From: Paramarasmius palmivorus
Lineage: Eukaryota > Basidiomycota > Agaricomycetes > Agaricales > Marasmiaceae
Assembly (NCBI GenBank): GCA_037176845.1
Contig: JAYKXP010000009.1
Location: 806,001 to 870,000, forward strand
Direction: 5' to 3'
Length of the DNA stretch: 64,000 bases
Shown here in pieces: positions 1-64,000 of this stretch (position 1 is its first letter; every line of letters begins with the position of its first letter). A program made the position numbers and the translations under genes. The notes beneath the pieces were generated by a model. The model made no database searches, was not told the DNA's origin, and saw only the letters and a program-made list of their open reading frames with translations.

Positions 1-541
1 ATCGGAACGGATGTCTGGTGGGTATACTTGCTAACTACGTACTTCGTGCGGGACTAACATCGATGTTCAGTGTCCCCATCTCTAAACTTCCGGACCTTGT
101 CTACGAGACCAAGAAAGATTTGGAAACACTCGGACTAGTCTCTGGTGTCATTGGTCATGTAGGCGATGGAAACTTTCATGCAATGATCATGTGGTCCGAT
201 GATACAGAGTTGGCGAAGCTGAAGGAGGCGGTCCATCGGATGGTGGAGAGAGCAATAGCTCTTGATGGTACATGTATGTCCTTTACACTTCATCGATCTC
301 AGCACAATTCTGACTATATCCAAAGGTACAGGAGAACATGGAGTGGGTATCGTGAAGAAGAGATATCTGGAGGAGGAACTAGGTCCTGGCACTGTCGAGC
401 TTATGAGGACGATAAAGAAAGCGATCGATCCTCTGGATTTGATGAATCCAGGCAAGGTGAGCAACTCAGGAGTCCGTCCATATACCACCTCACTGAACTA
501 CATGGCTTTAGCTGTATCCTGAAACAGACAAGGATCGTTGA
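1..541 (+). CDS. D-lactate dehydrogenase (cytochrome), FAD-linked, 3' end
   Basis: This is the C-terminal part of a mitochondrial-type D-lactate:cytochrome c oxidoreductase; the 5' part lies outside the window. Exons join as 1-17, 71-273, 326-456 and 512-541, with GT-AG introns of 49-55 nt. The spliced frame gives TDVCVPISKLP, then GHVGDGNFH, then LDGTCTGEHGVG, and ends NPGKLYPETDKDR before the stop. GDGNFH and GEHGVG are hallmarks of the FAD-linked oxidase C-terminal domain of DLD-type enzymes. The family oxidises D-lactate to pyruvate and passes electrons to cytochrome c. The reading frame is intact to the stop. Other FAD-linked 2-hydroxyacid dehydrogenases share these motifs, so the substrate is inferred. 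Confidence 0.9.
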
Positions 542-728
542 GCGCATAATAAGTATTGGCGCCAGTCATGGTACAAGCGCTTCAGATGTTTTTCTAATAT
601 GGTGTAAGTATCTATCTATGATAATAAAGCCAATAAATACGTGAACATATTCAATGTGATCTATGCAGATTGTGAACTCGTACAAGTGCAACGATAAAGC
701 AATGCTTCCTTTAGCTATCAACTCCATT

Positions 729-2695
729 TTAGGCTGTAGGATCCACTGGCGCCGCCGAGAAACATTGTGTCTCGAGACGAGTCAGAAGCATTTCGACGTC
801 GGTCCCGTATGGCGCAAGTGGAGGATATTCGACGTTTTCCCAAAGTGCTGCAGCGAGTTTATCGTCGCAATTAGTACATGGTACCTCATTCACAATGGAG
901 GATTGTGATATGGACTTCAGCCGGGCTATGACTTCCTCTGCAGTAGGTCGAGCTGTATCATCTGCAGCCCAGCATGTTTCAATGATGGCCCATAGGGAAT
1001 CTGTCAGAGTATGTGCGACTGAAGGGCGTGAAGGTCTTTCGTTTCCCATGATTTTCCACATGACAGTGCAATCAAGTGGGATCTCATGAAATGGAGGATT
1101 TCCGCCACTAAAGATCTAGATATGAAGCGTGAGTTGCAGTGACGCTGATAAGATTTGAAGTCGCGAAGGCCTACCTCGTAGCCGACACATCCAAGGGCAT
1201 ATATGTCACTTTTCTTAGTTGTACGGCTTCCTTTGAGAAGTTCAGGGGCAAGCCAACGAGTAGTACCCCTTTGTTGAGAGTCCGTGGAGGACGACATCCT
1301 CAACACCTGCGAGTCAGCGACACGGGCCAACCCGAAGTCGGCGATGCACGGTCTACCTGAAGTACACATGAGAACGTTGACCTGCCCAAACAAAACAATG
1401 AGTTAGTCGGAACTCCGAGATATCAGCATCCTACTTACGCCTTTCAGATCACCGTGTACGATTTTCATTGAATGTAAATACGCTAAACCGACCGCAACTT
1501 CACATATCTGTCGTGGAGAACAGTCGGTTAGCCCGAGGTGATGTTTTGTAGTGGCTGGCCCGTGGACCGCGTCAACATACCAGGTCTTGATGATTGATGT
1601 TCTCAGAGGAAGAGGTTCTCAGGAACTGGACCAAGTTCCCTCTTTCCATCCACGGTGAGACCAGACATAGTTGCGTTCTTCCGCTGTCTAGGTAGTATAG
1701 ACCAAAGAAAGGGAGCACATTTCGGTGTTTAAGTTGCCGCCACACTATCGCTTCGCGTAAGTATTCCTAACAGACAGACGAGATCATATGAGTCGTTGCG
1801 CAAACTAGAATGGGGTGGCATCTGACCGAAAGAAGTTTTTGAACGTTCGAGGTGAGATAAACCTTGACGATTTTCAAGCATACTTCTTGTTTCCGACACC
1901 TTCCCAACATCCCTCTCCACACGTCCCCAAAGCCGCCACCAGCTACCGGGTAATCCCCGATTTTTTGGACATTTTTGATCGCAAGACATTGCGGATGGAG
2001 ACCAGAATGTGATGAAAGACGAAACATGGCATTGTAGATTGAGCTTCGTACATGGGTTGCGGTAGCAGTATATTCAGCCAGCTATGCATAAGTGATTACA
2101 ACGAGCTTCGTCGATCAAGATGAATGAACTCGTACCTGTTGTAATAAATCCAATAGATATTGTGCGACATGCCCCTTTTGACTGACCAGCTCTCGGTATT
2201 TCCTATCGTCCTTCAAGATGTCGGTAATACGTGTCAACTCCTTGTCTATATCAATAGATCGCGGCAAGTCCATTTCTTCGTGTACCGGAGATTCCACGCG
2301 AGGCCCTTCGGTTATACGTCCTGCCGTTTTTGTTTGTGCGATGTATTTACCCATGAAGTAATACACATACGTTTTCTCGAAGTCCAAGCTTGTTCGAGGG
2401 CGTCAGGTGCTAGACGACCGCTCCTGCGTTCGATTGGGGGAGCACCGAGGATGACATCCATGATAGGCGTGTCTTGATCTTCGCTGTCAAAATAGTCTTG
2501 AACAGGGAAATTTGGCGATGAGTGAGCTTTGGGTCGAGACGTCCGGGTTCGTTTCATTTTCTTGAGTAGAACAGTGAAAGGAGGAAGAGATGCTGTGAAT
2601 GGGTAACGAAGGAAGAATTGTCCTTGATCATGCATCATGAACAGCATGGAACCCAAGATTATTCGGCGATCTCTCGGAGGTAGGTTGATGATCAT
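729..2695 (-). CDS. TKL-type serine/threonine protein kinase
   Basis: Seven exons (2695-2371, 2320-2136, 2081-1827, 1766-1581, 1507-1439, 1381-1175, 1115-729) join in frame to 537 residues. Introns are 50-73 nt, all GT-AG. The C-terminal two thirds is a kinase: glycine loop GGGFGDVWRG, lysine strand VCLKIVK, catalytic loop HGDLKGVNVL, DFG motif in IADFGLARV, APE in WLAPELLKG, and the late helix with ARPTAEEV. The HGDLK loop replaces the usual HRD, which is common in agaric TKL kinases. The N-terminal 110 residues are low-complexity and not recognised. A middle segment runs into SGLHPQC just before the kinase, the usual layout of this expanded Agaricomycete family. Its substrate is unknown. 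Confidence 0.9.
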
Positions 2696-2954
2696 CCTGA
2701 TTCCACGCCGCAGGCCTCATGATCATCAATCAACTTTACAAAGAACCTCGCGACTCGTCATTCAAGTTACATAGACAACTCCACATCGAGCGCTGAGCGC
2801 TCTGTATTTTGTATCATCTGAGCAGATTGAGCGATAAAATAGTCAGTGCAATTTGCAGTGTACGGTTGTACACACCGCCTATAAATACAAAAGAGATGCT
2901 GGGTTACATTCAAATTCAGTCAAATTAAAGGCAAGAATCTCCACGAGGTACCCA

Positions 2955-4763
2955 TCAAACGAAGTGACTGGCGTTGATGGTCGGCTCAGGTCTCTTTTCT
3001 TCCTTCACAGAATTGGCCAGGTCGCCTGAACTGGAGCTGGGACCACTCCCCGTAGCACTAGAGGTTTCCTCCACTACGTTCGTCAACTGTGTTTCGGGCT
3101 TGATTGTTGTTGTGCCGACTTCACGGTTTTTTTTCGAGCTCGAAGCAATGGCGACAGGGTCGTTACCAAACTCGTCAATGATTGTTGACATTAAAGTTGA
3201 TTGTCCACGGCCCGGAGCAGCTTGGAAGCTGCCCATTGTGTCTGAGTTCGGCGTTTCGCCAGAGACTCCATGGGCGTTCTGCTTGTGCTCCCATTTTCGA
3301 AGGTGGAGTAAAAAGCGGGCGGTCAGGAGCCCGGATAAGCTGGATCATAGCAAATCAATATCGCATGCAATGAAATGGAGATACGGAACACTCACGGAAG
3401 CGTCAGCGCATTGAGGAGGCGCTGGAAGAACCCGGACTGCATGTAGCATGTAAGGACTAAGTGTGATGTGAAAGGGAAATTACAATTTGACCCACCGGTG
3501 CTCGCTAGAAGTCAATTTCCTTTTATGAGCCAACATCCCCAATTCAGAGGATACGTACCACTTACATAGTTGAGAACAACTGCAGCTGTAGTGAAAAGAG
3601 ATACGACACTGGGTTTACGTTAACTTGGACTTTCTGATTGCGAATATGACTTTCTAAGTACCTGAAGTAGAAGAGACCTTTATGTCCTCGTAAGTCATGG
3701 TTCCAAAGAAGGTATAATAGCCGTACCTTGTTCGAAGATCATATACAAGAATCCGCCTTTCTGGGCTCTCCAGGCGCCGTTTACACGGAATGCCTGCACG
3801 CTCCGAATAATCATGAGTATAGCAGATGAATACTCAAAGATGACCATCAAAATCGCGAGAAGTTCGTTGGCTACACAGGTAATATCTGATTAGTTTGACA
3901 ATGGATAGATGCCAAGCGGTTTTCGCACCACTTGATTGCAATGAATCAGCTATAGAGCACGGGAGAGGCATTGTCAACTCACATTGGGATGCTGGACGAA
4001 CCAACACATCTAAGCCCGGGAACGTGCGTCTATTGATAGTTGATTTGCGATGAGATGGAATCATGAAGTCGATCCAGCCGTTTTGCACTTACGATGTCTA
4101 ACGCTACACATGCAGTACCCAATATTGCGAGATACCCTAATATCCATTTATTCTGGCCGTAGATGGCATATGTTCTCGCCGAGAAGGTGACTGTGTGAAC
4201 AGGTCAGATGGTTCTCGCTTGCCGAACGGAAACTTTAAAAGATTCAAGCCTACCAATCACTGCGCCGCGGCCAAAAACGCTCAGCGCCCCAAGAATTTTG
4301 TACCATGTATCGCAACTGAAGAATCTCCGTTAGATGTGACTTTTTGAAATATCTATTTTAATCACTATTGCGCTCGACGGTCAGAAGAGTAGCGAACGGG
4401 CAATCGAAACCTACATACCCTAGCGCCAAGCCTCTTTGCTATGGCAAGCAGGTAAAGCACATTCGCCACCAGGGCATATCGACAGAAGACGTAGAGCACC
4501 GTTGACAAGCGGGGTTTGGAACCCCACATGTACTTGACCTCCATCGGAAACGTCAAGGCGTAGTCGTAGAATAGAAGGGCTATTGCTTGTTATCAGCGAA
4601 CAGGCGGCTAAAACAGTGTTTTTCCATACCGATGCTGGACCATTGGATGTCAAATTGCAGGTAGCTAGTGCGTGGATGAGAAAGAGATAATAAGCATTTG
4701 TCAGTGTTGAGCGAAGGGAAGAGCTCACTGGGTCGCAGCATCTCTTGCAGCTTTTGCAGCCAT
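2955..4763 (-). CDS. DUF6533-domain multi-span membrane protein, paralogue 1
   Basis: Start ATG at 4763 opens a short exon (MAAKAARDAAT), followed by THYLQFDIQW and the family signature YDYALTFPMEVKYMWG. Later exons give CDTWYKILG, VPGLRCVGSSSIP, ILMVIFEYSSAIL and TTAAVVLNY, then a serine-rich tail ending NASHFV. The product is predicted to cross the membrane about seven times, and its function is unknown. A 16-nt micro-exon at 3662-3677 is needed to keep the frame between FEQG and SVVSLF. The gene at 11229-12980 has the same exon pattern and tail motif (AAPGRGQ), so the two are duplicates separated by an MFS gene. Confidence 0.85.
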
Positions 4764-7109
4764 AGCGCGCAGTATGTGGAGTGGGTGTGGGTCTGAAAGG
4801 GGGAGATCTGAGTCCTGAATTCTCTACGGATGAAATAGAAGCGCGTACTTATGGAAAAGAGACCATCTTATGGCAGCCCAAAACATTTGACCAGAAAATT
4901 TGGGTTTGATACTCCATTGCAATCGCATCTTGCATGAGAGCAGTGTGCGATAATGAAAGCTATGAATCTCGATTGTTCTCGTCACTTTTGGTAACGGAAT
5001 CTACCTAGGTATGTCCGTGCTGAGAATAGGTACCCATTGATTACCTTTAGGATCGGACATTACTAGTGGAGACCAGTTTCTAGTACGTTCCATTTCCTTT
5101 CCAGACAGCTACGTTTTCACGGCAGCCAGAACCACCGCGAATAAGTGAACACTTTACAACGGAGCAGTATTGAATTTATGCAAGGAGACTCAATGAAAGG
5201 GATTTACTCACGTCGTAGAATCAGATGCTCCTCCACTGCCAAAGATGGTAGGCTGTAGCACATGCGATGACGATATCCGTTGTCGGAATTTCCATATCCT
5301 GAAAGCTTGGATCAGCTGCTGCGCTGTTGCTCTGAGAAGGGAAACAAAATACAGATTCAGTGCGAACAGTGGCACTCTGTTGTTCAGCTTCTTTGGATGC
5401 ACCGCATCCTAACTTCGTGATCTTGATGATGTTCATCTTCATCTTGATGTTACTGGCCAGTCCGTCGCGCGTCAATTCAGGAATCTGGTTTGCGTCTACA
5501 AAAGGAGTGGATTTAGGTTCTAGATGCATGAGACAATGACACTTACTGCACCGCTTACTGTCTCAGCGCGATGATCGTTCCATAGGATAGAAGGGATACC
5601 CAGCCCTCAATATCGAAACCACTGACTATTATGACGGCATTCATGCAAAAGGGGAGAAAGAAGACAGTCCGTGTTCAACCAAGCTGGCGCTCGAACGGCG
5701 CCTACAGTCTGGCCAATAGCACTATGTACAACGGCGTACTTTCTGACCAATTCGCCGGCTTCGGGAAAGAAACCCACACCGTGCCAAGTTGACAAACCTG
5801 CGGGATAGGTCCAAGATGATCTAATTAGGTACTGGCATGCCCAGCACTAACTGCCACCTATCATCTATGTAGGATTGAGTTAAATCTGTCGGCAATGCAG
5901 ACGGGAACCGCGTACCTTTGCGATATAGGGTAGTCAACGGAGCCGTTCTAGCCGTTGGTACACGCGAAACCTTCCAGAAAAACGCGTAATTATGTGTATT
6001 CTTAGAGCCCATCACGGAGAGAGTCCAGAATACGCTTGAACAGCAGGAATGGACAACAACAAGTCGGTGTACACAAGAATATCAGCGGGATTAGAAAGCC
6101 AGCAGAGAATTGACATTACTTTGAACAGCGGTTACTGTAGATGTGATGTATTTTGGTCTTCACAGCCGCCACATCAGAATAGATGCTGCGCCCGGACCTA
6201 TCGTAGTGATGTTTGCCGCACTGGACATAGAAGACTGATGAGGACGGTCTAGATAGGAGAAGACAAAGCGTACCTGCCAACATCCTTGATCGTTTAAACA
6301 ATATACCCAGTGACGGCGCTTTGTTGCCGAAAGGCAAACTTCGCACACAAGGAGAACATTTGGTTCGATACCAACGTTATGCATACGTGAAACAGCGAGA
6401 TCTGTCACGCCATTCCCATGAGCCGGTAATTGAAAGCCGAACAAGCAAGGTTACTCACGAGAGCTCTCCTTTGGTACTAAAAGTGTACAGACATGTGCTT
6501 GACTGCCTTTCACCGTCATGTTCATCGCAAATATCAGATTACCATCAGGCTGAGGACCGGAACCATAGGCGCTAACCTATGCGACTGGCGGGATGCCAAA
6601 AGATCCGAGATCCTTTTGATGCGTCACAGCTTCAGTGCCCAGAGGTGAGAGCGTTGATGTTAATTTTCGCGAAGGCTTTCAAATTTGTAGAGGATGACGC
6701 ACCGGTCTACCGAATGAAAGTTCCAGTGATGTTTTCCTGGATGGTACCGTTCCATGGTAGTAATCCTCCAAAAAGACCGGATATTGACCATGATCATGTC
6801 CTTGGGCGTACATAGACTATGTACCCATTTAAACAGCAGGCCTTCCATCTTGCTCTCGCTGCTCTCGCCTGCCAGCTTGTTCGTAACACTGCAAAGAAGT
6901 TGACGTCGCAATTTTGAGAACATCGAGAGTCTGATAATGATGGTTAGAGGTCCGTCACATTAAAAGTGTAGAAGCGCACCAATACGATCCCTATGAGCCA
7001 AGAACGACAGCTTCTCTGATTCTTCTCCGTAAAAGCATAGCCTAGAAGAGTATGGCGGAGCCTCGTTATGCATGTCTCGAGGACCAATCTTATAGCCTTC
7101 CCATGAATA
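4764..7109. other. Gene-poor stretch with possible DUF6534 relic
   Basis: No intact gene could be assembled. Around 5220-5420 on the minus strand two overlapping frames each resemble a piece of a DUF6534 protein (IQAFRIWKF in one, TDIVIACATAYHLW in the other). They share the same DNA, so at most one is meaningful, and no start or continuation was found. The rest shows only short frames. Confidence 0.2.
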
Positions 7110-7383
7110 CTGGGGTATTTCGATTGATTCGGACGGCCTGTGACCTGTGACCTCGCCATCCGGATTTTGAGGTTCGGATGGGGCGCTGGCGGTCTGTGAC
7201 CGCCGAAAAATTTCGGATTTGGCGTCCAGAACCTGCTAAATTTGGACGAAAATTGGGCGCTTTTCGGTGGTCACATTCCGAGGCAATTCGGACAGGCCTT
7301 CCGCGGCCTGTGACCATCCGAAAAAGTTCGGAAATTTTGACCCTTGTGACCTGTGACCATCCGAATCAATCGAAATACCCCAG
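7110..7383. mobile_element. 274-bp MITE, Tc1/mariner-like, TA target duplication
   Basis: The left end reads CTGGGGTATTTCGATTGATT and continues CGGA. The right end is its exact reverse complement over at least 24 bp. A TA dinucleotide flanks both ends (7108-7109 and 7384-7385), as expected for Tc1/mariner-type insertion. Inside are direct repeats of CTGTGACC and copies of CCGAAAAA with TTCGG. No transposase is encoded, so it would depend on enzymes supplied elsewhere. Confidence 0.85.
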
Positions 7384-8873
7384 TAGTTGATCCTAGGACA
7401 AAGACTTCATTTAGAACCGAGGGAGGATCAGTTCTTATGATAAACGTACCAGTTGCCCAGTGCTATCGTAACGTTTCTCCCACATGGTCAAGTTCAACAA
7501 ATCCAAGGTTAGGTTTCGAATTCGGTACTTGTTGAAAGCGTCGTCGCGGTTTGTGGTCAGAGTAAACGAATTACATAAGCACTGTGAACCCGAGTGAGAG
7601 ATCTCAGACATGTATTCTTGTATAACCGGGGAGGGCCGACAAGCGGCAAAGCCCGCTACGTGACCTCTGTTGCCTGTACCAGCAACAACCATTGAAGAAC
7701 ATTGGTATATGTGGACAAAAGCTGATGTAGTCCATCTGGCAAGAATACAGAATATCAAACTTCAGTCCGGGCAGAACCGTGTAGCTATAGTCTGGTTAAC
7801 GAGGAGGATGTACCAATATGGTTTGCTGACTGAGAGGGATGGCCACAAGTGGCGAGGGCCGAACCTTTTTTCCTTCCAGTTCCACCAAAACACGGCTTGA
7901 ACACGGCTACTGTCGCCGGCCCGGATCCGAGACAAACCGCAGTCCCCACTGTTTCGAGAACTTAATTCCCCCCACAGAATTTCTGAAAATTACATGAAGG
8001 GTGCGTATACATCCTAAGATTCTGCAGCTGTAATTTGGAGGGATTTAGAGTAATTGTTGTGAAGATAAAAAATATTTCGCGAGGCAAGTCGAAAATGCAC
8101 GGAACTGAGACACCGTTGCCGCGCCAAATTTTGGGCGCTTACTGTCATTTTTATGGTCTTTTTTACCCTTGCTTCCTCAGTACCACTCAATACAGCACAA
8201 TTGACGGCTCCAGTTTTTTTACGGGACATAATGTATCAATAGAGGGTCCTTACAAGTAATTTTCTCTGCAATAACTGTATTACTGCCCTTTGAATCTCAG
8301 TGCTAGCACCATTGATTTCACCAAATTTGCACCAAGTGACAGATTGACATCAAGATGTATATCAGGAAAGCGCAGGTTTGTCTCATTTTATAAGATCTTT
8401 TAATAGTACATGTAAACAGCTTTATACTGAGCCACTTATCTTGTCCAAACATGAGGAATAGCTTGAGCAGGAACCGTTTGTCTCGTTACAGGACTTGTCC
8501 CAGTAGGTGACGTCATACAGTAAGTGCGCCTGCTCGTTGCCCTGCCTTCGGCGGGCTCCGAGCAGGCCCAGCAACGATGAAATGATCACGGAGGAGCAAT
8601 GGAGGACTGTATCCAGGGCCAGGAGCGCATGGGAGGTATGCGATAAGTAAACGGTGGTACTGGTAAAGGAGATCGAGACCCCAACTAGACTCTATCCATT
8701 GACGCGAGGAACAAAAACAAACTTGAACAGAGCGCTGACCAGGCGCTGACAAATGCTGACTAAAGATTACTAATGACCAAAAGTGAGTTTGCACGCCATA
8801 ACCCACTACTTACGTAGCGGGAATTCTTAGGTCTATGCAAGCTCTCCGATGACCTATGTCCTTCTAAGTAGAT
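7384..8873. other. No gene recognised
   Basis: Only short frames without recognisable domains. A GC-rich foldback is present near 8527-8568, where GCCTGCTCG is mirrored by CGAGCAGGC; its role is unclear. Confidence 0.4.
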
Positions 8874-10909
8874 CTAAACCCTAGTGAAACTTGACTTCTC
8901 CCTTAACCCAGCCCCAATGCGTCGAAAAATGAACCTATCAATGGCATCTCGCTTTAGTTCTACTACATTCACGATCCTCAACCCTTTTAGGCAAAAGAAA
9001 CCACTCACGGTAACGGCGCCAGAACTGTCATAACCCCAGCTAAAAGTGCTGTAGCACCCACCGTCCCCAGGGCATCATACATCTGCTTCGCAAACAATGG
9101 AAATACCGCTGCAAACGTCGACCTCATAGCACTGTTCGAGGCCATCGCACTCGCTGCTATAGGTCGGTACGCGGTGACCAGATACGTGAATACAGACCCA
9201 TAGACAAGATATGCACCAGCACCAAAGGGTACTGAGGCGATTATGGGGACTATCCAATGGACATGGGCATACGTCGTGAAAGCTAGCCAGTATAATCCGA
9301 GAGGGACAAGTATACCACCAAGTTCACCCTTGAGGAGGTGGGCTTCGGGGGGAGCTTGACCATAGTTCTTTGAGGCTTCTTTGGCAACTAGCCTTGGTGG
9401 TATGTCCGGTAAGTGAAGACGAACAACGAGCGATGAGCGATAGCGTACTTGTTCCACCAAACTTGGGTAGGCATCGCACCTGCCATTCCAATTCCAATTC
9501 CAAGGAAGGACAAACCCGTTTCTTGTACGTTGAAACCGTGTTTGCCTTGGAAGATGATAGGGAAGGCTTGAAACGCGAGGTATAGGATACCTAGAATCAC
9601 AGAAGTCCTGTATGAGTTCGGCTTCAGGTTCGCCTTACTGATGTGATGCTACAAATAAACTCACCAGAGGTTGAGAAGCAACGCCATCCGTTCGTAGAGA
9701 ATCAGCTGAAAGGGTTTATAGCAGCTCACGAGTATGGCTTGGAAAAGTTTTCCTTGTTGCCGGTCCAGAGGTGACCAGTATTCAACGTTCCCTTCTTGCT
9801 TTCGTAGTCTATCGTTCATTAACACAGAGTCAACTCGTGGAGGAGATAGCTTACTTCGCTGCCTTCCACTTCCTGAGGACAGGTACGTATGTTTCCGGAA
9901 CGAGCTGTGAAAGTTGTTAGAGCTTTCGTGAGAGCTAAATAGGCGGCGCGTACCAGAAAGAGAGCGGCGGTCTGAACGAGCGTCCATACCAAACAGACAC
10001 GAAAAGTCCATCTCCAGTTTGCGTTCTGGAAAGGTAGAAAAGCTGACGGGGCTTCTATGCTTTGCTAGGAAACCCCAACTCACTTGGTTTATGAACCTGC
10101 GCAAGGTGAGATGAGAACCATTGGTGATATGTAACAGAGAGACGACGTACCCACTAATCAAGGGGCCTACTACGGGGCCGATGAAAGGTGACAATGTATA
10201 GAATGCCATCGGACTTGAAGAGACTTTCAAAATCGTGAACCCCAGGCGCAAGCCATCATGGACGTACGTTGCAACTTCGTTGTTCGTGAAGAGATCGCTG
10301 ACACTTCCTCCTGCGACACTCAAGAACGTGGAACCACAAAATCCAGTGATGAATCGAAATATGAGGAAGATAGCTGAGAAAGATAAAGTACGGTTAGCTA
10401 GTTCGCGAATGAACCACCAAATACTCACTTATATTTGGTGCAAATGCGACTGCAAACGAAAACGCAAACAGAAGCACAAATGACACCCGATAGATGATGT
10501 TTCTTCCATAAACCTCTGACAACGGTCCAACCAGTAGCGGTCCAAACCCTAATCCTTCTACGAAAAGACTTATCGATAGAATTGTAACAATTTTGGAAAC
10601 GTGAAATTCTTCAGCCATGCCATCTTCCGCGAACGCTGCCTGCGCCCAGCGGGTTGAATCATGGAGAGGAATATGAGCAAATGGCATGACACGCACCACC
10701 GATGATGCGCACGTCACACATAGCGACGACGAGCTAATGACGATTACAATCACCCATTTATGAAAAAGACTCATGTTTTGAGGGTCTTCATCGTCGTCGA
10801 GGTTGACTTCTGCACTCCTTTTGCCTTCCGTTTCGATTCCTTTGATGCTATTTTGTTTTTCGTGATTTTCAGGGCGTATCTGGGGTGTCGCTGAAGATGA
10901 TTCCGACAT
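8874..10909 (-). CDS. MFS transporter, DHA1 drug/polyamine family
   Basis: Start ATG at 10909 gives a polar N-terminus (MSESSSATPQIRPENHEKQ), then membrane segments. The conserved stretch GPLLVGPLSEVYGRN is the loop 2-3 motif of 12-span DHA1 exporters, and PFIGPVVGPLISGYV is the antiporter motif in segment 5. The C-terminal half includes GIGIGMAGAMPTQ and an AYLVYGSVFTYLVTAYRP segment, then FIFRRIGAGLREKSSF from a last exon ending at 8874. Several short introns interrupt it; one lies between CASSV and AAFAEDGMA. The family exports drugs or polyamines with protons across the plasma membrane; the substrate here cannot be read from sequence. It sits between the two DUF6533 paralogues. Confidence 0.85.
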
Positions 10910-11228
10910 GAGGAACGTAGAATATCATGCATTCATGGTAGAGGGATACTGTCCAATGACGTTGACAGAAAAAAAAATGAGATCCGGAATGAAATCGGGA
11001 CCAGGATGACCCGCCGGGACGGTCTGCCGGACCGGTGCCGCACACGGCACGATTCAGTAAATCCGAAAACCCGACTTAAATCCGACAATGTTAAGCTGCT
11101 GAGACTGGAAGCTATAGATTTCGATGAAAGGGAAAAAAGACACAATAAATACACACACAAGTTAGTACCCATACTCAACTGTTTTGAACCCTTTCTCGTA
11201 GGCAAGTCAACACGCTCGTATCTTTCCT
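10910..11228. other. Intergenic, no gene seen
   Basis: Upstream region of the MFS gene and 3' flank of the second DUF6533 gene. It contains a GC-rich patch around 11010-11060 but no convincing frame. Confidence 0.5.
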
Positions 11229-12980
11229 TCATCGAATAACCCACGAACTCGAACTTGGACCGCCACTCGATGTATCCCCGGAGGAAGTTGAACCTTCGAA
11301 CCCTGCTTTCATTGTCGCCAACCCGACCTCACGAGCCTGTGCGCTTTCTGCAACTGCCCGAGCGACGGGATCTGTACCAAACTCTTCAATGATCGCTGAG
11401 AGAACGCTCGTCTGGCCACGTCCCGGCGCAGCATGAAAACTGCCTATAGTATCGGTATGGGTGTGTCGTGGCCCTTCGCCTGACGTGCCGTAGTTTTGCT
11501 TGTCCTCCCATGCTCTCAAGTGAAGTAGGAAACGAGCGGTGAGGAGTCCCGAAAGGCTAAAGTACAAACAGTGAGTTTATATGAAAACAAAAGACGTTAT
11601 CAACCACTTACGGAAGTAAAAATGCGTTAAGGAGCCGCTGAAGGAAGCCAGCCTGGGGTAGGACACGTGCGTCAGATTGGGTTCACAGAAGGAAAGCTGG
11701 GTACGAACTGGAGCGCGCTAAGAGAGATTGGTGTTGTATCAGCAGCGCGGAGGGAGAAGCAATCAATATGCGCTCACATAGTTCAGAACTACGGCAGCTG
11801 TCGTGATGAGAGAAACGATGCTATGTTTGGAGATCTTCAGCCGCCCTTTTAGTTGAAATGTTTCAAAAGCCGTACCTGAAGTATAGAATACCTGCGTATC
11901 GACAACGATGAGTACCTGAATAAGATTGAAGTGAAATGCAAACAACGTGCCTTGCTGGAAGATCATGTACAACAAGGCACCCTTTTGATTCGTCCAGGAA
12001 CCATTTATCCGGAAAGCTTGTACGCATCGGAAAGTGGTGAGTATAGCGGCAGAGTATTCAAAGACAACCATCAGAATTGACAACAGTTGATTTGCTATTA
12101 ACGGCGCTCAGAGTCTGGATCGAAACCACAAGGTGTCATTATGCGCACCGCTGCATACAAGAATGGTTTGATCATGATCAGTGATAGAATCCATCAAAAA
12201 CAAGAGAACATACATGTGAATACTCGAAGACCCAACACATCTGAGTCCAGGAAGATGCATCTATTCGTAGTCGGTCAGGAAAATTTGGTGACAAGCTTCG
12301 GACAGCCCACGATCCCCAGTACTCACGATGTCCAACGCCATACATGCGGTCCCTAGGATAGTGAAATACGCCAGTATCCACCTGCTTTTCCCGAAAATGG
12401 CATACGTCCTCATGGCGAACGTCACTGTCCGACTAGATGAGCGGGAGAATCGATTGAGTTAAACGGCGTACCAATAACCGAGCCACGGCCGAAGAACGCT
12501 ATCGCTCCCACGACCTTGTAACCTATATCGCAACTGATGGGTATACTTGAGCACAAGCATCCACGTAAACAAAAATTGATGTACTAGGTATGTATATGTC
12601 AGTGACAATAACAGTTTCGGAGGGTAAACATACCCTATCGCCGGAGCCGAAGAAATGAGAAATTGCGAGCAGATAAAGCACATTTCCGAGCATCGCATGT
12701 CGACAAAAGATATAAAGAATTGTTGACAGCCGCAACTTGGCGCCCCACACGTACTTGACCTCCATCGGGAGTGTCAATGCGTAGTCGTAGTATAAGACAG
12801 CTGTGGTGAATCTTCAGCTCTATGTGATTTGAGGTCGACGGATAAACGTACTCAAGCTCGCCCATTGAATGTTGTACTGCAGAAAGCTGGGTATAGCATA
12901 AGCAAACATCCAAGTACATCGATCGTGAAAAGAACACACTGGGTTGTGGCGCTTTGAATTGCTGCAGCTTTGCTTGTCAT
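11229..12980 (-). CDS. DUF6533-domain multi-span membrane protein, paralogue 2
   Basis: Start ATG at 12980 (MTSKAAAIQSATT) leads to THFLQYNIQWASL and the signature YDYALTLPMEVKYVWG. Further exons give TFAMRTYAIFGKSRWIL, ILMVVFEYSAAIL, VQAFRINGSW and TTAAVVLNY. The last exon carries LLTARFLLHLRAWEDK and a tail with AAPGRGQ ending SSSSWVIR. The exon pattern matches paralogue 1 at 2955-4763. The intron before the conserved 16-nt micro-exon (11876-11891) appears to use a GC donor at 11949-11950 where paralogue 1 has GT. Function is unknown; membrane location is predicted. Confidence 0.85.
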
Positions 12981-15202
12981 GTTAGCAAATCCTATAGCGG
13001 GTCTGAACTTCGAAGGAAGTATTGGCCCTGAGAGGAGAGTGGACGCGATGGTAGTCTTTAAGTATGAAAAGGACAGCTCTTCATCAGAGTTTGGGTGATA
13101 GACCGTATTCGTGAAGCTCTTCATCACCTGTCGACGATTCTCAACAGGGCCTGAATTGAACATACTATAGACATAACAGGAAGGGTACTCACTGACTCCA
13201 TGACAGTTCATCTTTCGACTTGCCTTTACAAGATGAGCGGGTCTTCATCATGGGCGCTAGAAGTCTATGAGTAGTATAGAAGCAGGTCATCTGTCGTGCG
13301 AGAAGAGCAGCACACAGCCTATGCTGATGGTCCCGGAGATTGTAATGCCTGAAAAGAGGGAGAGTGTCCCTAGCACCTGCTCAATGACAACAGCCTGAGA
13401 AGGGAACCAATATTTGAGGTCGTCAATATGTCCCTCGTTGTCGCACAGGTGACAGATCCGTCCAAAGTCCGCGACAGATGCACAGTTCTTCTATCCGTTA
13501 ATATTGGCTGTAGCTTGTACGAAAAGCATATCAGATATAAGATGATGATTTACAGTGGTCTGACGTACTGATGTGAGTGATTCCCCACGGGAATGGCCTG
13601 AATGGCCGTTGCACAATGAGGCCCTTCTAACAGTTTACTCTGCCTAAGTACCAGACTTATTAGTATTAGAGAGAATTTGAGAAGGGGGGATCTACTCTGG
13701 TATGCCGCGTTGAATGGCATCCTACCGATTCTTGTGGTATCCCCTGAGAAAAAAGAGATCCTTCCGATATAAACCCAAATAGAGACCCCCTGACTCCCAG
13801 GATGTCGAATAGTGAATGTTGATTATCAGGCCGTCAGTGAGATAATATGGAGTTGCAGGGAATGATGGGAACTGCCAATGACTGTACTACCGCCCTTGTT
13901 AAGTGAAGCTCTTTGGTCGCGCACAACCTAGATTTGAGACCAGACCGGTGGCGCGAACAGAGCTAGTAACAGTAGGGTTTCTGTTGGTCTTCGTAAGCGA
14001 ATCTCGGGTCACTATACGTCATGCACAGCTGAGAGATTGACTGTCTGAGAAGATACAGCTCGATTTGAGTGTAATCTCCTTAAGATATGGCTAATCAAAC
14101 ATCTACAGCAAAATGATATAATATCATCTATCTCACCAATTTCCTTGTACAATTTGGAAAGGGAGTAAGTAGTGTTCGGGATGGATTGGAAGAGCCTGAG
14201 TGACGAAACTCCGAACAAGACGCCAAGTGGACCTCGTATTTTTTGCAATGTACACGTGATGAGAATCAACTTCTATTCTCGGGGGACATCTAGCCTTGCC
14301 GCTTTTTGTAACGAAACCCGAAATCATCCAACCACCTCTTTTGTCCTCCCGACGTTGTACATTCTCGAACCGCTGCAGATTCAATGGTACCGGAAAATGC
14401 CAGAAGTTTTACACCCTTCTGATTCCCGTTGGACTCCTGAATAGGCTTGCGGTGACAGGGCATGTATTGAAAGAGTTGAAGGGATCTCGAAGGAGTAGTG
14501 GTGAGTAGTCACTCAAGTGAATGCTCTTATATTCTCCTAATTTTTGATTCTAGGTATGAAATTGCGTTCGATTGGAATCGCCGCCCCACATAGCGTAAAA
14601 AAAATCACCAATGTTTGCGAATTTCCATGCTATTTTTTCAGTAACAGGAGGCTTGTTTAAATTGGGCTCTGCTCTGGGATGGCTGGCACGGATCGGAACC
14701 CAGGATATTGCACTGGATGATGTTCACGGCTACCGCCGCGAGAAGACGAGAGTAGAAGAGTCAAGATTAGACATCAACGTTCAACACGAATGGAAATGCA
14801 GCCCCACGTTGTCAACTACCCCTGTACACTATCTATCTTGTCGTTCCTCGCCGTTCGTTCCTGTTTTGCCAGGAATCAAAGTCCTGGACTTCTCCCTGTG
14901 TACGCTACTAACTAGATTTCCTCTACAGGGAGGTTGTATCTGGTCGTATTCTGATTTCAGGTAGTGCCTGATTCTAAAGATACTGTGTCTTAGAGGCGAA
15001 TCAATGTGAAACGTCCTTTTGTCACGACAAGATATTTTGATTGTCTCCTCTCTGACTAGCTTCCAGCCCTGACCTATCACTACGATCACCGTCTCTATGC
15101 ACTTTCAGATAATGGTCAAGATATTAGTCACCATCGGGAAAGCTCCAACTACATATCAATGGTTCGACGGCGTAAATTACGCCGAAATAGGGTATTCAAT
15201 GA
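12981..15202. other. Gene-poor stretch
   Basis: Short frames on both strands, none with a recognisable domain or a convincing exon series. The nearby hypothetical gene may begin late in this stretch. Confidence 0.4.
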
Positions 15203-16028
15203 TATGGCGTCGAAAACCTCAAAGCAGCAGTCCACCGATGTTCCCCAGCTGCGTAGGGTCAGACGCCTGGACCGTCTCTTTTCTCCCGCCAATTCAATCC
15301 AAAACTCGCGCCCTTTCCACGCTGGTTCATCTTGGTAGTGATCAAAAACCGACGGGAGATCACAGGTAATCATCTAGGACATCAATGGTTCTTCTGACTT
15401 TTCTGTTCAGCGTCGGTTTTGCACGAGATATCACGTCCCTTACCAGGTCTATGATACGCGGCCGTCAGGAATACGATTTTGATTCGGTCGACACCGTCCC
15501 ATTTATGCTCTAGTATTCATTCAAAGGCGAGTCCTTTTCTTTGGTCATTCTGGATGAAGTTCGATGCATGTGCAGCTTTGGGTCTTATAGGTTGGACTGT
15601 AAATCCAGGTTTTCGAAATTCACCTATCTAATTTGCAGGTCGGCGTCTCATAAATTCGCCGTTTGAATATCAGGACATCGACTGTTGGGGAAAGTACGAC
15701 TCTGATGGAGACGAGCTCACCTCCAACTCAGAACTGTAAGTATTGTCTTGGCATTCACTGTTTCTGCAGCCGGTACATGCTCAACTCCTGATATAGGACT
15801 CCAACCCATATATTTTCGGATCCGGCACCAAGGTATACCAAGCGCCTGACACCCAAATTGTACGTGAGATATGCATTGCACTCGGATGTCCGTTGTTTGA
15901 ACGTGTTCAGAGCCAAGGGCCCATTCTCTCGAGATGGTGTATCGCTGTACCTTTGGCCATGCTCGGTGCAGAGATTGGCTACCAAAATTTTCGCCAACAA
16001 AATGCTGACTGCGGTTATAACCGGTTAG
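15203..16028 (+). CDS. Hypothetical multi-exon protein
   Basis: Not recognised. The best-supported part is two exons, 15639-15735 and 15797-16028, joined by an intron starting GTAAGT. They read through INSPFEYQDIDCWGKY, an acidic patch (DSDGDE), then HIFSDPAPRYTKRLTPKLY, and end at a TAG. A possible first exon starts at the ATG at 15203 (MASKTSKQQSTDVPQLRR). The link between that exon and the two later ones is unresolved because several splice choices are possible. It ends about 310 bp upstream of the terpene cyclase start and is read in the same direction. It could be a chance frame. Confidence 0.35.
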
Positions 16029-16338
16029 ACACGACCTGGCAAGAACCAGGCAAACTGAAATATTTCCGAGCCCGCTATGTCAATTGCGGCGTATGTCGAC
16101 AAAAGGGACAACAATATTTATCAAATTCGTTCAGGGTCGTAGCGATTTCAAGTTCGAGCGAACGGCGCTTGACTATCGCCCACTTCTGGTGGCGAATTTT
16201 TCCTCCATCAAGGTACTCCCGGTTGGATTGCAGCTTTTATTGATTTCCATCGCAAGCAGGCTATTGCACCATTTTTACCTATTCATTCTCTATCCCTTAA
16301 ATTCGAGCCGCGTACACGGATCCCTTCAGCAACCCATC
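16029..16338. promoter_or_regulatory. Upstream region of terpene cyclase
   Basis: No gene recognised. The last 100 bases before the ATG at 16339 are pyrimidine-rich, as is common upstream of fungal starts. No clear TATA box. Confidence 0.3.
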
Positions 16339-17366
16339 ATGCCCATCACCATCGACGTCTCTATCGCTCCTCAAAACTTCACCTCTTTCCCCGTTGTCAT
16401 TCACGAGGAGGAGCCTAAGATCTCTGATGCTCAGCGTAAAGCGCGAAAGGTCTTCGAACCTTACATGCCGGAGCATCTACGAGCACAGTATTACTCGGAA
16501 GGGCCTCACGGCAACGTATATGCAATGACCTTTTTCCAAGGTCCCATTGAACGCGGGATGCTCTCGGCTGAGCTTCTCGAAGGTCTCTGGCTCTATGATG
16601 GTGGGCGTTTCTTAAACCATTCCGCACTACTCGATTAACGCTTCCTTAGATGTAACGGAGTCCCTTCCTCACGACCAAGCCGACAACGAACACGCCTCGA
16701 TCGAACAAAGTCTAGCCTCGCGCGGCGAGGTCAAGTCGCGCATGGCCAGCTACTTTCGTGATCTCGCATCTCGAATGATGGCGTTAGATCCAGAAGGTGC
16801 TCCTTTTTTGATCGGTCAGCTACACCAGCACTTCACAGAATACGATAAACGTTCTATGATTTATGAAACGATGGAGGATTACTTGATGTTTAGGACATTG
16901 AATGTTGGATTCCGGTAAGCATCTAATCCCCTGGTCTCGTACCTGAAACTCAGATGGGTATCTTAGGATCACCGTCGCTGCAATGCAATGGTGTCATTCT
17001 ATCTACTTGACAGATAAGGAAGACAAACTTGTCCACGAGTTCTACGCCGCTTCGAGTCGAGTCCTGGCCCTGAGCAACGATTACTGGTCGTGGGACAGGG
17101 AGAAGAACGATGTGGATGCGCTATCTGTACCCATTCCGAATGCGGTCTGGGTGATCATGAGGCAATATAACATGAAGGAGAAAGAGGCCAAGATTATGCT
17201 CAAAGGGTTGATTGTCGAGGCGGAGCAGACGGTGAAGAAGTTGGGTCTCGAGATACTTAAGCTCGACGTCTCGGAAAGCGTTCGCAAATTTGTGGAAGAC
17301 GTGTACTTTGTGCTGGGTGCGAATGGCTTCTGGAGCGCAACATGCCCCCGATATAATGGCGAGTAG
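16339..17366 (+). CDS. Class I terpene cyclase-like protein
   Basis: Three exons (16339-16600, 16650-16914, 16967-17366) give 308 residues. Splicing at the first intron creates LWLYDDVTE, an Asp-rich DDxxE metal-binding motif. The second metal motif is NDYWSWDRE, matching the NSE/DTE pattern N-D-x-x-S-x-x-x-E. The order and spacing fit a single-domain class I terpenoid synthase. It resembles the cyclase half of fungal fusicoccadiene-type bifunctional enzymes rather than a prenyltransferase, and no prenyltransferase half is present. Such enzymes ionise a prenyl diphosphate with Mg2+ and cyclise it. No P450 gene is adjacent; the nearest possible tailoring gene is the FAD amine oxidase at 18165-20305. 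The product is unknown. Confidence 0.85.
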
Positions 17367-17423
17367 CATAGAGTGGCAGATAACTAGATCGTATAGACTT
17401 TGATATACCCCTTTTCTCCTTTC

Positions 17424-17853
17424 TTAGAGGTCTACTTTGATGCAATCAATGGCCACAATACCATCTGTGGAATGAAAAATTGATGATCGTGAGGACCAAG
17501 GCAACAAATTTCTTACTGAATTCATTATTTTTACAGCAGACAGTCGTGAAGGCGCTGGGAACATAGGTTCGTCAACATTGAGTCGGATGCCAGCAGATAA
17601 AAGAGCACACGTACCAAGGATTACTCGGCGCACCAAGAGTTGAGATCGGCTCGCAGGTAACACCTACGAGGATACTGGGGTCGGTGACAATAACGCCCAG
17701 CAACGCTAGTATGGCGGCAATTGCAGGACTATCTGCCCTATCTACGAGCTTGCAGCACAATAGAGGTGCAAAACATTGATTAGCGTCAATGCCAGGGGTG
17801 GCGACCGCAAAGGTTGCTAGGGTTGCGAGGGAAAGGGCTTGGACAGAGCGCAT
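17424..17853 (-). CDS. Class I hydrophobin 1
   Basis: Exons 17853-17615, 17554-17517 and 17464-17424 join to 105 residues. A signal peptide (MRSVQALSLATLATFAVA) is followed by the eight-cysteine hydrophobin pattern: NQC, LCC, VTC, a cysteine whose codon is split by intron 1, VCC, and DC near the end. The spacing and the GIVAIDC tail fit class I. Hydrophobins are secreted and assemble into amphipathic films on aerial hyphae and fruiting bodies. The gene converges with the terpene cyclase, with only 57 bp between the two stops. Confidence 0.9.
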
Positions 17854-18164
17854 TTCGACTGGGGGAAGTTGTTAAGAGATAGAGCGAGTACAGCATTCTA
17901 TTCCAATGTTATATGGGTCTTCGAGAGACTCTGAAGCGACGTGTGTACCTGGCAGCAGACTCAGGCGAATTGCTAGAGATGTCAAGGCGTTCGACAAGAA
18001 ATCTGAAGTTCGTATTCATTACACGTCAATACCAGGCTCCCCATCCAGCTGAGATATTGACCCTGACCAATGCTAATTGTCTACAGTGACATTTCTAGGC
18101 GTGCCCAGCGTTACACCTGTGATGATATCCTGTGAATTGAACAAAACATCGACATATTCGTACA
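17854..18164. promoter_or_regulatory. Upstream region of hydrophobin 1
   Basis: Region between the hydrophobin start and the 3' end of the oxidase gene. No convincing gene and no clear TATA box. Confidence 0.3.
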
Positions 18165-20305
18165 TCATCCGCTCAGCTCCACATTTACCCCGGCGAGGCC
18201 TAACACCCCTTTCATTAACCCAAGGGCAATTCCAAGCCCCAAACCGACCACCGCTCGCGCGCCTGTACGCTCGAAGACATCGAAAAATAGCGCCAGGATC
18301 CATATTGAATCGACGGCAGAACCACCTTGACCATGTCCATGATACGCTCCACAACCGCTTCGAACAGGTGTATATTTGACTTCACCATCCGAAAGTGGTG
18401 CATCGTCGCCTTCAGGTAACATGACCTTGAACGGTAGCTTCACGGTACCACGTAACACAGGTGCGTAACGCGTAGCTGCGAGTAAGCCAGAGGTAAAACC
18501 GTCTTCGTGAAAGCCGTACTTGAGGTATGCACCGGCGTAGCTGATAGACCGTTTACCCTGAATAGTGGGCATCAAGCCTTGGGCGTGAACAGCCTGTAAA
18601 GGGAAGGGTAAGTAGCTTCAAGGTACTGGCAATTAATATACATACCTGACTATCAAGCACGGGGTGATCATATTGGTATTGGCCAACAACAGTCACAGGA
18701 TCAGGATCATAGGGCGGATTGAGCGTCACCAATACTGGGCCGTACTTGGATTCTGGGATGTGCTGGAGGTCGTTCATTCCGTCTAGAAATGACCTCAGTC
18801 GTGATCAACAAAAGTGAAAAAGATAGTACACACAAGTCCTATCAGTACAGTCAGCATTCGTGACTGGTCAGGATAGCAAGTCAACTCACAAAGCCACACG
18901 GTCGCAATTGGCCTTTCGCCTCCCCTGAGCATCTAGCTCTGAATACGTAAGATAATTCCAACATGACCATGCGAGGCGGCTTCGAGGCATCAGCTGGATA
19001 TTGACGTTAGATATCATCGTACTAGTCTATCGGTAGACTATACCTTGATATCGTTGTGTAAAACTGCGTGGTTCCTATTCCATTGGAACATGCCCAGTAT
19101 CTCTTGCTCTTCTGACGATAAGCCGCAACCAGCTTTCAGAATTGATAACGCGGTGTCGGAGTGGCATGCGAGGATGACGTGGTCATATTCGTCTGTATCT
19201 CCAGAAGCAGTAGTCAGGGTTACTTTGAGACTGTATGCAGTAATGAGACAGGATACTACAAACAAGGAAACAGGTTCAACGCACGCTGATTCCTCTTCAG
19301 TCTTGTAAGTGGACAATGCCGTTACAGGTGTCAAAAGATGTAGCTGCGAGGACGGTAGAGAAGACAAAATTGTCTTGACGTATTGATGACTGAATCAACA
19401 CCGTTAGCCAGTGTTCAGCACAAAAGCATGTATCATACCTGCCGCCGGGAATGGTCAACCACGATGGCTTGCCGGTTATCTGGAGCAGATGATGGTTGTG
19501 CATGAACTGAATCAAGGTACGAGCGGGAAAATCTAATGCACATTTGTCAGGAGGTGTACTCCAAATGGCTGCTGTCATCGGCTGTTGAAAATGTCAAACG
19601 GGAAGATAGTTGCATGTTGAGAAGGGACTCACAATTAGATAGTTGTCAGTGAAAGACTCTGAGTATCCGTTTCGCGTTAGGTAGTCTCCGATGGACGTGT
19701 CAACCCAGGTGTCGTCGCCTGAGTTCCACTGAGCGATCAGACGTCTAGCAGAGGCGTTGAAACGAAGGACGTCGTAGATCATCCTCCACATGTTCGGGTC
19801 AATAAGTCTTGAGGGTTGACAGAAGATGGTACGAAGGTTGTCCCCTGCCCATTCGAATTTTCCGTGGTCGCGGGTGACACTGAACGTCATCTCAGTAGGT
19901 GAAATGGGTATCTTTGGGTGCAGGTCGAGGAACCGTAGGAAGTTTGGGTATGTGCACGGGTTAAAAACGATCTTCAAATGCTACCATGAGGTCTAGAGTT
20001 CCTTTGGAATGCATAAGACATACGAATCCACTACAAAGAAGTCAGTCCTACTCCATGCCAGGGAGAAGAGCACTCACGTATCCACATCAATGCCTTCTCC
20101 GTCACTACTCATATCTGGTTTCGAGAATCTGACAGTGTTCGCGTGCCCTCCTGGTCGACTGTCTGCCTCGTACAGATGAACCTCATGCTCACTGTACTCG
20201 TTTAAAGCCTAAAAATCGTGAGGAACCAGGCAAGGCGGTCTAAAAATAACATACCCAGGTGGCTGCCAGTCCAGAGACTCCAGAGCCAACGACTGCGACC
20301 TTCAT
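18165..20305 (-). CDS. FAD-dependent amine oxidase-like protein
   Basis: The ATG at 20305 opens MKVAVVGSGVSGLAATW, a dinucleotide-binding fold with GxGxxG at residues 7-12. The next exon has HLYEADSRPGGHANTV, the FAD-ribose strand and GG motif. Later exons give FLDLHPKIPISPTEM, IPMTAAIWSTPP, WLTIPGG, VILACHSDTAL, FQWNRNHAVLHND, SYAGAYLKYGFHEDG and a C-terminal glycine-rich segment. This order matches the NAD/FAD-binding protein group often linked to cyclopropane fatty acid synthases in bacteria and fungi. No methyltransferase gene is adjacent here, so the true substrate is unclear. Exons are separated by short introns and no frame break was seen. Confidence 0.85.
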
Positions 20306-21124
20306 GATGGTCGATGTGAAAGAGAGAATTCGCGGGCCATCTCGGAATACTTCGTTGACGACGACGGCCTTGGATGACGATCGCAAGGGCACGATCGTGA
20401 CATTGTCACATGACTGTCACATCACGCACAGGTCTGGACAGTGATTCCCGGTTGCTCGCGGGTTCGACTTGACCACCATCCTTTCTTCCAGTGCAACCAG
20501 CCGATAAATTGCGACTATACTCTTTTATGTTCTTTTGTTTCTGATCTATGTGCTTCTATCTGGCAGGAAAGGCTTGATCGGACCCATTTCATCAATCCTT
20601 CACCATGTCGACGACGTCAAGAAGCTGATCCAGAGCGTAGACGCTCAGTTCGGCTGTGCGCGAGCGCCTTAAATCTGGCATTTGAGATGATTCAGTGTCA
20701 TCAATGCAGGGAAGGTAAGTATCCCTTATTATTACAGGCCCACTGTATACCGTGACGTTTTCCCAAAGAATTTAGTTTAAAATCCTTGACTGCTTCATTT
20801 GTTTTCATGGCTTACACTCAGGCCGTCTGGCCTAAAGGTACCCAGTTAGGACTTCGTTGTACCAGCTTGTACCCTCGGCTTTAGGAAGATGTCTATCAGC
20901 GGTGAGGTAGCCAATTGAAACATTCGTGAACCTTAGATAGCCGACATGCAGGGGTAAAGACTCGTGGCAACTCTGGTGAGTTCATATTATGATTATCGAG
21001 GAGACTGGTTACTCCCGTTCACGCTCCCTTTCCTTTCGCCGTCACCTCTCCTTTTTTCCGCCAGATTTCTTTCTCTATCTTTGAACTGGCCGGCCCTACT
21101 TTTCCTTTCTTCTGATTGCACCTC
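20306..21124. promoter_or_regulatory. Divergent intergenic region
   Basis: Shared upstream space of the minus-strand oxidase and the plus-strand DUF6534 gene. Only short frames; no TATA box or RNA gene recognised. The part just before 21125 is rich in CT runs. Confidence 0.4.
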
Positions 21125-23383
21125 ATGTCTACTGCGGCACCCCAGCTCAACTTGGACTTGTCGTCAATTGTAGACCCAATATTCTACGGTATGATCATCC
21201 CGTAGTACATCTCTATCGTAATCTGATGTTCTATTAGGTGCTTTAATTGCGATATGGTTGTCCATCTTACTGAAGAATGTGTCTCGCCGTTCTCAATTGC
21301 GTTTTACAGCCTTTTTGGAATATGTTTATCACAGACTTGGACCTATATTCACACCAACGACGACAGACGGCCCATGCAGACTATAGTAGGTTTCGCGTTC
21401 TCTCCAAGGAAGTGCATATCTCATAGATAGTCCCGTTTAGATCGGATTCCTTTTGTAGGCTCTTCTATTCACTCCTCGTCAGCTTGGTCTGACATTCGCG
21501 CCAGCCTCCTGGTTTTTGCATGCACGTTACTTAACGGCTTAATGCTTCACCACTATTTCGTGCGTCCCGATCCGAACAAGTCCACTCTCCGCACTAAACG
21601 GGCTGTTCTTACAGATTGTCAACTTTGGAAATATCCTCGCACTTACCCATATCACTCCGTTTGTGCGGCTGTCACCACGAACATGCAACTAGCTAATTTG
21701 GAACATTAGGGAGCTCTCAGCGTTCACGTTACTAACGTTACTCGTTATCGTCTTGTACGTTCGTTTTCCCCCAGTTCTCCGTCTTCTAGTCTCATGCTTT
21801 GGCTATAGGTCCGACTTATGTTTCGCTTCTCGAGTTTGGCGGTGTGAGTCAAGCACGATATCCCTTCCTGTGTTTTTGGCTGAGCTGTGAATTTATAGTA
21901 CAAAGAGTACACTGGGCATTTACTGTTATCATCGTAAGTGGGTCCTTCTTGGTGTTACGTCGAGTTGTAATCCGTCGGACTAGGTTGCAACGGCTATTGG
22001 CGCTCTAAGTACGTACCGCGATTATCCGACACAATTTCACTGAGCGCTCATCTCTGCCCTTATGTTTCGTGTCTAGTCCCTGGAATCAGTAAGCGACCCT
22101 TATTCGCTAAGGTTCACGCTGTCCCTGACTCTTTCACGTCAAAGCGATGGTCAAGGCCATTTTCACGAAACCGAGCGTTCCTGCATTGAACTCGACGCCG
22201 CGAAAGGTAGACGCCTTTATTAGCTCCTTTTGATGCAGTACTTACCCATTGGTCCTCCAGATCGAAGTCGGTTTCATCAATATCCTGGCAGCTCTGTCAC
22301 AGTGTCTGGCTACTGCCGCCTTGTGGTGGTCATTCCGAGCTCATATGAGTGAAGTGGTGTACGTCTCATCAAGTCTGAGTTAGTCGACAATCGCACTTAC
22401 CGAGACATCCAGCACAACGCAGACCATGCTTCAAAAACTCTCAATTATAGCCCTCAACCGTGGCGTCCTGCTCACAGTGTGCCAACTCATGGTTGCCTTC
22501 ATGTATTTCTACCATCCTGAACGCTTCTATTGGTATGTTTGTCATTGATTTTGTTTATGAATGGTAGCCAATTCGTGTGAGCAGGGCTCCCTTTCACCAG
22601 GCACTAGCCCCGCTATACTTCATGACCATGCGTAAGTGCACTCCTTCCGTCTTCCCGGAATTGCGACTCACATCTTTCTTAGTCTCCACGTGAATATCCC
22701 GCTGTGATTCTATTGCAGTTCGAACTAATGTTAGATTTGGTGTAGGCTCAATGCCCGGACAGATTTCCGAGACAAGAAGGATCTTTCAATAGCTCAGACC
22801 GATACCAACATTTTTGGAGCTGGGACTTATCACGGAGAGAACGATATTCCCGTCACACTGGCTTCCCGGAGTTATGATCCACGAGCAGGTATCCAGAATG
22901 TAAGCCCATTCTGTAACGCATATGTCGCAGGCTTCTCTGACTAGATTTGTGTTAGCTTTCCCTCCTAGAAGCAGGCTACGGTTCCTCTCGTAACCTTGTG
23001 AGGCGAGATGTTGGCAACGAAAAGGAAAAAGAGAAACAATCTGGGCTGAAGAATTCCAGTACGGCCTTCTTGGTTGTGAACAATCCAAACTCACGGCCTT
23101 CTGCGGAAGGGTATAACCCATACCAGGAGGTCAAAGTGGATAATAGTAAGCGTGAGAGAAGTGCCGAGAGTCTGGTCTGTCTGTTTTTCTGGGTTGAGGA
23201 TCTTCCATACTGACTGCTCGGATTCAGCAGAAGCAAGCACCGGGCCAGGAATCAGAAGACATACTTATCGAACGTGGACAGAGTCGGGATAGTGTCCATG
23301 TAAGTTTCGGTTCGTCCTGTTATAAGCCGCATGTTAACAATTAGCTCCCAGATGCCCCGCCGTTTGCCTCCGATACCTACTAG
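21125..23383 (+). CDS. DUF6534-domain seven-span membrane protein 1
   Basis: Many short exons join from ATG 21125 (MSTAAPQLNLDLSSIVDPIF) to TAG 23381-23383. Recognisable family pieces in order are GICLSQTWTYIHTND after the first span, NGLFLQIVNFGNILALTHI, SDLCFASRVWRLQRVHWAF, IEVGFINILAALSQCLATA, LQKLSIIALNRGVLL, PFHQALAPLYFMTML followed by STLNAR, and a polar tail. The SxLxTLNAR motif closing the last span is characteristic of DUF6534. Function is unknown; plasma membrane location is predicted. A second family member is at 27849-29874, and both are followed by GST genes on the opposite strand. Confidence 0.8.
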
Positions 23384-23611
23384 GTAGAGGAAGCGTTAGT
23401 TATCATTCGTATGAATATGTTTTATTTATTGCTCAAGCTAGCTTCGTGCCAATTCTTGTGAACCATACTAGCATTGTTTAGTCCGATAGAGAAGGCAACG
23501 CTGGCTACAGTAAAGCCCATAACCAAACAGAGTGACGCGTCATGGAATTGAAATGCCTGCCGCAAAAATTTCTTTCTTCTCCGCTACCACTTGCATCGTT
23601 TCTCCCTTGTC

Positions 23612-24393
23612 ATGCTAGGCGCTCTCGGTGCTTCCAAACCCTCGAAAGAACAAGGAGATGTGGGGATTCTCCTTCCTCTAGGCCTTTCAGGGCTAAACCC
23701 AAACCCATAACGCCTTTAGGTCTCCCTATTGGAATTCCTCGATCTCCAGCAACTCAACTGTCTGAACGAATCCCCGGACCATCCACTGAAACCTGTTGTA
23801 GAATCAAAATCTTTGAACAATTCACCGGAAAAATTCTTGCAGAGTGATGCAGATGAGCAGCTCTTGTTGAACATTGCGGTATGTGGCCTCTTTGATCTCC
23901 ATTGATATTCTGACTGATTAATCGAGATACAGTTCAACCAAACCGTTCGCGTGAAGAGCATCATCATCAAGAGTGAAGATGTATCCAAAGCACCCAAGCT
24001 GATCAAGCTCGCGGTCAACAAGCCCTCCTTGGGTTTCGAGGACGTCGCTGATGCAAACGAACCGGCGGTTGCTCAGATACTCGAGCTATCTGAGGAAGAT
24101 GTGAAAGGGAAACCGATACAGTTACGCTTTGTGAGATTCCAGAGTGTCAACAGCCTCCATGTGTGTTCCCATTCCCTTTATTACTGGCTTTCAATAACCT
24201 CGAATTCTCTTTAGATATTCGTGGCCTCAAATCAGGGCGATGAGGAAGAGACCGTCATCAACGCTATCGATGTTATTGGAGTGCCCGTAGAGTGCGTTTT
24301 CGTATCAACTTGGAACATCTTTCATGTCTAAATTTCTCTTTTTGAAGAACGACCAAAGACCTCAGTGGCCTCAAGCAGCAAGAAAACTCGTGA
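23612..24393 (+). CDS. PITH-domain protein, thioredoxin domain missing
   Basis: After a short first exon (MLGALGASKPSKEQGD, 23612-23659) the frame resumes at 23720 with VSLLEFLDLQQLNCLNESPD, then LQSDADEQLLLNIA, FNQTVRVKSIIIKSEDV and VNAIDVIGVPVE-like sequence, ending at 24393. This is the proteasome-interacting PITH domain found C-terminal to thioredoxin in TXNL1-like proteins. The first exon looks like the linker between the two domains. The expected thioredoxin domain with a WCxxC site is absent from the 230 bp between it and the upstream gene. The ATG at 23612 could start a PITH-only protein, or this may be a 5'-truncated pseudogene. Part of its 3' end is duplicated at 25872-25960. Confidence 0.75.
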
Positions 24394-24724
24394 GAGGAAG
24401 GAACCGCGCCGTAGAAGTTCAAGTATACACCACTGATACATCATATCGTTCCAATTGTATCCTAACATTACTTATACGAGACAGATGTACATCGTCCTAC
24501 ATCATGCATCAGTATCGTGTCAAACCGCCGTACCCTGTGTATAATTACAAAACTTTCAATCCCAGTGAAACGTCGTAATGTACAGAAAAAGAACTGTCCC
24601 TTTGCGGTATGAATAAGGTCACCCGTCATCTTTTCTTTGCATGTCATCCTGCAAAGACGCAATGCTACCTGTAAGATTTGGGTTACTATGTTTCGCAATA
24701 AGTCATAAAGATAGATAACACACC

Positions 24725-25498
24725 CTAGTCCAACTTTTCCATGTACTCCATCAATCGCCCCCATCGTCCGCCCATCAAACCGGACAACCTCTTCCAACCA
24801 TCGCTCCCTTTCTCGAAAGCGATCAAACACGCCCAGACTTCGCCCGCGAGACCGAAATCAGCGAAGACCGGCTCATCTCCCATAACAAAAAGCTGGCCTT
24901 CCCGATAACCCTGTGCGAGTTCATCGTAACCTTTTTCTCCCCTCTTCCAAAGTACCTCCGTCTCCTCCGGTGTCAATGGTGGCATCAGCTCAAGATGTCC
25001 GTAATTTTTTTTGAAGCTCTCCTCAAACTCTGGGGTAAGTAGGTCCCGGGCAGATGGCCAAATAGCGAGGATAAGGTTCCCCAGTTTCTGTCTGAGGAGT
25101 TCGCAAAATGCAACTTGCAGCACACGCGTGCCTTCAGGGAATACTCGAGGGGTGTCGGGGTATGTAGCCTCAAGGTATTCGGCAATGTTGAAAGAGTGGG
25201 AGATGGATCGTCCCGTAGTGGTATCGTGTATGAAGGGAACTGCGTATTTCGGGTTCCCGGGTTTATTGAGCGTCGGTGGTGCACCGATAGATTTCGCAGT
25301 TGGTTCAAGGGTGGCCCAGTCAACCAGAGAAACCGTAAACGGTATCCCTTTGTATTTTAGGATGTAACTGTGAGGAGTTTCGGTCTCAGACGGCGAAAGA
25401 CCCAGTTATCTCTGTACGCACATTACTGTCCGAGCACTGCCCGAGAACCCTTGAACGCCCGGAATTCGACAAGGACCCAGATCATAAACAGTGATCAT
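24725..25498 (-). CDS. Glutathione S-transferase-like protein 1
   Basis: Two exons (25498-25422, 25367-24725) give 239 residues. The N-terminal thioredoxin fold reads MITVYDLGPCRIPG, then YILKYKGIPFTVSLVDW, PKYAVPFIHDTTTG and SHSFNIAEYLEATYPDTP. The helical C-terminal domain ends GGRWGRLMEYMEKLD. The layout matches fungal GSTs of the UstS-like type, which conjugate glutathione or act in secondary metabolism; the substrate is unknown. It converges with the PITH gene. GST 2 at 26054-26825 is a tandem duplicate of the same length and exon structure, and GST 3 is a more distant paralogue. Confidence 0.85.
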
Positions 25499-25871
25499 TC
25501 TGTCGTTTATTGAGCTCGAGAGTCGCTTCGCGGTTATAAACGCTTGGGTAGAACTATCGATCTACGAAGATCAAGATGAAGAACCATCTGGTTCAACCAA
25601 ATGACCCACATTTAGGAGCACGTGGAGTATCTGTACCACTGTATTTTGTTGAAAACCTTGTCTTCTTCTCCCATATCTTGCGTCGTTTGCAGATAAGGCT
25701 TTGCTTCTCCTCGGCATGAATGCATCAACCACGGCATTTTCATGTTATTTGCACTACTAAGCTTAGCTTTACGGTATCCATCCGTACGCATTACAGCTAA
25801 CCAAAACTCTAAAACATCATAATGTTAAGAGCTTACAAAGAAGGTGTGTGGAGGCCCAGATACACGAACAC
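25499..25871. other. Intergenic, upstream of GST 1
   Basis: Contains the upstream region of GST 1, which resembles the upstream region of GST 2 (shared CTGTCGTTT and TTGAGCTC near both starts). No gene seen. Confidence 0.5.
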
Positions 25872-25960
25872 TCTTTAGATATTCAGACACGGCGAAGAGG
25901 AGCAGACCGTCATAAACGCTATGAATGTTGTTGGCGTGCCAGTAGAGTGCGTTTTCGTAC
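25872..25960 (+). pseudogene. Duplicated fragment of the PITH gene 3' end
   Basis: The sequence repeats, with substitutions and a small deletion, the exon around 24210-24310 of the PITH gene, including the splice donor AGAGTGCGTTTTCGTA. It has no start and no other exons. It lies directly 5' of the tail of GST 2, exactly as the intact copy lies beside GST 1, which marks one tandem duplication unit. Confidence 0.75.
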
Positions 25961-26053
25961 ATCTTTTTCTTTGCATATCATTCCGTAGACGTGATTCCTG
26001 AGAGATTCGGGTCACTATATTTCACATCAAGTCAAAAAATAGAGGAACGAACC

Positions 26054-26825
26054 CTAGACCAACTTTTCCATATACTCCATCAACCGCCCCCATCGTCCGC
26101 CCATCAAGCCCGACAGCCTCTTCCAATCATCGCTCCCTTTCTCAAAAGCAACCATACATTCCCAAACGTAGCCCGCGAGAGCGAAATCAGCAAAGACTGG
26201 TTTGTCTTCCATCACAAAAAGCTGGTCTTCCTGATACACTTTCGCGATTTCATCATAACCTTTTTCTCCCTTCTTCCAAATGACCTCCTTCTCATCCGGT
26301 GTCAATGCCGGCGGCTGAACACCCGCATAAACCTTCTTGAAGCTCTCCTTGACTTCTGGAGTAGGTAGGTCTAGCATAGGTGGCCAAACAACGGGTATAA
26401 GTTCGAGTAGTTTTTGTGTGATAGTGTCGCAGAAGGCAGATTGTAGTGCGCGGGTACCTGCAGGGAATACTCGAGGAGTGTCGGGGTATGTAGCCTCAAG
26501 GTATTCGGCAATGACAAAAGAGTCAGAGATGGACTGTCCTGTAGTGGTGTCGTGTAGGAAAGGAACGGTGTATTTCGGCGAACCGTCGGGTTTCGTCGTC
26601 GTCGGTGGTGCGCCGATAGATTTCGCAGTTGGTTCTAGGGTGACCCAGTCAACAAGAGAGACCGTGAACGGTATTCCTTTGTATCTTAAGGTATAACTGT
26701 GGGGGATATCGGTCAGACAACTAAAGACTCAGATATATTTGTACGCACATTATCTTCCGAACATTGGCTGAAAACCCTTGAACTCCCGGAACTCGACAAG
26801 GACCCAGATCATAAAGAGTGATCAT
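26054..26825 (-). CDS. Glutathione S-transferase-like protein 2
   Basis: Exons 26825-26749 and 26696-26054 give 239 residues, the same split as GST 1. Motifs are MITLYDLGPCRVPG, YTLRYKGIPFTVSLVDW, EPTAKSIGAPPT, the helix with EVKESFKKVYAG and a tail GGRWGRLMEYMEKLV. It is the tandem duplicate of GST 1 together with the flanking PITH fragment. The frame is open, so both copies may be expressed. The enzyme role is as for GST 1; the substrate is unknown. Confidence 0.85.
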
Positions 26826-27848
26826 TCTGTCGTTTCTTGAGCTCTAGACAGGAAGTTGCATCATGTTTACAAATGCTTGCGTAGAACTGTCGGTTGCGAA
26901 GATGACTCAGATCAGAGCATGACGTCCGACTATATTGGCTTAATTAAGCAGCAAGCGAACGGTAAACCTGTATCAATTAAGTATCTCGATGATAGGAAAA
27001 GCAAAATAAGAGAACAATACTTGCCATGGTGAACGTTTGAACTCAAGAGGTAAGGATGATTACTAATACTACTGGCTACTAGCACGTGCGGTCTCTGGAC
27101 CAGACCATCGCCTATCATTCTCCTGGAATAGACACGCAAAACTTTTCCTTTCTCCCCATATCATGCATCGCTCGTGAATGCTTGCATTTGTCTCCCACTG
27201 ACCGGACCCATCGATATGAGCCGAGCTCATTCATGAAGTATCCGCATGGACTGACAAGCAAAACTTTATTCAGTGCCAGCGACTCGGAGATGGATCCATC
27301 GTTGTTAGCACTTACCAGATCTGTAGTGAGCGAGCGGACGGGACCCGTTTATCCAACGGCAATGCTCGTTATCATCAAATTTGTAAGTTGTGCATAAGTC
27401 TGTGTTTTCTTCGGAGCTGATATCATGTTCCTTCAGCACTAGCCTCATATGCAAATGCCTGGCCGCGTCTTATCGACATCAGACCTAATGTTGTGAGCTG
27501 GAAAAGACAGCGTAGGAAAAACCAGATCTGTGCAGCTGATTTCAACTGCTTTCCGCGCTCCGAACAAGGCATCCAACTCCTCAGCGCTCTGATCGGTACT
27601 TGCTTTAATGGGCTGTACATAGAAAATTGAGATCTACGTTTGTGAGTGACCACTCACAAGCTTCATGAGCGTCGCCTGATCCCCATTCGCCAAATGAATT
27701 AGAATATAGCCCCTAAGTACGCATGCTCTTGAATTACTATAAAGACTCCCTCATTTCTTCCCTCTGATGGGTGAGGCTACGCAAGCACGGTGAGCGCCCG
27801 AAACCTTCTTCACATGAAATCGCAACTGATAGATGTTACCATAGTGTT
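26826..27848. other. Gene-poor stretch
   Basis: Short frames only. The longest plus-strand candidates near 27086-27397 have no recognisable domain. The part just before 27849 is the upstream region of DUF6534 gene 2. Confidence 0.4.
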
Positions 27849-29874
27849 ATGTCTGCTCTTTCTGTACCTGGCACTGACCTTGGCGATACGCACGGTGCAT
27901 TCTTAGTGGCAGTCATCATATCATCTTGGTATGTGGTCTGCCGTACCTACTGTATCCTCACTCGGGAAGTATCATTTTCTTTTTACAGTCTGTATGGTGC
28001 TACATGCCTCCAAGCCTTATTCTATTTCCAGAACTACAGCGACTTTTTTGTCCTTCGAGGCGCAGTGAGTTCAATGTTCCTGTTCCTGTTGATCTTGTTT
28101 CGGTGTATTGAACAGAATAATAGGTCATGATTCTGATGTCAGTCTTCCTATTCACATCCTTGCTACATGCCCTACATCCTTTCCTAGTGCACTCGGGACA
28201 GCACATGAAGTTCTGGCTATTCATGCGATATACTACTATTTAATTCTAAACTATAACAACCCGGGCGCTTTGTCAAATACAACCTGGTAAGTAAACAGAC
28301 GTTCCTCGTCTTTTGACACTTCACGCGCATCTTCTCCCCGGCAGGAGTAATCTCGTGAGTCGATGACCTTGCTTCACTTTAGGTATCCTCATAAGGGCTC
28401 AATCCCTCTGCACAGGTTCGGACACCTTTGACTGTAAGCCACTATCATATTCGTTTTTATCCGGAAGTGACGGAATAAAGCGCGACTTCTAGTTCAGCAT
28501 AGAGACCATCGTACAAATTTTCTACGCTAGGCGGATCTATCAGCGTGAGCACCAACGATTGGATACCTACCAGTATATGTAGCTAATGCCCTACAGTTAG
28601 CTACAGAAGGGATTGGGGAACACCAACGGTGCTGGTGTGTCATTAGCTTTTGCGAAATACCCGTCATTGATCACTGCTTAGTGTGTGCTCAAGGTGGTTG
28701 AAATAGGTGAGTCTGATCCTATTTTGATTCCTGGCAGCATTGATTACGTTCGTTTTCAGGAGTATTCATCGGTGACTCAGGTTCTGGCAATTTCCGTACC
28801 TATGCTAACTCCAATGTGACTATTTTCCGCACTTATCTAGCGGACACGATTAGAATGTGAGTAATCCTCGTCAAATCGAACGTTGCCAAGGTTAACTGGG
28901 GTCAAACAAAGCTACGAATCCCATTCCATTGCGGCCCTTACCGAAAGTCAAACAGTGGTTCGCAGGTTCTCCCCGATTATGCAGCCGTTACTGAAAAATT
29001 GTTAGGCACTATCCCTCAGTACATTCGCCCTTACGGTCGTCATAGATGCGATATGCACTGCAGCATTATCATACTACCTTCATACGAATCGTTCAGGTAT
29101 TAAGAGGTGAGTCACGGTTTAGACTATCCCGTTTTCGGCGTTTACAGCTACGCTGGTCAGTACGGATACCATAATCACAAAGCTGATAATATATACAATC
29201 AATAATGGAGCATTGACGACGTGAGTCGTGATTTGCCGTACCTATTACCACAATCTAAACTAACTAGCATTGCCCAGTGCAGTGATCATAGCTATCATGA
29301 TCTTTGTGCGTCGCCCTGGGTAGATATCATTGCTGATCCTGACACATTTATTTGACGATTAGCTCAGGCTCCGCCCTGATGACCTCATCTTCTTTGCGAT
29401 TTATCAAACCCTTGGTAATTGTACTGTCGGTTTTAGTTCATTTACCTTCGTATTGCGCTGACTTGACGCTATCTTAGTATATACCAGTTCGCTTCTATCG
29501 ACGTTCGTATCTTTTTCGATTTAAACAATGTTCTTCCCTAATCGACATTTCAGTCTCAACTCGCGTGGATTGCTCAAGGATTCTTCTGTTCACATCACAC
29601 TTGATACCTTGGAGTTTGGAGCTATGGTGAGAACCGTCGCTTCAGCGCAGGCTGCGGGAGAAGTAACCAGATCGGTGCATATGACTGTGTGTCGCTATCC
29701 AAGTACGAGCTTGTGACTAAATTAACACCACAATCCAGCAGGTTGCTAGCAATACACAAATGGATGTAGAACATGACCCGGTCGGTCAAGAAGACGTAGT
29801 GGGCGATACCCCTAGTGCGTATCGAAACTCGGAAATATCGTAGATGGACTGACATCCTTCTAGAAAGACCGTAG
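27849..29874 (+). CDS. DUF6534-domain seven-span membrane protein 2
   Basis: The ATG at 27849 gives MSALSVPGTDLGDTHGAFL, then a spliced exon LYGATCLQALFYFQNYSD, which is the end of span 1 and the following loop. Later exons give YYYLILNYNNPGALSNTTW, ETIVQIFYARRIYQ, the highly typical ALSYYLHTNRSGIKR and TDTIITKLIIYTINNGALT, RPDDLIFFAIYQTL, and VYTSSLLSTLNSRG. The last two map the final spans and the LNAR/LNSR motif of the family. A polar tail ends at 29874. Exon boundaries in the middle third (28560-28900) are uncertain. Function is unknown. Confidence 0.75.
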
Positions 29875-29981
29875 AGTTGTTTCGTTTGAATAGCACCGCA
29901 AGGGAGATGATGCAAATAGATTGTACATTTCAGAAGGTATTCATTACATATCCCTACAGAATATTTCTGGCCACCCGACGA

Positions 29982-30746
29982 CTACTTCTCCACCTCGTCC
30001 AATAACCGACCTACTCTTCCTTCCATCCAAAGGGCCATGCTCTTCCAAGAGGCGCTGTCCTTTCCAAGTGCCATCATCTGTTCCCAGAATATCCCTGCGA
30101 GCAGGAAATCCGCGAAAACTGGCGTCTTGCCCATCACGAACAGCTGTGCTTCCTCATACCCCTTCGCAAGGTCATCGAATCCTTGTTTTCCTTTTCTCCA
30201 CGCTTCAGCCTTTTCTTCATCTGTCAGAGAGTAAACCGGATCTTCCCCGTAAAGCTTTATCAAGCTCTCCTTCACCTCCTGCGTACCTAACTCTCGCATC
30301 GCAGGTAGAACCACTGGTGTCATCGGCACGAAAAATCTCTGTGGAACTGCTTCGCAGAATGCTGCTTGCAATGCTCGAGAACCGTTCGGTATGACCTGTG
30401 GCGTGTCGGGGTATGAGGCGTCGAGGTATTCAGCGATGAGGAAAGAATCTGAGATGACTTTTCCTGTGTTCGAGTCATAAATGAAAGGGACGGTGTATTT
30501 ATCTGGGCTGATTGACGTTGGGGGTGCACCGATGGATTTCGCCGTTGGTGCGAGAGTGATCCAGTTGACGAGGGAGATTTCGTAGGGGATACGTTTGAAC
30601 TTGAGGGTATATCTGCAGTTATTTCGTCATGGCCAGATCCCTCGGAGGTGATGGTAAACAATTACGCACATAATTGAACGAACGAAGGGCGAGTATCCTT
30701 CGATCCCTGGAATCTGGCATGGGCCCATATCATACAGAGTGATCAT
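29982..30746 (-). CDS. Glutathione S-transferase-like protein 3
   Basis: Exons 30746-30670 and 30612-29982 give 235 residues. The first intron interrupts the same codon as in GST 1 and 2. Motifs: MITLYDMGPCQIPG, YTLKFKRIPYEISLVNW, PTAKSIGAPPTS, VPFIYDSNTGKVISDSFL, IAEYLDASYPDTPQV. The C-terminal domain includes AVPQRFFVPMTPVVL. It is clearly of the same family but more diverged than the tandem pair. It converges with DUF6534 gene 2, with 107 bp between the stops. Confidence 0.85.
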
Positions 30747-31970
30747 CTTGGCGAATCGCGATGTTGAGTTCTAAGGAGAAGTTAGGACATGGCGTTATAT
30801 ACCGAAACATTGACTCAGACTCACACGTATTATTGGGACAAATAAATCGTAGGTCGTTAGGGGTGTCGGTCCCGTTATAAACCAAGTCATCTTTCACCGC
30901 ACGCTTTACATAATAGACATATGTTTGGGTCGCTCTGTGAACCGGTTAGAGTAAGAAAAACCAGTTGAATTGTAATTCATCCATAGAACATCTATCTTCT
31001 GACCACCATTTTTAACGTTTTGAGAAAATTTGTTTCCCAAAACTGCGGGCCTTTCCGAAGACCTTATAAACTTGAATTTCAAGAGCGATCCGGCTATAGA
31101 GAAAGGAGGATGACCGTTATTATGGACGTACGCCCGAGAGGATCCTGTGACTTTTTGTAGATCGTAGAGTCTTTCAACGAGTAGAGGTAGCCTGCATTTG
31201 AGCGATCAGGATCCGGTGTGAGATGAGAGAACTCAGAGAAGGACGAATCGAATCGACTGCGGCGCGCGGGGGTTCACACGTGTCGATTCCCTGTGGACTG
31301 GTCCATGGCACATTCCATCACCTCTTGACTCTGATCCACCATCTACGCTGCTGCATCTTTGCAGTAGTACCATTCCCAGTCGTAACACGGAACTATGAAA
31401 AGTTTATACTCACATGAACCAGGAACTTGACATTATATCTGGTTCAGCAGCCGCGGTATGGGTCATGATAAATCTAATCATTCCCGTCTTTTCTGACCTC
31501 ATTGTTTGATGTTTTACAGGCACATAACCCGCTCGTTCTAGACTCAAATTAAATGGAAAGAGTGCTTTTTTCGTGTTACCTTCACACAGAAACCGACCAG
31601 GCGCAAGGAACCAGGAACATTTAGTTGGTAGTGACGCAGAAGGGAAACGAGGCAGGCTCGCAACTATGATTCATGACGCTAGGTGTTCTCAGGTGAGCTT
31701 TCAATCAAAACCACACGTCTTGGTATATTCATTTCCTCTTTTAAGATGTACACGGCGTATTTGGCCTCTGACGTGCTGAGTCCGAGGCTCTGGGCTACTC
31801 TTTAACGCCAGCAGTGACGCAGACGGCATCTACAGTATCATGGTGATGAGCAGTATATGACGCTTACCACAGCGATGAAACCTGTTTTTCATTCTCAGAC
31901 GTCAGGAAGCTCCACCTCAATGTTTTCCCGCAAGTCCACATCGCCATTTGGGAAGGCACGGCGCTTCATT
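30747..31970. other. Gene-poor stretch upstream of hydrophobin 2
   Basis: No recognisable gene on either strand. Part of it is likely the promoter of the hydrophobin at 32059. Confidence 0.4.
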
Positions 31971-31978
31971 CTGCGAAG

Positions 31979-31988
31979 CTATATAAAC
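31979..31988 (+). promoter_or_regulatory. Probable TATA box of hydrophobin 2
   Basis: CTATATAAAC lies about 70-80 bp upstream of the hydrophobin ATG and is followed by a CT-rich stretch, the usual core promoter layout of strongly expressed fungal hydrophobins. Confidence 0.6.
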
Positions 31989-32058
31989 CCTCTTCCTCCT
32001 ACCTCATTTCCTCACTCGAACAACAACACAGTAGTCGTTCAAGCCCCTCGTCCTCATT

Positions 32059-32505
32059 ATGAAGCTCGACATCATTGCTCTCGCTACTCTTACTACCCTT
32101 GCGGCCGCCACACCAGTTCGCCGAGGAGGCAACAAGCCTGCCAGCGAATGCACCACTGGCCCTGTCCAATGTTGTAACAGCGTCGGCGCTGCCAACGACC
32201 CTTCTGTCGCCAAGATCCTCGGATTGTTGGGTATCGTCGTTCAGGATGTCAACGCCCTCGTCGGTCTCACCTGTGTACCGATTACGGTCATTGGTGCTGG
32301 AGGCGCCACTTGGTGAGTCTCTACTCAACACCTTGAAACGCTACAACACGCTGATATCTGCCCCTACAGTGACGCTAATCCTGTTTGCTGCAAAGATAAC
32401 AGCCACGGTAACTGTTACGCTACTGTTTGTGCTGGACTTTTGGCTAACCCTTCTATAGGTGGCGCCGTATCCATTGGATGTGTACCCGTTGACATTAGCC
32501 TGTGA
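32059..32505 (+). CDS. Class I hydrophobin 2
   Basis: Exons 32059-32312, 32370-32407 and 32459-32505 give 112 residues. The signal peptide [17 protein letters not shown] is followed by the cysteine pattern SEC, QCC, LTC, a split-codon cysteine at intron 1, VCC and GC in [27 protein letters not shown] and the tail are typical of class I. Intron 1 splits the codon of the fifth cysteine, the same place as in hydrophobin 1. The protein should be secreted and coat hyphal surfaces. A TATA box and a CT-rich leader suggest high expression. Confidence 0.93.
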
Positions 32506-32653
32506 AGGATGGACACCCCTCGTTGGAATCATTGTACAAGGAACCCAGAACATGGCGAACTGGAGACTTGTTTTACAAAGTTGTAGTAGATGTATTCTTA
32601 TAAGTACTATGATATCACCTCTCGTTCAAGGATCCTATCCCGCATGTCGCAGG

Positions 32654-33532
32654 TTACGAGAAGCTTTCCATCTCCGGTATGCCCTTTGATATCGCCTTCC
32701 ATGCAGGTCGAGCGAGTAGCTCATTCCACCATCTATTGAAGTGAAACTGTTAATGCAGAGTATAGTATCTTCGGAACTGCACTCACCGGGTCACGTTCGG
32801 TCCTTGACGGGACATGATATCACTACCAGCACTGCTCAACAAGGAACCGTACGGAAGATGGAAAAGGTCGATTATAGTCAGCTCCTAGAATCTCGAGGTT
32901 TAGCGGAATTGAATAACGTGCACTTTCCACGTACATCTCCAGCAAGATACTTGTGCTTCCCCAAGATGACTTCATACCCTTTCAAATTTTGTTCTAGTGC
33001 AGAAATCGCTTGTTCGAATACCTTGGGATCGGGCGTCTGACCCACCATTCTAAAGCACGCGTGAGAATCATCATGAATGAACAAAAGTAAAGGTTCACTT
33101 CTTGAAGATGTTCTCCCATGTGGCTTGTCCGGCATACAGGTCAAAACTAGACTGCTCGACTGATGCGGCCTGCTCGAACAGTGCAACTGCTTTGAGGTCC
33201 GCAAAGTCTGGAATAAGCTTTTCGCCTTTATCGTGATACTTCATGGCGAGGTATCGAACAATAGCGCGGCTCTCGTATAGAATAAAGCCGTTGTCGTCCT
33301 GTTGAATGTTCAAGTGGGTCAGCTAGAGCTTATGGGCTCAAGAAACTTCAGTAGCGCTTACTATGTATGGAACCTTTCCGAATGGCTGTTTCTCCAGATA
33401 TTCCGGCATCTTTTGTTCCCCCTTGACCAAATCGATTGAATGGAACACGTAGGGTATCTTCTTCTCATAGAGGATCATACTGACCCGTTGGTTGCAAGGA
33501 GAGAGCAAGGAGCCATAGAAGTGTAGAACCAT
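32654..33532 (-). CDS. Phi-type glutathione S-transferase
   Basis: The ATG at 33532 gives MVLHFYGSLLSPCNQRV, where the serine before PCNQRV is in the place of the catalytic Ser of phi-class enzymes. Next come MPEYLEKQPFGKVPYI and ILYESRAIVRYLAMKYHD, with the phi-class ESRAI signature. The C-terminal domain has KYLAGDELTIIDLFHLPYG across an intron, then WWNELLARPAWKAI, and stops at 32654. All exons join in frame. Phi-type GSTs detoxify electrophiles and peroxides in the cytosol. It is not closely related to the three GSTs upstream. Confidence 0.88.
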
Positions 33533-34367
33533 GGTTATGAATGTCGGTGCCTTGATGAGCTTTCTTGGTGCGCTTATATAGAGTGCATTGTGTGGTATCA
33601 ATAATCAAGATGACAGAGCCTGAGGTGAAGAGTCAGACCTGGAGAGCTAGAACTACTCACCTCGAGAATGCGTAACTTCTTTGACAAGTATCCGATGCCC
33701 CCCGGCCTGATTTACGAACTACACTATGCCCAAGAGACCGAAGAAGCCGAGCGCTCCTCCATCATCACGTCGACCAAGATTTGACCCGAACACCGATGGC
33801 AGTGTTGCCTACTTCGGTCGCCCGGTACCAGACGAATAATCCTTGCTCGAAGTGGTGGTTCCTTTTTCAGCATCCCTAAGCATGAAGTCGTGACTGCTCC
33901 CGATCAGGATTTAACCATGGCAATACCGCGATCAAACGAAGATGCTGCATACTACTGTATGGGCGTATACTGTTGTCATTGACCTAAAGGAAGCAATTAG
34001 ACGCACACTCAATAGTCAAAATTTGATGAGAACACACCTGTGATTGACATCCTACAACCGCATGCGGGAGTGCATCGAACCCGAGGGAACTCGTGGTGAG
34101 GGTACAGAAACAAGCTGCACCTTCTGCTAAGCGCCCAAACCTTGATAGGTAGAGTTCATGATTACTCACTGATTTCATACTTCATACGGATTGTCTATTG
34201 CTATCCTCTGGTACAAATTGCGTGCGCAAGATTATACTATTCACGTAGAAATGTAAGCAAGTCAAGGGTATGTATCAAAAAAAAGAGGTCATAAATATGT
34301 ATGCAAGCGAGCAAGATCCAATAACATATATACATAATCCTCGTCCGAACAACGACGTGCTGCCAGA
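33533..34367. other. Intergenic, no gene seen
   Basis: Upstream region of the phi GST and 3' flank of the RhoGAP gene. Short frames only. Confidence 0.4.
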
Positions 34368-37257
34368 TCACTGTCCAGGTGGCGTAAAGAAACCTTCAGC
34401 AGTAATCCCAACAGCCTCCACCCCCGAACCAACACTCTTTCTCGTCGTGCCTCTTCCCACCGCAATCGAGCCTCCCTTCCCTTTCGAACCAAGCGTACTC
34501 AACCCCTTCTCAATGGAGATCACCGATCTAGCTTTCATTGTTCCCGTATTTGAAGAGTTGGGATAGTGAAACGACGACGGTGAATGTGTAGAAGCAGAGG
34601 CCGAGGTAGGTGTGATCGTCCCATTCCGACGGGCTTTTGGCTTGTAGGTCGCATAGTTTGTCCCAACCGTTGTATACTTTGGTGCAGCGCCACCGTTGCT
34701 CGTGGCATTACCACTAAGCCAAGCACTGGGTGGCCCATGACCGCCCCATGCCATCGGTGTCGGTGTGTTCGGTATCGAGTTTGGCGTACGAGGAGTGACA
34801 GGTGTGTGGGGAGATTGCGGGTAGCTAGGGGTATGAGGAGTCTGAGGCGGCCCAATAGGCATAACCAACATCGTATCGTCAATCTCCTCATCTGTCGCAT
34901 TCGTAGCGTTCGTTCGGACACTGCTCTGTCTCCTGTGATGTTGCAACGAACTCCCAGGTTCCAGCTGTTGATGATGATTGTTTTGAGACTGAGGTTGGGG
35001 TTGGGGTTGGAAATGAAGGTGACCGCTACTTTCCCGTTGATGATGCCCCAACTTGACCTCCTGAGGTTCTTCGTAGTCTCCGACTTCTCCATTGAATCCA
35101 CCATGTCCATCAGATGAACTGCCTTCCCAAACGACTCCAGGTCGTAGAGACACTAACCCCGAGGCAGAGGATGCGTAGCCGCCTTCGGCACCTCTTCCAT
35201 AGCCAACACCACCCAACCTAACTTCACCATCGCCGTCCTCGCTCTCGCTGAGTTCGAGGTCGAGACCATAGCCAAACCCTTTCCCAGGGCCATCTCTACT
35301 CCCACCGACCATCTCGTCGTACTCCTCGGCTGAAGCCTCTGCTCGGTCATGCACCTCGTCAAAGATCTCGTAATATCGCTGGATGCATAGTTTGATGACT
35401 GTTCCGAGTGTCGTTTGGTGAGGTTGTTGAGAGGTTGACGGCTGTGGGGAAGTGGGTGTAGTGGTGAAGTTTATGGGAGAACACATCATAACATCCTTCG
35501 CTGGATTGGTTCCTTTGACCAAGTTTGGGCATATCACAATGGCAAGGTTGTGCGCATCCATACGGTTTGTAGAGGCGTGTAGGGACACCTCGTGCATGAG
35601 GTCTACAACAAAGAGAAGTCTTCAGATAAGTTGTACTTGAGCAGATGAGGAAGAAACACCTACGTAGGATATGGCTTAACAAGATGTACACACACGGCGG
35701 AAGTTCTGGTAATAGCACCTCTCTCACGTAGGTGACAGCAGCAACATCACCAGGATCACTCGTGGGTGTGGGACACCTCCTTATCGCTGGGTAAAGACTC
35801 TCAGGAAACACCGGTTCGGGTAGATCCCTCAGGTACTTTTTCAATAAGACCGCAGCAAGGTGTGGGTCACCAAATGTGTCTAGTGACACAACGTTCCCTG
35901 CGTTGACGGCATGGTGAGCTTGATGCCCGAGAGCAAATGATTGTAAGAGTGCTACGTACCCCGATCGTATGCCTCCTGCGCAGCTCTCAACATAGCTGAT
36001 GATGGTGACCTCCTGAAGAGCCCATCCTCCTGTAACCCGGTTTCGCGCAGGAACGCTATTGCATCCCTTACAACTCGAGGTATTCCTCCTTTCTCGCCTT
36101 CGTAGCCCATGATATCTTCAAGAGGTACACCGAAGGTGCTGGAAGGCATAGGTGTCGGGAGTGTGATGGTTTTCTCATGTTTGTGATTTTCCCTGGAGAT
36201 AGCGGTTGGTGAGGCGTGAAAAGGGTACAGTACCGAAATGCACGTACTGGTAAACAGCAGGGGGTATGTCTATTTGGGTAAGGGGAACATGGTATGCCAG
36301 GTCGGAGAGCGTATCTGTGTAGGTGATCTTGCGGAAGAATTTTGGGCTAGCATTGAGAACGTCAGAGCTAGGACTTGTTGTAGCATAATGACATACCTGA
36401 TAACAGCACCAGCGAGCGAAAATAGCACTGCATGACGACGTTAACATGATGTACCAGCGTGGCGTAACCGAGACATACTCTTTGAGAAAAATGAAGAGTG
36501 AACGACATACTGACGATGAGAGAATTAGCATCGATACGAACAGTTTAGAGTGCACTGCACGCACCAGCCGCTTCAAATTCTTGCGATACTTTCTACTCAA
36601 ACTCCGGTATGCCTTCCAGACCCAGTTCCATCCAGGGTTATGTTTTCCTCCAGCAGCAAAGAAGACGACGGTATAATCGGATTCAACTATAGGTCTTGCT
36701 CAGCATTTCTTCGAAGTCTAAAGGGGTTTCTTGGTACCATATAAATTCAGATATGACAGGATCCGCCTGTAATTTCAAGGTAAGTGGGGCATAATAGGAG
36801 ACATGGAAATGACAACGCACGAAAGCAGTATATCATAGTTCACCAGACGTGGGTCAGGTAAAGCCGATGCATTCAGTACCACCCTAGTCGTTACCCTTCA
36901 TTCAGCCCATTCTCCACCAAGAAATTTTTCACGAAAAACACATACATCGGACGCGTCCTGGAATTCCGTTGGGTCAGTCAGTCTTCCCTATTACCCTCAA
37001 TCAAGTGACCAAAAAAAAACTCACTCAAAGTCAACCCCTGCCTGGAATATCAACTTTGACATGACCTCCTGGAGCATCTCCTCTTCTTGCTGTTCGGCTG
37101 ACTCTGCATGTCGTTTGGATGACCATGGTGATGAGAAAAATGACTTTCTTCGAGGACTGGGCGTTGGATGGTCGTAGTTGAGGGGTGAGGTGGGTGCTGA
37201 AGGGGCTATAGAGAGAGCAGTGAGCCGTTGCTTGAGAGAGAGTCCGTTAGGAGCCAT
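34368..37257 (-). CDS. CRAL-TRIO / RhoGAP domain protein
   Basis: The ATG at 37257 starts MAPNGLSLKQRLTALSIAPS. Joined exons then give VVLNASALPDPRLVNYDILL, NWVWKAYRSLSRKYRKNLKR and HSKLFVSMLI, typical of a divergent CRAL-TRIO (Sec14-like) domain as in BNIP2/Cdc42GAP proteins. A linker with TFGVPLEDIMG precedes the RhoGAP domain: QEDGLFRRSPSS holds the arginine finger, followed by LAAVLLKKYLRDLPEPVFP and DAHNLAIVICPNLVK. A long low-complexity tail rich in Ser, Pro, His and Gly ends at 34368. The protein should stimulate GTP hydrolysis by a Rho/Cdc42 GTPase; the domain order resembles yeast Ecm25-like proteins. Some N-terminal exon borders are approximate. Confidence 0.85.
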
Positions 37258-37546
37258 TGGAATCTGTTGTCCTCGACGTCGTCCACCACGAGCAAGGGTA
37301 AAGATCACGTGCAAAACAAGAATCTATTGATGACCTCAGCAAGCGCCAGAAAAGCGCCCGGCAATTTTCTTCTTGATCATTGACGCTCATGTTCCCCATC
37401 CGTTTTCCTTGCTGGGTTCTATTGTATGGCATACTGTGCTCTACGCTAAAGAGAAAGGTATATACAAGATGATGAGCACTATTATGGATCAAGATGGTGC
37501 ATTATTCCTATCATTATTACTCCGCAGCCCTTCTCGCTGGTTCAGG

Positions 37547-40500
37547 CTAAATTCGTTCAGCCAGCCTCTTGGACCGTCTAGAACCCTGAACTGCAGCCAC
37601 AGAGGTACTACCGGATGAATGAGCTGCTCGTGTTGATCTACCCGGCCCAAGAGTGTCAGCTTTCGCCGACCGGGTGGCCTTCCTCCTTGGTGTCACCTTT
37701 TTATCAGCGCCGCTCATATCTTCTAAGTGCCTTTTAGCTCTTGCCCTCAGCTCCTTCTTCGTCGAAGCTTCGCGGGCTATATGATCTTCAAACCTATCTA
37801 ACACCTGGTCACCTTGCACTCCAGTGATCAACTTGTGGAACATGTCGCCGTTCAAAAACGCTACTGGGTGTTGGTCATCTCCGTCAAACCCATCGTCCAG
37901 GTCGTAATCTTCTTGGTCACTTTGAGGTATGCCAAAGTGCTTGTACAAATCCGCAACAGCTGGCCAAGTAGCCAAGACTCGCAGAACGCTATACTCGCCA
38001 GCAATTTCAGTGTCTCGCTGCGGGAGTGCCATCAGGCGCTCTCTTGTAAGCAAATTCCGAGCATAGGAGTCTCCATCCCGTATCCCTTCTGCCACCTTTG
38101 CTCTCTCCACCTGCAGAAATTAGTCAGACCTTTGAACGGGCTCCGATGCTTTTCGTACCTTGTTGAGGAAATACGCTTTTGGAGTAACACTCCTAATCGC
38201 ATCCTGAATGGTCTCGCTAGACAGTGAGGCAGTGTTATACTGTTTCGCTTGGACCGAGACCCAGATGTACGTAGACGGCGCCCCAATCAACTCGAGAATG
38301 AAGATCAAATCGGGGCCCATGCTCTTGTCTGGGAAACAAAACAACTCGCGACCCTCGTGGTTCATCCATCTAAACACATTTCGACCCTGGTACTCGCCTG
38401 CGTACAGTCCTATCGCTCCAGGAGTAACTTGAATCTCCCCGGACGAAGATAGTACCACCGGCAAGTAATGGGTCTGTCTATTCGCTTGGTCTCGCTGATG
38501 ACCAGGGACATACACTGATGTCAACCGAGCACATTTCTGCCGTAAAAAAGTCGCGTTTGGGCCTAGGATATGAAAAACCTCTCCCAATGTACGAGGGTTC
38601 GTGGAGCCGAAGGCCAGAATAAAGTAGTAAAGCAAGAAGTCTTCAAAGTAGTCGTGACCGTTATCCGAATATCTGATCCTTTCGCTGAGGAATTGGAACA
38701 ACGAATAAACGTTCTTCACTTTTCGGTCCGTGTTGAGCCATATGGCGCACGCCCAGAGCACCAGCCGCTCGTCGATTAGAGGATCCTCATTGTCTGGATT
38801 GGGGAATCCTCGAATGGGAGTAGCACGACGATCGCGAGGTATGCGTGCAAACCCATACTCTACCAGGTCCATACGTGACTCTCCAAGGTAGCCATCGAGA
38901 TCAGAGGATAAGATGTATTTCCAGGTCAACTTATACACCGACGTAAGGGCAGTGATATCTATGAGTTCAACGGTAAGTCCACGCATATATGTAAAGTATT
39001 CAACTCACTATCTCGAAGGGTATCCCAGCGAAGAGCTGAATACGATATGATGGGCTGTACACCGGCTGATATTTCGGTAAAGGGCCACATGTTCCTATTC
39101 TCCTCGTCGATTATTGTCTCGGGGCAGTCGGATGGATACACGCCAATAAAGTTCTTGATATACTGGTTGAGGACGTGGTTGGGCCGGCGAAGGCCAAAAG
39201 ATAGCAATGTCGATATAAATTCGGCAGTGAACCGATACCTGAGATAGACATCAGCGACGATTACAGACCAAGCTTGCCATACGCACCTTCCTCGAAGCCA
39301 ATACCACATCCTATCTTGTAATACTCGTCCTACGTCTGTATCAAGAATCCAAGTGGGTACGTATTTTCGGATATATCCCGCCTGATCAGAAAGGTGCTCA
39401 AAAGCCCCCATCTGTTTAAATGTTGCGATATTATCTTCCTTCATAGTCGATGATGAAAGGGCCTCCCGCATTGCTCTCCACGACAGGCCTGTACCAGTGA
39501 CAACGAATGTGAAGGGTACCTTGACTAGTGCCTGGCTGTTGTTAGTACCGCTTGTCGGAGCCAGCTCGAGAGACCATAGGTGAACCAATTCACGAAGAAT
39601 TGGACGTGGCTCTCGAAGCGAGTTTGAGCGAAAGGTCGTTTGGAGTTGATTACATGCTTCTTGTGCTTCGTCGAGTACGATGAAGACACCCTTCTCTCCA
39701 TCGAGGCCTTGATTAAGCATCTCGAGGATGTTGGATGTCGATAACTTAATCAGGGCGGAGATATCTGCTGGTGATGCATCGACCTGTTTGATCCTATGTG
39801 CAAGATCGGCAAATACATCGTCACGTCCCAAAAGAATCGGTTGAAGCTGGAGGTGTAGCCAGCGCATGATAAACGGTTGTAGTGCATCGTCGGGAGTGAG
39901 TAACCCAGCAACTATGCCTATGTATGCCTCGAAAATGACGAGTCGAGAGAGGAGGACTGGGCTCAAATGCTTTGCAGCGATCCGCCTATTACTGATGACA
40001 TCGCGTTCGTCGGGATCAGCCGACTCAGGGAGATCCTTCAGCCCGGGTTCACTGGAAAGGTCGGCGATTCCGGCCACGAGATCGTCTGAGCCGATACCAT
40101 CCGCTTCTCGCCTACACAGAAAATAAAAGCCCCATTGTTGACAGAGGGCCTCCAGCACGGCTCTGGTTTTACCGGAACCAGAAGTGTTGATAATCATGCT
40201 ATCAAACTATCAGTTACAATCCAGTCTTTGCTATCTCGTTACACGACTGACCGATGTATTCGTTTGACAAAGATCTGTTTATAACGTTCGTCTCGAGCTT
40301 GGTCCTCCAGAGCACACTCCAAGCCTTCTAGGAGAAAGCTAGGTTTATTGGGGATGCTGTGAGTCGCAGGAAGGCCTAGTCCGATGATGTACTGTAGGAC
40401 GTTATCCGGAATGTATCTGATAATCGTCTCGTTGCAAGTGAAGGAGAGCAGGGTGGCGTCACCGAGAGCAGCTGCCCGTAGCGAGTCTTTTATATCATCG

Positions 40501-40634
40501 ACGAAGGTTTGAATGAGCAATCCAAGCGTCTCCTGGACTACGCCAACTATCATATCACCGTATGGCCTGATAAACAATAATAAGTCGACTCCTGGAGAGA
40601 AACAGGAGAGAAATCTGTAGAATGTTGAGGACAT
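37547..40634 (-). CDS. P-loop NTPase with nuclease-like C-terminal domain, copy A
   Basis: Exons run from about 40634 to 37547. The N-terminal header (about 130 residues) has LLEGLECALEDQARDERYKQ. The NTPase module starts INTSGSGKTRAVLEAL (Walker A) with GVFIVLDEAQEAC (Walker B, DEAQE) and PFTFVVTGTGLSW, a sensor-like strand. After it come RYRFTAEFISTLL, LVEYGFARI and DERLVLWACAIWLN. The C-terminal module has GPDLIFILEL followed by YIWVSVQAKQY, a D...QxK arrangement fitting a PD-(D/E)xK restriction-endonuclease fold. The tail is basic with RRSKRLAERI, possibly nuclear. NTPase-plus-nuclease architecture is reported among fungal Crinkler-type effectors; that link is inference. The first exon is uncertain because a leader sequence shared with copy B lies 50-65 bp upstream. 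Confidence 0.75.
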
Positions 40635-41104
40635 GCAGCGTATTTATCAAAGAATCAAGTTACAGCACAGAAAGAGGCTTGCACTAACCGCTCTTGATGG
40701 GTCAGACGGTAATAGCGCATTCGACACGATGCAAGCTCGGCAGATGATGGTTGCAGCAAGGAAAGCGACTCGTGGGAATTTCACCTCTCAAACCGGAGAA
40801 CTCCTTCGGCGTGAACGTTTGAAGTACTAGTACGTAAGATTGGGCCTGTACCACCAATGTGCTGGACTTATACCTCGATCAGAAGGTGGCAGGAACGACT
40901 GAGTACGATGAACTAGCTAATCAGGAACTCCAAGAGGCTGGGACTCGTTCGAGCCTCGTTTTCACTTGGGAAGGAAATTAATCACGCTAGGCTCGCTCGA
41001 CGCTACTGGTGCCAGATACCGGTTCTGCAACTGACTGAAGACACGATATACGACATATTCATCCACTCTCACTGTACATTTCAGGGGAGCGGGATATACT
41101 AGTG
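40635..41104. other. Intergenic upstream of copy A
   Basis: No gene recognised. Near 40684-40699 the minus strand reads CCATCAAGAGCGGT, also found upstream of copy B at 44783-44796. It may be the end of a 5' leader exon with its GT donor. Confidence 0.4.
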
Positions 41105-44100
41105 CTACAATTTGATGTCCTTTTCCCTTGAAAGTCGATCAAGGATAGTCTCCATCTGCGATTCTGTAGCGTCATCGACATTCATGACATTCATATTCTT
41201 CGCATCCCGATACCCTTCTAAAACAAGCCTGGGATTGAGATTCTTCATCATGTCAGACATCTTATCCAACCTGAGGCATGCCAGTGGATGTTTGCCATCG
41301 AATACGTCAGGATCGATTTCGTGAGGATCGAAATACGGTGTGTCCACCTCCATGTCCATATCTTCCGAGTCAGTGTCCATGACTGCAGCCTCTGCCCGAA
41401 ATAGATCCTCCCACCAGGGTGTGTTGGGATGGCAGTCGTCACCATTAACCTCCTCGTCGTCAAAGTCTCCTATGAACATGCCCTCCTCGCACTGGTCTTC
41501 TTCGTCGTCGGATATTGGCATCTCAAAATCGTCTGGATCATCCAAGACAATGCTCAATATATTCGAGCGTTGTCGGGTCATGAGCGGCTCGGAGGGATGG
41601 AAAAGGGTGAAGTCGGTAACATCTGGATATGTAGCAACGACACGGAGAAGGCTATACTTCCCAGCGTTCTGGTCGGCGTTTTCAAGCTGTTTGAGCTTTG
41701 CCAGCGTTTCACTATTCAGCTTGTACTGATTTCGAGACTGGGTAGTCTTCTGTACCCTCTTCGCTCTTTCTACAGGATCTGGACTCCAGTTGGGCTAGTG
41801 AGATTTGCTCAGGCAAGTTCATCGTGAATAAATAAAGAGTTCACTCACAAGATCAACGTAGAACTTGCTCGGGGTGACGCTCCTGATAGCATCCCTGAGC
41901 GTTTCCTTACTGATGGAACCTCCCTTGCCAATTAGCTTCACCTGAACGGCTACCCAGATGTAAGTTGGCTCCTCTCCGTCCGACTCAAGCCTCAGTTTGA
42001 ACATGATATCCGGGCCCATGTCCACATCGGGAAAGCACAACATTTGGCGTGCCTGAGGTCCTAGCCAGTTCATAAGAAGGGTTCGACAAGAGGGTATGAT
42101 GTTTAATCCTAGCGGACCTGCGCATCCTGAAATATGACCGGTGTCATCAAGGTGCACGCCGCAATGATCATGCATACTCTCCGGTAAAGCCGACGAGTCA
42201 CCGTGGGTGCTTGGGATATAAAGAGACATCATCGTAGCGACTTTGCCTTTCAACACATTCAGGCCCTCCTGTCCGGTTGAGTAGAAATCAAAAATGTCCT
42301 CGAGCTTGTGCTCGCTTCCGGTTCCAAAGGCGAGAAGGAAATAGTATGCGATAAGATTTTCGAAACAGCTTTGGCCCTCGCCCGATATGACCTTTTCGAT
42401 ATCGCCACAAATCCAACGGTAGAAGCTCTTGCTGTGCTTATTAAGCCAAACAGCACTTGTGCATAGCACAAGGTTCTCGTTGACCACAGGGGTGTTTGGT
42501 TTTCGATTGAAACGTCCGACTGGCGGTCGAATGTCTGTGTAGCTGATCTGGTGCGATGCGATGCTTGGTATACGAGCAAAACCGTACTCGACAAGCTTAG
42601 TCTCGGTCGAACCTTTACAGTGAGTGAGCTGGGACTTGAGGAAATAGGTGTAGGTAATGTTAATGACGTCTTCGAGCGCATGGCCCACTGGATCTAGATC
42701 ATCCACGAACGGTTGCCGTAAGACATCGGTGACTGAGTAGTCATTCTGAACTTACCTGCCAACAATAGTGCAAATGGGAGCGAAGTATAGGTGATACGAG
42801 GTTCGTAGCTGTAATGTGGAAATGGCCATAGAGCTGCTTCCTCGTCCAGGATTGATTGGGGACAATCCATCGGAAAGAAGTCTGCGAATTTATAGATGTA
42901 CTGATTCATGAGCTCGTTCGGCCGTCTGTAACCGTTGGTCAACAATACACAGAGGAACTCAGCTGTGAACCGATAACTAGGGAAATTGATCAGTTCAATG
43001 ACAGACCAAGCGAGAGTCGGGCACGTACCGGCCACGAAACCAGTGCCACATACGGCAAAGCAGAGTTTTACCAATTCGGTGCGTCAAAATTCGCTGAGGC
43101 ACGTACTTGCTGACGTATTGGACTTGATCGGTGACACAATCGAAGCCACCTATCTTATTAAACTCGGCGAATGGACCACCTTTCATGACGGATGACGATA
43201 AAGCGACCGTAAGCTCCTCGGAAGACAGCCCAGTGCCGGTAACGACAAAGCCAAGCGGACAACTTTCGATGTTGTTGTTGGGAGAAAGTTTTTTCGCCCA
43301 GACATGTATCATCTCCCGTAGGATCGGGCGACTTTGATTGTCCTCTGCAGAGGACTCAAATGCCAAAGGAAGTTGGCGCGCAGCCTCCTGAGCCTCATCG
43401 ACAAGAAGGAAAATGGAATCACAGTTCACCGTGATTTCTTTGGTCATCGATAGGACCTCAACGGTTATGGTGCGTATGCTTTCATCGACCTCAGTGTCCG
43501 GGACCGAGAATCGGCGAATAACGTCTGAGAGGGACTGGAAGACGTCACTGCCATAGCGAGAGTCGAGTATCCACGGCTGGACCTGTAAGTCTAGCCAGCG
43601 TTTGATATAGACGCGAGGATCCTTCGGTGCCTGCGGTGACCTTTGCTCGGCCTGGACGAGCATCAAAAACTCCTTGAAGAGTAGAAGGCGTGCCAGAAGC
43701 ACTATGCTCAAGACATGCGACGCGATCCGCTGGTTATTGGCCAACAATGTCCCTCTATCAGGACCTTTTGGGAGCTCTGGGGTGAAGCCAGGGGTTGTTG
43801 GCAGGGTATGGGTGATCGCCATCGCAAGATCGGCGGATGCTAGACCGTTTTCTTCCCGGCAAATGAAGTAGAGACCCCATTGCTGCGCGAGTGCTTCTAG
43901 CAGGGCTCGAGTCTTTCCGGAACCTGAAGTATTTAGCACGAAGCTTTATAGTGTCGTGACCCGTGATCAGTTAATGTAGTCCAGAAAGAGGCACCCTTGT
44001 CGTACCTGTGCTTCGTCGAACAAAATATCTTCTCGTATCGCGTCTTGCGCTCTTCGTCCTGGACAGCACCTTCTAATCCCTCGAGGAGAAAGTTGGGGAC

Positions 44101-44313
44101 ACTGACGTCGTTGGGTGCCTTGGATGTTGTAAAGGCAGGTAGTTGTAATTGATTGAGGAATTGTAGGATTTCTCGATCTTCTCCGACCATAAGATCGCGC
44201 AACTTTTGGTCGCACCTCCAAGCTTTAAATGTTTTGCCGTGAACCACTTCCAGGAGTCCTGGGCGTATATCAGCCATGAAGGATTGAACTCCCAGTCGAA
44301 AACCGGAACCCAT
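41105..44313 (-). CDS. P-loop NTPase with nuclease-like C-terminal domain, copy B
   Basis: The ATG at 44313 starts MGSGFRLGVQSFMADIRPG. The header contains NFLLEGLEGAVQDEERKTRY. The NTPase part has LNTSGSGKTRALLEALAQQW (Walker A), IFLLVDEAQEAARQL (Walker B) and LGFVVTGTGLSS. Then RYRFTAEFLCVLLTNGYRRP, VEYGFARIPS and NENLVLCTSAVWLNKH parallel copy A. The nuclease-like part has GPDIMFKLRLES and YIWVAVQVKLIG (D...QxK). The last exon has SLLRVVATYPDVTD, then a strongly acidic tail (DDEEDQCEEG, DFDDEE), unlike the basic tail of copy A. All exons appear open. The role is unknown; the architecture suggests an ATP-driven nuclease or effector-like protein. Confidence 0.75.
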
Positions 44314-44319
44314 GTTGGA

Positions 44320-44640
44320 TGAAGGTAGTACGGGGTGAAAATGAGTATGAGGATTATGTGAAGGGAATCACCACATCGGGAAAATAGGCAGAGAAAGTAT
44401 GTACAGATAAATACATTTCAAGTTTATAGTTTAGAATGAATGATATGAAATGATTGAGGCATATATATCTGTAAATAAATGAAACTAGATGAGCGTCAAT
44501 GATTTCGAACAATATAGATACAAGTAAACGAAAATAAATCAGCGTAAATCATTTCAGCCAATGTTAATGAAAGTAAATGGGCGTAAATAATATTAGTCGA
44601 TTTTAATGTAAGTAAACGCAAGTAAAGCGGTCATTATTTT
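44320..44640 (-). promoter_or_regulatory. AT-rich upstream region of copy B with TTTACnnnCATTTAC-type repeats
   Basis: On the minus strand this stretch repeats variants of TTTACTTTCATTTAC and holds CTGCCTATTTTCCCGATG closer to the gene. The upstream region of copy C (62760-63000, plus strand) has the same pieces in the same order. They probably represent conserved promoter DNA carried along with the gene family. Confidence 0.55.
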
Positions 44641-44788
44641 ACGCTCTACACGAAGTAACAAGTACACTACTCGTCATTCTGAAGCTCTGATGTGTGTTTA
44701 TTCCATGTACAATTTCTTTTAATCATAGTTCTTTTATAGTTCTACGCTACTGATATCGTACTAAGGGGAGGAAGACGACTTACCGCTC

Positions 44789-44804
44789 TTGATGGTGGTG
44801 GTAG
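44789..44804. repeat. Detached outer end of 85-bp palindrome arm, includes left target duplication
   Basis: TTGATGGTGGTGGTAG is the reverse complement of 61469-61484. Its last 8 bases GGTGGTAG (44797-44804) recur at 61307-61314 as the target site duplication of the hAT element. Joined to 61315 it completes the left palindrome arm. Confidence 0.8.
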
Positions 44805-44819
44805 TAGTGGTGCCAACGG
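44805..44819 (+). repeat. Left terminal inverted repeat of hAT element
   Basis: TAGTGGTGCCAACGG, 13 of 15 positions matching the inverted right end, immediately after the 8-bp duplication GGTGGTAG. Confidence 0.8.
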
Positions 44820-45126
44820 CGAGGCTCATTCACAGGCTTACAGGTTTGGTGAGGCTCGCTCGTCAAACCGTTCTAGGGTAAAGGTTTGCGGAGCGGTGAA
44901 CACCGGGCCGTTCCGAACCGTTTCCATGGCGTTAAGCCTCGGCTAAACCGAGGGTTTTAATAGTAGATTTTGAATTGTAATTACTGTACATTACTGGTGA
45001 ACAACGACTATTGAGCCATACAACGAGCGTGATTTAGATGATATCGATACATTATTTCAAAAAATACAAACAGATGAACGAATGAAACGCGATGCGCCGA
45101 GCAAGATAATACATCGTCAAGTACAA
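44820..45126. other. Left subterminal region of hAT element
   Basis: Contains GAGGCTCGCT and several AACCG or CGGTT motifs like the right subterminal region. These are the kind of repeats to which hAT transposases bind. No gene seen. Confidence 0.5.
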
Positions 45127-45643
45127 TTACCCCAACCTTTCCTTCAAGTCCTTCATGGCAGCTTTGATCTCGTCTAAGCCCTGAACCGATCCCGGAGCGC
45201 AATCAAAGAGCTCCATGTGTGTTCTTCCGCCTTGTGAAGCCTTGGTATCAGTAAAAAAACCCCCGAAAGAAAGCAAGAGACTTACATCCATCGCAGCGCA
45301 CAAACGGTCTGAGGAATCCTCGTCGCACGAGAGTGAGATGGAGGCAACGCTCTGCATCGTGTTAGCGCAATCGATCGGGCTAGAATTGAATGAACGTACC
45401 AAATTTATGAGATTTGGCGACTCGCATCATCCATCTGAACTGATATTCGTGTCCTTTGCACTGCGCGTTCCACTGCTTAACGCGTCACGTAACGTTCTTG
45501 GTGCGCCCAACTTTCCAGTAAGATTTCGTCTTCTTCTTGCCCTGTCCTCGACGAGTTCTTTCCAGAACGTAAATCCAGCCCGGTCGGTCGGCCTTCGTTG
45601 GTGTCTTCGCGAGAGCGAGCTTGAGCGCGTCGATTCGCGCCAT
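45127..45643 (-). pseudogene. T5orf172 (GIY-YIG-like) domain gene with in-frame TGA
   Basis: Exons 45643-45400, 45351-45286 and 45230-45127 join to a 137-residue frame containing one internal stop. The start is MARIDALKLALAKTPTKAD, then GWIYVLERTRR and YWKVGRTKNVT, then TGA at 45485-45487, then RVKQWNAQC in the same frame. The C-terminal part gives RCDGCGRTHMELFD and ends at 45127. The GWIYVLE, KVGRTKN, RVKQW and CxxCGxxHxELF blocks are typical of the T5orf172/Mug113 group related to GIY-YIG nucleases. The TGA may derive from CGA (Arg), as the motif expects RR. Everything else, including splice sites, is intact, so loss is recent or the stop is read through. An array of intron-like repeats lies upstream. 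Confidence 0.7.
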
Positions 45644-45689
45644 AGTCGGTGGAGAGACGACGAGTGACGAGACTGAGTGATGAAGGACG

Positions 45690-46130
45690 TGAAGTGAGAG
45701 AAAAAAGGTTAGCTAGCAACGTGTAGAAGGGGAAAAAGACGCACCTTAGAGCCTGAGGATGAAGGTGAAGGTGAAGGTGGGAGTATACTGAGCTGGAAGT
45801 AGATAGAAGGGGAAGAAAAACGTACCTGAGGGACTGGGATGAAGGGAAAAGAGGAAGAGTTGAGTCAAGTTAGCTGAGGACAAACAACAGGGGAAGAAAC
45901 CCATACCTGAGAGACCAGAATGAAGAGAAGGGAGGTAGAGTTGAGCAAGGTCAGCTGAGGATAAAAAGAAAGAGGAGATGTACGTACCTGAGGAACTAGG
46001 ATGAAGGGAAGGGAGGTAGAAGGAAGGTAGAGCTAAGAAAAGTCAGTTGAGGGCAAAATCAGCAGGAGGAGACTCACCTGAGATGGATAGGATGAAAAGG
46101 GAGAAGAGGAATAGCTGAAAGAGAGAGGGA
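45690..46130 (-). repeat. Tandem array of intron-like repeats
   Basis: About five imperfect units of 75-95 bp. Read on the minus strand each begins near GTACGT or GTATGG, is CT-rich, contains a CTGAC or CTAAC branch-like box and ends CTCAG. At least three junctions read CAG directly followed by GT. The array lies upstream of, and in the same direction as, the T5orf172 gene, so it would be in its 5' leader. Confidence 0.65.
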
Positions 46131-47111
46131 GAGAGCTCAGAAGAAACAGAACACAAGGAAGACTGCTAGTAACAAGATGTATGAAGAGCAACAAGGTAAA
46201 ATAGAAGATGACCTGGCAATGAGAGGCAAGGGAGGTGGAAAGGAGAGTGGATAGTTGGAAAGGAAAAGTTCAAGTACTAGAGTTGAAGGGAGAAGTGGGA
46301 GGATGTTGGAAAAGTAATGGAAAAAATCGAGACGACGACGGCCAAAGGAATCGCGCGTCGTAAGGAACGGTCATTTCTGCGAATACGATAACCGCCACCA
46401 CCTCTACCGTCGTTCCTTGTTCTCCCTGTATTGCCCTTCGGAAGCTGTGGTCCCTCGAACGCGCTGAACCCCCGAACGCGCTACACTGTCCCTAGAGCCC
46501 AAATTTGACGCGCTGAACCAACCCATCCCCCTCCCCAATCGATCCGGTACGTCTACGCTAACTTTCAATGCACAGATCGCGACTACTCCGCTCCCTTTTC
46601 GTCGGCCAACGTGTCGACTGCCGATGCCTTCCTTGCGTTGATCCTGGGGGATGTCCGGTCGTTGGAGGAGAGGAGGGGAAGTGTCGAAGGAAGGAGAAGG
46701 TGAAAGGTGGCTGAGGGAGCGGCCCTGAGTGGTCTTCAATCGATTTCGAAATACATCGTCTATAGTAGAACTATTGGCGCTTCAAGACTCGGCTTTTGGT
46801 ACGTTTGGCCTTGTTTGACAACGGCTTTACACCGGATTCCGACATTTGTCCGACGGTGCACTTCCGGTGCTTTCGGAGATGCACTTCCAGTTATGCACCC
46901 CCCGTTAACAGTGGCGATTAATTGGTATGTGAAAATTTGTAGGTACGAGGAAACGATAGCTTCTATACAAGCGATCGGGAAAAGTGATACTGCGCGCGCG
47001 CGAGTGAGCATCGGCACAATACCATTAGAATAGCCATTGGTTCCAGCAATGTAGGATCTAGTCCAAGTAGAATAGTAAGTAAAAATGCTACGTTTTGCAG
47101 AGAAGACATAC
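46131..47111. other. Part of hAT element with no gene recognised
   Basis: The first 250 bp are a purine-rich stretch on the plus strand (CT-rich on the minus strand), which suggests a promoter and leader for the minus-strand T5orf172 gene. The rest has only unrecognised short frames. Confidence 0.4.
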
Positions 47112-47560
47112 CGAGTAACACGAACATGTGTTGTGATCGTTCAGCTACGTGGCCCTTGAGACGTAGGAGGTACGAACGCTCGGGGGTTTTGAGTCCAAAG
47201 CTACAAGCGTAAATCAGACGTTGGCTCGGATAATAGAACATGCAGGACTTACGAGTTGTAGTTGAAATTACGGTTATAGATGATAGCGGGAAGAAGATCC
47301 TTGTGTTCTTGGACGATTTCATACGTCTCCTTTGCGATCATCCTAGACGGGCGGCCATTCTTGGAGATGAGTGGATAACAGTTGAGCAACATGTTCTTCG
47401 TCACTGGTACACAACGCGCCATATTCATATAGGTCCTTGATGACAGCTGAGAAACTCTTCTTCGTTTCCTTGTGAAGATTTGAGATGGCGATACGGGCGA
47501 CGATAACAGCGCTATCAAGGAACTTCGTGGTGAGGCATGTCAGCTGTGAGGTTCTATTCA
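47112..47560 (-). pseudogene. Ribonucleotide reductase large-subunit fragment
   Basis: The minus strand encodes [20 protein letters not shown], then KDLYEY, then after a disturbed stretch [20 protein letters not shown] and LLPAIIYNRNFNYN, then FGLKTPERSYLLRLKGHVAE and RSQHMF. These blocks match the N-terminal third of eukaryotic RNR1 (residues roughly 85-190), including a spliceable intron between NYN and FGLK. The catalytic barrel is absent, the 5' end is missing, and about 60 bp between KDLYEY and NGRPS shifts the frame. It is therefore a non-functional captured piece of a host gene, or a much-altered cargo gene. Confidence 0.8.
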
Positions 47561-47645
47561 AGTTGAGATCAAAATATTGCGAGAAGTAGAGAAAGTGGGA
47601 CACACATCGGGTTTGAAATAAATATCTAATCGGAGGTCACGTGTA

Positions 47646-47719
47646 TGTCTGTTGGCTTCATCGCCGAGGCGATTACTGGTCCCTTGAGCCGCGGAGAGGC
47701 CAGACATGTTCAAGGGGTG
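47646..47719 (+). repeat. 74-bp foldback repeat, copy 1
   Basis: Begins TGTCTGTTGGCTTCA and ends TTCAAGGGGTG. Contains inverted pairs TGTCTG/CAGACA and CCCTTGA/TCAAGGG. It lies between the 3' end of the Arg/Gly-rich gene and the RNR1 fragment. Confidence 0.8.
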
Positions 47720-47823
47720 TGCAGATTATTGTAACTCGAGCTTATACATCAGAGAATGTAGTTTACAAAGTAGCATGAAAGTACAAGATCAAGAAGATAA
47801 GATGTTATAGCGAAGATTATTGA

Positions 47824-48360
47824 CTACTTGTACCGTCCCCGACCTAGACAACCACCTTTTCCTCGACTTTTTCCTCGACCTTTTCCCCGACTTTTGCCTC
47901 CACCACTACCTCGACCGTGACCACTACCAGAACCTGGATTGACGCGACCACCACGGCCTCTACCCCTACTTCGGCTGCTACCCGCAATGTGACCGCTATG
48001 ACCTCCACCTGCAATCTGGCCTCTACCTCCACCTGGAATTTGACCACCCATAGGTGGTGGTGGTGGCGGCGGTGGTGGCGGCGGCGGCGCTCCTCTTCCT
48101 GCTCCTGCTGGTGCTCCTCTTCCGCCTCCACTTCCAAGTTGACCTCGACCCCGACCCCGTGGAGCACCTCGAGCTAGGTGTATGTGGCATAGAACCTCCG
48201 TGCCATCGGAGAACAGGGGGTGATTAACGCGCTCTGAATCACAATCCCGATATATCCATGGGTGGAATCCTGGTTCTATGTCGGGAGCAGTGTTCGAGCT
48301 CTCGATAGACGTGTTAACGATAGTATCCTCTAATCCAATAGTGAGTATAGGTGGACGCAT
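47824..48360 (-). CDS. Arg/Gly-rich low-complexity protein with polyproline
   Basis: The ATG at 48360 gives MRPPILTIGLEDTIVNTS and 178 residues to the stop at 47824. The first 60 residues are ordinary in composition (GFHPWIYRDCDSERVNH). After them the protein becomes RGRGRGQ and GGRGAP, then a run of 12 prolines, then GGGRGQIAGGG and a tail of RGKGRGKSRGKGG repeats. RGG-rich tails commonly bind RNA or nucleic acid; no folded domain is recognised. It is one of three Arg/Gly-repeat proteins within the hAT element. 74-bp repeats flank it on both sides. Confidence 0.55.
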   Translation of the reverse strand: MRPPILTIGLEDTIVNTSIESSNTAPDIEPGFHPWIYRDCDSERVNHPLFSDGTEVLCHIHLARGAPRGRGRGQLGSGGGRGAPAGAGRGAPPPPPPPPPPPPMGGQIPGGGRGQIAGGGHSGHIAGSSRSRGRGRGGRVNPGSGSGHGRGSGGGKSRGKGRGKSRGKGGCLGRGRYK

Positions 48361-48619
48361 GATGAAAATCACATACCCGATTCGCTCTCTGACATTTGTG
48401 TGCAAATTAAACCTGCTCGCGACGTCGTTTAAATACTCTCCCCTAGCTCTATCCTTAAACAGACTCTTCTATGCAATCAAACTTTTTTTTTTGCCTCGTG
48501 AAGATGCCCGAACAAGGGCTGTTGCGGTTCCTAGAACCTGATGCAATGAATTAGCGAGTACGTGTAGAGTACGTCAATGATGAAGAGCTACGAACCTGTC
48601 GGCTATACTTTAATGACAA

Positions 48620-48693
48620 TGTCTATTAGCTTCACCGTGAACCGGCTACTGGTCCCTTGAGCCACGAAGAGGCTAGACATTTTTCAAGGGGTG
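48620..48693 (+). repeat. 74-bp foldback repeat, copy 2
   Basis: Starts TGTCTATTAGCTTCACC and ends TTTTCAAGGGGTG, in the same orientation as copy 1. It lies between the 3' end of the NGN/KOW gene and the start of the Arg/Gly-rich gene. Confidence 0.8.
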
Positions 48694-48790
48694 GAAGACA
48701 CAATATTAGGTATGATATTTTATTTACGGCTCAATAACATAGATGATTTAGAACTACATATGCTATGCCATGACCGAAAGCTTGTAAATA

Positions 48791-51700
48791 TTATAGTTTG
48801 CTCCTCTTTCTCTTGCGCACTCCATTATCCTCTTTTACATCTCTAGCCTGCTGATACATAAGTTCAAAGATAGACTTCTTCACCTCGATCTGACAGGCGT
48901 CGACAGCCTTGATGCAGTATTGTTGGTCGCGCTGTACGTCTCCAGTTTTGACGTCAACAAGGCAACACGCGTACGTAACCTCTGCGTGAATTGCACCCCG
49001 TGGTACCGGCACAGTAGCAAGGCGGACAACGCATTTGCCAGCAGGCTCGCCCCTCAGCACATACGATGCTTTCCTGGTCCGCACAGTGATGCCCTTCGTT
49101 TCGATCCTCATTTGATTGGGCAGAATGCGATCTTGCTTTTCGTGATTGTAGAAGATACATCGATCTCCCAATTCTGTAAATCCAAGCGTAACAAGCATTT
49201 CCTGACCGTTGAACGAGTGCACATAACCATTGTCTCGGCCGAATAGTTTAACCCAGAAGGCGAATTTCTCTGGTCCTCCTCGGAGCTCGTAAAGCCAACG
49301 GTGGCTTGGGTGCGCATCCTCAGACCAGGTTCGACGAAGACGTGTATTGACAGGCGCCAGTAGCAACTCCATCACACTCCGAATGCCTTCGTCAGAGATA
49401 TCTGTGTGTGGCTGTTGCGACGGGGAAAAACTATAGGTGTCTGAGAACGCATTATGTCGTGGAACTAAACGCATGGCGTGCTGTCTTGAGGCTTCGGGAT
49501 CGTTGTCGTCAGCGAATGAGGAATAATTCCAAGACCCCGAAGAAAGTTGCGGAGGAAGATAGCGAGATGATGATGATTCACCGTAGTATGTTTCGGGATG
49601 GTATTTTGGATGGCTGTACCCGACACGAACAACGAATGGCGGTTTAGGAGCATCAACAATATGGAGTGGCATCTGCGTGCTAAGATGAGTTAGTAATTAG
49701 CAACCATACGATGAGAACGAGTACTTACGCCAAGTCGAGTACGTAGTCATAGTCAACTTCAAATCTAAGTCCTCCGGCACCATGCGCAATCCACTCCGCT
49801 TGAATGGCCAGGCCGCTGGCTGTCTGCCGTCCGAACATGACATCCATCACCCGTGCTCTGCCTCTGGCAGGCTTGGCAAAGATTTCCACTTCTCTGTACA
49901 ACCAAGGTACGTCCCGGGTGTGACTGTTGCGAATTTCACGGTCGATTTGAGCTGGAGTAAGGAGTTCTGGATGCTTTTCAGCCAATAGATTTTGGATGTA
50001 CCTCGGATCCACCTTGAGAGCAGCAGTCTGATATTCTGCAGCGTCTATCCACGGAATGCCTGGTTTGACGAGAGAGTGTAAGGTTCGCTGTTCCGGGGTG
50101 TAACGAACTAGGAAATTCGGCTCCGCTAGTATTTGAGCATCCTTGGTGTAAACGAGTGTTTGTTGGTGGTTGACACCATGAAACTCATGATGCTCCACCA
50201 CAAAACCATCCCATCCATAGACTGTGTGTTGAACTAAATCACCAGGCTTCCAAAACTTCTGGGCACCCCATCCGATATGCCTTCGCACATTGTTGCCATC
50301 CAACGTGTACATTCCATCTTGTTCTATCGCAATCACCTCCCCTTCTATACCCTCTACCCTGGTTTGAACTCTATCACCGACCTGGAACTCCCAGCCGGAC
50401 ACACGCGGAAAGTGTTCTACGAGGAATGGATGTCTGGAGGAGTAGAAGAGTAGACCTTCACGTGGTGTGAGGTGTCGATGAAGGGGCTTGATGAATTCAG
50501 TGGAGATTTGTTCTACACGTAGGCCATGCTCGTGGTTGTACTTGCAGGCAGACACAAATTCACCAGATAGCGACTCGGGATGAAATAGGCACTGCGCTAT
50601 ATCACCGTGATGAGCTCCATCAAATGGTATTGCTTTCGTCGGTATCCGTGGAATGATGAGGACCCTGACCTCTTTATGACCGGATGATATGATCAAAGCA
50701 GCGTCGCCGTGATAATATCTCAGGCTGTGGCACTGTTTGAGTATGGTGGGTGATATCAGGGACTTGGAACTTTGACCAGCTGGCTTGGATTGGAGTAGAT
50801 CATCGTCTTCGGACTTTGAACCTGGGTTGTCTGAGGATGCGGATACGGATACGGGTAATTCCTCTGCAGAGATAGCCCATATATCATCTCTAGGAAGAGG
50901 TAGAGGTGGAGGTGGAGGCGTTTTGTAACGAACTTGACTCCTTTTCGGCTCATGTGGTGGACTGGTATAAAGTGATACCCAGCGACCAACCATGTACTCA
51001 AAAGGAGTTTTGTCGTAATGATCTGTGAGCATCTTCAGGGACAACGGAGCTTCGAAAGCGTCCATTTGAACCATTTTGATGCCATTCAATCCATCTGCAT
51101 CCCGAACTACGTATGGACACATGCGAAAAGCAACTGCCGTCAAGCCAGGGTTCTGGGTTTCGACGTAGAGAAAGTTGTCCTTTGTTCGTCGTGCATAGAT
51201 GTTCACATCGCAATTGGCTGGCCTCTTGTTTTTGAACGTGTCGCTGAAGCTCTTCCACCATTTGATAACATCGTGCTGGCGTTTGCGCTAGGGAAAGGTC
51301 AATCTCAGTGAGAAAGTAATATCAGTATTATGACATACATGAATAAATAGGAGCCATATTGGCTTTAAGCCGAACTCTTGATGCGCCTTCTCTCTGCGCT
51401 CTATAACTTCGGTGTTCTGATTATCGTACAATGCTAACATCGTTCTTCGAGCATATTCGAGTAGCTTGTAATTGGCTTTACCCTTCTCGAAATCTATAAA
51501 ATCTCTCTCAGGTACAGGTAATAATTCTGCATCACCCGAGCTGGTCGTAACGGCATGATAATTGATTGGAGAGCCATCGTCCTCGCCCTCATCATCTCCT
51601 GCAATGAACCCGTCTATCGGAAGTTTAGATACACTCATAAGAAGAAACTATGAGCGCATACCTAAATCTTCCTCGTCGTCATCGTCCTCCTCGTCGTGGC

Positions 51701-52472
51701 TGACCTCGGCCTCAATATCGAGGAACCTTGAAGGGCAGTCCACATCTTTCACATTGCGCTTTCGCTTTCTCGATCTCCGACTCTTGACCTCTTCCTCATC
51801 CACAGAGTCCAAATCTTCCCCCGACAATAGTTCTTTGGCATGCAATGACACCTTGTTCTCAACCTCCATTGCCGGATTAACCTGTGGGCCTTCTACTAAT
51901 TCCTCTGCCTCCGCCTCTATGCCTCGAGTGGTCGACATTGCGTGCACATCTTGCTCCCTTTCTGCTAACTTGTTGATGGGCTCTTCCGGTGACTCTGGTG
52001 CTTCCTTCGTGCTAGGTCGTTCAACTATTGTCGGTAACGGAGCGTCTCCTTCACCATCACACTTCTCAGGCTCTCCAGCACTGCCATCTGAATGATTGCT
52101 GTCTGCTACCGATGTATGAGGTTCCGGTGATGGCGTATGTGTGACCTCTCCCCTGAACGTTGTCAGAGAGTATCCAAAGTGCCCTGTGAGGACTACTCGG
52201 CCGTTCAACATGCTGTACATGGGTATCACAGACATGTCAGGGGATGAATGAGGAGAGGGAGAAGGAGAAGCGATGGTATCTGAGTCACCAGAACCAGAAG
52301 TTCCTTCGGCTTTCGTAGATGGAGGGCTAGATGTCGAGGGACGACTGCCTTCTGAAGATACATCTTCGATGGCCTCCGGTTCTCTGATGTTCTCGGGCAT
52401 TTTGGGAGATCTTGGTGTGCTTGAACATGGAGGCAGAGGTGGTTGGATTGTGTAGCTGTGGTCTTCGATCAT
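48791..52472 (-). CDS. NGN/KOW-domain (Spt5-like) protein
   Basis: The ATG at 52472 starts MIEDHSYTIQPPLPPCSSTP. The first 270 residues are acidic and Ser/Pro-rich with KSRRSRKRKRNVK and an acidic cluster. Then come KWWKSFSDTF, NIYARRTKDNFLYVETQNPG and KMVQMDAFEAPLSL, like an NGN domain, and FEYMVGRWVSLY. Two KOW-like units follow: WEFQVGDRVQTRVEGIEGEV and FWKPGDLVQHTVYGWDGFVV. The C-terminal 290 residues (GRDNGYVHSFNGQ and others) are not recognised and end in KRKRSKL. Joins through 51648-51640, 51288 and 49725-49672 keep the frame. Spt5 binds RNA polymerase II; this derived protein lies inside the hAT element, so a role in cargo expression or transposition is speculation. Confidence 0.75.
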
Positions 52473-53669
52473 TCTACCTGTGCTTGTCGTTTCTTTCCGC
52501 TTGATACAAATTGCGACTTGTCTCCTGTCAACTGCATTAGGGCTGCACTGGAGCCCTTTGAATCGCTGTGACCTGGCAAGAAAGCATTTCAGTTGTAGGT
52601 TCTAACATTTTTTTTTCGATGAAAAACTTGGAAAATCGAGTTTGTACTTATTTCTCTTGGGTTCATACATTGATTGTATCTACTGTATAATACATCGTAT
52701 ATTCAAGTCGATGCCTTACCTCTATGAAGAACGTTCAGCACAACGTCAAGAGTGTTTGCGGTTGAAGTAAAAAATTATGTAATCAGTATAGGTACCGAAC
52801 CATGAGGCTTCGCATCAGCGGAGGTTGCAATCACCTGAGAGAAAGGTTTCACCAAGCCTAGCCGAACATGTTCACCGATCGTTTTGCATCTTTCCTTCTT
52901 ACCCCCATCTCCATTTCCCGTTCCCCATTGTAGTCCCTCGCTGTACGTGTAGTATGAAATGCATGTAAATAACGATGAATCAAGTAAGGGCTAAGCAAGG
53001 ACTAGAACCCAAAGAGTAGTACAATGCGAACAAAAAAAGAGTACAAGGTCATAAGGCGTAAGCTCCAGTACCGTCTCTGTGCGATTGAACGAGGCTCATG
53101 TCATTGCCAGGCGGAAGGCACCGCCTTATCGCAATGTGTTTGCAGGAACAGGGTGTTACGTCGCAGGAGTGGGTGATGGTGAGTGTCAGTTTTTTTTTAT
53201 CCCTCTTCTGTTCACCTTCTATGTACAGATTCCGAACAATCTGAGATACGCGAGGACGTATTGCACCCACGTCGATACGCAATTTTCTCCTCGTTGGACA
53301 TTTTATCCCGCGTATCACCTTCCCTTCATTCCTGGGCGCCCGTGCATGCAGCCCAACATGCACGACATGGACCTAATCTGGTTAGGTGTTTCTCCTACGT
53401 CTTCGATGAGATTTACTCACGATACTCACGTTGCTAGAAACCAATCCACTCTGAGTTCCAGTTCGTACCCTCATTTGCTCCGGTTGACATACGTATTAAT
53501 CTCGCAATAGCTAGGTCGCCTATTAGATAAAGAGTGGGGACCAGCTACGGTACTTGGCCATCCACGCTCAATTTGAATGGGAAAGTATCGATATCAAAGG
53601 GGCAAGATATTCAGGAAGAGAAAGGGGCGAAAGGAAGGAAGAAGAAAAGCGAATAACTTGCGGCACTCC
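52473..53669. other. No firm gene; possible exons
   Basis: On the plus strand a frame with GTGCYVAGVGD can be spliced (donor near 53174, acceptor near 53229) to SEQSEIREDVLHPRRYAIF, but no start or end was found. The rest looks non-coding. Confidence 0.3.
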
Positions 53670-54004
53670 ATGCCTCAGAAAACTCCTGGTACGTTCGTTT
53701 CCTGTGCGTTTAGCTTTATTGACACTTCCATAGCCATCTTTGAGGTTCTCAAAGTCCTCCGAACGCTTTGCAACTGGCGATCGCAAACGCTGTGGTCATT
53801 CGACTCCCTTGAAACCCAGTCAGTTACTCCTTCCATTGCGCGTACATATCTAACGAATTTTCTCCCATCAGGAAACCATGTATCATGATGGAAAGTCACT
53901 GCGCCGATTCTCCTGGGTACGAGGACGATTTCATTGGCGGTACGGATTTCAGCAAGGAGGAATGTTGTTCCTTTCCGTATCCACTTCTAGAGGAGGTTGA
54001 TTAG
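53670..54004 (+). CDS. Small putative protein, 78 residues
   Basis: Three exons (53670-53688, 53734-53818, 53872-54004) join with GT-AG introns. The protein begins MPQKTPAIFEVLKVLRTLC and ends with an acidic, cysteine-containing stretch (ESHCADSPGYEDDF, EECCSFPYPLLEEVD). No family is recognised. It is inside the hAT element upstream of the transposase. Good splice signals and a clean stop support it, but short frames of this kind can occur by chance. Confidence 0.3.
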
Positions 54005-54260
54005 TTAGACCTGCTCTTTTTTGGGGTATCATAGTACGGTACACTATCCTAGATCGCATTGCATTCAGTGCCCAATCGGGCTAATACCTTAGAGGTCAAG
54101 CACGGGGATCTCTCATCAATGAGACCGTTTCCATCTCGCACCTTCGCCGTTTCGCTTCACTTCTATTGAAAGCAACGGGCCGACTCATTACATATCATCT
54201 TTGCGAGGATCACGAACCAAACCGTGCTGATTTTTTCGTCCCGATTCACCACGCAAGTCG

Positions 54261-54663
54261 ATGTCTCTGATGCCATCGACTCGCATAGTGACCCTTTGTC
54301 AAGGTGAGAAGGGAGCTTCTCTACAGGGCTTGATGGAGCTGGACCCTGTCATCCACAGAACAGAATTCGATACACAAATCTTTGGTGGCAGCTTCTCAAG
54401 CTCCGAATTCGGTCACCGCCTTGGTATGCGACACAACTTTGCAGCGTCCGGCATTGTCGGTAGGTCACATTCATCTTCTTTGGGGTTTCCTTTTCTGATC
54501 TTTGGTACATGTCGCTTTCTTCCAGATGCAAAGGCGACGCGTCAAAGCCCTAAACGCGTTGGTATGTTCGCATATCAAGTTAATCCCACTAAGCTTTTCA
54601 TCGGTAAGTATCGAGACTTGAAAGAAAGTTGGTCGCATTTCAGTCAATCTAAACTTCGTGTAA
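54261..54663 (+). CDS. Small putative protein, 86 residues
   Basis: Exons 54261-54423, 54526-54603 and 54644-54663 join in frame. The protein has MSLMPSTRIVTLCQGEKGA, then ELDPVIHRTEFDTQIFGGSF, and ends KLFIVNLNFV. Not recognised. A 74-bp foldback repeat begins 12 bp after its stop, the same arrangement as at the other two repeat copies, which makes a real gene somewhat more likely. Confidence 0.35.
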
Positions 54664-54675
54664 CGCGTTAAATAG

Positions 54676-54749
54676 CACCCCTTGATTGTGTCTGGCCTCT
54701 TCGCGGCTCAAGGGACCAGTAGCCACTTCGGTGGTGAAGCTAACAGACA
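54676..54749 (-). repeat. 74-bp foldback repeat, copy 3
   Basis: Plus-strand sequence starts CACCCCTTGATTGTGTCTGG and ends AGCTAACAGACA, the inverse of copies 1 and 2. It is 12 bp after a small plus-strand gene and about 290 bp upstream of the transposase ATG. Confidence 0.8.
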
Positions 54750-55037
54750 CCTAAATCTGAGATGGTTGTATATATCGGGCGCTTCAAGTCTCAGCACCGC
54801 TCCAAATTGACATCGCTTCCAGACACGCCTCAACATGCATCGGATAATCACCCTGAAAATTTTCCAAAGACTAATGACATACCAGACGTAAATCTTCACG
54901 GAAGTACGCATTCCGGCAGGTACAGAAAGAATTCCCAGCACAGTTTTAACATGTTGACATTTCTCCTAGTTAATACCGTTTAAAAGGACTCTGTGTGAGG
55001 AAATAATTCCCCCCAAGTCAGCTTACTCTATCCATCT

Positions 55038-58000
55038 ATGGCAAAGGAATCTAGCCGTGGTCGTGGTCGTGGTCGTGGTCGCGGTCGTGGTCGCGGTCGC
55101 GGTCGTGGTCAAGCCCAGCCAGGTAGGTTTAAACCATCCTCAGCCTTCCTTCAATATCATTGATTTGTAAAACCTATAGCTCCTGACGTGGATCCTCGAC
55201 AAGAAGACCAAACGTTCACCGTACCTGAAGAAGCTCTGGATACTGACGGAGGTGAGGTAAAGATGTTCTGCCTATGTTCTCGGACTTACATCGAACCCAG
55301 TGCCCGAGCAGGGGTCGACACCAGAGATGCAAGCCCCATTGCCGTGTGCCAATCCTACGTTCATGGAGTCGTTCGAGTTCTCTGACCTGACTCCATTGGG
55401 TACGTTTTCATTATTATCTTCCGTTTGTTGCGAGTTAACACATGGAATAGAAACATCAGGATCGTTCAATCAGCTTGTTCTCCCTGCAATGGGTAAGTAG
55501 TCCTTCGATTTAACACTGTATTCTAACTAAAATGCGATTAGAAACATCAACCCCACTCAGACCTCGACGTTCGTCAAGACCCAAAACCCCAACGCGTCTA
55601 CCCTTGCCCAGGACGGTAACGGTGGTCGAGCCAGGTCGAAAGAAGAAGAAGAAAAGCAAGAGTAAACCGAAACAGATAGCGCTGGAGAGTGCCACTCCTC
55701 AGCGAGCGTTGCGATTATGTACGTGAATGTCACACCCACCTCAAACGATTCTCTGACCTTGGCTTCATCATTCAGACCAGCGAGCCGGAGAAGTCTTCTC
55801 TCTTGGGCCTATCAGTTACGCCACGCCGAGACAGGCTCCTCGTGGACGTGCCGGGGACCCAGGGACTGTTCATTTCGAGGACGACACATCTGGCGAATTC
55901 ATCGATGTGGATATCGGCTTGGACGTCGACACCAGTGAAGACGAGGACGACGAAGGCGAGGACAATAGCGACGAGGACAGTGATGGTCCTCCCCCACCTT
56001 CGCCAACTCGTCGAAACCTTCACAGTAAGTACATGTCCTTGGTTTAATATCGACAACGTACTCACTTTCAATATCTTTTAGATCCATCTCCCCGATTGAG
56101 AAGGGCAGGTCCACGAGGAGGCCGACACACCCCTCGACGAAACGAGATCAGGACAACCACCAGCTCCAGGCGTCAAGTCACAGACTTTACTAGCAGTCCA
56201 CCGAGGGCAACCGCTGGCAAAGGGATGACAAAGGAGAGAGAGAAGAGGGCAGTCGACGTCCACACATTTTTCGTGTTAGTGAACGGAAGATATTGTTGTG
56301 AACTGTGTAGACAGTGAGTTTAACTTCTGGTAGCACGCATTCCTTTAACTAACTGGATTATAGAGAGAAGGACAAGAGCGACGACCCGGAACACTTCAAC
56401 ATTGCAAATTATAATAGGGGAACTTCAAGCTCGACCATGCGCAAACATCTTATCAAACATATGAAGGTTTGGGTATCTACGTGCGACAAACTTGGAATCA
56501 AGATAGACGCCCAGAATGTCAATGATGAAGTCGCGAAGTACCGAGCAGAGAACGACGTTCCTGTACCATCAGGCCTAGGATCGCAGCAACTGGAGGCATT
56601 TTCAATCGATGGTTTGCAGGTTGTGCTCATGGATCTTGTCGTAATTGAGGATCTCGTGAGTCACCTACACCTCACTGTCATTGCGTTACTTATTGTCATG
56701 CAGCCTCTTAACTTCGTGGAGTCCAAACGTCTCGTACACCTTATCCTCTACCTGAGGCGAGATATTACCGCCGACCACATTCTGGGTCGCACAACTATGA
56801 AGAACCTTATCATTCAAACTTGGTATGCCCACATGCATCGCCTGGCTCAACAATTCAAAGTATGTGTTTCGTGTTTCTGCATTTGCATTAGCTTATAGGG
56901 AGTATTAGGACGCATTAGGGCGCATCTCATTTACGACTGACGGTTGGACCGACATCGTTCTCTTTCCATTCATGGGTATCACAGCCCATTGGATTGATGA
57001 ATGTACTGTCGTAGAGAAGTCGTCGAAGGGTGAAGTGACGTCCCACACTTACCTCCGACTTAGAAACGAAGTCATTGCCTTCCATGAAGTACCAGTATCC
57101 CACACGGGTATTCATCTAGCTGAAATCTTCATTCGACTGTTGGTCCGTGTAGGCGTGCTGAAGCAGGTAAGTCACCAGCGTTGTTCATCGTTGCAAGTTT
57201 AACACCATCTTATTATAGATCGGTTGGGTCTCGTGCGACAATGCTTCGAACAACGATACTATGCTTGAACATCTTGAAAATCGTCTTATTAGCCAGGGAG
57301 TGCACTTTGACCGGTATGAAAACCATATCCGGTTAGTCTATTCATTTTTCCCGGATCAGTGCGCTAACGTTTGTCCAGATGCTTTGCTCATATCCTTCAC
57401 CTCGGCGTCACCTCCATTCTGGAGGCAATGGATGCAGTAGACCTGGCTTCGATATACGCTACAAAAGATGGGGGAAGGATGCCACCAAACCATGATGGTC
57501 GAATCCTAACACGAACGCGGGGCATGGTTCGCGAAGTAGGTCCTCTCCTTTTCTACGTTCGATCTAATTCTGATCCTGAATAGTGTCGTGCATCAAGTCA
57601 ACGTCGAATTGTCTTTTCAAGCATCGTCAGGGCTGCACGAGAAGGCCAAGAACTCATGCTCGTTCGGGATATTCCCAACAGATGGTCCTCTGCACACAAT
57701 ATGACATGGAGGTCATTGGAGCTTCGACCAGTAAGGCTGCGTCTTTCCAAACATTGCACAAGCACTAATTCCTGTTGGCAGCAACTCGAGGTCTTTCAAG
57801 CCCATCCTCAACACGGCCGCGATGTTGGTCCACACATCCTTCACCGATATGAGTGGGTGGCGCTCGAAAAGTGCGAGGCCGTACTCAGGGTACGTGGTGA
57901 TTCCCATTTCGTCCATAAAACCACTGACATCTTCTCAGGTGCCTCACGCCTTCCAGCACTTCTTGTCCAGAGAGGAGGCGCCATCTCTGGCATACGCAAT

Positions 58001-58952
58001 TCCGGCGTTCTACGCTGTTATAGAGGCTTGGGAAGAGCAGCAAGTGCAACACCCGGAACTGGAAAATGTCATCCAGCCTGGCATCAACAAGTTGAAGGAC
58101 TACCTTGATAAGATCGACGACGTCCCCGCGTATTTCCTTTCAATGGGTAAAAGACTAAATGTTCTATCCAATGTCCGCACTCATCGCATTGCAGTCATCA
58201 ATCCCGAAGTCAAGTTCCACTGGATTGAACGACAAATTCCTCACCGAAAGACTCACATCATGCGAAGGTTGTACACCGAGGTCAGTCAATGAGTACTTTA
58301 TTGCGAGTGATACTGAATTCGTTACAGCTCCGCAAACGACAGCCTTCATCTCCTCCGCCCCCGCCTCAACAATCTAATCACAACGCTCAACCCCTTCATG
58401 ATGATGATTGGGCGTTGAGGGTCCTTAAGATGAAGCCGTCCCAGGAACAGCCACGTCCCGATGGTACCGTAGAGGCCGAAGTGGAAGCTTATCTCAACGA
58501 TTCGACGCCTGTACCAGCAGGGAAGAAAGGTCTATTGCAGTACTGGCAGGCACGTATCATTCTTTTCGTCGTTACAATCGACACTGACCAAGTATTATCT
58601 ATAGTTAAAGCGACACACATATCCACACTTGTTTCTGCTGGCCATCGACCTTCTCCCTGTACAAAGCACTTCATTGCCATGCGAAAGACTTTTCTCAGGG
58701 GCTAGACGCACAAAAACCGACACCCGTACGCGCCTGGGCAATGAAGTAATGGAGGCTACCCAGATACTCAAGGCATCTGGCAAAAAGGAAGGTACCTTAC
58801 ACATGACGAAACATCTATCCCTTTCTGCCGACATGGAGGAGCTCGAGAGTATCTTGCGAAGGGAGGAGGAGCATGTAATTGAAACGGACGACATTGATGC
58901 ATTTGTTTCGAGTTTAGGGGACTTTTCTTTCGCAGAGGTAGTGGATTTATAG
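55038..58952 (+). CDS. hAT-family transposase with BED zinc finger
   Basis: The ATG at 55038 starts MAKESSRG followed by a run of Arg-Gly pairs. An acidic, Ser/Pro-rich N-terminus leads to a BED-type finger (VNGRYCCELCR, then HLIKHMK). The catalytic core includes ISFTTDGWTDI, with the first Asp, and IGWVSCDNASNNDTM, with the second, then ENHIRCFAHILHLGV. Next is DIPNRWSSAHNM, then VPHAFQHFLSREEAPSLA. The C-terminal dimerisation region reads YWQLKRHTYPHLFLLAID, STSLPCERLFSGARR and TDTRTRLGN. At least ten short introns all join in frame and no stop was found, so the enzyme looks complete and may be active. The element ends at 44805 and 61306 are its likely substrates. Confidence 0.85.
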
Positions 58953-59173
58953 ATTTTTGACTAGTAATCTATCTATCTAGCTTGCATTTTCTTGTAGTCT
59001 CCCCTAGGCAGACTCAATCGCTCGCAGTAATTTTCTTGCATTTTTTACTGTTATAGCTCGGTTCTTTGGGCATTAGTAATCTTTTGTCAGCATTAGTCGC
59101 ACGTAGAATCGTGAGAAGAAGAGTCTTTGTTTCCTTTCTCGCTGTCTTCCTCTCTCCATCCCAGTTCCTCACG

Positions 59174-61035
59174 ATGAATCTCAGGCCTAGGAAGCAGCTC
59201 AGGTCTGGGAAGCATCTCATGATGACACCACTGCAACCCCCTTCACCTCCTCCACCACCCCTTCCAGAGATCCGAAACAATGAAGAAGACAACGAAGACA
59301 ACGAAGACAACGAAGACAACGAAGACAACGAAGACAACGAAGACGACGGAATCAAAGACACCCTCGCAGTCCCTGACCACATCCCAACTTTTCTCATACA
59401 ATGCAATATCTCTGCACCGCTGGACTCGGCGGGCTTTAAACTCCCAGAAGGCACTCCAAGGCTGACGCACCACCTCACCCTTAAAATCCCACATGCTGTC
59501 GTCAACGCCATAACGGACCACACCGTTCAATGGATTTATCATATGATGAGGTGCATTGTGAACGAAGAAGGCACGCTCAGTTATGAAGGAACAGTAATCG
59601 AACCTACAAGCAACTTTGTCGTTCCAGAGCGGGCTGTTCTCGACTTCGAAGTCCGTGAGTGTAAAGCGTACTTACACCATTCTTTTCTGATCGATACTCA
59701 GGCTACGATTCCGGCTACATTGCCGACCCCGCAGCTATGGTAGAGCGTACCAGTGTCTCCTCCCAAAACGAACGACGAGATTCCAATTTTCGCAAGAATG
59801 TCATGGAACGTGATGAAATGGAAAAGGAAATCGAAGGGAAAATGTTCCGCTATCCTCAATGCGTCCTCGTCGAGCGTCTATCCGAGGTCTCTCCTGATGT
59901 TTCTCCCACATACTATGTGTCTGGATGTCACGCAATACATCTCATTCCTCATGCAAAAGCCAGCCATGTAAGTGAGCAACACGAATGATACTAGGAAACC
60001 TGTCTAATTTCTCTACTAGTACATCTCTTTCATGACCAACTGCGATATTACCAACATTGACGACGTACGCAATGGTCTTTTCATGACGAGCTCTATACAT
60101 TCTTGTTTGGGACAATCTCCTAACGAAAAGGGCAAAAAAAAGACCCCTCCGGTGTGTAGCTTTATGAGAGTGAGTTCCGTCTTTGGTGGAGCCTGCGCTT
60201 CCAGCTAAGCTTTCTTCAGATTCCCAATGACTTTTTGAAGAGAGAGCATATCAAGATACACAACGAAGTTGACCAAATGAAGCTCCCCGACGATCCTGGC
60301 ACTATGTCCGTCCATTTTCATATCCTCTCAATCATGCACAAGCTCCATATGAATCCTCTCAACGAACTCGTAAAAGTCGGACAACAGCTTTGGGATGGCA
60401 AAGTCGTTAGACAACCCCTTGAGAGGCACCACGCAAACAGTGTACCAGGTTATCTGCTGGATTATCACTATGGGTGTGTTGCCCTCGCCGTGTTTGTCCA
60501 GAAAAGAGGGGCATATAAACAGGAGTATAGGAGATTTGCCAAGCTTATCCAGGAAATATACAATCTAGGCGGTGGAGCGTATCTTCCAGAACGTGAAACC
60601 AGTGACAGTCGAGGTCGAGGTCGGGGTCGGGGTGGAGGCAGCGGTAGCGGTAGCGGTCGGGGTGGAGGCAGTGGTCATGGCGGAGCTAGCGGTAGTGGTA
60701 GCGGTCGGGGCGGAGGCAGTGGTAGCGGTCGGGGCGGAGGCAGTGGTAGCGGTCGGGGCGGAGGCAGTGGTAGTGGTCGGGGCGGAGCTAGTGGTGGCCG
60801 CCGGGGTGGTAGGGGGAAGGGGAAGGGAAAGAGTGGCCGGGGGCAGGGAGGAAGGAAGAAAACAGGTGGGGCAGGCCATGCTCAGACAGACCAGATTGAA
60901 GATATGGACCCGGAGGTGGAATTCGTCGACACCCTTTGGACTTTGGCTGTGTTTACGAGAAACTCTAGAGACATCCAGCAAAAGAACACGTCGATTCAAG
61001 CCTGGAGTGAAGGAGTTTCTGCTGGGGCACCTTAG
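59174..61035 (+). CDS. HNH endonuclease-like protein with Gly/Arg-rich tail
   Basis: The ATG at 59174 gives MNLRPRKQLRSGKHLMM, then a proline run and repeats of NED. A middle exon has YYVSGCHAIHLIPHAKASHY, and the next gives CDITNIDDVRNGLFMTSSIH. This AHLIPHAK...DDVRNG...LH order is the HNH_2-type nuclease core, with a His in the IPHAK block and the NG...H pair. The expected first Ala-His of the core reads CHAIH, a slight variant. Further exons give PDDPGTMSVHFHILSIMHKL and LLDYHYGCVALAVF, then a tail of about 80 residues of SGRGGG and RGRGRG repeats. It lies next to the right end of the hAT element, same strand as the transposase. The role may be DNA cleavage linked to the element; untested. 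Confidence 0.65.
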
Positions 61036-61291
61036 TTCTATGTTCTTGTTTCACTGCCCCTTGTGTTCTTGTGATGTACCCTATTCATTGCTGCTGGTTT
61101 ACTTGTATACAAGCCTCGTACTACGTATATCATGAATGTCACGCATACTTTCTACTTGAAAATTAGAGGGAGTTCGAGCTTTGGCTTAACCGTTCAGAAC
61201 CGCTTTACGGGCCGAGCCGGTTTCTTGAAATGGTTCCGAACCGGAACCGTGCCGACGTTCAACAAGCGAGCCTCGAACCAGCCGAACCGGA

Positions 61292-61306
61292 CCGGTGGCA
61301 CCTCTA
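61292..61306 (-). repeat. Right terminal inverted repeat of hAT element
   Basis: Read inward on the minus strand it is TAGAGGTGCCACCGG. It is followed outward by the second copy of GGTGGTAG at 61307-61314. Confidence 0.8.
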
Positions 61307-61314
61307 GGTGGTAG

Positions 61315-61484
61315 CGAACAAAGAGTGAAAAATTCCGAGGCCTCGGCGCGCGGCAGGCCTCAGCTTGCAAATCTTGTGTTTGTTGAAGCACGTGCCTGTA
61401 CAAACACAAGATTTGCAAGCTCAAGCCTGCCGCGCGCCGAGGCCTCGGAATTTTTCACTCTTTGTTCGCTACCACCACCATCAA
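61315..61484. repeat. 85-bp near-perfect palindrome (part of left arm, loop, right arm)
   Basis: The right arm is 61400-61484. The left arm is 61315-61383 plus the 16 bases at 44789-44804 now beyond the hAT element. The arms match at 83 of 85 positions, and the loop is 61384-61399 (16 nt). Both arms include GCGAACAAAGAGTG and GAGGCCTCGGCGCGCGGC. It lies near the midpoint between the divergent NTPase-nuclease genes B and C. Confidence 0.9.
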
Positions 61485-62759
61485 CGACGACGAGGGCTCT
61501 TGCCCGTCATTCAACAGTGTAAGTTCCGTTTTTTTCGCGTAGAATAGATGAAATATAAAATAAATGTACAGCGCAATGAATATTGAGCGTTAAAAAGTCC
61601 ATAAAAACCTGAATACGTCCCTATGTCTCACATGAAAAAGTCCTAGAATCAATGCTGACCCACTGTTTCAGGATACTGTGGGCACGTCGTCGTCGCTAGG
61701 GCTTCATCGTCATTGATGTTGGATGTCCATCAACTACTCGACTTGGAGGCTGCAGCGTATTGGGGTGGATACAAGAGTGAGGAAGACAAATCATCTCCAG
61801 CGTTATCCACTTGACTCAAAGCCCAAGCCAAGACTTGCCAGCTTCTTGTTCGATACATAGGGACTCGGGAGAAGGCTGGAATGCGAAGCTCGGAGATGCA
61901 GGTATGTATTCAAGTTACCTTGATTGTTCGAGGTACTCATATACTGTTTCGACTAGATTTTGCAATCATGGTCACTGAAAAAGAGTCAGCGTCTTGGGAG
62001 CCTTCAGTCTTACCCTCTCCACCAAGCGTGAAAGATGCATTCCATGTCTCACTTGTTCAACTATAGAGTCCCAGGACCTAGGGAGATACATGTATGTGAC
62101 CAGCATCTGTCTCCTTTGTTACTCGGCTAATCACCGATACCTATCACCAGCAAAGACTCTGATTCGACTTTTCATGTTCTCGTTGCAGCAAGTCGGAACA
62201 GGTGGTGTCCCGGACTGATTTGTTCGACCACAGATTCATGATAGGATGTAAAGCCTGTGCTCGGATATGCATATGTCAATTGCACGGGTACGTGTTCAAC
62301 GTTCATCTCCTTTGTGCTTGGCATTCACCCAGACTATTCCAGCCAGTTTTAAAGATTGACAAAGTACGGTACGGTCTACGGGTCAGTCGTAAACCGTATC
62401 AACCGTACCGCCCGACGGTCTTACGGCCGTCAATACGGGTTGGGTGGGCGGACACACTGCGGCTTCCAAGTTTGGTTCAATACTCATGGTATGTTTTCTT
62501 TCGTATTCCTCAGTTGAGTCAGCTCTCTGATGTGACAATGCAGAGCCCGGGTGTTTCGGGCTTCGGCGATTGGTTATTAAGGAATTGGGATGGACTCATT
62601 ATACATGTGTACTTGTTATCGTATCAGCTATGTTTGCGTGCTCCTGCTATTGTAAATTAGTTTATTGTTGGGATTAATGTATGGGGGTGCTGTACCATTG
62701 AGGAACCGTCAGTAAGAGGTCACTATATATTGCCAATAGTTCGCCGAAATCAAGGTAAT
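61485..62759. other. No gene recognised between palindrome and copy C
   Basis: Only short frames without domains. At 62364-62408 there is a cluster of TACGG and CCGTA motifs forming an imperfect foldback, possibly an old transposon end. Confidence 0.35.
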
Positions 62760-63265
62760 GGAGAGTATTTCACCTAAATGATTTCGTTGATTTACTTTCA
62801 TTTACTTCTACATATATAAAAGCGACGTCTGTTTTATTTCATTTATTTTGTCCAAATCCATTTAAATAGATTTCAGCAAAGTATGTATATTTCGTTGCTT
62901 TATCTACGTTTACTGACAACTAATTTCCCTGCCTATTTTCCCGATGCACTATTGCAGAGTGTGGGTGCCATAGTAGCTCGATAGCATGCACATTTATACG
63001 ACCAAAGCACAAGCATCAGTTTGGTCTGGAGAACAAATGCATACGAACCGAAAGACAAATGCTCCTTAATATAGTTGTTGACGGTAACCAGGAAACTCCG
63101 CGTCGGACAGAGGTAGGAACAATAAGGAGATCAACGTAATTTACGGAATCTATGTACACGTGTTTGAATTCCAACCGTGGGATAACGTTCACGCCAGTAA
63201 GGCCAGGATGACCGAAAAGCACATTTCCTCCTCACTTCCCTTCGCTATTCAACCCAAAGCCATCC
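62760..63265 (+). promoter_or_regulatory. Upstream region of copy C
   Basis: Holds GATTTACTTTCATTTACTT, a TATATAAAA box at 62813-62821, and CTGCCTATTTTCCCGATG at about 62930. The repeats and the last motif also occur upstream of copy B in the same order relative to the gene. Confidence 0.5.
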
Positions 63266-64000
63266 ATGACAGAAGGTTCGTGGAGAACGAAATTAGATGC
63301 CACAAAAGTAGATCGCTTGTTGGATGATTTTCGCGAGTCGGATAACTTTACAAGACTCTTCCATCCAGAATACGAAGGAACATGCTGGGAGCCGGAGCCT
63401 CATCGACTAGGAGACTCAGAGGAGGATCGACATATTCTGGACCATATACGAAGCTTGCGATTCCCTAGATTTTCGGCTCGGTATTCGGAACGACCGGCGA
63501 TGATTCTCTATGGGTTGGGGACATTCTCGAACGAACCCACATTGAGAGCTCGAGTGGAAGAACTGTTCAGTGGAAATCACACGTGTGCATCGTCCAGTCT
63601 TAGCATCGGTTTACACTGATTTTGGCTTCAGGTTTCTGCTCAACACCTCTGGCTCAGGAAAGACTCGCCTCCTTTACGAAGGTCTTGTACAGAACTGGGG
63701 CCTTTTCTTCACCGCGACCGGAGATGAATTTGGCCTTGGCACATCTGACCTTCATTCTATCCTTGTATACGATCTCGAACACGAACCTCAATTCACATAT
63801 CCACTTTCTCGTGATTTCCCTGAGAACGAGCTCAAGGAGAGGCTCGATCGTAATATCCAGCTCTCTGAAAGGCATTTTAGTATCGTTCTGCTTGCTCGTC
63901 TGCTCGTCTTCAATACCTTTCTTGATGCGTGGAACCAATATGGTCGGAATCCCGCTCACCGCGAGCTCTGGCTCAAACTTCAATTGAGCTTTCCCTTCCA
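63266..64000 (+). CDS. P-loop NTPase-nuclease family, copy C, 5' part
   Basis: The ATG at 63266 gives MTEGSWRTKLDATKVDRLLD and a header of about 105 residues (RFSARYSERPAMILYGLGTF). An intron (donor near 63582, acceptor near 63631) leads to LLNTSGSGKTRLLYEGLVQN, the Walker A region, then WGLFFTATGDEFGLGTSDLH and RHFSIVLLARLLVFNTFL. The last block aligns with HLSPVLLSRLVIFEAY of copy A and HVLSIVLLARLLLFKEF of copy B. The Walker B and nuclease regions lie beyond the window. It is oriented opposite to A and B, head-to-head with B. Confidence 0.75.

Follow-up and report, generated by a model that had tools for sequence, protein, structure and literature searches.

hAT transposons are usually a few kb long. 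Published accounts give 5–27 bp for their terminal inverted repeats. A fungal element formerly placed among them, ToxhAT (ToxTA), has a 2-bp TA duplication and 74-bp terminal repeats and was reassigned by its authors to Tc1/mariner (PMC12506042); it was rejected here as a hAT precedent. In vitro cleavage is reported for fungal HDV variants that combine a cleavage-site C–G pair with a loop E motif; as that report presents them, their gene associations vary widely, no role is stated and the word 'transposable' is not mentioned in the main text (PMC5640933). The literature searched described no hAT transposon with an HDV-like ribozyme.

We analyzed 64,000 nt of the Paramarasmius palmivorus genome (GCA_037176845.1, contig JAYKXP010000009.1, positions 806,001–870,000 of the forward strand), here called the window. 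Element A occupies positions 44805–61306 of the window, B is a relative on contig C250, and C87 and C167 are relatives named after their contigs, C-numbers being contig labels of this genome throughout. Relatives, target copies and ribozyme matches were all searched for in the same genome as A.

Ends, target site and relatives of element A

The features of A and its target are listed by window position, with their basis in brackets.

44371–44804, no strand: left part of the repeat hosting A (sequence comparison)
44797–44804, no strand: left 8-bp target duplication, GGTGGTAG (ends inspected directly)
44805–61306, no strand: element A in full, 16,502 bp (based on its terminal repeats and duplication, the restored target and the collinear relatives)
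44805–44819, plus strand: left terminal inverted repeat, reading TAGTGGTGCCAACGG from 44805
45127–45643, minus strand: T5orf172/GIY-YIG gene, exon limits approximate (PF10544, E 6.4e-7; relatives in B, C79, C87 and C167)
47007–47547, minus strand: apparently captured fragment of a ribonucleotide reductase (RNR) large-subunit gene, a piece missing (91% and 85% identity to C88)
47646–47719, minus strand: Rz1, HDV-like ribozyme candidate (structure and sequence match)
47824–48405, minus strand: small gene with the motif FHPW..PLFSDGTE and an RG-rich tail, start unsettled (conserved in A, B, C87 and C167)
48620–48693, minus strand: Rz2, HDV-like ribozyme candidate ~100 nt past the SPT5-like stop codon (structure and sequence match, position)
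48791–52472, minus strand: SPT5-like gene, 1086 aa (spliced model, motif profile, constraint)
54676–54749, plus strand: Rz3, HDV-like ribozyme candidate preceding the transposase gene (structure and sequence match)
55038–58952, plus strand: hAT transposase gene, 994 aa (ORFs, spliced model, Pfam)
59174–61035, plus strand: right-hand gene with an acidic repeat and an RG/GS-rich tail, belonging to a dispersed family (94–95% to C73)
61292–61306, minus strand: right terminal inverted repeat, reading TAGAGGTGCCACCGG when reverse-complemented from 61306
61307–61314, no strand: right 8-bp target duplication, GGTGGTAG (ends inspected directly)
61315–62947, no strand: right part of the repeat hosting A, including a foldback palindrome (sequence comparison)

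Judged from its sequence, the segment 44805–61306 is confirmed as one hAT insertion, and the preliminary description of a large, 16.5-kb hAT transposon holding several genes, with terminal repeats and an exact 8-bp duplication, was borne out when the ends were read directly. The terminal inverted repeats are 15 bp long with 2 mismatches (TAGTGGTGCCAACGG vs TAGAGGTGCCACCGG), and an exact GGTGGTAG lies outside both ends. A chance pairing of these ends, or several smaller elements nested in one another, would be favored by the GGTGGT-rich flank, which makes an 8-bp repeat easier, and by the separate occurrence elsewhere of the right-hand gene and of the SPT5-like gene with its ribozymes. Across the window, however, 36 TAG/CAG-type end pairs 0.5–40 kb apart have an exact outer 8-bp repeat, and only the A pair among them has terminal repeats with ≤4 mismatches in 15. 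When 44804 is joined to 61315, the left arm of an inverted repeat becomes whole and a near-perfect foldback palindrome is restored (176 of 186 positions identical). Uninterrupted copies of this joined target number 13, all paralogous copies of the target repeat rather than the same locus from another strain; four of them cover 376–379 of 379 nt (C177, 98%; C27, 96%; C363, 93%; C151, 93%), and the nine others (71–82%) start before nt 60. B, C87 and C167 also keep the gene order of A between ends of the same kind. A chance pairing or nest is thus very improbable, and is refuted as far as sequence allows by the unique pair, the restored palindrome and the target copies. Rfam matches of the palindrome to animal miRNA families were discarded as artefacts.

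Two complete collinear relatives, C87 and C167, measure 14.4 and 23.2 kb and each has its own exact 8-bp duplication (ACTCTTTG and CTTGGTAT, respectively), so that the check named in the preliminary description, a search for further full copies sharing these ends but flanked by other duplications, gave a positive result. The third collinear relative, B, is 19.2 kb long; its contig ends there and the duplication is unreadable. On C145 the 8-bp sequences at the two ends differ. As regards hAT features, the 8-bp duplication was exact in A, C87 and C167, and the short terminal inverted repeats, 15 bp in A, were of the same kind in B, C87 and C167. These elements constitute a family of 14–23 kb hAT elements with a conserved layout, in which one strand carries the T5orf172/GIY-YIG gene, Rz1, the RG-tail gene, Rz2 and the SPT5-like gene, and the opposite strand carries Rz3 (in three of four elements, C167 having no Rz3) and the transposase gene.

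Transposase, SPT5-like gene and other genes

The transposase model of A contains no internal stop, its first small exons being uncertain, and an apparent TAG sits within an intron common to relatives. The hAT C-terminal (dimerisation) domain (PF05699) scored above its curated cut-off (E 5.5e-5 in A; 3.2e-13 in C87). The transposase had been proposed to be a full-looking BED-finger hAT enzyme; its full-looking length and hAT C-terminal domain hold, and the putative BED finger is a C..C...H...H pattern discernible by eye, with the Pfam scan returning no BED match. Motifs resembling DDE blocks are visible in the protein. A Pfam match to SurA_N fell short of that family's cut-off (E 0.0094) and was dismissed as spurious. 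Coding constraint (dN/dS) was detected on both the transposase and the SPT5-like gene, with values biased low because they come from well-aligned blocks and similarity-guided models.

Kinship of the second of these genes to SPT5 is suggested by a motif of the acidic N-terminal SPT5 region, RFLDIEAEVS..DEE..DFI, common to the element protein and yeast SPT5 (four-sequence motif profile, E 8e-4); a whole-protein SPT5-like profile against yeast SPT5 gave only E 0.47. Pfam found no NGN/KOW or other SPT5 domain in A or in the nine members scanned, the same scan giving weak YajC matches in four of the nine (best E 0.047) and single matches to others. An AlphaFold prediction of the main exon from nine sequences reached a pLDDT of 40, too low for use. 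A homologue search with this exon returned one metagenome protein (58% identity), a search with the C270 relative gave no match, and the 3-kb piece adjoining the C270 gene held no recognised ORF. The C167 model passes through a nested LTR element and was left out. Among 15 contigs with a related transposase, the SPT5-like gene was present on six and not found on nine.

The T5orf172/GIY-YIG gene (for which a straight translation was used, the automatic model of A being partly mis-spliced) is found again in diverged relatives together with the RG-tail and SPT5-like genes, arranged as in A, and these three genes thus belong to the element core. No match to the RNR fragment or the right-hand gene was found in B, C87 or C167, and from their sequences both look acquired by A; the right-hand gene has 39 matching rows in the genome, counting its own and the C73 copies. 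The earlier view of the internal genes as cargo holds for the presence of several genes and may hold for these two acquired-looking segments; as worded, it is not supported for the three core genes.

HDV-like ribozyme candidates

A 74-nt RNA is encoded three times in A and has the topology of an HDV-like ribozyme. Its helices follow the nested order P1–P2–P3–P4, with P1 as a pseudoknot, and P1, P2 and P3 are complete in 25, 25 and 24 of 26 places, respectively. The first P1 pair, at the cleavage site, is C–G in 25 of 26, AGUA and GAA around P4 are each found in 25 of 26, and the J4/2 cytosine is present in all 26. P2 as drawn abuts P3, an extra nucleotide between them not being evident. The CU of L3 could pair with the AG of the J segment as a P1.1 mini-helix, which shows no covariation because CU/AG is nearly invariant. 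Compensatory changes were observed in P1, P2 and P4, those in P1 coming from one copy (C87 Rz3, three pairs changed on both sides). Across P2, P3 and P4, 98.0% of 255 cells were paired and both sides had changed in 22, P1 being omitted from these counts since alignment A1 shifts it by one base; the covariation score was reached by none of 500 shuffles. Further pair types numbered 11 against a shuffle mean of 11.1 (366 of 500 shuffles reached 11), and P3 showed no two-sided change.

The core pattern matched 26 places in the genome, compared to 0 for the reversed pattern. Except for one, the 26 fell inside members of this family or, in sense orientation, on the 3' side of an SPT5-like match, 15 of them directly behind such a match. 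This position holds even beside SPT5-like genes just 23–26% identical, and the distance past the stop codon is near-constant across deeply diverged genes (stop-to-P1 gap of ~121 nt in rows L047, L053, L054, L056 and L059). Six SPT5-like genes beyond the known elements also have a ribozyme directly behind them, which ties the ribozyme to this gene. Rfam reported no HDV family at gathering score, nor up to E 5, and an E-value match to a plasmid antisense RNA family was rejected as an artefact. Sequence and structure provide strong evidence that the 74-nt RNAs belong to the fungal type of HDV-like self-cleaving ribozyme, with activity presumed. The preliminary description makes no mention of these three ribozyme-like RNAs.

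Proposed mechanism and comparison with known systems

It is likely that A is an autonomous-looking, unusually large hAT element with a conserved gene set, in which HDV-like ribozymes cut transcripts and the SPT5-like protein acts on elongation. Given the anatomy described above, A would move by cut-and-paste through its own transposase, leaving 8-bp duplications. The 74-nt RNAs most likely cleave element transcripts during synthesis: Rz2, just past the SPT5-like coding region, and then Rz1 would split the SPT5-like message from the genes behind, and Rz3 would trim the transposase message on its 5' side. In the least secure step, the probable target of the SPT5-like protein is elongation by RNA polymerase II along the genes of the element itself. 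More tentatively, the family could carry its own kit for transcription control, in which the message of an SPT5 paralogue terminates with a self-cleaving HDV-like ribozyme and the same ribozyme lies 5' of the transposase gene; the kit would tune elongation, termination or silencing of the element's own genes, and DNA transposons would spread HDV-like ribozymes in fungi. The SPT5-paralogue message would then have a 3' end that does not need an ordinary poly(A) signal, and the vehicles of this spread would be DNA transposons and not retrotransposons alone.

Three other readings bear on this scheme. The 74-nt RNA could be structured and non-cleaving, such as a hairpin in the SPT5-like gene that binds protein or terminates transcription, as its near-constant distance past the stop codons of deeply diverged SPT5-like genes and the silence of Rfam would allow for a ribozyme assigned by sequence; this is unlikely, however, as compensation keeps the pseudoknot helix P1, the J4/2 cytosine is invariant, and the cleavage-site pair and the AGUA/GAA around P4 are those of cleaving fungal HDV variants. 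A less remote possibility, though still a doubtful one, is that the ribozymes serve downstream genes (5'-end formation or translation, as in R2 and L1Tc) and not the SPT5-like message. A gene or conserved reading frame follows each of them, with the RG-tail gene behind Rz2 and the transposase behind Rz3, and HDV-like ribozymes are described as acting in this way in non-LTR retrotransposons; the six ribozyme-bearing SPT5-like genes outside known elements argue against it. Finally, the two acquired-looking segments of A and the longer, unannotated left sides of B and C167 would suit a cargo carrier in the Starship sense, its extra genes being host genes moved for host benefit, but the RNR piece is incomplete and the other three genes are core, making this improbable.

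A and Starships are both fungal transposons with extra genes. Starships, as described, are far larger and have a tyrosine-recombinase captain as first gene, neither of which was seen in A: no DUF3435 captain was found among the ORFs and models scanned, A opens with the T5orf172 gene and has a hAT transposase, and Starship membership was rejected. The suggested analogy with the large ascomycete cargo elements comes down to a likeness in size only. ToxhAT, a fungal DNA transposon of 14 kb formerly assigned to hAT, likewise contains extra genes; it carries the wheat effector gene and has the TA rather than an 8-bp duplication (PMC12506042). Compared to the SPT5 transcription elongation factor, the element protein shares the N-terminal motif of the yeast protein and differs in having no Pfam NGN/KOW match and a long C-terminal region of unrecognised kind.

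The element RNAs resemble the fungal HDV variants in double-pseudoknot order, cleavage-site C–G, loop E type sequence by P4 and J4/2 cytosine, and differ from those reported in that the extra P2–P3 nucleotide is not evident and in their near confinement to this transposon family and SPT5-like genes (PMC5640933). This confinement suggests both a role, mobile-element transcript processing, and a vehicle of spread for fungal HDV-like ribozymes, for which that report states no role. As in R2 and L1Tc, the transcripts of a mobile element may be processed by an HDV-like ribozyme within it; theirs is described at the 5' end of elements whose movement goes through RNA, whereas the three candidates of A lie inside a DNA transposon, on both strands. 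With the hAT superfamily A shares the 8-bp duplication, the short terminal repeats and a transposase with the hAT C-terminal domain, and its family differs in its length of 14–23 kb, its conserved T5orf172, RG-tail and SPT5-like genes and its HDV-like ribozyme candidates. A hAT family of this size with conserved accessory genes widens the known contents of hAT elements, after the 14-kb fungal case had been reassigned to Tc1/mariner.

Insertion site and relatives of element A

The ends and 8-bp duplication claimed for A, a hAT element at window 44805-61306 (the window is C9:806001-870000 in an assembly of 68.3 Mb and 393 contigs, written here as C plus number), were read directly in the sequence as the preliminary description had them. 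A scan of the whole window for TAG/CAG-type ends spaced 0.5-40 kb apart with an exact 8-bp repeat outside returned 36 end pairs, and only A's pair has terminal repeats with at most 4/15 mismatches. The right flank of A starts within a near-perfect palindrome that lacks part of its left arm; the palindrome becomes complete once base 44804 is joined to 61315 (176/186 positions identical). The joined site, as a 379-nt query, aligned without interruption over 376-379 of 379 nt to C177 (98%), C27 (96%), C363 (93%) and C151 (93%), with nine further places aligning at 71-82% and starting before query nt 60. A is demonstrably one insertion, and the uninterrupted matches represent further copies of the target repeat rather than A's locus in another strain. 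The palindrome also gave weak matches to miRNA families of animals, probably an effect of its long hairpin form.

Target repeat, relatives and pieces of element A
Window 44371-44804 and 61315-62947: target repeat of A, 2.07 kb, inverted ends ATCGGGAAAATAGGCAG
Window 61307-61484: foldback palindrome in the target repeat, arms ~93 bp
C250:26952-46108: B, 19,157 bp, collinear with A end to end
C87:109470-123870: element of 14,401 bp, ACTCTTTG flanking both sides
C167:42418-65627: element of 23,210 bp, CTTGGTAT flanking both sides
C167, element coordinates 10720-15693: nested element inside the SPT5-like gene, 387-bp direct terminal repeats, 99.7% identical
C145:24045-45612: relative with an end on each side; flanking 8-mers unlike (GTCTGGAC, TGGTAGAC)
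C114:145111-160593: relative whose right end, read in the same sense, carries GTCTGGAC
C73:50677-52819: right-hand gene of A, with a right end that carries an internal deletion

Searching the genome DNA with the whole of A gave 78 matches, and comparison of the elements places A firmly in a family with conserved gene order. A and B share 67-74% nucleotide identity across most shared blocks. C250 stops exactly at the terminal repeat of B (46108), which leaves no flank on that side for a duplication, as if assembly had failed at a repeat or at a single-haplotype site. Other full copies with different 8-bp duplications, which the preliminary description had proposed seeking, are present on C87 and C167. 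The flanking 8-mers of the C145 and C114 relatives may have been swapped by assembly or recombination; C145 also holds two SPT5-like copies separated by ~6.9 kb, for which misassembly or recombination between copies could account. The C79 relative is truncated by its contig start.

Two target-repeat ends ATCGGGAAAATAGGCAG lie ~11 kb apart at both C11:359822-371028 and C68:6836-17952 with a divergent SPT5-like match within, and therefore SPT5-like genes may also be carried by a second family of transposons. Pieces of 483 bp with hAT-like ends TAGGGGTGCCAACGG/TAGGGATGCCAACGG (C33:26780-27262, C52:288371-288853) are perhaps small non-autonomous elements.

Gene content

Spliced models were guided by similarity among four elements. 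A's transposase model is 994 aa long with no internal stop (its first small exons are uncertain), and an apparent stop in one frame falls within an intron that A shares with C87 and C167. The SPT5-like models have 1086 aa in A, 1120 aa in B and 1116 aa in C87. The leftmost gene encodes a T5orf172/GIY-YIG protein (PF10544; E 3.9e-11 in C87, 6.4e-7 in A) with relatives close to the left end of B and of the C79, C87 and C167 elements, the C167 match covering ~50 residues only; relatives also occur on C169, C139, C69, C42 and C185 (5 of 11 matching contigs), outside the full elements examined. In A, B, C87 and C167 the ribozyme candidates Rz2 and Rz1 are separated by a small gene that has a conserved motif and an RG-rich tail. 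Both large genes are under coding constraint: for the C87/C167 transposase dN was 0.08 and dS 0.58, and for the A/B SPT5-like gene 0.23 and 1.23; transposase dS for A/B (3.4) and A/C87 was at or beyond saturation. Related transposases were found on 15 contigs, six of which also carry the SPT5-like gene (C9, C250, C87, C114, C145, C167), with none found on the other nine.

Two parts of A look acquired. A ribonucleotide reductase large-subunit fragment, named from sequence with a Pfam score under cut-off, consists of two pieces 91% and 85% identical to C88 with ~240 bp missing between them, and the right-hand gene (window 59174-61035) has 94-95% identity to C73; neither had a counterpart in B, C87 or C167. 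The right-hand gene's family is dispersed (39 matching rows in the genome), remoter members being 25-50% identical. The preliminary view of a hAT with cargo is half right: A is a large multi-gene hAT, but one built on a conserved core instead of free cargo.

The 74-nt ribozyme candidates

A repeat search found inverted 74-nt repeats flanking A's SPT5-like gene, and a genome search found the same sequence at many relatives. On the proper strand the helices pair in the order P1-P2-P3-P3'-P1'-P4-P4'-P2', the HDV order, P1 being the pseudoknot. When 17 distinct copies were aligned, 98.0% of 255 P2, P3 and P4 cells were paired, and two-sided changes occupied 22 cells affecting 7 pairs; paired percentage, changed cells and changed pairs were reached by 0, 0 and 4 of 500 shuffles, respectively, and the P2-P4 covariation score by 0/500. 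Further pair types numbered 11, which is not above the shuffles (366/500 reached it), and P3 had two broken cells and no pair changed on both sides. In the C87 copy of Rz3, the candidate upstream of the transposase, P1 reads CTCCCGA/TCGGGAG in place of CCCTTGA/TCAAGGG, altering three pairs on both sides, and C246 has additional two-sided changes in P2. A 33-place core pattern occurred at 26 places in 68 Mb and its reverse at 0. Helices were complete at 25 (P1), 25 (P2) and 24 (P3) of the 26, some places being near-identical copies, and the segment joining P4 to P2 (J4/2) read (A/G)AAGCNAA in 26/26; its C would, by analogy to HDV, be catalytic. These comparative data show the structure to be maintained by compensatory change.

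The candidates also demonstrably hold a fixed position. Fifteen follow an SPT5-like match immediately on its 3' side and in the sense orientation. Of these, 14 are 51-157 nt past the frame end (five distances are listed 4 nt too long) and the C7 place is 375 nt away, its gene matching in an internal part only. Seven sit at greater distance on that strand, six of them at 1.07-1.19 kb and that of C167 at ~3.1 kb; three precede the transposase gene in the same orientation (A, B, C87), and for one degenerate place (C24) no partner was found. In six of the 15 (C31, C45, C106, C179, C246, C270) the SPT5-like genes share only 23-26% identity with those of the elements, and these contigs had no related transposase among the matches listed. 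Mainly because position is constant even beside such divergent genes, the ribozyme appears tied to the SPT5-like message and not just to the genes that follow.

Proposed mechanism and known systems

A would have been moved by its own transposase. The 74-nt RNAs may self-cleave during transcription, leaving an SPT5-like message that would end without ordinary poly(A) and trimming the 5' side of the transposase transcript; the SPT5-like protein could act on elongation over the element. Its putative SPT5 kinship rests on an N-terminal motif matching yeast SPT5 (E 8e-4); the whole-protein profile gave E 0.47, a Pfam scan found no SPT5 domain, and the structure model was unusable.

The ribozyme candidates are the part likeliest to surprise specialists. 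Among the open-access papers listed in literature searches, none was recognisable as reporting hAT elements that contain HDV-like ribozymes or carry SPT5-like genes, both weak absences. ToxhAT was moved to Tc1/mariner by its own authors (PMC12506042). PMC5640933 describes 230 fungal HDV variants from 26 species, with cleavage shown for two, and its main text does not contain the word 'transposable'. Those variants have a C-G pair where cleavage occurs, a loop E motif replacing part of P4 and an additional nucleotide separating P2 from P3. In the 74-nt RNAs here P2, as drawn, passes directly into P3, and the cleavage-site C-G pair and loop E motif both occur.
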